From the NCBI GenBank assembly GCA_031213475.1, contig JARUPZ010000002.1, positions 5,713,049 through 5,777,048 of the forward strand: a stretch of DNA of 64,000 nucleotides, read 5' to 3'. The notes beneath the pieces were generated by a model. That model was given only the letters and a program-made list of their open reading frames with translations. It was not told the origin of the DNA and searched no databases. The position numbers and the translations under genes were made by a program. This document shows, one piece after another, positions 1-64,000 of this stretch. The stretch comes from Nereocystis luetkeana (Eukaryota > Sar > Phaeophyceae > Laminariales > Laminariaceae). The number at the start of each line of letters is the position of its first letter. Position 1 is the first letter of the stretch.

Positions 1-547
1 TCCGATGGGGGCGGCGAGCGGGGCCATGGACCCGCGTTTCGCTCCGCCTCCCGCAACGGCACCGGCGGACCCTGGAGGTTACGCCCCTCCTTCTCCGTAC
101 ATGGTGCCACACCACCCGGCGGGCGGCGTATTCCACGAACATCACACGCCTCCGGTGCACTATCTCGAGCCGCCGGGGTGGGCAGCTGGTGGCCCCCCCC
201 ACCACGCCCACGCCCCTTACCCCTCGCCGGCCCATCCACACCACAGACTTCCGACCCACGGGGAGAGGCATGGCTCCCGCAGGCGCAATGGACGCTTGCA
301 CGCGCCGGAGAACAGCGCAGGTGAGAGGGGCGGAGCAAGTGTAGACGGGGGCGGTGGCGGTGGTGGAGGCAGCGGAGGCGGTGCGGAGCGAGGGGCTTCG
401 TTTCCCCGTAGAGGTCGCGAGTCGCGCCGCCGTAGCCCAGCGCGCGGTCGGAGCCAGAGCCGGAGCGGGAGCGGCAGCCGGAGCCGAAGCCGAAGCGAGA
501 GCGGGAGTTGGTGCAGCGAGGAGGCGGCGGCGCAGAGGGGGAGGTGA
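1..547 (+). CDS. 3' end of a gene with a Pro/His-rich and RS-rich C-terminus (partial)
   Basis: The reading frame is open from the left edge to a TGA at 545-547, giving at least 180 residues. The first half is rich in Pro, His, Ala and Tyr and looks disordered. A Gly run follows, and then a clear Arg-Ser segment with alternating RS/GS dipeptides over roughly the last 50 residues, ending in a short acidic/Ala/Arg tail. RS domains are typical of splicing regulators (SR proteins, SR-related kinases, cyclin L types), where they are phosphorylated in the nucleus. No RNA-binding, kinase or other catalytic domain lies inside the window, so the family cannot be named. High GC and homopolymer-rich composition match the other coding exons here. 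An internal ATG at 5 is probably not the true start. Confidence 0.65.
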   Translation, partial: PMGAASGAMDPRFAPPPATAPADPGGYAPPSPYMVPHHPAGGVFHEHHTPPVHYLEPPGWAAGGPPHHAHAPYPSPAHPHHRLPTHGERHGSRRRNGRLHAPENSAGERGGASVDGGGGGGGGSGGGAERGASFPRRGRESRRRSPARGRSQSRSGSGSRSRSRSESGSWCSEEAAAQRGR

Positions 548-3500
548 TTGGGTTCTTTTTTTTTTTGGCGATCGTGTTCTGGCGCACTCCTCTGACTGCC
601 GGTGGGTCGCCGCGGTCGGGTGGGGGGGTTGAGGTGTGGAGATGTAGGGGCTGCGCTGTTTTTGTCGGCTTTTTGGTTGGTTTGGGTAGGGGACCGCGGT
701 CGATACCGGGTCTGTCATGTGGGTGAGTTGTTCCGCGCTGCAGTACTCAGTACGGCCTCACTGGATAGGTTAGAGGGAGGGGGGAGGTAGGAGGGGGGAG
801 GGGGATGTCTGAGTTCGGGACAACTTTTGTGGGGGAAATGGGGTGCACGTCACGAGCAGTGTTGTGATTGCTCCTCTGCTCTCTACTATGTTAAGAGGCG
901 GCGTGAATGTACCTCCCCACTTGTCTCTATGCGGACATTTACCTGGTATTCTGTGTGCAGGCAGAATCGGTCTCTGTTTCGCCGTTTTGCGTGAAGATAA
1001 GAATATGATACTATGATAGTAGGGAAGGAAACGCTTGAGGAATGGAGGGGTTGATGGACGTGCAACACGCCGCGCAAGGAAACGCCGTAGCAGGCAGTAG
1101 AAACTCTCTTGGACGGTACTGGAGCCTGTAGGAAGGGCACACGCCGTTTCAGGCAGTAGGAACTCCCCTGTGCGGTACTGGAGCCTGTAGGAATATTGCC
1201 GCCAAGTAAAGAGGAGACGGCCTATCTCCACGAAACTCAGTCTCTTGTTTAGCCGAGGGGAGATTTACTGCTTTGCCCAAGAGTTTTTTGTAGCCGGAAA
1301 AAATATACTAGCGGTGAACGAGAGTTCGAAGAAAGGTGGATCGGGCATCGTTTTTTTTTCTGCGACGGTACGCGCGTACTTATACTTGGAAGGACTCAGT
1401 TTGTGTTTTTGGCAAATACAACATACATACATACATAATAATACTGATATATGTGATGAGTCGTGTCGAGGGTGTGCTTGGGGTCGCTGTAAGCTTTTGC
1501 ACCAAGAGGGATAATAAGCACACAAAACAGGCGCAGTGCAGCTTCCTGCTCTAGGTCGTAGCGACGTGTTCGTCTGAATCAGTCATACGCCCGCCTGAAT
1601 CAATCATGTTGGTGGTGATGGTGGTCGGGGTTGGTGTACGGAGCATTTATGGTGAGCGCTGTGCGGTAAACTAATACCAGGTACGGACTACCTGTGGCAA
1701 GCGAGCGGCAGCGCGATCCTCGGTGGTTGTGGTAGCCTAGAGGAGACCTCGCTCTGTCGCGCGGAACAACTCTCTCGCCTTTTTTTATGATACAAATAAG
1801 TTCTTTGTTGTTGAGTTTTTTACGTAATATGGTGAGCGATTTTCTGACTAGTCTGACCATTGCATGCAGAGCAGTGTGCGCGGCGATTGACTTCGTTTTT
1901 TTGTGTTTGTCAAAGCCCTGGTTGTTTTTTACTCGTAGCTGAAGGCCGCTGGCTTGGTTGGGCTGTCGCCTGTCGCGCGTGTGGTTTTACTGTTTGATAG
2001 CGGATGCATTTGGTTGAGGTGAGTGCTGTTTTGACTCTTCTCGATAATGAATGCATTTTGTTGAGGTTCGCGGATACTCGTAGCACTGGGTACTGTATGT
2101 TACGTCATTGTTTTTCTCAGGAATCAACCCGACGCATATGGCTCTGGGTGTGCTTGCCTTGATACAAGGTGTCCAATCGTGGAACCGTCGGCTCGTAGAG
2201 ACCACGACAAAAAAATAAATACGTAGGGGGTGCTATATTTTCCTGTTTCACCTCGATGCAAAGCGGGCGGGTCCTTTTTTCGGGATAACCACTTTCATAT
2301 TCGCCTGGCGAAGAAAGCAACCGACCGCTCCGGGGTTGAGTCATGCGCTGAACTTGCAATCTTGAAACACCGAACTATGTATTACATGCGGCTCATACAA
2401 CTTCGCTCCAGGAAAAATAAAAAAAGGAAACACGCTCAGATCCGCAAGAAAGACCTGACTGAACTGACTGAAGAATGCTGTAATAGTGCTGTCAGCCTCT
2501 TGAGACGGCATCTAACGAAGCAAGCTCGCCCGCTTCTTCTTTACGTATCTAGACGCTGGGTTTGCGGAAATTGGTGTACACAGGTCTCGCCATCAAAGAT
2601 GCCAAAAAACATTAGTGCGCCCCGCAAAATCAGAGGCTGACGTTATCGTCCACGGCCGATTGTGATTATTTTATTTTCAATTTCTTCGAAAAGTTACTGT
2701 CATGACCCTGGATGACGACACCGATCGGCCCTTGATCTCCCACCAAACTAAACACCCGAAACAAAACAAAAACATCAATACCAGTCTTGACCAGAAGTTC
2801 AAGTAAGGTACATTTCGATATTTTGTTACCACCTAAACGTCCCATATATTTACGACAAGACATGTACGTGAGTAAAACTGCGGGCATCAAATACCTTTTT
2901 GCTCGTCAGGATCGATTATCGCCCACCCATTATCACCTGTCAATCGTAGAACTGCTTGTTCTGTATTACTGGTCCTCAACCTACAAATCCTAAAATTCCA
3001 TGGTATTCGACAACCTCACCGAAACACGACATGCCTGGCGCAATATTATTCCTAACATCCAAACAAAAATCGATTGTTCGCACTGCGGGCAAGAGTGGGA
3101 GTATGCACTGAGAGCTTATGAGCGGCAGGATCTGCGCTCCTTGAAAAAAACGAACCTACCGTTGGCCAAACACCAACAACATTGTTCCCCACAACAATCC
3201 ATATTCGACAACCCTACTGGAGCACGAAACGCCTTGTACAGTATTGCCAACATCCACACAACAACCAAAATTGTTACGGCGTAAATCGTACTGTCTGTCC
3301 ACTAATGATACCACTACTGTTTTATTTATCTTGGGTTCTTCATACTGCGCGGAGCACAGCATATATTTCTGGTGCTCACCACGCTCAGCAGATTGAGTGA
3401 TCACCATGCTCTGCTGTTAATCTGCTGTTTCCAAGAAGGAAGCAAAACATGGTGAAACACTACCAGGTCTATACTGCGCCACAAAACGAAGAAAAAACGA

Positions 3501-3635
3501 CAAAAACGCCTCCTTCGTGCCGACCGTCGAACGCTATTCGTAACACAAACATAGCACATCTCAACCCCCCCGAAAAGCCTCCTATGCCTACAGCAGCAGC
3601 AGCAGCACCGTGCATAAGAAGTACACCATATGCAT
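548..3635. other. Non-coding: 3' flank of the RS gene and intergenic DNA between converging genes
   Basis: I see no convincing exon here. Short open frames (for example 2230-2640 +) have no coding character. The first part is probably the long 3' UTR of the RS gene, but I cannot place a polyadenylation site. The stretch includes a tandem 57-60 bp duplication (1081-1197) and a degenerate dispersed pair of about 75 bp (3004-3080 and 3203-3280, both starting TATTCGACAACC). A short CAG run lies at 3590-3606. The end abuts the stop codon of the minus-strand gene. Confidence 0.6.
1081..1197 (+). repeat. Tandem duplication, two units of about 57-60 bp
   Basis: Two adjacent units share CGCCGT-(AG/TT)-CAGGCAGTAG at the start and GGTACTGGAGCCTGTAGGAA at the end, with scattered substitutions between. 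They lie in the probable 3' UTR or 3' flank of the RS-rich gene. Confidence 0.8.
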
Positions 3636-6600
3636 CTAATACTGCTCGTCCCCTTCCCCTCCCCCTTCGTCCGTGAGGCAAAAAATCTCCTCATCCTTCA
3701 TCGAGTAAGTCTGCGTCGTCTCCATCTCCCTCCTGTTCATCGCCAGAACCCGGTCTCCCAGCATCGTCTCGCCCACCATCTCCTTCCCGCGAGGAACCAA
3801 GACCTTGGAGCCGTCATCCCCCCGCTCCATCGCCGTTACCCACACCCCCAACTTGCCATCGCGATCTCGCTCGAAATACTGGATGCGCACCACCCGAGGA
3901 CGGTTGGCGGCGTCCACTGCCGCCGCTACCCCCCCTCCTACCCCCGCCACGGCTCCATTCTTGCCCGCGCGCTTTTCCTTCACGAGCAGGATGTAGTCGC
4001 CGGCGAGGTACCGCTTGCCCCCGTCGGATGTGTAAACGTGGAAAGGGCCCGTCTTTTCGCCTAAGCTTGCCCCGCTCGCTGCAGCTCGCCCGCCGCCGAC
4101 TCTTCTTCCGCCACGTCTTCCGCCACCTCGACCCCCACGGCCCGTGCCTTTTCTGTTTGTGCCACCGACCCTGCCCGACGCGTCAGCCGCCTCGTCTGCG
4201 CTGCCATTGCCCCCCCCGGTTCTATCACAGCCGCCGCCACCGCCGCCCGAGGTACAGAGAGGAAACCACGGGCATGTGACGGCGTTAGGAAGGAGCAGGC
4301 GCTTGTGAGCCATGCATTGCACGGCCCAATCAAAGGTTCCCGCCGCTGCACCCGCTTTAACGGCGGCTTCTTCGAGGCGTTTCCTCGATGGGGTCACGTC
4401 GATGCAAGCCCCGGAAGCGTCGCTGCTGTTGGTGCCTATCACGCAGTAGATCACCCCCTTCTGCACAAGGTCGAGGGCGGCCTCTAGAGTGCACCGGGTT
4501 CCCCCGGCTCCGGCTGCCGCTGCCCCTTTCTCGCCCCTCCGGCCGCCGCCACCGCCACCACTGCCGCCGCCGATACTCTCGTCCAACGTAGTCACCGTAG
4601 CACCTGCCACGCTCAGGGTGAACATCCACTTTTCAGTATGGGACGAAGGGGCCGACTCTCCCATGTACAGAAGAACGTTCTTGCCGTAGAAAGGCCGCTC
4701 TCCGGGCGACGCGAGAACCCTGCCCCCGAGATCTCCTCCGCCCGAGGCAGCCGAGCGGAAGGAGGGCATGATGAGACCGCGCTCGCCGAGGGCCGACCGC
4801 CCCAGCGGCAGGAGATAGGGCGTGGGATCGAGCTCGGAGATCATGCCCGAGCAAGCGGTCACGTAGGACGGGTGGACGATGGGTATCCCCGCTGCAAGCG
4901 CGAGTTTAAAGTTTATGGTGCGATCACTGTCGGGCGTCGCAACAGCGATCATACGCCACCCATCGTCGCTCCGTGGCGGCTCACCACTGTCACCGCCACC
5001 ACTCCCACCCCCGCTCCGCACGGCTTCGTTCAGAAGCCATTTTCTCCATTTGCCCGAGCCGTCAACGTCCTTGTCGAAGACCCTCACCACCTTCCCCCCA
5101 AGCTTCTTGATTTTTCTCTCGATCTCCTCCCGCGTCCCGTCAGGCCCCTCACGCCTGCAGCCGGTAATGATAACACCCAAGCCTGAAAAGGGGCCCTGGC
5201 CGCGGCTCGACGTCCGCGGAACATCCACTGCAGGCGGCAAGCGTCGGCTTCTCTTCTTCTTTCCACCGCCGCTGCCGCTGCGACCGCCGCCATTTCCATC
5301 GCTACCGGCAGCTCCCGCAGATGAGGCGGCCACGGGCACACTCTGCGCCGCTCTGACTGGGGGTCGCTTTCTCGACAGGGGGGAAGAAGCCGACGCATCG
5401 TGGACATCACTACCGGTGCTCCTCGCCCTGTCGATTGCGCTTGCGGCATTCCCCTCACCGCCCGCGGGCCTACAACGCGCGCCCCCTCCACCCCCACCAG
5501 CCTCCGCCGCCGCCGCTACCACCGCCGCCGCTGCTGGAAGATGTTTCGTTCCTCTGGCTTGCCCCACCTCAGCCATGTCGTCCATGTCCGGCGGCCGTAA
5601 CGCATACTGAGGTTGGGTGGCCCAGTCCATCTCTTCTTCGCTGAGAGCCGCGACGTCCCCTTCCCCCTGTTCCTCTCCGCACGGCTCGCTGCCCACATCG
5701 TCGCCCAGCACCCTCGACGGCGGCTCCTCTCGTTCTTCCCGCCCGCGTTTTGAAGGGGGGGGGGCAGGCGCGTCCTTTCGGGGGCGCTTTGGCGGATGCG
5801 CCCCCCCTCCCCTCTGAGCCTTCGGTTCGATAGAGCAGTCACGCGCGCCCGAGGTGGACTGCTCGTCGTCATCGCGCCCCCTGGCTTGTGCGGCCGCCGC
5901 AGGCGGGCCTTTGGCGGTGAGGGTTGGCGGTGATGCGGCGGTCTTTCGCCTCACCTTTCTGCTTGGCAGCTTGATCATCTCCGGCGGAGGCGTGTCTCCC
6001 GGGAAAGTTGGCTGAATCTTCCGCCGCCTGGATCTGTTCTTCGTCAATGCCCACTCCTGCAATCTAGACTCCCCCCCGACCCCGTCAAGCAGCTCCCGGC
6101 CTTGAGCAACGGCACCACCATAGGCCTGGCCACCACCTGCCGCGGTCCCGGTGACGTGTGCTACGACCGCCCCTTCAGATTCGAACATGTCAACCCCGAG
6201 CACGCCGGAGCGCCTGGAGACGCCTCTCTTGAGCCAAATGCGCGATGCGAGTCCGCTTCCGTAATCCCAGTGCCACCCGTCCTCTTGCAGCTTCGGCCAG
6301 AGGACCAACCACTGCCTTTCTGGATCGCGATCGTCCCCTGAGGTGTTTCGCGGATCTTGTCCAGCGACCCGCCCACCAGCTCGGTGTCTGCTTCTCCCCG
6401 CAGCACAGCTCGCGTCGACCTCGCTCCCACTCTGCTGCATTCCACGCCCCGATTTAGCACCTGCGGGCTGGCGCGCACTTTTTTTACCGCTGCGGCCACG
6501 GTCACCGACGCAGCCACTCCCCCCGCGTTTACATCGTCCGGCGCGTGCAGCGCGTTCATCCCCTGCGCAGCACCTACCGCCGCCGCTACCGCCGCCACCA

Positions 6601-9600
6601 CCACCACCACCACCGCCCCTAGCACCGCTGCCTCCACCACCGCCACCACCACCGCCGCCACCGCTCGGTGAATCCCTGACTGTCTCCCGCCGGTGCTCTT
6701 CGAAGCGCGCGAGGAGGCGTTCATCGCCGCAGACGTGCTTAATGACGGCTTCCTCGGAAACCAAAAAGTCGACCCCCTTCTTCCCGTTCCTGCCACCCTT
6801 ACCCGGCAAAAGGTAGAACCACGTGTGGAGACCTTTCCCGTCGACGCATTCCCAGCCCTCCTTGTCGAGGAACGGCAGCAGGGCATTATACGTCACAGGA
6901 TCGGCGCCCACAGCCGCGGTGCCCGTGGCGACGGTTGCCGAGCCATCGCCACCGCCACCGCCACGCTCCGCGCGTTCCGAGGCAGGCGTCGTGACCTTCT
7001 TGCACCCGCTAGACTGGCCGGCGGGGCTAAGGGAAGAGCGGGACGGAGCTGATTGGTCAGGATGGGCTTGGGCGCGCCTCTTCGTCTGCGGGAAAGGTAG
7101 CCCCGCACCTCGGTCGGTAACACCGCGGTCGGCCCGAGTGTCGCTCGTTGCTGCGTGGGGGGGACACCTACTACCAGCTGTGACTCTTGTCCGCCCAGGC
7201 TCTGCACACGATCCATCGCATACAGCGGTCACCCCCCGTTCATCTACTTTATCTCCCCCCTCCTCCCCCCCCGCCTCGTCCACCACCACCACCTCTTTCA
7301 CCTCTCCCGCTTTATCCTCCCCCTTCCCCCCCTCGTCCTCATCGTCCTCGCTATGGCCGGGTACCAAGGGGGGAGGAGAAAGATCGTTCCGGATAGCCGC
7401 CATCGCCCTCTCCATCTGGAGGTCCTCCATCGTTCTCACAACCTGGCAATCATCCTCGTCTTCTGGCAAGTCTCCCGTATCGTCGGCACCGCCTGTCAAC
7501 CTGTCGCGACGGCTGGAGACGCCGGGTTTTTTGGTCGCACGGACCGAGGGACTACCCGCGCCAGCCTTTCCCCCCCCCCCGCCGCTCTCGCGCCTTGTGG
7601 TTTTCCTGGAAGCGCTCCGAGCGACGGAGGGAGATATCGCGCGATGCGGTCTGGGATCGTCCGACGCGCCGTCGCTGGCGTCACCGTCACTCGGGAGATC
7701 AAATACGTTCTTCGTCGGTTGGGCCGGGTCGAATCGGGAAGGACTGTGAGCATCGCATAGTTTGTACAGGGGAGGGGAGGGGAGGGGAGACGGAGGCGGA
7801 TGAAGGTTGAGAGAGGGCATGAGTGGCGAGGTAGGGCGAGGTGAGGCGAGGCAAAGCTAGACCCGGGCGCCTCCATGATAACCAGTATGAGTACAAAGGC
7901 ATGAGTGTACACGTGAAGCCACCGTTTAAGGCCACGGAGAATCTTATCCACCCCCTGACCCCCGCTTTCCGGGTGGCTCTACCATCTAGATTTTTTCGGT
8001 ATAGTAAATTCCGCTGCTGTTTTGACAGGCCGAGTTTGGATATTCGGGCTGGTTCGTTCCTTAGTAGAGAGCGGGTGAACGAGCTGGGCAAGCCTGCAAA
8101 TGAACGGTATCTCGCAAGGTTGCAGCGCCACCGCTTTTACGAGTTAGAACTTGAAAATCGGAAGGACTTGTCCTGGCAACAGTGTAGATGCAGGTGCTAA
8201 CACTTGGAGAGTCTGACTCGATCTCCCCGGGATATCCAATAAAACTCGAAAACGCCAATTTTTGTTCCAGAACTTCAACGGTTGGTGGGCCTTTCGTCTA
8301 TTCCAGCTGCATAAAACGTCGTCGGATTCTGCCTCGGATGTTTTGACAAAAAACATCCGTATGACAGCTCCAAAAATCGTCGTTCTCAGCCAAGGTGAAA
8401 TTTATCGTAGACAATTGTGAAGACACAAGGATACCATCGATACCTGCTGCATTGTCCAATTCATCGCCCATCACGGGAGATTACCCGAAAAAACGGTTCC
8501 TATACGAACATGAATCACGCCGAAACGAGAACAAGTGGCAGAACTGCCATGCCCAGCTCAATTTTGCGAATTTCAATCGAAAAAAAAACAAACTCGTTTT
8601 TGAGCCGCATGTCCCAACAAATGTTTTTTTTTTGCTTGTTTTTTCTTCTTTTTTCAGACAAGTCATGGTCGCTTTTTAATATTTTTGGATTTTGGCATCG
8701 GTCATATCTCTCGGACAAAAAGTGGAAGAAGTCTCGGACAAAAAGTGGAAGAAGACAAGGCACGCTTTCAATTTGTTGGTTGTTGAATGATCAATGCCGT
8801 ATCGAAAATTCGCATCCAAATACGTTTTATTGAGCGGGGCATAGCCGATCAGCCCCTCTGGCAGCGCCTTGGCTGGCCCAGGTCGTACGAAGTATCAGCT
8901 TACTGTTTCGTCCACAGCACTTTATAATTTGCTTCAGATTGGCCGTCCGTGCTTTCTCAACGGAGGTCTACAGCTCGACCAACTCGACTTTGAGGGGTTG
9001 CAGTGGTCGAAATTAATCGAAAATCGGAAGACACAAAATGAAAATAAACCCCCACCTCAACATTTCACCTGACTTGCGGAGAGCTACGTGCAGCTCCCCC
9101 CAAATAACCACAGACCCCAAAAAATGAGGCACGCTCCTGATGGGGTGTGTGGGGGCGTTGGGTGCGCCAGGCAGCAGCCGTAAACAGCCAGAAACGACTC
9201 ACAAGGTGCTCTCGTCAACTCGAAGTTGCGAGCCATTAGCACCAAAAAACTCGCAAAATCGCTAAATAGTTAATTTCACGCGCGGGAGCCTACCTGTAGT
9301 ACGATGAGGGCTACACAACCGATGAAAACATGGTTTTCACCCAAGCAAAACTGGTCTCCGGGTGGATATTTTGAAGAAGTAAGCTGACGTACCCGAAAAC
9401 AGTGCGGACGGGATAATTGCGATCCAGTGAAAGGTAATGAGCTACTACTGTAGGCCCAAAAGAGGGCAAAAAAGAAAAAAGAAAAAAAAAAAGTCTGGAT
9501 TCTTGTTTATTTATAGCACTCTTTACGATATAGAGCAAAATGCGGATCTCGTTTGCAAATCCCTCACTCTACATCCAAATCGTTTGTACTTTTTGGCGAA

Positions 9601-12600
9601 ACGCCTACCGTTACGCGCGCGTACTCGACAACAAATTCCTGAGCGATCCTCCGTGACCTGAACCCTGTTATTGCTGCAAATGCATTCTAGTTTCAAGTGC
9701 TTCTTCCCTAGAAACGTGGGCGCAGTTTTGTAGGGGTTAAATGGGTGACGGTCGACAGAAGGGAAGTTCTGCAAGCCCTCAGATCTCTACAGCATTTGTT
9801 CCAGAAGTAGTAGTAACTAGTAACTGTAGAGCAGTTGTGCTGCCGCATCGATTTGCAGCTCAACAACTGTTCTGCTGTGTTGAAGGCCCCTCCCTGAGTG
9901 CTATTAATAGCTAACCGCGAGGTTTTACGACAAACCCGTCACTGGTATAATTCCTGCCGAAAGGAATCGGCGGTAGTTGTCCTTCGACGCTGCAAACTGC
10001 GTACCCTTGCCGGCCGCGGTAAATCTGCGGCGTCTCCCTTCCTAAAGCTACGCAGCAACCGCGAGAAAAAAACATGTTGTCGAGAAAAAAAAAACAGATA
10101 CGAGTGCGACCGGAAGTGTTCGGGGGTGGGGATGGGGGGGCGCTTGACGAAATCAGAAACAAAGGATGAACCAGGTACTCACCAATTAACAGGCACCTTT
10201 TTCTTCTTGGAGCTCGATTTCGATCCCGAGCCTCCCATGTGCATGCCAGGTGTACGAGACACTGCCCCCCCCGCCCTGCGTTCCTCTGCACCGCCGACCG
10301 CGGCTGCACCCCCCGCCAAAGCTGCCACGCTCGCCTTCATCGATTTTCGTTTGCTAGTAGCTGGTAAGGTGTTACGCCCACGCCAGGCAGCTTCAATGCC
10401 ACCACGCTCACCGACACCATCGCCACCGTCGGCATCTCGACTAGCCAGCCCGGCCCCTGATGAACCGCCGCGCGTACCTGGATCAGCGTTCGCTCCAGCC
10501 CTCTCAGCACCCACTGGGCCCGGGTTAGGGGGGGGGCAGCTTGACAAAGAATCTCCGGCGTCTACGTTTCCGGCGCTCTCTAGGCATTGCCCCTCAGCAA
10601 TAGCTTCGTCCAAGAGGCGCTCCACTTCCTTTCTGTCCTGCGAGCAATCCTTCTGAATCTGAGAAAAGTCGATCGGGTTGATGTCCTGCGTGTTCAGCGA
10701 GAGCGCCATTCCTGCAGGCGTCCCGCCCTCCTCGTCCTCTTCTTCCCGGAACTGCGAAAGCCCGTCCTCTCGTACGCCCCGATTTTCATCGTCGTCGTCA
10801 GCGGCGGCGGCGGCAGCGCGCGCCGGTCGAGGCCGTGGTACAGGCACACAGCGGTCTTGCGGCACGCCGATGGCGAGAATATTCTGTGAAAGTGACCCTT
10901 CCTGGCTGTCCGCCACGGTGCGTGAATAACCGCCACCCCGCCCGGCGGTCGCTGCGGACGCAACACCGCTTCTAGACTGGGAGACCTTCGTCTGTATCCA
11001 GCCGCCAGGACCGGGCACAACTTTGGTCGGGGATGGCTTCTTGAAGGCCTTCGTCGCCGGGGCAACGATGGGGTTAGTGGCGGCCGTACGGGCGGCAGCG
11101 CTTGTCTTCTTCGCTACCACCGCCGCCACTTCGTCGGAAGGCGGGCGACTAGTTTCCATGTTTCTTTCTCGCCCGTCTTCTTCGTCCTCATGTCTGGCCC
11201 GTCGTGCCCTCGACAGCTGTGGGCTCGTGTGGGCGGCAGCGGCCGCGAGTTGCTCGTCCAGCCATCCGTGAGGCAAGGGCAGCGACGACGACAGATCACT
11301 CGCTACGGTACCGGCGCCCGCGGTCTTCGCCGGTGGTTCGGCTGAGCTTAGAAACCCCACGCTCTCCCCCTCTCCGGCCGCGGCGGACATGCCATCCGCA
11401 AGCCTTCCAGTCCGTCGTACGATCTCGGAACTTCGAGGCGTTCCAGTCGCCATATCCACGGCGGCGGCCGCAGCGGAAGGCTCCAGAGGGCTTACAACGG
11501 TGGACAGCGTCGATGACATCGCCGAAGCCGCCGGAGGGGAGGCGACCAGCTCTTCCGACTGTGCTTGCTCCGTTTTCCCGTGCGATGGGTCCGGGTTGGA
11601 CGGCGAAAGCGGAGATGCTCCCCCTTCCGGTGTAAAGCAACCACCAGCAGAAGCAGCCGCCGTCCCTCGAGGCGGCGGCCCTCCACGACGCAAGAAGAGG
11701 CCGCTCCCCTGGCCGGTTCTCCTGGGGGGGGAGGGCGGCCGACGCTCGGCCGCCTCATCCGATCGTGGGGACATGCGGGGGAGCGAAGGTGGCGCCACGC
11801 GCAACAGGGACAGCCCTCCGGAGGATTCGGAGTCCACGTCGCCGCCTACTCGCCTCCCCGACGCTGGAGTGGTGGGTGTAATCTCTGGGGACGCGCCCTG
11901 CTCCCGTCGCTGGGGGGTCAAGCTATCGTTTGGTACAGGCGACAAACGGAGGCTGAGCAATTCGGTGTACTGCGATTCCCGGCCTTGCGGGGAGTGGTTG
12001 TCCCGGCGGCTAGCGCTGGCGGCGTCATCGGCCGGGGGGGAACGGAGACATGGGCTGGCTCCAAGGGTCGGGTGTGTCTCACCCTCCACTGCTGCGATCA
12101 GATCGTCCGCCTCCACTTGGCCTGGGAGCAAGCCTCTGCTGCGGGTAAGACCGCCATCGTCGTTGTCGTGGTCGTCCTCGCACCCGTCGCCGTTCTCGCC
12201 GTCTGCACCAGGGTGCGGTTCAGCTTGCACCACGTCCAAGTCGACCCCTCCTTCCTCCGGCGTCCTCCGGCGTTTCCGCTCAATTTCATGGGATGTGGTC
12301 GCCTCGAGCGCCGAAGGACTCCCCGCAACTATCCCGCCATCACCGCCGTCACCTTGCGTCTGCTCTGGTGCCGTATCCTCTGTCGCTTGTTCCTGCCTGT
12401 CCAGGGCGACGGTAGTGCCTCCACTCGCGATCCCTGTCGGTCTCGGGACAGGGAAGCACCGCTCGCTAGCCACCGCCACACGGTCGGTCCCTGCACAGGC
12501 CGCGAAGCTGATGCCCACCTCCCCATTCGGACCAGCAGCACAGGCTATCTCCACCCCCTCCCGGGCTCGCGCATTGACGTTGTTGCTCGATGGCGAGGCA

Positions 12601-12788
12601 GGCTCGATTTCGCAGAGGGTGTCCTCAGGTACGAGCTGGGTATCGGTTACTGAGACGTCGTCTGTCACCTCATCTTCGTCGTCAGCGATTGTTTCGTTTC
12701 CATCGCTAGCGCTACCTTCACCTGCACCTTCCTCCAGCTGCGTGCCATCGTCGTGTCCCCAGTCCTCCTCCCCCTCCATCGTCGCCAT
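3636..12788 (-). CDS. Tandem-BRCT DNA-damage mediator, 53BP1/Crb2/Rad9-like, with BAH-like C-terminus
   Basis: Two exons, 12788-10183 and 7743-3636, join with GT-AG ends and matching phase (2 nt + 1 nt) to give 2237 residues. Exon 1 (residues 1-869) is acidic and disordered with scattered SQ/TQ sites, including a TQD...FSQ...CSQD cluster near residues 760-780, as seen in ATM/ATR targets. Residues about 1150-1220 and 1341-1400 are two copies of a Trp/Gly domain (GW...WFYL...GVD then GW...IWL...GVD). BRCT1 spans about 1715-1850 and BRCT2 about 1885-2035. The first ends in a YLLPLG segment like the YLLPAG segment of 53BP1, and BRCT2 has a DWAVQC motif matching the conserved Trp of the BRCT third helix. 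Residues about 2098-2183 look BAH/Tudor-like (RYLAGDYILLV, then RVVRIQYFERD). Expected role: nuclear chromatin reader and scaffold at DNA breaks. The mediator role is inferred from architecture. Poly-Gly runs may be contracted in assembly. Confidence 0.78.
7744..10182 (-). other. Single large intron of the BRCT gene (2.4 kb)
   Basis: The donor (read on the minus strand) is AATTG|GTGAGTACC at 10182. The acceptor CTCACAG ends at 7744 after a strong pyrimidine tract. The sequence is AT-richer than the flanking exons with no convincing internal exon. It holds a perfect tandem 23-bp duplication (8709-8754, TCTCGGACAAAAAGTGGAAG...) and several AAAATCGG-bearing stretches (near 8155 and 9020) that look like old repeat DNA I cannot assign. 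Confidence 0.75.
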
Positions 12789-12915
12789 CGCCGTTGCGCA
12801 AGCAAGCGTGAAATTGAAAATTCAAAATTGTGCGCGAATTCGAAATCACTCTCTTTTTAGGGGAGTTCCACTTACGTCAGAAGGCCTTCATACAAAGGGC
12901 AATAGGGCTATCCTG
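12789..12915. promoter_or_regulatory. Short divergent intergenic region, probable bidirectional promoter
   Basis: Only 127 bp separate the BRCT gene's ATG (12788, minus) from the first plus-strand ATG (12916). The centre is locally AT-rich (AAATTGAAAATTCAAAATTG), unlike the GC-rich exons on both sides. No TATA box is evident. If plus-strand transcription starts further in, the shared region is longer. Transcription start sites are not visible, so this is inferred from gene spacing. Confidence 0.5.
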
Positions 12916-15900
12916 ATGGAGGCACGAGAGCGCAGAGCTGGCCGGTCGTCTGATCTCGCTCCCGGCTCGTCGCTGACAACTTCTTTTGATGATGAGGTAC
13001 CCCCTGGCAGCAGTCGCGGTCGGCGGTTCGTTCGTGGGATTGATAATGCAGGTGAGCGAAGAGCCGGTCTTATTTGCGAATCACTCTACAGCGTCTTGTC
13101 GCAAGCATCATCTGCATGTACACCCCGAAGCCCTGTCCTTGTGGCCTTGAAGTTTCCTGTCTGCTGTGCGGTGTGGATGATATGCAAGCAGCACGTCACG
13201 CGCGATGCCGCGCTCATTTTGGATATATGATGCTCTTCACGCTCGGCCTGTTTTGCATTCCCAAGGCCCCCGATGCGTTCCCTGATATCTGGTATCTGAT
13301 ACTCGTACATGGTACTCGTAGCCTCGAAGTTCTCAAGTGCTGGCCTTTGTACCTGGTGTACCTGATAGCCCCTCTCGTACGAAGTACAAAAGTACATATC
13401 TTTGATCTACTCTGCTCTCGTACTACTGCTGTTGCCTATGATGTGTGCGTTCAGTGTCCGCGATGCATCATCATTCTCTCATGCTGTTGCTTGTCGCCTG
13501 CATATTGGCTTCCCATATCGCTGGGGCATTTTTGATTCCTCGCGGCTCGGAATGTTGCGCGGTCAAGAAAGCAGGGTATGAGTACGTATACCAGGTACCT
13601 GGTACCAGGTATGTGTTTTTCGATTGCGCAAACTACCCACGTCTCCGTGTGTTGGAGCAGAGCTCAGTCGGTGGTCGATGGAGGAATCACGGCAACCGTT
13701 TGTGATTTGCGGTGCACCCCTGTCTGGCGATCCCCAAGGAATTCTGCCACGTGTATACAGCACGGGGTGAGTAACCTGTCGTAACCATCCACCGGGTGCG
13801 GCCTCTGCCGTACGACTCCCGAAGCATAGGTAGGTGTTGATGTTGAACGACGCCTGCATTTCGGCACGAGCGGCTCTGCAGGTGTCCATGTTCGCGTTCC
13901 TGTACGAAGGCAAACTCGCGCGCGCCTCGCCCAAAACGCGATTGCCATATATGCGGTATAGCAGCAGGATCGATGCGGGAAGATGGTGCACGATCACCAA
14001 AGGTTGTCTTGCAACAACGCCTTACTACTGCTGCTGCATGTGGTGCACGTTGGCGTATCCGCAATCCTTAGCGCTGGGGGAAATGGACTATCAGGTGTGT
14101 CCCCATCCTACAGATTATGTGCAGGCAACACGGAGCTCTCACACCAGTAGTGATCATGGCACGTCGTTGAGACTCTTCCCCCCTCCCCCCGCCCTCCTTC
14201 AGACGGCAGGATTTGTGTGCCCAAACAGCGTCGCCCCCCTCTCCACCACAGCACATCGAGCCAGCGGCCGAAGAGTCTCCCCCTGGACTACGGCCATCAG
14301 CGGGCAAGGAGCAAGCGCTACCCGGAATGGCGCGAAGCACGCGTTAGGTGCTAGGCGACGCGGCCGACCAGACGACTTCGTGGACGAAGACTATGATCCA
14401 TATTTCGACGACCTCGACGATGGGCCGTCCGTCTCCCAGGGGAAGAAAAAGAAGTCCAAGATTCCGCTGCTGCCCGCGACACTCAGCAAGGTTAGCAGTG
14501 TCTCCATCTGGAGAAGATTTGAGAAGATTTGTGTGTATAGACTCACAAAGGGCGTGGGTGGGGGTTATTCTCGGTACGATAGGCTCACAGTATTAGCGTA
14601 GGTATCATATGTACGCTAGCGACGTCTGCTCCCACAGCCTCTCAATTCATCAGGATTACAGTGCGTAGGGCGTTTTTGCGGGACGACTGACAGTCTCGAG
14701 TTACAGTCGCGCATGCCTACCACACTATATAGAACAGCGGCCATCCTGATCATCCTGCTGGTGGGGACAGTGCCGCAGTACGTAGCTTCAACGAGCATGC
14801 GGGACGCGGGAAATCGATGAAGACTCTTCGTGAGGCGTTCACGCCGTCGCCGCCAAGCAACCGTATTTCCTTAACCCTTTCGATTTGATCATGGTAAACC
14901 GACCTAAAAAGCGAAGTGCGGTCGTATCAACCTCCTCGGAAGAGCGTGCAACATCACAAGTACCATCATGCTGCGCGCGTGTCGCACTATCCATGTGTTG
15001 CGCTTTAGACACATGCCCTACCTCAAGAGCCCACGAATAAATAGGCTTCTTCGTGTGGCCGATGTTGTGATCGTTACATTTTTCCCTGCAGATCTAAAGT
15101 GTTAGTCTACGACACTACCAGGTATTAAAATCAGAAGTATGACAACCTAGCGTTATCGTCTGACCGAGTCGCTGCTGTCGCCATCGCCGCCGCCCAATCT
15201 TCCTGAATACAAATAAACCCGCTTGTCAGGCTCTTGTAGCAGGCGTGTTTGTTTTGGGGATCGGCACTGGTGTAACCGTAGACTCTGCGATCAACACAGA
15301 CCCGAGGGACCTGGCCAGCCGGGACGCCATCGACCGCAACGCGCCCAACCCCAACATATGCCAGACGTACGGGTCGAGTGCCATGGTGGTGGACCAGCGA
15401 GTGTTCGTGACCTTCAACCCTTTCAGTCTGCACGTGTCGCAGGTGCAGTTGGTTTTGTTTAGGGTTGGGTACGAAGGCCTGCACTTAACGCGTTTTTTTC
15501 GGCGCTTGTTCACGTCTTGTCGAAGCGATGCGCCGGTGGTTGCTGTAGTTAATGCTTCCTATTTTTTCGGTGCTGCTGTTCTCTAAACTCGTCGCCTCAA
15601 TTCACTCTACCTCTGTAGTTCATTACTCGTTTGCGAAACGGTGTGTTTCTCTCGCTACGCGGGGCGGTTGCCCTTGAGCACCCCGTCAACAGAAGTCTCT
15701 GGCTGGAATGTAGAGCAACTATTGAAACAAAGACTGCGTGTCGCGTGATCACAAGGCGCGCCAAGGCGCAGAAGCCCGACATGTCATCGGTGCGCTGCCG
15801 GCAAGAAAGTACTATGCGCACTTGTGCGTCTTTCCGTCGCGCCATATCGCATGCACCCTCCCGCCGCTTGCTATTTTTTTTCCTGAGCCGGGCGTAGTTT

Positions 15901-17021
15901 GATCCGATCGTTTGAGTGCCCGCTCAACTAGTAGTTCAGAGCACATTTAACGCTGGGGGTCCCCCCTCATCCTACGCAGGCGGACACCAAGCCGGGCTGT
16001 GTACTACGGGCGTCCAATGTGGTAGAAGTGTTGCAGCGCAAGAGGGGCCTGCTGACCAACGAAGACGTGGAGACGTGCAAAGGGGGCATGAACACGTGGG
16101 GCTTCGTCGGGGATCTCAACGACCACCCCCAGCTGTCGTGCGTCTACCAAAGCGACGACGCGCAGAACGAGTTCCTCAGCAACCCGAAGGTATCCGTATG
16201 AGACACGCCACAGCAACGTACCGATATAGACTATACGTTGGACGGCAGTTGCGCGGTAAGCTCTACTGGTGTGGGAGAGGGGTGGGGGGTTGATACGCGC
16301 AGTTCCGATTACCAATTACCCACGACGGACAGAACAGCGGAAAGCGATAACAATATACCAGGGGTATATATTCCACTGTTAGTAGTATCAGGACATTTGT
16401 TTAGTGCGGCAGTTTTTGTTCCTCGTCGCCTTCGAGTAAATGCAACAAGCAACCGAAGTGCGCAACAGTACAACTGAGAAAAGCCTTCGTGCTAATTGCT
16501 CACGATGTCCAAAGAACCGCGCCGCGCAAAAGCTTTTGTTTCACACGATGCATGTATTTCAGGAACAACGCTGCAATATCGAACCGCACTCCAAACGATG
16601 GCACAGAAAGGACATACACCGCCCTCGAATCACTACATGATATGCTAGCAGGTCTGCGACTCCTGTTGTTGTGATCAGGACACCACTGCGCACAACCTTC
16701 AACTCAACGTGTTTCCGCTGTCACTCTGGCAGGGCCTCTGACTGACCTTCCCTCCTTCCTTTCCTATCTACCCTTCTTCCCCTCTTCCCCCGCTCCCCCT
16801 CTTTCTCCTTCCCTCCCTGCCTGCCTCCCTCCCTCCCTCCCTCCCTACCCCCATTGCCCGCCAACCTGCTGGACTGGCCGCAGTACGGGCTGGGGGAAGA
16901 TGTGTATGACGACGACAGGGCGGCCGCGATGAAGAAGAGCGCAGGGAGTGAGCCCGCGAACGGCCCTCGCGTCATGTCGGGCACCAGGCAAACCGTCGTT
17001 TCGGACAGACAGAAGCTTTAG
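12916..17021 (+). CDS. Plastid-targeted DUF3172 membrane protein
   Basis: Coding exons from the preferred ATG at 13463: 13463-13594, 14203-14490, 15230-15442, 15980-16189 and 16884-17021 (TAG), all phase 0, about 326 residues. The N-terminus is a signal peptide (Met-His3, then a Leu/Val/Ala core) followed by AGAF-LIP, the A|F cleavage motif of bipartite presequences in complex plastids, and an Arg/Ser-rich transit-like stretch. Exon 3 starts with a membrane helix (ALVAGVFVLGIGTGV). It continues into the DUF3172 signature shared by cyanobacteria and plastids: SRDAID, APNPNICQTYGSSAMV, VFVTFNPF. Exon 4 adds KPGCVLRASN, CKGGMNTWGFVGDL and the SCVYQS segment. The biochemical role of DUF3172 is not known to me; thylakoid or plastid membrane is likely. 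An upstream exon, 12916-13051, splices to 13455 and is in frame, so translation from 12916 would add 48 residues. The exon-1 donor at 13594 is chosen for phase; GT sites at 13576 and 13609 are alternatives that do not keep frame. Confidence 0.88.
13052..13454 (+). other. Intron immediately upstream of the signal-peptide ATG of the DUF3172 gene
   Basis: The donor is GCAG|GTGAGCG at 13052. The acceptor is a pyrimidine-rich stretch ending GTGCGTTCAG at 13454, only 8 nt before ATG 13463. If translation starts at 13463 this is a 5' UTR intron. A TACCTGGT motif lies inside it at about 13351. Confidence 0.6.
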
Positions 17022-18735
17022 GGGGAAAGGTTGGGGGGGGTCGCCCTACAAATGTGTGGCGGGTACCGCGTTTGCTTTTACGTCCTTGACCCGAGCGCGG
17101 TGTTATCGCCTCTATGGCGTTGGGCTAACGCGATACGTTTTTGCAGCCGAGCGCATCTGCTCGCAGTTTTTACGGGGGGTAGACAAGTCTGGCATTTCGG
17201 AGTAAGTACCACTGAGAGAAGCCTTCGTACATATTTTTGTTTCCGAGATTGTCGGTCGAACGGGGCGGATATCCGGCTTCACCCAGCTCTCGCTATTGCT
17301 TACAATAGGAAGTCGCGCTGGTGATGGATATCTGCGTTTTGTTAGTGTCGCAATCTGTTCCCTGGTGGTGGAAGTTGAAAGGCACGAAACTTAACACAGA
17401 AGAGTAATACGCATCCGTACGTTACTTGCGTACAATACTATATATTTTGTTTCGGAGATTGTCGGTCGAACGGAGCAGATCTCCGGCTTCACTCAGCTCA
17501 AAAGGACTATATGTAAATTGCAATGGATTCCAGCGGCATACAGAGGAACAGCAAGGGCCGAACCAAACACGACGACGAATTCAAGCGTCGCCTCCCCCTC
17601 ATTTTCGTACTTTAAACGCACGAAAAAAACTGATCCTGTAGCGATGGTCGGGATCGAACGTGTGATAGTCCTGGGTGCTCATAAAACCGCCGCTGGGTGA
17701 CGACAGAAAAAAAAATGTCGAAGACTCCTCTCCACCACACCCGAACCAAAGACAGACCCTTCGGTGGAAAAAAAAAACGCATTGATGAACACTTCAACAG
17801 TAGTATTGTAGTATAAACTATTATACTACTACTTTAGTTGCTGCTGCTGGCTGCTGGCCCCTCGCTCTATTTTCAGGATGGCATGCTCTTTATATCTTGC
17901 CCTGTCTGGGCGGCCCCGAACGTGCCTTGGTTATCTGCAAATCAGTAGCCACCATCGTCGCAGTCACGATCGCCATGGGCTACTCCTCGCCGGCACAAAC
18001 CAGCACATACATAGTATCTGGGATGTATACTGGATGTTGCGGTGCACAGAGCAGGTGCGCCAACCACAAGCACTGCAAAATGAGCGCAGGTCTAAGCATG
18101 TATAGAAGGTGCGTAGTACATATACTTGAAGTATGTCAAGAATATACTGCGGCAGCAGCATTCTTGCCAGCAACTGCGGCTGCAGCATTCTTGTCTGCCT
18201 CCAGGATCCATCGCTCTTTACGTAGACCGCGCTGCTCGGTGCGACAGCATGTCATCATATGATGACAACACCAACATGATCACGATCACTCGAAAGTTTT
18301 AAACTTTAAAAGTTGAAAAGTCAGTTATTTTTATTTTCCACTCGCTGCCGTGTGTGTTGTATCGCCAGAAAATAACACAGTAGTACTCGTACGTAGTAGT
18401 ACCTGGTAGCTGGTACCTGGTAGGCGTTTTTGATTTGTCAATTCGGGGAGGAAAATTGAAAATTGCGAAACTGCCCAAACACCACGAAAAGTTTGAATTT
18501 TGTGCTGCCAGCTGCCAGGCGACCCCCACAAGACACAAGATCACAAGATCGGGCCCTTGCTCAGTGCGGTCGGCTAGAGCAAGGAGGCCGATCAGGCGAC
18601 CCCCAGTTAACGGACCACCCTGCACCAAGGGCGGTCCGGTCCGACTTTGGGGCGCCTACTTCAGGCTGGTCTCACTGCATTGTCGCGTTGGGCGTATCTT
18701 CCTCGCGCGTTGAGCCCCATCATTCCTTCGTCACG
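17022..18735. other. 3' flank of the DUF3172 gene; source segment of a duplication
   Basis: No exon is evident. Two related stretches (about 17210-17300 and 17440-17500) share GAGATTGTCGGTCGAACGG and a CTCCGGCTTCAC-CAGCTC block. Much of 17022-18260 reappears in diverged form at 45000-47630. A perfect 16-bp palindrome, GTCATCATATGATGAC, sits at about 18250. Three TACCTGGT-type motifs cluster near 18400-18425. The last few hundred bases should hold the promoter of the next gene, but I see no clear core element. Confidence 0.6.
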
Positions 18736-21700
18736 ATGGCGGGCATCAGGAAATTCGCGGTCATGTTTTTCGCCGCCACTGCGAACTTCCTTTCTCAGCT
18801 GGGGGAGCACGCTGGCCATCGAGCAATGACGTACCAGTACGAAGCCCTCCGCGCAGTGGACCAAGGCGTGGTGGATTTCGTGGGACTGGTCGTCGCGCCA
18901 GTCATCGTAAGCACCACCGTTCGTTATAGTTGTTGTTGCTGTTGTTGTTGTCGTTGTTTTTGTTGGTGTTGCTGATTTCGCAAGAAAGTGCCGCAGGAAC
19001 AATGCTCGGTACCGGTACCTGGTATGCTGGTGGTGACCATACTTACAGTATACCAGGTAAATAAATAATACAGAGAGGCCTACTCGCACAATCAATGCAT
19101 AGTCGGCGCCAGACATACCAGCAGCCCCGTTGACAACAGCGACGCCGGCGACTGTTTTTCGTGCGGATATCGTGATAGCCTTATTATTAATAGTAGCTGT
19201 CATCGGTTCTGATCATTCGTTCGGTTTCGATCATTGGTACCATTGCCAGTTTACCTGGTACCAGGTATATATGTATGATACCTGGTATGTTTAGGCGGCA
19301 ACCGGTCGTATGTATAGGCTCGAAAAAGTGTTCGTTTTTCACATCCCCGTATCGAAGGCTCGGCTGCAGAGCACGTTACCGGGTTCCTGGAAACAACATG
19401 CAGTGCACTCACCGTATCATATGATACAAGTGTGCTTTTGCGAGCTTTCTTACAAAACATCAGGGGATCGAACGAATGTCGACGGCTGTTGTCATTGCTT
19501 GTAAAAACGAGAAAATTGCCCTGCTTCACCGTACGTACGTACAGCAGTAGTCAGTCGTGCATTGAATATCACTTGGATGCGGGTACTACTGCTGAACACA
19601 TATAAAAGAATCGTGGATCCTCAGATGACTCCCTGGGCCACGAGATCGTGCGGTATCCGAACGAATCTCTCCCTCCCTGCATGTGCTTTCGCTTTGTTTG
19701 TGGCAGCTGTCAAGCAGCCGAGCGGGTTTCGACTCCAGGGATTTCCCAAGCCTCCCTGCTCCTACGATGCCTGCTCCTACGATGCCAGGTGCTGATGATG
19801 CGTTTTTTTTTCCTTGTTCCCCGCTTTTTTTCCTTTCAGTTATCATACGTATGATCATATATATATATAGCGAATGAATGCAGGTCCGGTTGTATTTGTA
19901 TTGCGCATCGTTCCTATGAGACGGCGTTGCATTGAATGCGTGGCGGTCCCCGTAGACTCTGGTCGGTTTGCCTTCCTGGCTTCCTATACGTACCCAAGGG
20001 CAGTGCGCTCGTAGCAGAGAAAACCTTTGCGGCAAGCAAAAAGTTTTCAAATATTTGGCAGCCCAATTTCAGGCGAACAGGTCTCAAACGCCGGCTACTA
20101 CATCTCGTCTCCCCGCATTCAGAAAATAAATAATTATCTCCGTTTTATATTAGTATCATACGTATAGAGTGTGGTATGTTTCCATTCATTGCGAACAATA
20201 CAATCCAGACCCAAGACCACCCACCCATACATCTGGCACTTCTTGCTCGTTTGCACCCTCACCCCTCTGGAGAAAATATGCACCGAAATTCGCCCGAGGG
20301 TATGTTTTCTTCTCGCGTGCTGCAAGGCAGCGATACTACAGTAACCTCATGTATAGTACGTGCAGTGTACAGTGTACGACGTGTGCTGCGAGAGAAGGAC
20401 GAATAGGAATTTTTAAGTTCTTCTGCTGCTTGCAGTTGGGGAGGGGTCTATCGTACCAGGGTACTGCATTTTATTTGCAAGCACACAAGAAAACCCCTAT
20501 GAACATATATATGCCCAAGGTCGTGCCCCCTATGAATCCTCGCGTTCTGCTATTATTCGCACGTACGTCGTATGTCATACGAGTTGTACTGGGTTTAGTT
20601 TATGGATTTCACCTCGAGCGCCCACAACAACCTCAACGACATCCAAATCTATGATAAAAATACCAGCCCTCAAGTTATTATCGATGGAACAACAGCAGCT
20701 AGCTGCAACCACCGCTTACGGTTCGTTCCCCAGCGTTCGCGCGTCGTGTGATGTAAGGTGTATATGTTTTTATTGACGGTTGGTTGTGTACACCAACCAG
20801 CGTGCTGCATGTATGTGTGTGCCCTATTTATTATTATTACTTTATTAATAATCCCACGCATTATTTTGAGTGCCTGACTCTTCCTCAGTCCCATCTTTTC
20901 TTGCGAGTGCACACCCATCGCCCATATTAATCCTTCCTGTGGCACAAACGCTACGATATACCACGTGGTATATTTGCTTGTTTCTATTGAAACAAAAAGT
21001 CTGGCATGCCCTACACTACGAGTAGGCACTCGTATCAGTAGACTGTGAAGTCCCTGCAGAATCCCTTATTTTGTGGGAGCGCATGTGATCCTTGACACTG
21101 TCGCTATTTTAACTGTAGTAGTCGGATTCGACTCGCATCGGATAAACTTAGGATAGGCAGAGGTAAGAACGCTAAACGGTGGTGCTGTAGAGACTCGATA
21201 TACCTTCGCGCGTCAGATTGATGGTCGCATAGGCTCTAAGTACTACTGTACAATTAGTGCGAGTCGACAAAGACATATTTTGATGTGCGTGGCATTGTTG
21301 ACCGATAGTAGTACCGATAGTAGTATATCGATCCCCCCTAAGACCAGACAAGGCAATCTCCGCAGGTAGGTGCAGTCCCTCTAGTTGTGTGAGCAGAAGG
21401 TTTTCTTCTGGTGGAGTCCGCAGCTAGGATGATTTCATCGCTAATAATGTCGCTCCTGTCCTCTGAATTATCGTATACCTGGTATCTGGTATAGACATAA
21501 GCATGCGTGCTGCTAAACCAACCTCCCACGAGCTGAGATGAACAGTGAAAATGATTATTTAACAGATAAATGCTACGAGTATTAATATATGACTTTGAGT
21601 CGTCTAATACATATATTTTTCTACAGTCGCGAGTTGATCAATCCCCCCCCCCCGCCGCCGCCGCGATTCCAACTTGACCGATAGCAGCCGACACCATCGG

Positions 21701-24700
21701 GAACGACGAGGAAGAGGGCGTCGCAACAGCCGACTCATCATGCCGACTGTCTTCCTCAACACCGGAGCCATCCTCCAAGACCTCCGCAACCTTCGGCGAG
21801 ACCTCCGCGACCCTCGACAAGAGCCCCACGACCCTCGGCAAGAGCCCCGCGACCCTCGGCAACAGCTGCCGAAGCGCCTTCGCACGCAGAGGCGGTCGTT
21901 CGGGATTTCACATCGGACAGGTCAGTCAGTGGCTGCTACCGGGACTACAAAGATTAAAACTGAATGGCGAAGAAACACGAAAACTACGCGCCGGTACAGC
22001 ATCGGCCACACGAAGCAACGCAAACTGCCCTTAAGGGTTAGGGAATTATTATGTCGGACCACCATCCAAGAGATGAAAACAAAAACAACCCATGAAAACA
22101 TGAAGAAAACGAGTCGACGGAAATAAGACTAAACGGAAGGGCACAAGGAAGAAAACGCAAAAAAAAAAAACCCAGTAAAGGCGTTTTTTTTCCTATTGTA
22201 ATAGTGGAAATACTACAGGAACAAGAGTGTACCACTTTTGTGCGGATTCCTATATCGCACTGTGAAACCTATTTCTGCCTACTGTAGTTTAAACGCGACC
22301 AGATATCTAGCAGGTATACGGGTTGGCTGACGCCATATTCTTCCGGTATTCAGAGTGCAGGCGTAACGAGATGATGAAGGACGTAAAAAACTAACAACCC
22401 CCCCGCATCACGACCGACGGAGAACATTCTGCGATCATCATTTTGTGGAGCTATGATCTCGCCATGGAAACGTGCGTGGTAGCATAAGAATAGTGCACTT
22501 TGTAGCCCCGAAACCTACACGCAAACTATTAATACTATACTGCGGTACTACTGTAGCTGTACTTACGCAAATGCGTATGCCGCCTAGTCAGGTTTCGAGC
22601 CCGTGCCTCGTGTTTTTATTCGTTTTGTCAGCTATCGTACCTCGCACGTTTCCACGATGAAAACATAGTCTGGATATTTAACTACTTTTACGAACACCGT
22701 ACCAGGCATTATTTTGATCATTTTTGCAATCAGACAGTGTGCGGCAGCATGACCTTCAACGTTGATCACGCATGAACAATCATCACCAGTAACAACAAGA
22801 GAACTAAGGAAAAGGAAAAGCAGTGAAAGGAAACCTAAGCACGAAGTCTAATTACCTTGTGTGTCTACTTCCGGCTAAGATCGTTCTCCTCCTCCACCTC
22901 TTGCCCTTAATCTACCCTGCCTTCTCATTGCATTCCCATTCGTCTGTGATAAATGCCCCACGATGTACTTTAGATACTATCAATACTAGCATTGTTATTG
23001 TGTTTGCCGTCCGACATTGCGCAGCGGCATGAGCTTTAACGTTGAATTCTCATAAGCTTTCCCAGAAGAAGAAGATAACTTCTACCGCGTATAAAGTATT
23101 TAGAGCAATATATCGTGAGCTGACCGCACCATATTATGTGCACCCTACACATACTCTTATCGCTTCAAGCAGACTCTCCCCCCGAGTGCGATTGGACGCG
23201 ACGTTCCCGTCTCTGCACAGCGGCCGAGGCGAGCAGCGTCTCCTTCCCACACCGTCGCTACCGGCGGCGGCTTGGACAACGGCCTGGTCGATGCCCCCTA
23301 CGTTCGGCAGGTACGCTTTGCACTACTACAGTAGCACTATGCGTCTAGAGTAACGCCTTTTGCGCGGTTGGGACTGGCTAATATTTCCGAATATAAAGTC
23401 ATCATAGCGAGTGCCTTTCACGGGGTTTTTTGGCCTCGAGACCGGACGAGTGGGAGTGGAGATCTAACAAGAAACACCACAACAACGTTGGAAAAAAGTA
23501 TGTCGTGTACAGCAGACTCAAGGCTTTCTGTAGGCAGCTATGAATATTCGAAATATCGAAATATCGACGCTCTCGGGGACGAAGATGATGCTGAAGGGAC
23601 GAAGACGAAGCTGGGTCGGCGATAGCGTCGCCTCTTTTAATACCGATAGATGTACGCATATAAACAGTGTTTGTACCTTACCAGGTACCTGGTATGATAT
23701 AATACTCAATTAGCAGTTTGCAGTACTCTGTAGATAGAAGGGTGTGCAGACAGACGGTCGACAGCTTTTCCTCAAGTGCTTCGGTGTTACTGACTTTTCA
23801 CGAACGTCGACTAAAAAAGTCTCGTTAGAACGGCCCTTGAGTCCTGGAAAATAAGCACAATATTACCCCCCCCCGCCCCGTCGCCGTTTTCGTCGATGTG
23901 TGCTGTCGGAAATTTCACCTCGCAGAGCGGGACTAGCAACGCATTTCAGATCTTCGCGTACACCGACGACGGAGAGCCGACCACTCGAGGTAGGTCTACG
24001 TTTTGTGCTCGCCTCTTTTGGTACAAGTATATATGATATTGTGTGAATGTTTAGGACACCTGTTATGGTTAGTTAGGTTTTTCTGGCAAGCTTTCTCGTA
24101 CGCAACGTATATTTCGTATGAAAAATTCAATAACTATGATGTAGGCCAGGGTTTCAATGCTGTAGCACACACGCTCACTCCCGTTCCCATTTTCGTATCA
24201 TTTTAGTTCCACAATGGTTTATTAACATTAGTGATGGCATAGTTGAGCATTATTCTTAATAAGGCCAATATCGTGGTTGGGTTCTGCTTGTTCACGATAT
24301 CATGTCTGATTCAGGTTATAATTTTACCCAATATTGTGGTTGATTTCTGTTTTATGTATGACCAATATTATGGTGGATTAAAAGTCTACCAGGTAAGTGT
24401 TTACGATCTCATGGTGGATTAGAGTTTCAACAATGCCCAATTTCATGGTTGATTTGAGTCATAAATATGACCAATAATATGTCATGGTTGATTAGAGATG
24501 TAAATATGACCAACATCTAAATGTATCCAACATCATATGCGATCGTAGTTCTAATTATGTCCAATTTTGTTGTATATCCTTCGACTTGTTATGTTATTAA
24601 TATCTGCGACGTCGCGGGGGGAGTTCACCGGTGTGGTACTTGAGACGAGACACCGGCCGCTGATTCTCGTTGCTTATCGTACTGCCAGTACCCGGGAGTT

Positions 24701-27700
24701 CCCCCCCCCGAGCCGACTGACCGGGGCTTCAACAAACGCAGCCTCGGACGACCGAGACCCCCAGTAGTAGTAAACCATTGGCATACCCCACTCTCCTGGT
24801 GAGAGCCCCGAATCGCTACCAGTTAACCACAGACACCAATAAAGGTATAATACGGTGTGGCCAGCACCATGTGGCCGCTCCGTTCCACCCACCTTCGAAA
24901 GAAGAAAGGGGCGGGTGGGCAGGAGAAACCACAACAGTAGACCTAGCCTCTAGGCCTATCAATCGGCAGCGAGCAGTGCCGTGTTCTGCTTGTGCACCTA
25001 TCAGGAGAGCTACAGTAGGAGGGGGCACGGGACTAGTGTGGCCGTTCTTCTTTTCTCTCTGCCTCTGGGCAACTTAAGCTATTAGTTTTCCGTCGGTAGA
25101 GCCCATGACTATAAATAAACCATTGCGTCGGTTGTGAACTACCAGGTAAACAGGTATCTCACGTGAACTTAGAGATACTACGCATCATGGTTTGTGTATT
25201 TCTATGTGCTTCCGATACCATGGTTGATTAGAGCTGTAAGTGTATTCCCGATATCATGGTTGGTTATCACTCCATGTATGACCAGCATCGTGGTTGATTA
25301 GAGTTTGAAGCATGCCCAAGACAGTTCTAAGTTTGCCCAATGTTGCGGTTGATTAGACTTCCAAGTATGTCCAATGTCATTGTTGATGTCCAATGTCGCT
25401 GTTGATTATATTTCTAAATATTATGCCCAATATCATGGTTGATTCACGTCCTAAATATGTCCAACACCGTGGTTGGTTCCAGTTTTAAATATGCCCAACG
25501 TTATGATTGGTCTCAGGATGCCCATTATCGTGGTTGAGTAGAGTTCAAAATATGCCTGGTATCATGGTTAATTAGAGTTGCAAGTGTGCTCAATGGTGGG
25601 TTGACTAGACTTGTAGGTGTCCCCGATGTTATATGATTGATACCTGGTAGTATTTAGAGGTTTCTCATTGTCATGGTTGATTGGAGTATGTATGCCCAAT
25701 ATCATGATTAATTGTATTTTCAAGTATGCCCAACACCATGGTTGGATTAAGTTATACATACGGACAATATCATAGCAGATTCGAGTTCCAAGTATGCCAT
25801 GTCTGATTCGAGATGTAAGTATGCCCAATCTCATGGTTGATTTGAGTTTTAAATATGTCCGGTATCATGGCTGATTGGAGAGTGTGCCCAATATCATATC
25901 ATGGAGGATTATACTATACGTGTGCCCAATATCGTTGTTGGATCAAGTTAGTATGCCCAATATCGTAGTTAATTGGAGTTCTAAGTACGCCCAGTATCAT
26001 GGTTGATTTCTAAGAGTGCCAAATATGGTTGATTCAAGTAGGTATGCCCAATGTCATGGTTGGTTATATTTTCAAGTATGTCCAATCTCATGGTTGATTA
26101 GACTTGTAAGTACGGTCAAGATCATAGTTGATTCGACTTCCAAGTGCACCGATATCATGGTAAATCGAGTCAACGGGCGCACCGAATAGCGATGCTCCCA
26201 AGCAGGCACTCTCACTGTCAGCGGTCGGTTGTTTAGCCAGATCTGGGGTAGAAACGTCTAAGATACACGCTGTACTGTATAAGGTGGAATATGTACGTGT
26301 TTCCTCGCTCGAGTGCTCGCAATACTACTGTAGTTGAGGTAGAGGCTATTAAACCGGTTTCGCTTGAATCTCGTCCTGTTGTGATCCTATGCGATGAGGT
26401 ACATTTGAGCCCCCCTCGGAAACTACACTGTGCCTACTGATAACAGCAGGAAGGCGAAGTAGGCAAGGCGGCCTCTTACTTGCAGCAAGCCGTGTGCGTT
26501 CAAAGTTCGGAGTAAAAAACAAAAACGGTATCCCGTCGCATCCGAAACGCACAGCAGCACAGTCACCAAAACCACAGCCGCCGGGCGACCGCGACCACCT
26601 CGAGACGGAATGCCGCGAAACTACAGTGGTCTCGCGCGTTAGCCTAAACTCGCTCGCTTCTGTAGATCCGGGGTTTGTGGAAATCGGTCACCTATTATAG
26701 CTTTCGCAATCACTGATGATGCGAAAAAGCACAGGCAGACAGTACATAGTCAGTACACAGCTCTGTAATGCCTGTCTGCTTTTACTGTACATCATTGATT
26801 GCGAGAGCTGTACGTGGCCGATTTCCACAAAGCCGGCATCTATGGAAGTGGGCGGGCTTGGGCTAACGTGTGGGACTTGTTTCGTGGTACGACATCTCGA
26901 CCTGGTCGTGGTCGCCGGGCTGCTGTGTTTTGGTGGTGTGTTTCGATTGCGGCGGGATTCCGTGGCATTTAGGTCCGTTTCTTTTGTTCGAACTCACACG
27001 GTCTGCTGCAAGCATGAGGTCGCCTTGCCTCATTTACCTTTCTACTTGTAATGAGGCCGCTTTTCGCCTTCAGGCAAAGAAATCTTCATACCGGGGTGCG
27101 TACAGGCTTCCAGTATTGAATTAGCCTGTCTGTCTGTGTACTCACTGCAGTAGTACACAGCAGACAGACAGACTATTTCAGCAGTGGAAGCCTGAGCGCA
27201 CCCCGGTATGAAGAGGCTTTTTCCCCTACTATACGGGCAAAAACGGCCGCATTGAATATTTGTTCAGGTGTATAGACGGCGACTCTCTCCGATGACAATG
27301 CTGGTGCCTGCCATTTGCATGTTTGTTGTTTGGTCCTGTCGTGTGTCATATTCAGACGACGACATATTCTTCACCGAGCTTTACAAGGTGGACGAGCAGG
27401 GGACCGCTCAGTGGGAGTCTGACGGTGGGCTGTCGCCATACAGGCCACTGGAGAGCATCGAGGCGCCGTCGGCAGCAGTACCGCTGGGCCTTGCTTCTGG
27501 GTGAGTCCCCCTTTTTATTAAAATATGAAACTGCTGTCCGTTTCAGAGCGTTTTGAATGAGGTTCAAGTTATATGTGAGGTTTAAAAACATGTATTGAAA
27601 ACTGACCAACTTTGTCTTGAAAACGTTGTCAATCTCGTCTTGAAAACGTTGTTAAGCTCGTCTTGAAAATAGACCAAACTTGTCTTAAAAACGGGCTTTC

Positions 27701-30700
27701 TTTTACTACAACGCCTCCCTTGATTGAGCGCCAACGCTATCTCTGCTTCATGACGCGACCGATCATTTTTGTCAAGGTCGATCTCGAAGACCTTTTTTGT
27801 TCAAATGATCCTGCCTTATCTCGCACGGTGGGGTGGGCGGTAATCCGGTTATGTTCTGCAGCAGACTCATTGACGAAATATGCAGACAAAAGACTCGAAC
27901 TGAAAGAATTTCGACAGCATGCTGCAGTAGTAGTAGCGTTTATTCTACTGTTGGGGATAAATGCAGCTCAAGATAATATACCAAAACGTGTCCGGTCTAT
28001 TCGAACAAACATCAAACATAATTGGAACAATAAGATAGAAATATATCTGCCGCAACCCCATTTACTTGGTTTTATACTACATTACCGGTTCCAGTAAATA
28101 GCAGATTACTCATTTCGTACGTGAAACGAATTCGATGATGGAATTCGACAAACACGTGTAATCGGTGCTAGCAGAGGGCAAGGTTGCTTTATTGTGCTTT
28201 GGCAGTTGATTTTTACGTCCAACCGACTGGAAATGTGCGGGAAAGTGCTCGTATTTGACCCTAATGCGGAATAAACATTAATATTTGATTTGACTAGATA
28301 AAACCAATACGAGCCTTGCTTTCGGCAAGGAGTTTGTGCGCACTGCAAAGCAATCCGCTCCTGAAATCGATCCAGTCGCCGAGGAGAAAACCCAAACATT
28401 TTTCTTCCTCTTGAGTCACTGCTTCATGGCAATTTCGAGACAAAACTAATACCGCGACTAAAAGGGGACACGACAATGGACCTCGAGCCCAACCAAATAA
28501 CTTGTCTTCGTCTTATCGCGGCAGCGAAGGGCATTTATGATCAACCCTTGATTCAGGTCGCCCCTAGATTTCAGATGCGAAGGCATCACTGCTGTCTCAC
28601 GTGGGAAAACGTTGCCATATTACTATCTATCTCCGGAAATATAAGCACGGCTAAGCTATAAATGATAAGAGTACAGCATTCCTTACATCTCCGGGGAGAG
28701 TGGTAGGTACAAACTTTCAAGCCCAGCTGCACACACAGAAACAGCTCGCACGTGAGCTAGGGGTGGGGCGCGCTGCCACGAAGGTGCGGGCAGCGCCGTC
28801 GAACTCGCCGTTTCGGCGAGGTGCAGCATAGCAACACGCAGCCGGCGTCCATGGCTGTGGGTATGATATATTCTTATTGATTATACTTATCCAGCAGCAG
28901 CAAAACAGGACCAGATCTTGCGGCTCGATCTCTACGTATTTTACACAGGGGCGGCGGCATTATCGTGCTGCCGCCCGTCGGTCCCAAGGGGCCACCAGAA
29001 ACGTAGGTTTCGCTCACGCTCGCGCGTCCGTGTCTACGCTGCTGCTCTGTGCTCTGAGCCGCTGCGTACAAGAATCAAGGCTGAGTTTTGTTTTTGGAAC
29101 AGGTGGTAAAGTTGTTCGGGATGCTGCCCCACGAAGAGTAGCTTTTCAGTGGCGTGGTATGAACTTCCCTATCGCAGATTGGCTCGTTTCTTAAAGAGAG
29201 ATTTGATCTCAGTTATAACGACCACGGACCTATTTTCCTATAATTCTCCTACTTCTAAAACAAACAATTGTCACCCCTAGTAGTAATGAATAGCGGAGAA
29301 GGCGTGTCGCCGCCTATATGCGCATGCCTCCCGAACTCCCTTCCTGGAACCGCCTCCATAAAGTCTCGCGTCCAGGAAAAGAGCCGTCAACGCGACCGCT
29401 CTTTCCGAGGAGACGTCCTTCCTCATCGCCGCCAGAAGCACGAGCGTTCTCTTCATCGTCAACGCGGCAATGCGAGCGTCGCGTTGAGCGTCGCGTTAAC
29501 GGTGAATAACACGCTGGTTCTTCCGACCGCGATGGGGACGGCCTTCTCCAGGTAAAGAGCCGTGGCGTTGACGGCTCCATTTCTGGGCCGACAAGGTATG
29601 GACGCATTTCCTGGAAGAGAGGAAAGGAAGCATGCGCATATAGGCGGCAGGGTAACCCGGTTAGCAAGTGTCATAGTACGGGGCACCCATCCTTTGCGCA
29701 TGGGGGGCAGTGGCGAGTCGGAGTGGGGGTGGATCAGACACCACCGTTGGTGGCAGTCCGGCTGCGGGATCTAGTGCGCGACACGCGCCGACGAGAACGG
29801 CTGCTGCTCACGGCGGCAGAACGCATTGCAGTGATTTCGGTCGTGGCCATCTTCTGCGTGGCTGTCCACACAATGACGCGGGGTTTCGAGCTGTCGGTAG
29901 CGGTTGCGCCCCATGTGTTGCAGATGACGGGAAGCGAGGATTTCTTGTTCAGATTTTCCCGTTCGGAAAGACGTTACGAAGTTCCTCCTAAGCGGTTGTG
30001 GAAAGGAAAAACCTACACTGCCGCGAAATATTTGTGGTCGCAACCATGGACGAGTACCGACAGGTGGCAAGACCCAGGCAATGGTCACGCGCCAAGTGGT
30101 CAGAATTCCTATTCCCGAGCGTTCTAGAAGGCGGGGGGAGGAGGGAACTGGCGTTGACGCTGGAGCGATTTGCAAGTCCATGCAGAGCGTTCCCACGGGA
30201 CAATCGAAGCCGAATCCACTAGAGGTCAAGGTAGAACTTTGGGCACGATATAGACGGCAAGAACCCCGAAGAAAAGATATTACGAGACACATACCCTACG
30301 GCATCGAGAGAAGGGCGAAAAGAGAACAACTACTGTATGGGTGTTGACAGAAAGGCAACGGGACATCAAGTATGGGAGTGATATGATGCCGGAGCGGAGA
30401 GGCCTCATTGATACCATCGTTGTGCTCGAGACACACCGACAAGCACATCAACTTTATTTTGTACCTGGGGTTGTTTAACTTACCGGAGCGACTCCTCTCT
30501 GCGACGAGGTGCCGCGTTGATTACCACCGAATCAAAGCGGAGGTGGTAGTGCTGGGTGAGAGTATCCGGCTGATTGTAGCAGATAGGCCTCAATGATCCC
30601 AGTTTATACACCTGTTACGAATTAAGGCGGCGACGAAATGTTACAACAGTATTAATAGTAGCGGAGACGTGGCGTCACCGCCTTTATGCGCATGCCTCCT

Positions 30701-33700
30701 GACCTCCTTTCTTGGAAATGCCGCCATACCTTCTCGGTCCAGGAGTGGAGCCGTCAACGCCACGGCTCTTTACCTGGACAAGGCCTTCCCCATCGCGGCT
30801 GGAAGAACTAGCGTGTTGGTCACCGTCAACGCAAGCCGTCATGCTGGGTATTATACCGGCAACTACACACCTGCCAGTAGTGGCAGTTACCAGGTGAATG
30901 CACAGCAGCACCCGTCCGGTTCGGCTGATGTCGTTGTCATTCGCTTAGTCCTGGCCAAAAGCGCATGAACGGTACTACGATTAGAGCAACCGGAACCAAC
31001 GGCTAACTGCTTGATGAAGTAAAAAAAAAACTGTAGCATAGGGGGGCCTCCCTTGTCGATCATTGGATTGTAGGCCTTTTCGATGACGAGGTTTCAATGG
31101 ATGGCTTGGTATTGGCTCTTGCGGCAGCTACAGTTTGATGCACATTCATGTTGCCGTACAAACAGCTTGCCATGAACTCAAAACCCTCGCCTAATTCGAC
31201 CCCTGTTTCATTGATAGTCATCCATGCGCCTCGGAATGTACTCCAAATTTCGACTGGGAAGCTACGTATGAATAGGTCGGTTTGTTAAGACCCCAACGCA
31301 CCTCGAGCTTCACAGCTGAGCGTATGACGGCAGAGATCTTTCTCTTTGAACTGAACGATATCATAGGAATATAACTGCTGATCTTATCAGACACGAGAAA
31401 CGATTGTGTCCAACCGGAAACAACAGTAAACTGTACCTGGTAGTTTGGCTAGCGGCCATCGCATGATGCGACGGTTAACTGTTACTTATTATATGGTGGC
31501 CCCATGCTATTTTACCAAGTATGTTCTGAAATGATCAGGTGCTATCCTGCCAAGCATGTTCTGAACTTATCTCGTGTTTTGTTTTGCGTTGGCAATTCAA
31601 CGCCTGGCGTGTTATCGCGTACCACGAGTGGAACGCATTGAACCCGCACGTATAAGTACGTACCTGATAGAGGTAATTACTGTTAAATCGTGTCCTCTGA
31701 AGTACGAAGGTTCAATATGGCCTTCATTCAGTATCCGCTATTATTAATAGTGTGAAATCGTTTCCTCTTGAGATCTAAAGAGGCCTTCAGTGCGAGATAG
31801 TACTAATGATTCCGGGCCCTTGCTATTAATAACACTTCGTGCACATGGCTCCATCACTCCATCACTCCGCTGCAGGCGTCGGTGACACAGCTACTGCCCG
31901 GCGGGCTTGAGGCTAACTTTTGGGACAACCAGGGACTACTCGGTGCACCGGTCGTTCGCAGAGTCGATCCCGAGGTGAGGTGGTGATGGTGGTGGTAACG
32001 CTCGATGGCTACTGTAGATGGACTATCATTGCGAAGGGGGCGTTGTGCAGAGAGTCCTGATGGTGGCGTGGTGGGGGGTACGAGATCGTCTGGCGTTGCC
32101 ACCTACCGTAGTACACCCCCCCCCAACACAACAGCAAAAGCCCACCTGTTACATACCCTGATTCAACCACAGAAGCGCACACCTAGTACACACCCGAACA
32201 CAACGGCAGAACAATTGGGTGTCATAGATCAAGCTCTACCTTACTGGCTCTTCAAGCCCTTGCAATTATTTTTCCCTGCACATTGCCACAATCGCAAGCA
32301 ATAAACGTCACAGTCCGATTGGGTACATCCATGTGCTCTTGCTCGGTGACGTTCTATTTATGGGACACTGCCCGAGACTTCTGTGTCATTTCTTGTGGCA
32401 GAGTATTGGGATAAAGTAATGTTTGCACAGAATCCCGATTACCGTTGAGTCTCTGCACGGTAGTACAATAGTCCGACGCATCGTGTGGACGTGTTTATCT
32501 CCTACATGAGCGGCGTTTGGACGTCTGTCACAATATAATTTATAGCATGCTGAGTGTTGTCAACATTTCCGTTTCTACCCCCGTTGGAAACGTTACGGTT
32601 CAAAATCAATAAGTCACAATCCGTATCAACCTGGGCCGCCATCCCTAAGTAGCTTAGAACGCCTCCCCAACCCAAATAAAAGCCACTGCATCTATCAATA
32701 GGGACCATGATCAGATATACGGACTTGCTTCCAGACATTTTGGCCTGTGGAAGAGGTGGTGTAGTTTACTGTACTCGCAGTATTTGCCTACGGTGCGTAG
32801 CCTTTCTATACTATTGAAACATTGAAGCCAGCTATGCTAGATTTCGACAAAGCCTCCCTCCATGAGAAATATGTTTCATCCATTCTCCCGTGATCAGGTA
32901 TCGTTTAACTGGGGATTCGGCGCGGCAACGCCATCCGGCCAAGGTCCAGTCTCTGCGCGATGGGAGGGCAAGCTTCTCGCTCCTGCGAGCGAGACCTTCA
33001 CGCTCTTCATCAGGGCCCACGGCGGCGTTCGGCTCTTCGTCGACCACCTTGTCGTCATCGACGCGTGGGCAGGTGCTTGCTCCCTCCGTGTTTGTCGGTG
33101 CTTTTGTTAGAAGGGCGCTGTTAGTTCGCCCTTTCAGAACTGCAAACATCATCCTACATTGATTACAAGTACTTTGGCCCCAAAAAAGTGAATGCAAATC
33201 TGAAGGCAATATCAGCAGTACTCCGTCGTCTTTGGCGGTGGCAGTAAGGGTCCCGGTATAAGGCGATCTTATTACGCCGACATCTCGATATAAGGTCGTT
33301 AAAACCTAAAACTGCTGGGCACGACGGAAACCCGCTCTAAGGCGGTGATCGCCCTATCGAAGGCTGGTCCTTCTATAGGGCGGGCCTACCGTCATATTAA
33401 GAGCGGTTGAGGCCTCCATATCTGCTATACGGTGGTATTCCACCAGTCAGTCGTCTTTGGCGGTAACAGTAGCGGCGGTATTGTATGGCGACGACTATGT
33501 ACAGTTTGGCAACTTGAGCAGTGGTAGACGGGTGACAACGATGCATCGGCGTGATGAAGGCAGAGCTATGTGTGAACGTGTGCTCTGTGCTACCGTACAC
33601 GTTATCGTATCGGATCCATACGTAGCTCGGGCGACGATAAGCGAAGTTTCCTTTGTCATGTGTGTACATGTTCTCAAGCGGCATCCGGCCACGAAGCATC

Positions 33701-36700
33701 CCTTCAATCTCTACGACTGCCATACGGGAGGGAACGCCCTACTCCATTACGTGATTTTGTATGCTTATATAGTACCCGGTATTTATTTTTCCCAAAAATC
33801 GGGTTGAAACCTCGCACCTTTCTGGGAATGCTCGGTATGGTGTCTTATTTATAGCTGCCTGCCACAACAGTATTTTGAGCCTTTGCTATGATAATTAAGT
33901 GCCTGTCGTGATCACTCATTACTTTGTATGATGCAGACGTGAAATGATATCCAGAAGAGCACATTGTACGTATGTATACCCAGAATGTATACCTACTACC
34001 CGGTACCCGCTGTTCGTGCGTGCATATTGTCGTGTACTTTTGTGTTGTTCAGGCAACCTCCGAGCGCCCAAGGAACGGCTTGTCCCAGTCGACCTCGTTG
34101 CAGGCAGATACCACGACGTCAGGTTGGAGTACAGACGTACACAGGAGCCGTCCAGCATCCAGGTTAGTTGGTTCTACGGGCTACCTATCGCGTTGTTCTG
34201 TACAGGGACAATAATAAAATAAGAGGGTCCCTCACAGCATGTGGAGGCTTCGAGATTTTGGGTCGTCAGCACGATGTCACCGCGGCCAGCAGCGCTAGAG
34301 CTTGCAACGCCCCAGCAATGATGAGTGCCCAACGTATGATGACGATGCGTAATTTCAGTACCAGCTGCACTTATAACGCTTCGAGTCTAACAATGCGCGC
34401 CGCATGCCAGCAATAGCGACTGACAGTTTCGCTGTGCCTCGTGTGCCTGCCCTATGTTCCCGCCCGGTTGGACTGCAGATGATGTGGGCAAGTGCAAGCG
34501 TCCCCCCCTCCGTCATTCCGTCATCTGCGTGGTATTATGCCACGCCGATCGCCGGGTCTCCCTTCGACATCAACGTTCTTCCTCGTGAACGTGACGTTCG
34601 GCACGCCAACAGCTTCGACGCGGAGGGGTTCAGCCCTGCGCTCGCCAAGGTTAAGGACCGCCCCCACGCTACACACGCGAAGGTGTGTACCGCGTCTCAT
34701 GCTCGTGTCAGGTATTGCTCATGTAGTGATTTGTCGAACGTGAAGATACTTGGAGACTTGGGATTGTTGCCGCAGAGGCAGTTGGATTTCGTTTTCAGAA
34801 TATTGCTGACGATTGGTATTGCATCTTGATTTCATCAACGTCATAGATGTCGAACCCGCTTGAGCTACCTCGAACACTCGTCTCTTAGCTTCCTCGGGTA
34901 CCGCTCCAGGCATCAGCGTCGTGTCATGATAGTTGCCATTTACGGTTGAGCTACGTACTTTATGACCAGAAGCTGTTTATTGTCGATAACAATCATAGTA
35001 ATAAAATGACGACTTTACCAAGTACTATGACGGCAGGACTTACATCTACTTGCAAATCGAGGCAGTTAGAGCTGCGAGTGCGATCGTTTTTGTCCATGCG
35101 CGTGCCTGCTTATAATTTTGAGTTTCCCCTCACTTGGAAGGGGTTTTCTCCGTCTTATTCTGCCTTGTCGTGAGTTTAATCCCTAAATATTCCTTCGAAC
35201 GGGTTCAGGTGTTGATTACGTTAAAGGAATTTCGACAAGAACACGAACTAAATTGCGTGACGCCGTGTTAGGCACTGACAGGATTTATGAGCACGCTGTC
35301 TTCTGTCGTTATCAGAGGGCAAACAGAGGACAGAAACGGACTGCAAACAAGAAACACGCACGTGACGAACTTGATCGTAAGAATTGGATGACCTGTCGAC
35401 AATGTCCATGAGTATATGCTGCTTGGCACCTGGTACCTGCGGGTTAATACCAACAATCCCGCTGCGCCCTGTGCACCTATTCAAGTATGCTACCGCCCGA
35501 GAGCGCTGCAGATGCTGTGGGCCCGCGGAAATGCCCCCCCTTGGTATTTTCGCCACCAGCTTTGTACAGATACCTCCCGCCAGTACCTGGTAAATGCCTG
35601 CAAGCGAAACCCAACTGCCTCTACCGCAAGTCTACGGCAAGTTTACGGCAAGTCACAAATCTCCATGCAAATTCGCGTTTAACACGTAAGGACCGCATAA
35701 ACGTGGAGTGCGGTACACCAGTACACGCCTACGCCTGTGTGTAGTTCGTATCTTGGGTGTGCTCATTGGCCTTGGCGAGCGCGGGGCTGAAGCCCTTTTC
35801 TATGTATATATCGTTAGCGTTCCGCAAGCCGAGTTCACGAGGAAGAATGTTGCTTTCGAAGGGAGATCCGGCGATCGGTGTGGCATAATACCACGCAGAT
35901 GGCGGAATGACCGCGGGGGGCACAGTTATGCTTACCCACAACATCTGCAGCGCAATACGTATGTTTTTTCGGAAAACATGCATGTTGCGCTGCGGATGTC
36001 GTGGGCAAGCGTATGTGTGCCCCGCGCGGAAATCCCACCGGCCGCTTGGTTCTATGCGGCACCGATCGCCGGAACTCCTCTCGAGATTAACGTTCTTCCA
36101 CGCGAACTGGACTTGTCGAACGCTAGCAATATCATACAGAGAAGATTTAACCCCGCGCTCGCTAAGGCCAAAACCAAGGAGCGTACCCTAGCTGCGAACT
36201 CTACACAGGCGTAGGCGTGCACTGCTGTACCGCGCCCCATGTGTATGCGAGAGAAAAGTTTCTTGCGACACGTGTAGTTTCAAAGATTTTCGTGACTTGC
36301 TGAAGACTTTCCATAACCTCGCCATAGATTCGCTGGAGGGGTTCTCGGGTTTCGTTTGCAGGCATTTGCAGGCGAAAGGTCTCCCTCTTTTTTCAATTAA
36401 GGCCTGGTACTACATACGGACCCCCCTTGAAATATTGTGAGTACTCACCTGTTCGTTTGCCAACCTTGGCCGCGTCCGTTTCATTGACGACGAGCGTGTC
36501 GAAGGTGAAGGCCATAGGATCGACGCCCTGAGCCACCATAACCTTCCCCACCGTCGGGTTGGGCGTCGCACCCACCATAACCTGGAACAAACTAAACCAG
36601 TTAGACATAGCATGAATGGAAAACTGCTACGTGTAGTAGGAGCGACAAGCCATACATTGAACACGCCTGGACGCTGTTGACGAACAATCCTACTAGGTTT

Positions 36701-39700
36701 TCGTATCGTTCACGGACGCACACTATCCTGTATTTTGCACCGTTGTTACCGTACAGGACCCTCCCGCAATGGTATCATCCAACATGACGCTGACCACGAC
36801 CGCTGAGAGTCTGCGACCGCCGTGGCCTGGCCCAGCGCTCCTTGACGAGCCCGTGTCCTGGTAAGAAACTATCGCCATTTGATAAGGAAGCACTATTCAT
36901 TCACAGAATACGGACGGTAGGTACCGCTCGTTCGCAGAATACGGACAACTACTTCATAACATATGGTTGCACGCGAAGCGCGGCAGATATAATACGTAGC
37001 AGTAGCACTGAGTGAGTCTCGTGCGTGCGCCAGTGTTCCATAACAAACGTGCCAACATGTGAGCGGAGTCGAGTCTTCCTTCCTGCGCTTCATGCACGGA
37101 GGAAGCCACTCGAATATTGATGTCTCCACCATGCTGCATCGTCTGTGTTACCTTGCCCGGCCATTTTCCTCGGTGATGGTCGGTTTGGTTTCGTAAATAC
37201 GGAGGCCAAGCATGCAGCCGCCGACCTGCAACAGACGCCCACATGCTCTCTGTCCTCCCTGATACCATACCCTTCGAAATTACGGTTTGAACAGTCAATA
37301 GCAGAAATAATCACCCAGTGCCTTGCCCACAGGCCACCAGAACAGGAAGCCTGTTCACCGTTTGCAAGGATGTGTATCCACAATGGACTCTGCCCCCCCT
37401 CGTCAACAAACTGTGCGCTTCATCCCTTCATCCTGTACATAAACCGTGTATAGGGAGGGCGTTCTTGTGGCCCCGGCCGACTCCGGAGCTTCCTCGCGTG
37501 GCTTACACGTCCGTTCCTCCTTCTCCCGCATGATTGATGGCACCATGGTCGGTGGTGGTACGTGGACGCTTCCGCCTGAGATGGAGACGAACATGACAGA
37601 AGTGAGTGGGAAAGGAATGCATGTGCCAAGAATGGCGTGAGCATATATCATGCCGTCGGACGAGTGATGTAGAGCTTGGAACCGCGCGTTTAGGGTTCAC
37701 GTATTTTTTCTGGTGTGGCATGTTCGAAGAAAATGTACCCGTTTCTGTTTCGTTTTGATAAGAGCGGCGATTGATATAGCAGACCCGCGCTTTCAGGCAG
37801 GTATATTGATATAGAGTAGCCTACAAAGGCAGCTTGCTCGAAAGTTGGACGGAAACGGCTGTTGGCTTTCCTCCTCCTCTTTTTCACCCGAAGAAGCGTT
37901 CCTCCCTCGCGTATTTTCACATCAAAATTGTCTGTTTTGCCAGGGCGACAGCGAAATACCGCATGTTAAAATAGGTTGCATCGAAATGAAGCAGAAGACG
38001 TAGGGATCTCTGAGGTGACTGGCTAGTAGGTTGTGTCAACCGCGTGTAGTCCGCGCCAGTAGCGACCACGAACCATGTGGTAGGCGACCACTACAAAAAC
38101 CATAATTGAGATAAAGTACACTTCACAGGGCCTTTCACGATCATACCAATTTCGCGACTCCGATGTACCTGGTATGTATACTCCACAGGCTCTTCCCGAA
38201 GCCGAGCCTGGGGCCTTGATCCCGCGGTTCTCTACAGTCGAGGACTACCCCCAGACGCAGGCTCTTCCTGATGCCGACTCTAGAGCGTTGGTCCCTTGGG
38301 GGGTCTCTCCCCACAAGGGCGACCTTCTGACTCGCGCTCTCTCTCACGCGGAGCCTGGAGCCGTAGTCCTATGGGTCTCGCAGGAGGCCGTAACAGCCTA
38401 TTCGTGCTGCTACAAGTCGACCTACAGAGTACAACACGGCCTGTATGGGTGGGAACGGTGAGCGGTGGTTGTTGCGAAACGCGTGCGAGACCCCGACAAG
38501 CGCTTGTGGCTGATCAAGCTTGAATGGTGTTGCGAAAAGAGTGTACGAGACTCCAATTTACGTATTGTTAGCTGTCAAGATTACGTACACCCAGTGCGTT
38601 TAGTCTAAAAGGGGTGATCGCCTGCCCACGCCAACTAGTCACGAGCAAAGATTAAAACATAGGAACATATGAATAGTTCTATGAGTAAAGGCGACTGCGT
38701 TAATTTCACCAGCTGTATAACCTTCGTCATTGATGGCGTCTGATACTGCAAGGCGGCCACCGTTGCTCGGAGTTCTCCCCGGATGGTGCCAACTCATCTG
38801 GGATGCCGATGGAGCCCCCGTTTGCACAGACACCAAATGACATTACCCCCGCCCACCCCAGCAGCAGAGGTGCTTTGTAAGAAATGGCGCCATCTGAATC
38901 GTCGCACCTCGTGTACTCGTTAGCTTCCCGGACAGATAGTCGAGTATTTACTACAAGGTATGTACGTACACTGTTAGGAGTTTTGTTGGTGTTTGGTCTT
39001 GAAAACGTGCTTCCAACTATTAATACTACTGTTGGGGCAGCGGCATCGTTTTTAAGGCTCAAGCTGCATGATACCTGGTGTAAGATGTATTGGTACGTAC
39101 TGCCATAAGTACCTCACACTACCTGATGAAGTTACCGGATATATATATACCCCTGGTATGCTAGTGTTGGATATACACCGGAATATTTGTGAATGCCTAT
39201 TATGTTTCAACATTTTTAGTGAGAGTGCAACAGATGTGGCATCTGTCGACAGAGGCGAGCATCCCCTAGGACAGAAGAAAGGCAAGAGTGGTAACGCCGC
39301 AGAGATTATCTGATGCGCAAGCCGTTGTGCTGTGTTTGCCCCTGGCAACTTTACCGCAGGCACCTGTTCGACGCATTTCTGGCTGCACGCTTTGCACGTC
39401 GGACTGCGAGCGCGTTTGACTATCTGCCCCCCACGGCAGAGGCATCCGGGGTTCTCACCGATCCAGCGAGGGCAGTAGAAGCATCGCACAGCATCGTTGA
39501 GACCCCGGCGTCGGTGAGCAATTGATTCTTGTTACTGTAGCCCCTTTACACCTGCGACGCCGTTTTGGGGGATATTTTGCTTGGAATTCGAGTGGATGGT
39601 GTTCTTGCAGTGGTCACTTGGGTTAACCATGCTTTGTGGGGTTTTCTTGCAGTGGTGGTCACTTGTGCGTTAGTTCTCCCAGACGAGGCGATAGAGAACC

Positions 39701-42700
39701 CTGACATACTACCGTACCGCCACATGTTCCACGTGTTGTATGAGCAGAGGGTATTTTACACACCGTCTGACTGCCTCTTACGGAACAAGGAAAGGCCTTA
39801 AGCAATTGGACACACTATTATTGACGTTTTCCTCCTCCTGTGAACTCCTCTGAGCCTGCCTGTGGGCTCTTTCTCCTAGGTTCTCGCCTAGCTCCCGCTC
39901 GAATAGTCTCTTCAGAAAACTAGTTTCGGAATCTCGAATATCAAATTCACACAATCCCGCCGCCTGGTAGGGAAGGGAGGGGGCGTACCCATTTGTTGCT
40001 TCCGTTAGCCATTTCACGGGGCGGGAGGAGAGTGTACTCGATATCATGCATGGCCGTAGTAGTACGATCGTAGTCCCTCGCATCTTTCACCAACCAGGCA
40101 GATATTGCGTGCATCAAGCGCGAAGCGCCGAAGGGTGTTCGGCGAGTCGCATGAAGGGTGGGCTGCATCCTACTGAGGACAGCTTGAGAGACGGACCAGG
40201 AGGGGTAGTTTAAATATACGTTGTAGATTGAAACATCCGCGTGGCTGGCGCAAGCCTGACATGACCGTGGGGCTGCTGCTTCTGAGTGAAGTCAGTTTTT
40301 GTCTCAGAATCCTGCCCGTGCCGAGTATGATAAAGAAATTGACGCAAGCAACCTCGTGCAGCTACCATGATCGGACGGATGCCAGGAGGTGCCCACAAAG
40401 TAACTGCAAGTCCGTTTGTTGCACTACATCGGGGCAAGTCGTTGTGTCTGATTCGGCCTTAATAGCGTGCCCCAACGCCCTTGTATCATTGTCTCCGATC
40501 CCGCTGTTAAAAAGTACCCTTATACATGGTTGACCATTCCATGGGCCTTCGAAACTCGCCATAATTGGGCATCCACTCTTGCCGACACTGCTCTCTCTCC
40601 ATCTCTCTTTTTCTCTCTCGCAGCAAGAACCCTCACCGCACGAAGCGCTTATTGTGGAGGCTGGGGGCTTGACTTCAGCCACAGACGACGACGACGCGCG
40701 TGCAGGAGATCGTGCCGTCGCTTCTTCGCCGCAAGGAGTGCCGACAGCTTTGGCCAACGATGTACCGGTGGCACAACCTACGAACCGCGAAGAAATCGAC
40801 TGGGCTGAAGAGGCGGCACGCTTGGCCTACGTGGCAATCAGAGCCCTGATAGCATACGCGTGGGTTTCACGTTGTCACCCTCCAGGCACAAACATGTTGA
40901 CGGGCTGGTGGCTCGTCTGCTGGCTCCAGCTGACATCTTCCCGGCACATCAATGGTCTCTTGGCGGCGTACACGTGGCCCACCATACGTTTGCTGGTGAC
41001 GCTGGCGTGGAGTGTTGGGGTGGTCTTTGTTAACGTCATCCAAAATGTTGCCATTACGACAATTGCTGGCTGCGTGGTGGGCGTATACGCCTATGTCAAG
41101 ATCTGGCAGGCCGATAACATCTTGGAGTCGGACAGGTACGTTACAAACTTGAACGGCGCCATTTGAGCCGCAGACTAGAGCGCAAACCCTTACAACGTAT
41201 CCGCAGCAAGACTTGGACGGATGTGCTGTTGTGTTTTTGACATGTTGCTGCAATGTTGTCACCGAGCGGGCAAGAGGAGCCCTCATAGCAACCACTCTCA
41301 GTGGGTGCAACGGTAGTGTAGCTACGGGTTGGCGAATGTCAGATGACAGTAACGATACCGTCCGTGCCACAGGCTTGCCTTGGCGAAGAAGGTTTGGGTC
41401 TATAAAAGCAGCCGACACGGCGGAGATATAGAACACACGCTTGACAGCAGTACATCTTGTCGCCTGTGTACATGTAACAACATTCGTCCCTCGTAATTGT
41501 TTTTGGCGTACGAAACCGTTTATTTTTCCTTGGGAAGAGAAGGCGCTCTGCTGGCTGCGTGGCTAACCGACGGGGGCATATTTTCACCCCCCTCGCGTAC
41601 CCTGATTGGTGCCATTCTTCCGTGTGCGCGCGGCTAACCGAGAGGCCCTACCTCGCCCCCCTCGTGCGTGTACCCTGGCATGTGTCAATTTTCCGTGTTT
41701 GATTGTTTGATAGCCTTCACGCTGAAGACGACTTAGGGCGCATGAAGCCATCAGAACAGGCACCAGCACTTCCAGGGGCCTCGTCGCAAGAATCGCTGAC
41801 AGCAACATCACTCCCGCTCGAGTCGGAACAGGCACCAGCACTTCCAGGGGCCTCGTCGCAAGAATCGCTGACAGCAACATCACTCCCGCTCGAGTCGGAA
41901 GTAGCGACTGAGGCGGGAGAAGGTTGCAGCGGACGCGCGGGATACGACCCCCCTGACGATGATAAACCCGAGCAGTGTAGAATATGCTCAGAATGCATCT
42001 GCGCGTGCAAAGGTATGGGGGCGACTTCATCCGCGGCTACACCGATGCCACCAGAACCACCAAATGTGTGAGGGGTATCTGCCAGCCCCTGCCCTGCCGC
42101 CGTAGCCGCTATCGCCGCCTGCCGGAATAATATTTTTCGTGAACATGAGGTGGGTTTGATATGGATCAGGCTGGAATTGGGGAACAGGTTTGCGTTTAAT
42201 CGGAATGGATGGATATAGTGGATTTGATCGAGATCATCATTTTGGTTGAGGGATGTTTTCGGGTAACAGAGAATATGCTAATTGGAGGAGACAATTAGTA
42301 TCACGTGCGAGTGAGCAGTACTGTAGTTCACGTGACAGATGGATAACCGATCATTAACGCAAACGTGCTAGTGTTTGCATTGTTTTGGAAGATGTAGTAT
42401 CCAGTTAAGAACTACCTGGGGAGAAAGACCCACCGACAAGGCTAGGCTCGACTGGCGTCGGGCGTAGCCAGGGCAAGTAAGGAATCTAGGTGTATCGCCG
42501 GTAATCTTCACCCTTTTCGGCGGATGAGTGGTTACAAGGAGAAAGGGAGAGGGGGAGGGATAGAAGGAGAGAGGGAGGGAGGCGGGGTGGAAGGGGAGGA
42601 GGGCGAGTGGAAGGGAGGGGAGGGTAGCTTCGGTGTTGTTTAGGGTAGAATGAAGGAATAGGTTTGCGCGCAATCGAATGGGCAGGACTAGGTGAAGTCA

Positions 42701-44287
42701 AAGGGATCACTAATTGATTGGAATATGCTTTCGGGTAACAGAGAACATGCTAATTGGAGGAGACAATTCGTATCACGTCCGAGTGAGAAGTAGTTGACGT
42801 GACAGATGGATAACCGAGCATTGACGCAGTCGTCTGAGTAAACCCGCTGTTTTAGGAGATTTTGTATCAGTTCAAGATATACCCTGGTATAGTTTTTGAT
42901 GTCGCTGACGTCTAGGCGGGGGAGTGAAAGGCTTGCCAACAAGGCTAGGCTCGCAAAGCGTCTGACACGCGCCTTAGTTTTCCGTCTGTCTGCTGTATGG
43001 TAGCCGGAGGCAGAGATTAAGCAAGTGACACCCATGTGACATGTACAGAGTTGGTACGAAGTATATATACAGTCCAACATACAGTAGATCGGAGTACGCT
43101 TGTGGGGAACCTCGGTCCCAGGCACGCGGTATACAGCTAGAAAATAGCAGCAAAACTGTAGGACGGTGACCCCGAGAGGGACGTTTGGAGGGCTCAGCAG
43201 TAGGTTGCAACAGCCGGCAGGTGGTTGTCTCGACGCCTCCCTTAGGTTATCAAATCAGTGTACCGAATTTTACTCGCGTCCACCTGGATTCGGGTATATA
43301 CCGTGCTGCATGTCGTTCGGCCTTCCTGTCGATAGTCTGGCGATATCGTGACCTCGAGTACTGATTGCGTGTTTTCATTATTGTTTGGCCTTAGGCCAAT
43401 TCTTACGCGGTTCTTTAGTTTTCAAATCGATTCGAGCTTTCTAGCCAATCACAAACGTGTTTCGCTCGCTTAACGATCGACTCGACCGTGCGCTTCTCGG
43501 CATGGGTCTGCTTACTCTCCGAGAGGGACCCAGCTCCAAATTCCGCTTCTCCACCGGCGCACTCCAAATTGTTGCCGACTACCTGGTAGGCAAAATCTCA
43601 CCCAAAAAATCTGGAGTAGCTCCATATTAAAATGCGCCGAAATTTTCGGGCGGAGGACAGCTCCAGATTATTTCCGTCGAGTTATGTACCGTAGGCAAAA
43701 CTCGGACTACGGTTCTGGAGAAGCGAGTTTTTGAGCTGGGTACCCCTCTTAGGAACTCTGGACTCGTTCCAAGAAACGTATGGCTGATTCCGTCCGGGTA
43801 CCGGTCGAAATCGCACGTAAGCCACAGACGGGACAAAATCGAACCGAAAACCAGATCCTCATATGAATTACCCTTACACTGATAGACGCCTATAGCTCAA
43901 CAGGTTGGCGCGATTTCTGGGTACTGTAGGTAGCTGCTTGCAGAGTGGCGGGTGGCCACCTCCGACACGTTCGGCTTGTACGCACTCATCGAGCTGTTTT
44001 CGTTTCGCGAAAAAGCTGACTCGGCAGTAACCCTTGTCCAGAGCATGAGTGTCGAGCGTGTGTGGAGGATGTGCCATGTCGTATACAGGGTCTTACAGAC
44101 TATCCGACTAGGGGGACGTCAACAGTTTGACTTTCGCCTGTATAGTCTCCGTTTTCGATGTGTTTGGTCTTTGTTCTGTACTCAGTACTGTACCTGGCAA
44201 ATGTATACGAGTAAGTTGTGGCCGCCACGATGTTTTTCGCTAGCCCCGACTAAATGTATTACCTTTTATAATAATATTACGCAGTAG
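18736..44287 (+). CDS. Filamin-repeat / PA14 cell-surface protein with membrane segments
   Basis: Phase-consistent exons: 18736-18906, 23173-23310, 23926-23989, 27356-27500, 30743-30893, 31876-31974, 32898-33072, 34053-34162, 34479-34649, 36757-36860, 37454-37601, 39322-39513 (uncertain), 40624-41135, 41714-42012 and 43944-44287, about 940 residues. A short N-terminal hydrophobic stretch may be a signal peptide. Exons 2-5 encode a filamin-type immunoglobulin repeat (VATGGGLDNG, FQIFAYTDDG, YYTGNYTP, SGSYQ). Exons 6-9 encode a PA14 domain beginning GGLEANFWDNQ, with FNWGFG, RWEGKLL, RLFVDHLVVIDAWAG and a WASASVPPSVIP-type end; PA14 domains often bind glycans. Exon 40624-41135 has about three hydrophobic spans (residues about 622-722), and the following exon is an acidic/Ser-rich tail with a 24-residue perfect duplication. 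This suggests a cell-surface adhesion or recognition protein; no ligand can be named. The 5' exon's membership and the 3' end are least certain. GT sites at 44081 and 44090 could continue the gene. Confidence 0.68.
18907..23172 (+). other. First large intron (4.3 kb) of the filamin/PA14 gene
   Basis: The intron is mostly non-coding. It holds a GTT-rich microsatellite (18928-18972), a cluster of TACCTGGTA/TACCAGGTA motifs (19016, 19053, 19251-19266, 19280, 21476), several TATTAATA sites, and a possible exon with heptad repeats around 21685-21922 described separately. No transposon open frame was seen. Confidence 0.55.
21685..21922 (+). CDS. Possible exon with four 21-bp coding repeats (unassigned frame)
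   Basis: GC-rich island in an AT-rich intron with a candidate acceptor (ACCGATAG at 21684) and donor (CGGACAG|GTCAGT, exon end 21922). All three frames are open over the repeats. The most protein-like frame gives an acidic stretch, then four heptads (TSATFGE, TSATLDK, SPTTLGK, SPATLGN) from 21780 to 21863. That frame ends in phase 0, which suits the next exon at 23173, but starts in phase 1, which does not suit the phase-0 end of the exon at 18906. Either an exon is missing or this is not part of the gene. A minus-strand reading (Arg/Ser-rich) is less likely. Confidence 0.35.
24218..26165 (+). repeat. Degenerate intronic minisatellite, about 36-40 bp unit, in two blocks
   Basis: Many imperfect copies of a unit resembling TATGCCCAATATCATGGTTG followed by ATTAGAGTTCTAAG. 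Blocks run from about 24218 to 24590 and about 25150 to 26165. They are separated by about 550 bp of unrelated sequence that looks inserted into the array. Spacing between the CATGGTTGATT cores varies from about 30 to 60 bp and substitutions are frequent, so the array is old. It lies in the 3.4 kb intron of the filamin/PA14 gene. Confidence 0.85.
24591..25149. other. Non-satellite insert splitting the minisatellite
   Basis: GC-richer stretch inside the satellite, with a C9 homopolymer (about 24700) and no coding signal I trust. The sharp change from satellite to non-satellite on both sides suggests insertion of a repeat or a segment spared by satellite growth. I could not find convincing terminal repeats or target-site duplication. 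Confidence 0.4.
26663..26842. repeat. Foldback hairpin 1 (arms about 55 bp)
   Basis: Left arm 26663-26720 and right arm 26788-26842 are imperfect reverse complements. The best-matching core is TTTGTGGAAATCGG against CCGATTTCCACAAA, with TCGCAATCA(C)TGATGATG against its complement nearer the loop. The loop also carries partly complementary CAGGCAGACAG and CTGTCTGC stretches. Intronic. Confidence 0.8.
27084..27213. repeat. Foldback hairpin 2, nearly perfect nested palindrome
   Basis: Outer arms CTTCATACCGGGGTGCG and CGCACCCCGGTATGAAG continue inward through AGGCTTCCA / TGGAAGCCT. Inner arms are CCTGTCTGTCTGTGTACT and AGTACACAGCAGACAG, around a centre near 27148 (CACTGCAGT). It lies about 140 bp upstream of the exon at 27356 and 240 bp after hairpin 1, and shares the CAGACAG/CTGTCTG inner motif with it. 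Confidence 0.88.
27610..27694 (+). repeat. Short tandem repeat of about 24-27 bp, four units
   Basis: Four successive copies of a (T/C)TTGTCTTGAAAACG-type unit with small changes (TTTGTCTTGAAAACGTTGTC, CTCGTCTTGAAAACGTTGTT, CTCGTCTTGAAAATAGACC, CTTGTCTTAAAAACGGG). Located in the intron after the 27356-27500 exon. Confidence 0.8.
27695..29307. other. Intron sequence without recognisable gene
   Basis: Part of the 3.2 kb intron between the exons at 27500 and 30743. Open frames here have no family resemblance and no paired splice sites. A small hairpin (CTCGCCGTTTCGGCGAG) lies at about 28805. Confidence 0.5.
29308..29648. repeat. Palindrome built from two inverted copies of the filamin exon at 30743
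   Basis: The left arm (about 29308-29472, plus orientation) and right arm (about 29648-29489, minus orientation) are both homologous to 30675-30830. Homology covers roughly 70 bp of upstream intron (CGCC-TATATGCGCATGCCTCC in both arms), the CAG acceptor area and the exon region encoding AVNATALYL-K-PIA-GRTSVL-TVNA. The minus copy keeps the frame well (AVNATALYLEKAVPIAVGRT). The plus copy is frame-broken. Copies stop at the same point in mid exon, and no donor is included. Because intron sequence is included, the copies arose at DNA level, not from mRNA. Confidence 0.88.
29710..30590. other. Unassigned coding-like stretch in the intron before the filamin exon
   Basis: GC-richer DNA with overlapping open frames on both strands (29723-30127 plus; 29771-30292 minus). 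I do not recognise any protein family. It lies between the exon-derived palindrome and the functional exon, and could be an old mobile-element or gene fragment. No terminal repeats seen. Confidence 0.3.
30894..32897 (+). other. Introns flanking the first PA14 exon (31876-31974)
   Basis: Apart from the 99-bp exon the stretch is non-coding. A diverged direct repeat pair lies at about 31684-31730 and 31751-31795 (AAATCGT-TCCTCT...GGCCTTCA), with TATTAATA sites nearby (31739, 31822). Confidence 0.5.
33073..34052 (+). other. Intron within the PA14 domain
   Basis: Non-coding. GTCGTCTTTGGCGGT occurs twice (about 33226 and 33450). Between the copies are several TAAGGCG/CTATAGGGCG segments reminiscent of terminal repeats of small DNA transposons, but I could not define element ends. 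Confidence 0.4.
35500..35570 (+). pseudogene. Decayed direct copy of the last PA14 exon
   Basis: GCGCTGCAGATGCTGTGGGC retains the acceptor and first codons of the exon at 34479 (QM-WA), followed by a shortened and diverged block (CCGCGGAAAT...CCCCTTGGTATTTT) matching the plus-strand copy at 35996. About 60 bp can be aligned, and the rest has been lost or has diverged. No donor site remains. Confidence 0.55.
35702..36236. repeat. Palindrome built from two inverted copies of the last PA14 exon
   Basis: The left arm (35963-35702, minus orientation) and right arm (35978-36236, plus orientation) are reverse complements over about 260 bp with a 14-bp spacer. Each is homologous to the exon at 34479-34649 plus intron on its 3' side. 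The minus copy reads WVSITVPPAVIPPSAWYY, then ATPIAGSPFESNILPREL. The plus copy reads WASVCVPRAEIPPAAWFY, then AAPIAGTPLEINVLPREL. Both stay open through ALAK and then run on to a stop (TQA-stop), because the GTTAAG donor of the original is GCCAA- in both. The minus copy keeps the CTGCAG acceptor; the plus copy has CTGCGG. Confidence 0.9.
36449..36581 (-). CDS. Orphan exon on the opposite strand inside the filamin/PA14 gene
   Basis: Minus-strand reading: acceptor TTTGTTCCAG ends at 36582, donor CGAACAG|GTGAGTACT at 36448. The 133-bp exon (phase 0 in, phase 1 out) encodes VMVGATPNPTVGKVMVAQ, then GVDPMAFTFDTLVVNETD and AAKVGKRT. Codon character is clearly coding and both splice sites are strong. 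I do not recognise the family. No partner exon is visible; the minus-oriented PA14 exon copy downstream (35983-35729) also starts in phase 0, so the two do not join directly. It may be a fragment of a duplicated and inverted gene, or a nested gene whose other exons I cannot see. Confidence 0.55.
37602..40623 (+). other. Intronic region with one uncertain exon (39322-39513)
   Basis: The stretch is mostly non-coding. The uncertain exon ends at a good donor (GCGTCG|GTGAGC) in phase 0, fitting the next exon at 40624, but its acceptor is weak. Other frames across it contain Cys-rich stretches that may derive from an ephrin-receptor-like repeat. An imperfect internal repetition of CAGGCTCTTCC(C/T)GA-GCC lies at about 38205 and 38260. 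Confidence 0.4.
41754..41897 (+). repeat. Perfect 72-bp tandem duplication in the coding tail
   Basis: Units 41754-41825 and 41826-41897 are identical at every base and encode two copies of a 24-residue Ser/Ala/Pro/Glu-rich segment (EQAPALPGASS, then QESLTATSLPLES). They lie in the predicted cytoplasmic tail, in the exon 41714-42012. Being in frame and in multiples of three, the change lengthens the tail without disturbing the frame. Confidence 0.93.
42237..42960 (+). repeat. Direct repeat pair of about 240 bp (42237-42480 and 42720-42960)
   Basis: Both copies contain TTTTCGGGTAACAGAGAA, TGCTAATTGGAGGAGACAAT, ACGTGACAGATGGATAACCG, and AACAAGGCTAGGCTCG or its close variant, in the same order with small indels. 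Between them lies a purine-rich tract (42540-42640). Situated in the intron between exons 42012 and 43944. Confidence 0.85.
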
Positions 44288-44509
44288 TGGTTGTGGTCGA
44301 AGCGAAGTTTTGCCACGACTTTTGTGCAGAGACGGTTCGACTCGGGGGAAAAAAATGTTGTTTCGGGCGTAGACCAATATATAGGGTACGTTTTGTTTTT
44401 TTATCGTGCCTTTCAACTGTGGCCGTTTGCCCTGCCGAAAGACCGGATGGCGGGGAGGGGTGAGGGGGGGCAGAGGCCGTAGTAGGGCGCGAAAATTACC
44501 ATTTTTATA

Positions 44510-44830
44510 AGTTAGGCGTAGCCGGGGCAAGTATGCCTTCTAAGGGTATCACAGGTACTCCTCACCCTTGCGGGGATGGGTTGATATAGGGAGGAGGAAA
44601 GGAGGGAGGGGAACAGGAAGGTAGAGGGAGACTGGGGAGCGGTGGGGGAAGAAAGAGGGATGGGAGGCAGAAAAGGAGGGGGGGGAAGGCAGGCAGGGAG
44701 GGAGGCAGGCAGATAGGGAAGGTAGAGACCCTGCCAACGTGGCTGCAGAAGCACGTTGAGTTGAAAAAATTGCGCAGTGGTATCCTGGTCACTATCACAG
44801 GAGTTTCAGACCCGCTAGCGCATGGTGTAG
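44510..44830 (+). repeat. Inverted copy of the last intron of the DUF3172 gene (purine-rich tract)
   Basis: The purine-rich tract 44570-44735 and the following block (CCCTGCCAACGTGG, GCACGTTGAGTTGAA, TTGCGCAGTGGTATCCTG, ACAGGAGT) are the reverse complement of 16640-16870, the pyrimidine tract and adjoining intron before the last DUF3172 exon. The leading part (GTAGCCGGGGCAAGTA, TCACCCTTGCGGGG) also resembles 42465-42530, so the tract seems to belong to a small dispersed repeat. Confidence 0.8.
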
Positions 44831-44889
44831 TGATTCGAGGGCGGGCGGAGAGTGATACATCCGTCGATATATGTGCTATCTTTGCGGTC

Positions 44890-45180
44890 GTTCGGAGGAT
44901 GGCTGCAGTACGGGTTGGGAGAGCATGTGCATGACGACGACATGGTGGCCGCGATGGATAAGAGCATGGGGACTGTGCAGACCGTCGTGCCGGACAGACA
45001 AAAGCTTTAGAGGAGAGGGCGCTCGCCCTGCGGTTGTGCGTACATAGCCGGCGGGTGCCGCGTTTGCTTCTGCCGACGTCCTTGGCTCCAACGCGGTGAT
45101 ATCGCCTCTTTGATGAAAGGCTAAAGCGATCTACTCCTGCAGCCAAGCGCACATGCTCGCGAATTTACGGGGATAAACAA
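44890..45180 (+). pseudogene. Duplicated last exon and 3' flank of the DUF3172 gene
   Basis: From GGCTGCAG|TACGGGTTGGGAG at about 44909, the sequence follows the terminal exon 16884-17021 (acceptor CAG kept, GACGACGACA, GGCCGCGATG, then CCGGACAGACAAAAGCTTTAG). There is an internal deletion of about 24 bases in the SEPANGP region. It continues into the 3' UTR (GGTGCCGCGTTTGCTTCT, ATATCGCCTCT, CAGCCAAGCGCACATGCTCGC). The other four exons are absent, so it cannot make the protein. It is oriented like the source gene but preceded by the source intron in inverted orientation. Confidence 0.88.
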
Positions 45181-47640
45181 TGCCGCGGCACTCTGTGTCT
45201 GGCAGTGTGATGTCCATTCGCGAATACTTGGTGTTTTGCGCAGCCTTTTTCCTCTTTTTGGGACTTCAGAGGGGGGAAAAGTTGACATCCAATGGCAATT
45301 GCAGCATCAGCCGCCCGAAGCAGGCTATTCAATCGAGTACACTGCTGGCTTGTCTCGTCAAGCGTTCTGCTGCAGTAAATAAAATTCAAGGAAGGACTTG
45401 TACCCCACGCGTATACCAGGTATACCGCAACGTTCTACTCGTTTTGTTGCGTGCTAACATCACTTGGGCGGTTAAGGGTGAATCTTAACGAGGAGTGTTT
45501 CTCTTTTTTTTTTAGTATTCTCCCGATATTTCGGTGTTTTCCTATAGGAAAAAAACGAGAAATGCCGAAATTCGGGAAAATACTGAAATAAACCTCAAAA
45601 ACAGTCGACCCTATTAAGACGACCACACTTACTTAACGTTGTTTTGGTCGCCTAACCTACGGTAAGTAGATCCCAAAGGAGTTACCAAAATGTTGCAATC
45701 TTTGCCGGCTCCTGTGGCGAACGATATTACGAATGCATCAACGAGCGACAGCAACCATGGGTGCTCCCATCAGACGCGTGAACGACCGCCTCGCTATCTC
45801 AGCATGTATCGCGGGGCGGCGCGCATTGTCTGTCCTCCTTACATACCCAGCTTCATGTATGTACTGACGTACAGCTATCTCTACACACCGTATATGATAA
45901 GACAGGCCGTCTCTCGCCCGCGCTGGTGGACATTACTGTGTTTCGTGAGTGTTGCTATCTGCGTGCGCTGGTTGAAGGTGGAAGGCGTAACCAAAAAAGA
46001 AGGAAAAAAACAAGGGAAAAAATGTTTCGTCGGACGATGCGAATCTCCGGCTCCACCCAGCTCAAAAGAAGGCGTGCAATGGGCTTCCAGCGCCGAAGGA
46101 ACAAAAGGCTGAACCAATCAGTCAAAGCCATATTGATGGTCGGCCTTGAAGTCGTTTCCTCTTCCTCCGCTCTGAGTTCTGCCTTCCCCTCCTTTGGTCT
46201 ACCTTGTAGTGGCTGTTGTCAGTAAACACCCCTTCGTAGTGTTTGGGTCTTAGTACGAGGTGTGGGGGAATCTATAGCCTCATTTCTTTTGTTTCGAATA
46301 GCCGCATCTTCGAACACCTTTTTTTCCTGGTCGTTTGGGATGAACTTTTTCATCATCTTTCGACCATCTTGTGGTCTGCATGTACGACTATTCAGGGTGG
46401 GCTAATGTGATATGAGTGGAGTACTCATGGGATATAGATATACCTGGTAGGTAATATAGTCTGCAGTTTCGTAGCCTCAGGAATGCGAGAATGATTCAAA
46501 GAATGGATTAACCAGGCGGACAACATTCCACTAGTTGAGAGTAGTAGCGTAATTTCAGGAATGAATGTTCTCTAGGGTGGATAGCCCGTTAGACGATAGT
46601 AATGTTCCTTAACGCAGATAGGACCAGAAAGTGAGAAGTTCTTATATGAGCAGAAGAAGAACGATCGGTAGCCATAGGAAAGTTCTTTAGGAGTACATTT
46701 AATATTAGATCAGAGGAATTTAGGAGAGCTGTGACGTGGGGTGGGACGAGTATTATATCTGAGCGTCGGAGCCCCACCCCCCCTACCTCTCACTTCTCTA
46801 CCAGAGCACCTTCTCAGCTCTATTATTAGTCATCAATAAAGGAGATCTATATCAGAAGAAGTGAAGCACTGCTTCCCAGCTGCCAGATACACCTGCGTCC
46901 GATACCCTTACCCTTACCTCGGTCACCTCTTCACAGTAGCTCCTTTTCGTGCGAGTATAGACATGCGTACACACGAAAAACTCGGGCTCGAACGTGTGGT
47001 AGCGGGGGGAGGAGCACGAGAAACCATCCCTGAGGCGCTCACTGACGGCAGCAACAACAACAGCAAAATTGAATGCCGAAGGCTCTCCCCCACCAACCCC
47101 AAGCCGAGGGGAAAGTTGAGCAACACTATATGGTGGGGGTGGTGGTGGTGGTGTTTGCTGGCTCCTTCATCAGGATGGCATGCTCTCTACTACTGCTGCT
47201 GCTGTATCTTGCCCTCAGTTAGTGTAGCCGTGCCTGTTGGTCATCATCTGCAAATCAGTACGTAAGCCGCCACCAGGTCGCAGTCAGGATCACCATGCAG
47301 CGGTGCTCCTCGCTGGCATAGACCAGCTATCATACCGTACATAAACACGCTCATTGCACTGCATTTTTTACTGGCTTGGAGGATGGAGATAGATGCGCAC
47401 GCAGCAGTTCAACAAAACTCGGGTGTGCCGACCATAATAATATGCTCGGCAACGACGGGGGCAGAACTCTCTACTCTATTAATAGTAGACAGATACTATA
47501 AGGATAAGTGAATTGAGGGTAGTGTTATTCCTGCCTCGAGGAGTTCAATCATCTCTCCAGACCACGCTGCTTGGTACCCTGTTCTAATGTTAAGATACAA
47601 AAGGATGACAGCATGACCCGATGATCTCTGGCAGGTAGGT
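45181..47640 (+). repeat. Continuation of the duplicated DUF3172 3' flank, diverged and expanded
   Basis: Blocks match 17210-18260 in the same order: ATCTCCGGCTCCACCCAGCTC at about 46040 (17275 and 17480), GGCTTCCAGCG with GAACAAAAGGCTGAACC (17525-17565), TCAGGATGGCATGCTCT at 47170 (17873), ATCTGCAAATCAGTA at 47245 (17934), then CTCCTCGC-GGCA (17980) and GATGACAGCATG (18230). About 1.4 kb of extra sequence is interspersed. No intact gene is present. Confidence 0.72.
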
Positions 47641-48021
47641 ACCTGGTATCTTTTTTCAGTATAAAATATCCCTCTCTGGTACTGGTACTGTACTACACTA
47701 ATAATAATACCTAGTAAATAAACGGATCTTTCAATTCTTCTTTCGGTTACTGTTTTTACAGCACTATACATGGTATAATATTAATAGTAGTAGTAATAGT
47801 ATTAATAGTACCAAGCAAGTATCAAGTACCTGGTACGGTACGAGTAGCAGCAATACATCAGTATCATCACCTGCAACGTGAAATCGGAAATGACATTGCT
47901 GTGTTGGTCGAACTTTGAGATCCACCTGGCTACAGCATAATAATAACGATCCAAGCCGTACTATATAAACAGTCTTCAGGCGGGTCCTGAACACACATCA
48001 TACAGCAGTACAGCACCTGGT

Positions 48022-51000
48022 ATGAAGGGTTCAGGACACACAGGAGGCAGCAATGGTCTCCTCCACCGAGAGCTTCCCAAGCCTTCAAAGGAGCTCGTCG
48101 GAGTCAAGACTCACGACGAACTCCTCAGGCTTTTGCTGGTGAGGCGTCAAAAAAAGTTTTTGTATAATCCTGCGATCTTTTTTTGTACGACACCGCGTTC
48201 TTTGATGTATCCTGGCAAGCACACATACAACTGTCAGTATACCAACGTAACAAATCTTGGCCGGTCGAGAGTCTCACCGAAGAGTACGTCAGGTATCCTC
48301 TGCTGTTGGATCCAGTTGCCGTTCGCGGCTGTGGTTTTGCGGTTGGAAAGCGACCCCCCCCCAAACTTCACGCACACGTAAAACACCGCTGCGGCACTGA
48401 CTGCTGCTAGCAGCTGCTAGCTGACCTGTACGAGCGGCCGTGTTTTACTCGAAGCGATGCTTATGAGCGTATGTATGCACTGCCCATTTTAATGGCATTA
48501 TACGTAGGCTCTGCTGCAATCGGACGGAAGAGGGCCTGTGGGGCATACATACACCATGCATCATACACAGCAGTAATAGTAGTAGCACGATACGCGGTTG
48601 AGTTGTGTGCAGCACTGAGGACCAACCGTGCAATCTACACTGCACTGCTGTAGATGGCGACACTGCTGCTGGAGCTAGTGTTTCTTCCGCCGTGTTATTC
48701 ATAGAATCGCCCACTCAATAATACTGATGTTGTTCTATTAATAGTACTCCGTATCATGTACCAGGTATGTCATGATTACATCATACGACGACAAGATCGT
48801 AAATAACATTTTCAGGCATTATTTGTGCTCCAATCTCGAACACAGAGTTGTACCACAGGGGCAACAGCAGTACGTACATTACTAACTGTAATTTGAACGG
48901 AAACAATAGGAACGCTTGGTCTCCATATCGCTATACTTATGTCTACAGTAGTAGAGTGTAGAGTGGTATGATATCAAGGTGCGGATTGTGATGTCTTCGC
49001 TATTCCACACAAACATACCGTACACAGGAGTACTTGTACTCGTATAGGTATACCAAAATACCAGGTACTACAAGTAAGTACTCATCAAATTATCTCTACG
49101 TACGAGTACCTAAATTAAATAACTATCGTCGGCCGCATACTGCTGATGTATGTATGCGTCGTACATACATATCCATGGGGGAACTGGAATGCGATGGGGA
49201 GTCAGGCGCGTCAGCAGGAGGTGGTAAGTGGGGCGGGGACGGACCCGGCGGCCGATCTGGGGCGGCAAGAAGAAGAAGGGTCGCTCAGCCCAAAGAGCTC
49301 GTATCAAAAGAACAAAGTCGCGCGGGAGCAGCTATCCTTGCAACTTCTCATGCATCTCAACGGCCAGCAGATGGCTAGCATCAAGGTGAGGAAAAAGCCG
49401 ACAGTACGTAGCCGCTTGCTGCCCCGTACGCATCACTTGTGGCTTCGCAGCTTTCCCGAACCCGGATCGTTAAAACATACCTACCTGGTATTTTATTTTA
49501 TTTTATTTTTTAATCGTCACTTTTCCTTTCCAGCCTAACTCGTATTATAGTAGGAGGTTTTCCCCTCAGCGGCCTTCTTCTGGACAAGCCGTGGTCACAG
49601 GTGTCGTCCATTCTCCTCCCCGGCACGTGCCTTTATTTTTTGTCGCGCATAGGGCTCAGCACTCCCACTGCCCGTTGATGTTCATGGAATATAGCTAGCT
49701 CACGCTCTCGCGCTTTCCGCTTAATCAATACCAGGTATTTTTTCCGCTTCCTTATCATTATTTTTTGCAAGGAAAAGTTCCTGCAAGCATGCACTCGGTG
49801 GGACTTGAACCCACGAAATTGATCTTGATAGGCACGCGGACCACCTACCAAGCCACCGGGGATGGTATGCTATGATATATACTCCGTATAATGCATGCCA
49901 GTGTATTATCCAAATAGCAGCTAAACTAGTCACGTTTACGTATCGTACATCATACGTACGACCCATCTAAGTAAATTTGTTTTTTTCACGCATTTAGATT
50001 TTTCAGAAACTGATCGAAGTACCCCCAGGTTCCATGAAATAAACAGGGCTGTTCGCGGGTCAGGCAATATTCACATAATAACACAGATCGGGTCGGGTCG
50101 CTTCGGGTCACGAGGTTTTCAAATATCGCGGGTCGGGTCAGGCCGGGTAAATACTTTTTCTAATCTCACGGGTCGGGTTGGGTCGGGTCAACTTTTTTTC
50201 TAATCTCACGGGTCGGGTCGGGTCAACAGAAGGTGGTGAAAAACCAACGGGTCGGGTCAGGTCATGAGGAACGCTCGCGGGTCGGGCCAACATGACCCGC
50301 GAGTTTTGATCTGCTGACACGCGGGTCGGACCCGCGGATCCGGCCCGCGGATCCAACACTTCAAAACCATTCCACTCTCTGCCCAACGACTTCTCTCGTA
50401 CCAACACTGAATAGTGCTCCGTCAAAATCAAAGCCTTAAGACACGGCTTAAGGTATGTTAGCATGTCGGCATCCATCCATACCCACTGTAGCCAAGCCAT
50501 ATATATCACTGCTTGTGGGGTACAAAAATGACGATAAAATTGTTTTTCGAAGCGTCGACCCACCGGCCAGATCCGCCGGTCGAACCCGTGCGTCGAGAGA
50601 AGTGATGTCGCGTGTTAAGGGGTGACCCGACCCTCGACAGACCCGTATCTCACGGGTCAATCGGAATCTGGCGGGTCGGATCGGGCCGGGTCGGGTCAGG
50701 AGGTGTTCAAAACCTCACGGGTCAGATCGGGTTGAGGCAAGAAGATTTCAAATCCCGCGGGTCGGGCCGGGTCGGGTCAGGAGGTTTCCAAATATCACGG
50801 GTCGGGTCGGGTCGGGTCTGATGAGGTCAGGTGAGGAGGCTTCCAAAATCTGGCGGGTCGGGTCGGGTCAGCTGACCCGACCCGATCTGATCTGACCCGC
50901 GAGGTTCGACCTGAGCCGCGAACAGCCCTGGAAATATACCGTCAAAACGCCGTGTTCCAGGCGGATCAGATCCACGAAAATATCTTGTTTATTCCTTGTG

Positions 51001-54000
51001 AATATAATATATCAAAGTATTTGGATATGTTTTATGTGGTTGAATGAGAGTCGTCTCTCTATTTTTGCAATAATTTGAATAAATCTCAGCCAGGACATTA
51101 CATGGACACATGGCACATATCATTGTTGTGTTATTGCGTGTTTGTCACTGCAGCCATTGTTGTGGAGGACACGTCGATTCACAATGATTCCGAGGGGTTT
51201 TAACTATTAATTTCACAGCGAAATTGGTTGGGCAGACACAAGCAACGGATTCGAGGGACTTGGCCGGTGGGGCTCATGCTACTACTTGTTTTGTCTAAGA
51301 ATGTACCTGGTAAGTTGCGCGAGAAATTGAGCGCCAAAGATATCGCGGAAAAAGCTTGTTTTTTTTTCATCTTGTCCTTCGAAGACTAAGTACTTTTAAA
51401 AAAACATCTGCAGGCCATCTTGTTGGTCTCATTGCAGGGAGTTCACAATCCATGCTTTAGGTGGTTTCTCCTACTTGGCTTCGTTCGCTCAAAGTCACTC
51501 GTTGAGAAAAAAAGAACAGAACGGCTGGAAAAATTAAAACGATACTGGCCTAAGCATGATCACACTGGGTTGGGTTTGTTGTGTTGTTGTTGTTGTTGTT
51601 GTTCTCACATTAACTCTCTGACGAAGGAGTCCGTGGTCACACAAAGGTGCTGGAGCCCTAGGAAGATCCGAAAAAAAAAAATCGAAAATTCGGCTGCCTC
51701 AAAATACACGAGACGAAGAAAGCGCACACGAGCTAAAACCAATGTGCAAACTGAACTAACATGGCCGCGGGTATATCCTCTCAACTATAACATAGAGTAC
51801 CCCCGTTCCCACCACTAACCAACTCGATGCTGTCTGAAGTGCTGCCTGCACCGTACGAAACGCACGGTAGTCGTGAAAACGAAAGAGGAACACACCTGCC
51901 TGCTATCTGGAGTGCTGTCAGAGTGAAGACTCGCGGACATGCAGTGAAAAAAGGAGCAATCGAACCTTACTACCACACGAATATCAGCGATCGCCATCTC
52001 TTCTTGGACTGTCTGACACAAAAAGGTGCAACACAATTATGATACCACGTCCCTGATAATTGCGTAGGTTATTCCCCATGGAGGGTATACAACTCGTTAA
52101 ACTACAAAGACAAGTGACGACGTTAATAACAAGTACCGGTAGATACTATTCTGCCTCGTGAAAAACAATACCAGGAAAAAACAAACTATGACTGCTTCTC
52201 TCGTGATGATAGTGTGCGCGCAGATCATGGGTCTCCGTGCACCGTCTTCCTGCCGCTCTTCATGGCCGCCTCATCGCCTTGGCCCAATCCACCCGCTCCT
52301 TTGTGCGTGCACTCGTTGCCATTCCCTTCCAGTCGATTCCCTTCCTCCGTCATCCTGAAAAACAAAATGCTCCTCGCACTTGCGGTTCTGATCTGAAAAT
52401 AAAAATTCTGGCGCAGGGGGAGGTCAATCCGTCTCTTCCCCGCACGTCGACGCTCAGTCTCCCTCCCCCCTCGTCGTCGAATCCAGCCTCCTACCGGCGC
52501 AATAGACTGTGCCGTAGTGTGGCCTGTGGTGGCGCCTGCCTCCGCACACGGACACCCCGATTGAGCATTGCTGCTCTGCCGCAGCTGCCTAAAAAAGACG
52601 CGCGAATCGTAGGTCTCCGTGCCTGACGCACCACGTACGACCCAACTCTACTGCCGCCTGAGCCTCGCGGCCACAGGCAGCAGCAAGAAGGTATCACTCC
52701 TTGAGGGTGAGTCCGGCCTTACACCCGCCAGAAAGATCTACCCCACTCGTTATTAGCCTGATAGGGCATGCCTCGCAGCATTCCTTGCCGAGGCAGCGAG
52801 GGGAACGTATATGGAGGTGTGACATTATATCATCGATTTCCATTTTCTCGGTGGATTTCGGTTCACCTCCCCCATGCGGTTACGGCAAACCTTGTTTCAG
52901 CTGTTTGCTACTGGTACAGCGTAACTCTAAAAAACGACCGAGAAAAACGGGTAACGAGTAGAATAAAAAATTGATCAGAAGGAGACTGAATAACGAATTG
53001 AAGCACAGCAGTCCACCATGGATGGGCCCTCGAGCAAGAAACAAGTCAGCACTGTATACCTATAGGAAACTAGCGTTCGCTTTTGTTGGGACGCTACGCA
53101 CAGTTAAAATAAGGATTGGACAAAAAAACAGACTTGTAAGCTTATACCCAAGGTCGATGTCACAATAGCAAGCTTACAAATTATGAGTTCAGTTGTTGTT
53201 GTTGTTTTCGATGGCATCCCCTATCTCACAGCTGATGTTTTTTCTTTTTAACAAGGCTCAGCCTTACTCAGAGCACGTACGTGAGTGTTTCTGGTTGACA
53301 GGGCCCACTGTACCACTGCTGCTGCCATAAATGGTCGATATATATTGCACTGGTATATAAAATACGTATGTATGTCCAGTATTGTACATGAAAAATCCTT
53401 CGCCGACTCACGGACATTGACTCCTTCCGCCCACATCAGGTACAGACAATGCCGGTAAAATATACCGATATTAGTCTGTGGTCATGTCATTAAGAACATA
53501 CCCAGGCAAACGTCTACACCACTCGTAAATTTGCATGCCCCTTTCACACTGGTATCCAAGCGTGTTACCGTTCATTTTCTTTTACCAGGTATGCAGTACA
53601 TCAATACCCTCCCTGGCTATACATACACGCATTGGACAAAACAGGCCGAATTCCACGCTCACGACGACGAGGTAGACCTCGAAGACTTCTGCGCGATCAT
53701 GGAGCGACACAAACCGGAAAACCTCATCGTCGACAGGAGCGGGGGGGGCGCGAGCGGTGGTAGTGAAAACAGCGACGCGAAAGGTGATAGCGGTAGTGCC
53801 AGGTGGGGAGATGAGAGCGGGGTGACTGATGGTGGCAGTGGCGGAGGTGGGGGGGCTGGGGATGGCAAGGTCGTTGTCAGTCGTCAGGAGGTCATCTCCA
53901 ATCTCGTCGAGCTCTTCAAGGAGGTGCGATACTCTAAACGGAAGTTGCAGTTGCAAACGCGGGTGCTACAGGAGCCAAGGTATTATGTGTAGGTCGATTT

Positions 54001-57000
54001 AGCCCCAGAAGCCTAGCGAAAACGTCGTAGGGGTGCGTGAGCGGCACGTCCTGACAATAATCAGCACGTCGGCGGGCGGTACGGGTCAACGAGTTTTCCC
54101 CACAAACAATTTCTCACGTGGGTTTGTCAGTGAATTACTCCTGTTCGTTGTCCAGCTTTGATTCGGGGTATATTGTAAGGTGCCAGGTGTGTATTCTGGT
54201 ATGTGTCGTCCTGGTTACTTGTTCATCCTACCGTATCTGGAAAACGAAGTTGATGTGTGTAACTCGATAAAACATGGATGCACGTGGCAACGTTGGACTT
54301 CTATAGGTTGACATCAACGGTGACGGCATGATGGAGTGGGACGAATTCACGCGCTTTGTGGTCGTCAAGGCACAGCTGCACCACGCGCAGATGAGCATCG
54401 ACCAGCTCGCGGAGTACCGCCAGGGACTTAAGCAGGTGATCCCACGACGCGGCTCGATACTTTCGCGTGAGCGCAGAAATAACTACCGTGAAACCACGGA
54501 ACACTCCCGGATCCTCTCACGGTCGGCCGATCTCTACGAGTATCCACTACGTGCGGGATTTGGGCGAGCTCTCACAGAACAGAGTATGACGACACGTTGA
54601 AAAATTATTGCGGCCGTGCGTTGGAGTCTGTAGCTCGAGAGCAGGCTCCATATAGTTTTTCGTATAGCCGGTAGAAAGGGACGAGCGCGTTGCATGCCGC
54701 TGCCAATGTTGTAAAGCGCTCACCAAATGTACGGATTTCAACACACAGGTGGAAGTGGCCAGTTACAATCGCAGCTGCGGAGCGGTCGAGCAGCTCTGCT
54801 ACATCCCGGGCTCTCACCAAGTGGCTGCAATACAGGTCTGCTGGGTCGTTTTGTCAATCTAGCAGGTTGTCAAATCGTCCACGTCTACGTTCTTCTACGA
54901 CCCTCCGACCTGTGTCACTCCTTTGAAACCCTTTCAGTACGGCGAACATGAATCCAATCTTATTCCAGGTAGTTTGTCCCCAAAAACGGTGGTGCAGTTG
55001 TAGAAGAACCAAGGGCCACTTTCTCATTCCGTCTCTCATGGTGCGACTGCAGAGTGCACAACGCACAACAAAACCTCTACCGAAAAACGGATACAGCGCG
55101 CCACCAACTTTTCTTTTGTCCCATTATTTTCATGAGAGGTATGACAACTAATGTACATCGCGTACCAATTGAGCGCGGCCCTGCTGGGAGTGGTGTGCTT
55201 TCGGCCGCTTTTCTATGAGTCATACGACCCACTCCAGTGGGGCTGAATGCCGCAGTCGTGTACCGGCATAGTCTAATACCTGCCCAACTTTTGGATTTCT
55301 TCTCGTACTAACTGAATTCCGTCAACAGGAGCATAACCCGATCGTTAATCTCTACAACTCCCACACGTGGACGAGGGTGGCGCAGCTCAAGCACAACGCG
55401 GTGAGTCGCACGGGGAAAATTGCCAGGTCGACGTCATATAGCGATTAACGACTACTACAAGGTTTCGAGCAGGCACTGGAGATAATGGTGATTATTACCA
55501 CACCCGAATTAACTGACCATACACATCCCGCCCCTTAATAAAGACCAGTATCTCACACTCGGTGCCATGTTCAAGGTGGTTATCACTTGCCCGAGCGATG
55601 ACGTCACCCTACGTCCGAAATCGAAACATGAAGGTGCTTGCTAAGTACCATGTCTGAGCTCAAGTCGTGGTCAAGCTCCATGACCAACCGTATAGGCACC
55701 AAACATACACGTGTGCACCCGCACGAAACCTGTCGACACCTATTCGCGGCTCAATTTGGTGTGTATTCGTCACATACCCACCCAGCGTGATACAGTCGAC
55801 CAAACAAACCAAGCTACCACCGCATACGCATACGTACAGCATACCTACAGTACCTGTATGCACCAAGGTCCGTGTAGCACATACCATCGGAATAACCTAC
55901 CGTTCCCTTGGCGTTTTTGGTTGCGGGATGTCGAGGCAAGTAGGCCCATTGCCATGACATAATGTCACGATCAGGCATCTCCTCACCACCGTACCCCCCG
56001 CGGCGCATTCAAGGCTCCTGTGCATACCTCTACCGTCGGATTTTGCACAGTAGGTTGCTTCCATCTCAAATCCATCGCTCTCTCGCCCACGATAGACGCC
56101 TTAAGTTCGTCGCGCAAGCTATGGCTGTACAATGAAAATACCTTTTCCTGGTAGATACAAACGCTAAAGCTAACGCAGCACGTGACCGGTGGGGGGTTGT
56201 ACGAGACTTCACCCTTGTAGAGGCCTTTTTGGGTAACACCAGGTGCATTTCGCGAGTCGACATGCTTATCCGATAGGGCATCGTGTTCTCAAAAGTTTGA
56301 TTGCGACATATCAAGAACAACAGAACATCAACGGAAACCATCCTCCGTAATACGTTCACAATGACAGCAATGACAACAGCTCAACAGCCACTGCCCAACC
56401 CCAAACGCGAAGGTCCCACTGGCAATGGCTTACTGCGGGAACCACCACACCCTGGTGACCGCCTCGGCCGACATGACGCTACTACAGTGGCATCTCGACG
56501 ACATCCCCGCTATCAAGCACTTCACTCTCAAGAGCAGATGGCCCACTAAGCACGCAGCGATGTCCATGTGCTGGTCAAGCTCGCACCGTCTGCTATACTC
56601 AGGCACCACTGCCGGAACAATACAAGGTTAGTTCTTCTATCAAAGTTGAGGTTAGCCCTTTTATGGTCGGCTGGTAACAACAGCGGAGAAGGGTAAGGGC
56701 CACTTGCTGGATGTGTTCTCGCGGTTTACCCGATTCTTAACAACAATGTTCATCTGTTCCCTAGTAGGACTACTTTAAGATACCTGAGCTACCTTGTAGA
56801 TAGCACGACGGGGGCGTGGTGGGGGTGCACTCATGATGCGAGGCAAATGCGCTGCAGACCACGATTTGGGCCTCTAAATGTTGAAAACGCTGGGGTAACA
56901 GGAACCGTTGCTGTACCGCATGTGCTTCAAATCAGCGTCTGGAAGCAAAACCAAGAGACGGCGCCACAGATGGGGTATAGATGTCGTCTCGAAAGGCATG

Positions 57001-60000
57001 ACGAGTTTCCTCTTGCAAAGGTGAGTAGAAGTGAAGCCGAAGTGAACTATATAGAGCGCTGAAATCGGCCACTTGGTGTGCAACCCGTGAAAACGTGATA
57101 ATGCCATGTTTTGCCTGCGATAATCCCGTTACTTACCTGCGATAACCCTGTGTTTTGCCTGAAGGGTGGGACATAGGCGAGCGGCAGGAGATGGTGACCC
57201 TGAAGGGGCACTCGGATATCGTGATGGGCATGATGGTCATGAGATCCCTCGACAACCTTGTTTCGGCCAGCCTGGACACCAGCATTCGGGTTTGGGATAC
57301 GTACACCCAGAAGCCCGTGCACACGTTGCTAGGCCACAACAAGGTACGACTGCACACGGCAGGGGAAAAGAGAGTGTGGCAACGAACGAGTCGCGGCGCC
57401 AATGCTTTTATGTCTGATGCAGTGCCGTCGCTTTTCGTAGTAACGCAAGCGTCGTCGATAGTACGAAGCACGCAAAAGGTATCCGGAAAGAGTTGATTGA
57501 AGCAATTGCAACCACTGTAGGGGCCTCTTTACAATGGATCTTTCGAAAATATTTAGCTCCAGATAGGTTTTCGTGATACTGGAATCGTACCGCGACGGCT
57601 TCCCAGCCTTGGGCGTCGATCGCCCCTTGTCTGCGGTGTGAAGGCAAAAACAACAGTAAGGCTTCAGCTGGGGTATGATGTGGCGCGCGTTTCCTCGTCG
57701 ACAGACGAAGCTCAGTCAGGACGGGGATGCCTGCGCTCAGGAACGCAAGGACACTCATTCCTCCGCAGAAACGGTTCTTTGTACCTGGATCTCCAAATAT
57801 TTTATCAAACGCATTCAAAGAATGAACAGCAAATCCATGCCCCACGTGGTCGGTTGAATCAACCCCAATACCAACAACACTTGTCCCATCGCCCCCCCCA
57901 CCCCCACGTGCCTTCAGGGTGTGCACTCCCTCACCTACAGCTCTCAGTACCGATGCCTTATTTCGGCGGGTTTCGACCACGAGGCCCATGTCTGGTGAGG
58001 AGTACTCTGGAAGTTGTCTAGAGAAGATCAAAAGCATTGTCAATCGCCCTTCATGCAAGGGGAAAATGAAGGAGCGGTCGGGTTGACGTACTCCTCGTTG
58101 CGTGGATAGGGCCTGGTTTGTTTGCTCGTTCCAGACACGGTATGGTCAGCCGGGTAGATGCTTAAATCTTTCCGGGAACAGTCATTGTCGATGGCCGCAA
58201 ATGACGCCCATACAGGCGAGATTGCTTTCCGTGATTCTCCGGCTTTTTCCCCTTGTTTGTCTTTGTGCGCGCTACGCTAGGTCACCGTTCGTGAATTCCC
58301 TCTTGAATAAACTAAAGGGTCACCACGCGTCGCTAGTAGGATGTCAAGCGGTGGAGGGAACACCGGAGCTTATCACCGCGGACACCTCGGGCGTAGTCAA
58401 GGTACCTTGATGTTGCAGCCGTCCACTATCGATAGTTGATAGGTATACCATCCGTCTTGATATCCCCCAGCTGGCATTTCCCCCACGGCGAACGAGCAAG
58501 GTGCAACATCTAAGTCTTCACAACGCAGGAGGTTACCATAATATCTCCCATCACATCAAAGTCGAGGTAGGAGTGCGCCATGACTCTCAACACACGCTCC
58601 TGCAGGCGCGCACTGTTGAAAACTTCAATACGCAGGCACTCTTTCCATCAATTCCCCCGTTTCTGTCCATGCTTCTAGGACACATGGTTGGTGCGATACG
58701 ACGTAGCACAAGGAACTAATGAGTGTGCCTTCGCCCTGCTCTCCTCGTCCCTCTCTCTAGCTGTGGGATCTTCGGACGTTCCACTGCGTGCAGACTTTCC
58801 AGGCTGACAACGATGGAGAGCTGCCTAGAGACAAGGCGTCTACCTCGTGTTTCGTGCACTTCAAAGTGCCCCCGACCAGGTCCAACCAGGAGCAGGTGAT
58901 AATTGAAAGCACAGCAGCACGTTTTCTCAAAAATCCAGCAGGCAGTCGAAACCAAAGCAACAAGTTTTCTAAAACACTTGCGTCAACTGTGCATCAAACA
59001 GTTTCAAAGGTAGAGTCACGACCGGTACGCATAGCGATACTATCGCAACCCATAGGAGTTAGACTACCACAGGCGGCATTGCTTTATGTACGGCACGATT
59101 TATCCTTCGCCAGACGCTCTACACTTGAAAACAGAATAGATTTTTTTGTCTGTCGGTTGCAAGGAAAACGGCTTATTGCTGGAACTATTGTCACACTACG
59201 CAGCGATAGCTGTTGACCATCGACAGTCCGTGACGAAACCAAGACTCGACCCATGCACCGGTGGTCCCTCATTTTCATGTTTCCCGCGTGTAGCGATGCA
59301 ACCTTAACCTTGCACCAAGGATGTTCTGGTTGCACACCGTTTCACAAAACAATTTTGACGCGTTTGGTTAGCTCTAAAAGGGGGGCATAATAAAAGAAAC
59401 ACACCGACCGACACACAGACGTCTCCATCGTGTCGGTCTGTAACCGTCTACTGCACTGACGAAAACGCTAGAATGCATGACCAATACACAACCACACCTC
59501 TGTGCAAACGCCACTACAATACTTTTGTGTACGCCCGACCCAACTTGCGCGTGCGGAAGGACGATCATCGGCTGGTTCTGGCAAGGGGAAAACGGCTCCT
59601 TCCTTTCGATCAATACCGGTGCAAGACCGAAGCCATCACCGACGATTTCGTTGTCACGTGCGCCTGCTTCAACCACACCTCTCTTACCATTTTAACAGCC
59701 ACGGAAAGAACGGTCAAGGTACGTAATATTGTCCTGAACGGAACGCGTTTTTCATTATACGGTGTTCATTTTCGACTCAGAATCAATGCCGAGGTCATGC
59801 AGTCATGATGGAGTTGACAAATACAACTAGTTGCAACATTTATGGACGAACTTTACCTTCTTTACGCTGACTAATACTGTAGTTATGCTTTTAACGCCTA
59901 GACTAGAGCCGTAGATATTTGAAAGCCGTCATTATCCGTCGTGAGGATAGTACAAGACCATTGAGGTGCCCACCACAGCTACGCGCAAGCTACCAAGACA

Positions 60001-63000
60001 AAGATTATATATCGAACGAAACTGATGCATACGTACCCCATACAAGTAGGAGTTATCGTATTGCATGGCAAGTTCTTAGTAGCAGCTTCTCGCAGGCACT
60101 ATGTCTCTTGCGATTCTGAGGAAGGATAAGACTGGTTGGTGCCCATGAGGTACAGTGCCGACGCAGCTGTCTCGGTGGCATACTTCGGAGTTTAGCATGA
60201 TAATCATCGTGAACGATGTAGAGTTAACGATACATGGCAAGTGTGCTGGTTGGTCGACGGCATCCATACCCATCAGCCTGATGGCCCTGTGTGCTTATGC
60301 TTTCGCTGTCTTCTCGTCTCGTGGCCGTGTTGTCTACTTCTTTCGGCAAGATTTGGGATGCCGTAGGAGGCATTCTGAAAGGCGTATTCAAAGGTATCAC
60401 CGACGCGGACATCACGGCAGTTTGTCTGGACGACAGGTAAAGCCACACAGAAGCAAAAAACAACCTACTCCACAGCCTACTACGTAGTCCCGCATTTTGC
60501 AATCGGCGACGAAACCCAAGGAGTAACAATCGCCGAAAATGAACGTTTACGGTTTCTCCTAGCACCAAGCTTGAGCTTCAGAGCTGTAACAGGTATATGG
60601 GTGCAATGTCAAACGCGTCGACAGCAATCGGAACAAAAATATGCTACCATGCGGAGGGCGGCACTGTGGCATTGCTGAAGTGCCCCTGCCGACTTACCCT
60701 TGTCTTACCGCGCAATAGGGAGCGTAAGTTTATTCTCGGGAATGCCAAGGGTGAGGTCGCCGTCTACAACTTCAGAAACGGGGCAAAGATGAAGGACCTC
60801 GACACGCAGTTCGGACCCATCGCTGGGTTGGTGTACTGCGAGCAGGAAAAAGCTGTGCTGGTCGCTTGCCAGGTGAGAACCGGGAACCGGGCCGTTATAC
60901 GTAGGCGAACCACCGCTTGCTCAATCACACCCGTAGAAGCTGCCAATAATTCCAGCGATGGTTGCTTCTTGCTCTTCCAACGGAGGAAAGCATCTCGACT
61001 GAGTGGTGGGCGGATACCGACAAATAAAAGCCGGTAGTCTGCTTCTAATGGGCGAGATAATAGGGTTTCATCTATACTCCGCTGCCCGGAATGCCTTGTG
61101 AAAAGGAACGATTCGCCCAACCGTATTGCTCGCTATCAGCAATGCCTCTTGGTGGCCGAAATTATTCCTCTATACAGGATGGAGACATGGTGTGCTTCGA
61201 CGAGATGGATCCTGACAAGGCCGCACTTCTCGTCACCTTCGAAGGTGGTGGTTCGGCCTACTCAGATGACCTTAACAACGTCGCCTACTCGCACAAGAAT
61301 GGTCTCGTCGCCACGAGCAGGTGCGCTGTCGTTCCACGTTGACTCCGTTTGCCTTGCGCCTGCTATAGTGTTCCCGGTTGCCCCGGGCGATGATGTCGAG
61401 TTGTTGCGCCACTATAAAAAGGTGTGAAGTGCAACGCGCCAGCGAGCGAGTGTGACAGTGCAACATTCCATTCATTTTTCCCTGAGCTGTAACCTATTTC
61501 TAACAACCAGGTCACAGATTCTCGCTGGGGTTGCCGGGTGAGAGAAGCTCTTTTTTATAAACACATTGCGCTAAACATTTTCCCGACCCCGTGCCTCAAT
61601 CAAACGACATAACATGTCACTCTACAACACCGTCTTTTTCCTCGGCATGTGAATAACTGGTTCCAATGTTTTGACAATCACGCACTAATCTTCGCCAAGG
61701 ACAACTATATGTGAGATCGCTTCGGCAACCGTAGTAGCAGCAGCATGCTGCTCCAGCCCCCCCCCCCTCCCTTGCCGTTAGCCTTTTTCTCGGGTACAAT
61801 TGGCAACTGCAGTATATGTAGTTATACAGTTTCAGTGGGCGACGCCTATCCTTTCTGCGATGTCCCTACTGTCTACTATGACCGATATAACGATTATTTA
61901 TCAATACACACCATTGTACATCACCGCGGATGCTTGTGAAATGGTGCTGCTGGTGGAAACTGCGGCGTCAACCATGCGCGGCAACGAACAACCAGCTGTA
62001 ACCCAGAGGACGGGATAATTATCTGGGGGTTCGGCACAGGGCGACAGGACCACGTGTTGGCACACGGCAAAGCAGAAGGTGAGGGTGCCCATTCTTCATT
62101 TTTCAGTTTCAGAAAAGAAAATCACCTGCAATGGCACCAAGTCACACAAACGCCCACGAGTCTAGCTCTACTTGGTGGTGATCTGGACCAATCGGGCTTC
62201 GACATGGGAACATTGCGAGATTGTGGATAGGAACATCGAGGCCCCCATGGGGCACGCCAAGTTAAAATAACAAAAATTCAAAACAGCGTACAGTGAATAT
62301 AGAGCACTCCTCTTGTGAACCCTCTTGGCATTAGACGAGCAGGGACAGTAAACTGTGGAAACAGGAGGGCAGCGCACATTTGTTTTGTGCGCTGGCAGGC
62401 AGAGGTCACGATCGAGGGTGAATTGATATACTCTCCTTCGCGGCGAGATTTTCTCTTTCCAATGCAACCCAGCCGCAGATTGCCGAAAGGAGAGCTTCGA
62501 CGCTATGCAAAATACCATATTGGCACCGTTAGATATATGCTTGTTTAGCGGCTTCGACGTCGGAAAACGACTTTGCATCCGGCGCTGCTTTATCACAACA
62601 AACTACAGGGTATCATCCCTTTGCACCGCACAGATACTTCTTCACCGCGTGGACCCATTGCATTTTTCCTGCCCTCGCACTGCCCGTCAGGTCTAGTGAG
62701 CAGCGTGGCAGCCCTTTTATTTCTGGATCCTTACCCCCTTCTTTTGGCCACCTACGCCGACGGGGCAATTCGGGTGTGGGGGGTCAAGGGAAGCCCCCTC
62801 AAAGGCTTGCTGGTCCTCACGTTTCCCAACCAGGCACCAACGGAGGCGTACTTTTGGGGTGATGAAGATGCTGAATACCCCCTGCTGAGGTACACTGCCA
62901 TGTTCAGGAGAATGTTTGCTTTACGGCCAGTTTTATCCTCGGTCAAGTCAGGTTACCGTCAGAACTCTATGTTGCTCCCAGCGACCGCGCTGTGAACAGC

Positions 63001-64000
63001 GAGTAACCTACGGTTGGGTAGTGGTCCTGTGGAAATATCCCTACGATATACTCTGCACCCTGGAACTCAGATGCGCAGACCCAACCCAGCGACTCGTCAA
63101 GGTATTCCACCCCTCCCCCTCGTCTCCGTGTAAACCCAACACACGCGTAGGTATAAACCTTCCGCCGAAGAACTTGTAGCAGCGGACGAGGAAAAGATAA
63201 CCGCGGATGGAGACCAAGAAGTAGGACCGACTTCGAGAGAAAACGGGCAGGATGAGGCAGAGGCATGGGGGGCGACAGAGCACCCTACGACAGAAGATGC
63301 ACGGGCGACGTCTTCTGTGAAAGGGCAGAGTGGCAGCAAAAGTAGCAGAGGGAACGCTGACACTGGTCAAGCCACGGAGCTCCGGGGGGAAGAAGAAGAA
63401 GACGACGAACACAAGTTTTCCGAATGGAAGGTCCATCCGCGCTGGACGCCTCGGAAGGACACGGCTCTTCAGGTATCTCAGTGTAGCCTCCCGACGGCTT
63501 AATTACCGGTGATCGGATCAAAGTAAGTATTTTTGCATGAACCAGAACAGCGAGCGAGGTGGCATCCCTCCTGTCTGAACGTGATACAGTCCGTCTTAAG
63601 CGAACCAGAACGCGCCCAACGTGACATCCCTCCTGCCATATCTTCACATGATACGGCTACGTGAAAAAGCGGTGGTACTTCTCGACAATGTCGCGACAGA
63701 CACTCCCACGCGCTCTTCGACACATGTTTTCCTCTTGCAAGGTTCTCAGCGCACAATGGCACCCCGAGACAGCTTGCCTTTTCACGGGGGACGAAACAGG
63801 AAGGTTGCGGTGTTGGAGCCTCCAGAGAGTTTTGGAAACACTCGGGGTGGATCCCGTGCGGGAGGTCGCAGTTGGATATGCCGATTCCTATCGAGGTGGA
63901 AACCGAAGTCAGGGGGGGATGGGAACCTCGCGGAAGGACAGTGCGGAAACGAAAAACGAAAAGGTAGGCACGCAGCTTGCGAATCTAGGCAAGCACTGTA
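48022..64000 (+). CDS. EF-hand and WD40-repeat protein, WDR49/EFCAB8-like (3' end beyond window)
   Basis: Exons: 48022-48138, 49218-49385, 53645-53923, 54307-54435, 55329-55400, 56413-56626, 57165-57343, 57918-57994, 58281-58401, 58761-58879, 59472-59718, 60351-60436, 60719-60872, 61178-61320, about 62009-62078, 62691-62889, about 63004-63101, about 63144-63472, and 63742 to 63963 or beyond. Phases agree from the first to the fourteenth exon. A degenerate EF-hand (AEFHAHDDEVDLEDFC) precedes a canonical one at residues 190-201 (DINGDGMMEWDE). WD40 blades follow: TLKGHSDIV...SIRVWDTY, CLISAGFDHEAHVW, LWDLRTFHCVQTF, IWDAVGGILKGVF, FILGNAKGEVAVYNF and ATYADGAIRVWG. Such Ca2+-binding WD proteins are mostly found in ciliated organisms; brown algal gametes and spores swim, so a flagellar role is plausible. 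Gly/Ser and acidic low-complexity inserts interrupt the EF region and the C-terminal blades. The join 61320 to 62009 is out of phase, so a small exon may be missing. Start ATG 48022 is provisional. Confidence 0.87.
48139..49217 (+). other. Intron 1 of the EF-hand/WD40 gene
   Basis: Non-coding, AT-richer, with several short CA/TA-rich stretches, one TATTAATA palindrome (48735) and two TACCAGGTA motifs (48759, 49058). Confidence 0.5.
49793..49862 (-). repeat. tRNA-like sequence, probable SINE head
   Basis: On the minus strand an A-box-like TGGCTTGGTAGG (49855-49844) and a B-box-like GGTTCAAGTCC (49811-49801) stand at normal tRNA spacing. The T arm GTGGG-TTCAAGT-CCCAC is fully paired. The acceptor and anticodon stems do not pair, so this is not a working tRNA. 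It fits the promoter-bearing head of a tRNA-derived SINE or a decayed tRNA copy. The 3' boundary is not clear. Intronic in the EF-hand/WD40 gene. Confidence 0.55.
50044..50930. mobile_element. Non-autonomous hAT-like DNA transposon (887 bp)
   Basis: Ends are inverted: CAGGGCTGTTCGCGG at 50044 and CCGCGAACAGCCCTG ending at 50930, with further imperfect match inward. Flanking 8-mers GAAATAAA (50036-50043) and GAAATATA (50931-50938) agree at 7 of 8 positions, fitting the 8-bp target duplication of hAT elements. CAGGG ends are also typical of hAT. The interior is made largely of GGGTCGGGTC-type repeats in both orientations around a unique core (about 50350-50590). The core has only a short minus-strand frame and no recognisable transposase. 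It lies in the 4.3 kb intron of the EF-hand/WD40 gene. Confidence 0.85.
50931..53644 (+). other. Rest of the large intron of the EF-hand/WD40 gene
   Basis: I found no exon needed for phase between 49385 and 53645. Open frames around 51820-52040 and 52158-52626 lack family resemblance. GTT microsatellites occur at about 51578-51602 and 53190-53204. Confidence 0.5.

Follow-up and report, generated by a model that had tools for sequence, protein, structure and literature searches.

The window analysed here is a stretch of 64,000 nucleotides (C2:5713049-5777048) in a 465-Mb eukaryotic genome, and its plus strand carries a PA14-domain gene whose recognisable exons, ending with the one that we call E, are listed in Table 1 together with the other features of the locus. 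When E is joined to the exon preceding it, the product matches PA14 positions 95-144 with 21.7 bits, just below the Pfam cut-off of 24, and alignment to the C24 paralogue suggests that E contains the last PA14 strand and the start of a filamin-type repeat. Its acceptor is CTGCAG/ATG. The first-pass annotation ended this exon at 34649; the homologous exons at C20:2293843 and on C24 point to 34682, so the donor is probably GCGAAG/GTGTGT at 34683 and not the one at 34650. Related genes lie at 9.86 Mb of C24, at 2.29 Mb of C20 and, as ten near-identical copies, at 5.73-6.29 Mb of C20. These ten PA14 gene copies (C20:5727163-6287414) form two opposed blocks, four on the minus and six on the plus strand, and 3.1-kb stretches are 97-100% alike inside one block.

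The filamin repeat of the C24 gene is prolonged by an exon-like frame that lies about 2.5 kb beyond the E-like exon, and the two joined together match PF00630 (E-value 2.3e-9). A search with this continuing frame against the 264 kb around the window gave no significant match (best E-value 0.40), a filamin search of the whole genome gave seven matches with none in the window, and no exon was recognised 3' of E at the window gene. The window gene may be truncated after E. Since no exon is recognised 3' of E, the palindrome to which this paper is devoted, placed inside the gene by the first-pass annotation, may sit 3' of a truncated gene and not in an intron. Just past the palindrome, an exon-like open frame on the minus strand (36449-36581) has the apparent splice sites TTCCAG/ and ACAG/GTGAGT, and a genome search with it matched only itself and its mirror copy. 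Elsewhere in the window, the minus strand of 3639-7856 is open for 1406 aa; the whole protein matches BRCT at 1.5e-7, and no single stretch of it passes alone. A search against Rfam gave no match in the window.

Table 1. Features of the locus; positions are those of the window unless a contig label precedes them.
Feature	Position	Strand	Remark
Older inverted duplication	25966-44680		Against C2:5655378-5668790; pieces 68-93% outside the near-identical tract, main ones 77-93%
Second palindrome of the locus	29309-29648		Inverted copies of part of the frame 30678-30908
Source of second palindrome, exon-like open frame	30678-30908	+	Without Pfam match
Recognisable exon of the PA14-domain gene	about 31873-31980	+	
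PA14 core exon	32877-33071	+	PF07691 positions 24-85, above Pfam cut-off
Near-identical tract holding E, D, L and R	33541-40014		99.15% to C2:5660318-5666785, inverted
PA14 exon preceding E	34053-34162	+	PF07691 positions 95-133, 21.9 bits (cut-off 24); homologous in paralogues
Exon E, source copy	34479-34682	+	Homologous exons at C20:2293843, ten C20 array copies and C24:9864329
D, truncated direct copy of E and upstream intron	35453-35566	+	Corresponds to 34423-34534 of E; local alignment
L, inverted arm	35592-35968	-	Exon part 35944 down to 35735
R, direct arm	35972-36367	+	Exon part 35996-36208

When the window was compared with itself by BLAST, the segment 35592-36367 matched its own reverse complement at 70.7% over 803 columns (E-value 2.65e-109), and E (34473-34690) aligned in reverse to 35950-35721 with 76% identity over 230 columns. 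Both results agree with the proposal of the first-pass annotation that the palindrome is made of inverted copies of E and that its arms resemble this exon. The two copies, L on the minus and R on the plus strand, lie head to head near 35970, as had been stated, and both carry E plus its downstream flank. The remaining details of the earlier description, a near-perfect palindrome with arms of about 260 bp and a 14-bp spacer, have to be revised: the two arms measure about 377 and 396 nt, the loop of the folded RNA in the helix list is 3 nt (35969-35971), the ungapped inner arms of 160 nt with 5 nt between them are 77% complementary, and the full-length arms agree at 277 of 369 aligned bases, their alignment having 25 gap columns besides. 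Gap columns excluded, E agrees with L at 241 of 324 aligned bases and with R at 212 of 329. L shares one exact match of 22 nt with E; no exact match between R and E reaches 12 nt. When E, L and R are arranged as a tree, 52 sites pair E with L and 55 pair L with R. The bases at the centre between L and R do not align to E. A further copy, D, is truncated (local alignment score 50.5, the highest among 200 shuffles being 28.5), and it retains the CTGCAG acceptor in a frame disrupted by a 1-nt gap; its junction with L is blurred by divergence. The order along the plus strand is accordingly E(+), D(+, truncated), L(-) and R(+). A genome search with one arm (35702-35960) found at least six places, all of them E, L, R or their mirror copies.

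Concerning the coding state of the arms, the earlier observations that both copies are open over the exon region and that both have lost the donor in the same way proved correct. GC stands in L and R for the GT of E at the equivalents of both 34650 and 34683, and R has in addition lost the AG of the acceptor, reading CTGCGG where E and L read CTGCAG. The frame of E is free of stops for 70 codons in L and 71 codons in R up to the donor-equivalent point, both arms end alike in GCG TAG with the stop at the same place, and the indels among the exon parts of E, L and R preserve the frame. By eye, neither arm has a pyrimidine-rich stretch ahead of the exon. The GC donors and the lost acceptor of R speak against a functional duplicate exon; L keeps its CAG.

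The values of dN/dS are 0.36 for L-R (core 0.31), 0.20 for E-R (0.19) and 0.51 for E-L (0.43). Among changes unique to one copy, 2 of 11 are synonymous in L, 16 of 36 in R and 13 of 31 in E, the expectation for random change being a share of 0.23-0.27; the unpolarised count for R has p=0.009 against 0.25 and p=0.047 against 0.30. In a wider alignment with outgroups, the corresponding counts are 17 of 46 for R and 3 of 15 for L. Only 5 of the 25 changes placed on R by the outgroups are synonymous, a count that is biased against synonymous sites because these are near saturation in the outgroups, and 6 of the 10 changes common to L and R relative to the outgroups are synonymous. Most of the L-unique changes alter the amino acid, and L looks neutral. 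The mixed pattern of R would fit constraint during an earlier functional phase, and some coding constraint acted on the lineage, perhaps before the palindrome arose. Taken together, the lost splice signals and the substitution pattern suggest that the arms once coded and probably no longer do.

The same structure is found a second time at a mirror locus 84 kb away in inverted orientation. The tract shared by the two loci is about 6.5 kb long, with 56 differing columns over 33541-40017; the mirror copy of the palindrome (C2:5663962-5664737) shows five differences across 35592-36367, and the exon E protein is identical at both loci. On one side the flanks of the tract have identities of 89.6%, 85% and 77-78%, and on the other side the pieces are mostly at 86-93%. 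The mirror copy is without the part of the window at 27981-33540, which carries the first PA14 exons. Because the 99% stretch sits between diverged flanks, we infer that gene conversion between old inverted paralogues is likely to have homogenised the tract; a separate recent copying of the 6.5-kb piece may have taken place instead.

The palindrome built from E is not the only one of its kind at the locus. In the second palindrome the plus arm is frameshifted and the minus arm is open, and its source frame by eye resembles a filamin-type repeat; a (+)(-)(+) trio occurs twice at the locus, from two exon-like units. In both trios the inverted arm is nearer to the source than the direct arm (83% over 143 nt against 72% over 124 nt, and 86% over 155 nt against 78% over 187 nt) and is still in frame. 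The gap from source to inverted arm, measured at the BLAST edges, is 1031 bp in both trios, which is probably a coincidence. Palindromes are frequent in this 264-kb region: 15 self-palindromes were found, six of which span at least 300 bp, including the one described here and its mirror. In each of five randomisations of the region that keep local dinucleotide composition, the number was zero, and a chance origin of the palindrome was rejected on this basis. Scans of seven paralogue loci on C20 and C24, covering 3-8 kb at each, turned up no palindrome built from an exon, so in this sample the process is not a general property of the family; one of the seven, L033, has two short palindromes elsewhere. 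Regarding other palindromes of the region, 26445-27046 belongs to a dispersed repeat family with at least 121 matches (40 of 264 candidates scored), and C2:5804051-5804811 is a palindrome of 761 bp at 82%, whose translation resembles by eye what we take to be tRNA-derived SINE sequence.

A long stem in the transcript, expected by the first-pass annotation, is supported by calculation: the predicted MFE of the 776-nt plus-strand RNA is -482.1 kcal/mol, while 20 shuffles average -257.2 (sd 6.4; z -35.3), and the predicted fold has uninterrupted helices of up to 21 pairs. This strong predicted fold arises because the arms are inverted copies and needs nothing more. It is nevertheless unlikely, in our judgement, that the palindrome is a natural hairpin-RNA locus, which would be transcribed and diced into small RNAs that silence the parent gene or family. 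The exact 22-nt match between L and E would in principle let small RNAs made from the stem recognise the exon, and a small-RNA pathway is plausible since the genome has PIWI-domain matches (five pieces at one locus) and one RNase III match; in D. simulans the inverted repeat at ODox does make siRNAs against Tapas, according to PMC10317233. However, only about 75% of the aligned arm bases agree. In a comparison with three paralogous loci (C20:2293843, one copy of the C20 array and C24), the longest exact match of the arms was 11 nt, so that the family as a whole does not stand out as a target. Selection for pairing in the plus-strand transcript should favour differences between the arms that still permit a G:U pair, but the arm transitions are 27 that leave such a pair and 25 that do not (p=0.89, 52 transitions in one genome), and the mirror copy, taken on the same chromosome strand, has 23 and 29. 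Strong selection on the hairpin was rejected on this lack of bias, and selection on it is therefore not shown; weak selection could escape the test because it has 52 transitions in one genome. The comparison of source and inverted arm in the second trio gave 8:4 (p=0.39), and none of six other palindromes was significant in the G:U test, the lowest value being p=0.073 for 26445-27046. The view that the stem is kept for such a silencing purpose is not supported. An action on splicing or on the transcript end, in which L would hide the splice sites of E, R would compete for L, or R would serve as an alternative last exon, also seems improbable to us. The predicted duplex energies of E:L and R:L are close (-322.7 and -318.9 kcal/mol), the E:L match spans both splice sites of E, and the common stop of L and R and the synonymous share of the R-unique changes would be in line with such a role. 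Against this stand the lost acceptor of R, the lack of a pyrimidine-rich stretch before the exon in either arm, and the E:L transitions, which show no significant bias in the narrow (15:8, p=0.21) or the wide comparison (25:19, p=0.45). Bacterial promoter and terminator patterns are no more frequent in the palindrome than chance would give, and in a eukaryote they carry little meaning.

The remaining alternatives concern the origin and use of the copies themselves. The mirror exon copies might be inverted silent cassettes, acting as donors for conversion or inversion that diversifies the expressed exon. In a wider form of this reading, for an arrangement seen at two exon-like units of the locus, the gene family would keep mirror exon copies next to the working exon as a variant store, spread or renewed by conversion between an exon and its mirror arm or a gene and its inverted paralogue. 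The cassette reading is favoured by the inverted arm being nearer the source and in frame in both trios and by the conversion-like tract of 6.5 kb that spans the locus. We give very little credence either to the cassettes or to such a store: sites shared by E and L cluster only weakly (p=0.049 for the exon alone, p=0.11 over the complete alignment), the protein of exon E is the same at both inverted loci, and a single genome shows no variation. Conversion from E to L within the trio, suspected from sliding identity, is not claimed in view of the same clustering values. A transposable element with long terminal inverted repeats that has captured the exon is highly improbable. The shape is like that of a foldback element, and the nearby palindrome 26445-27046 is a member of a repeat family, but the search with one arm matched solely the two inverted loci, homology to the flank of E reaches near the arm ends, and no target-site duplication is seen by eye at the palindrome ends. 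The candidate of a dispersed, foldback or MITE-like transposon was thus rejected, as the arm search found no copies at unrelated loci among its at least six places. Inverted arms are also a classical artefact of assembly or library construction. A fold-back read or misjoined haplotypes can hardly be the source here, however, because the arms differ at about one fourth of the aligned sites, unlike the product of a fold-back read, and because the second locus has the same structure with its own few differences; we regard an artefact as so unlikely that it can almost be set aside.

The explanation that we prefer, and consider probable, is that a local inverted triplication by template switching left the palindrome behind, and that this remnant is now mostly neutral. 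The PA14 exon and its flanks would have been copied forward, backward and forward again, giving D, truncated, L and R next to E, most likely by replication template switching as in the models of fold-back synthesis, tandem inverted duplication or ODIRA. The copies would then have lost their splice signals and drifted, mostly without coding constraint, and gene conversion with the inverted paralogue 84 kb away would probably have homogenised the whole tract at a later time. A triplication is favoured because the copies stand in the order (+)(+ truncated)(-)(+) with L and R meeting at the 3-nt loop, because the arm is, as far as searched, not a dispersed repeat, all places found being at the two inverted loci, and because the locus has a second (+)(-)(+) trio in a region with frequent self-palindromes. 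The neutral state is favoured by the loss of the donor in both arms and of the acceptor in R, by the low synonymous counts for the L-unique and the outgroup-polarised R changes, and by the lack of G:U bias. Some results count against this explanation: the synonymous share of the R-unique changes in either alignment, the L-R dN/dS of 0.36, the frame-keeping indels, the nearly even split of the E, L and R tree, and the lack of an exon palindrome at the seven paralogue loci.

If the triplication is accepted, the locus is a clear case, in a large eukaryotic genome, of inverted triplication on a small scale and of probable conversion between paralogues in opposite orientation, and the G:U asymmetry of the arms gives a simple test that can tell an RNA hairpin under maintenance from a relic. 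The locus would show how exon-derived hairpins begin if the cassette or the siRNA reading were true. Our literature searches found nothing that joins inverted antisense exon duplication, intron and template switching and nothing on the PA14 domain in Ectocarpus; among publications on the PA14 domain, filamin and brown algae, no title pointed to exon palindromes.

Several known systems can be compared with this palindrome. Plant miRNA genes are said, in work by Allen and colleagues from 2004, to originate from inverted duplication, and the likeness lies in inverted copies of target gene sequence; in contrast to those genes, the present palindrome shows no sign of selection on the fold. Drosophila hpRNA loci are alike in having an inverted repeat homologous to one exon that could give antisense small RNAs, and for hp-ODox of D. 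simulans PMC10317233 describes an inverted repeat with about 200 bp of homology to Tapas exon 2 and siRNAs against Tapas. The present palindrome differs from what is described there in having diverged arms and in adjoining its source exon. For the VIM4-VIM2 inverted repeat of Arabidopsis, in which gene copies form a palindrome at a locus that varies in structure, PMC13213937 gives measurements of both read-through transcripts and siRNAs, and whole genes are involved there, against one exon here. By analogy, an siRNA function as in flies and Arabidopsis would be possible but is unsupported. The closest likeness in copy order and junction is to the inverted triplications, which, according to PMC4689423, where they are treated together with ODIRA fold-back models, consist of three copies, the central one in inverted orientation, and have a palindromic junction that leaves hardly any spacer. 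Compared with these, the copy here is very small (about 0.4 kb), is old and is accompanied by the extra truncated copy D. We read the palindrome as the probable relic of a small inverted triplication, set inside multi-layer inverted duplications.
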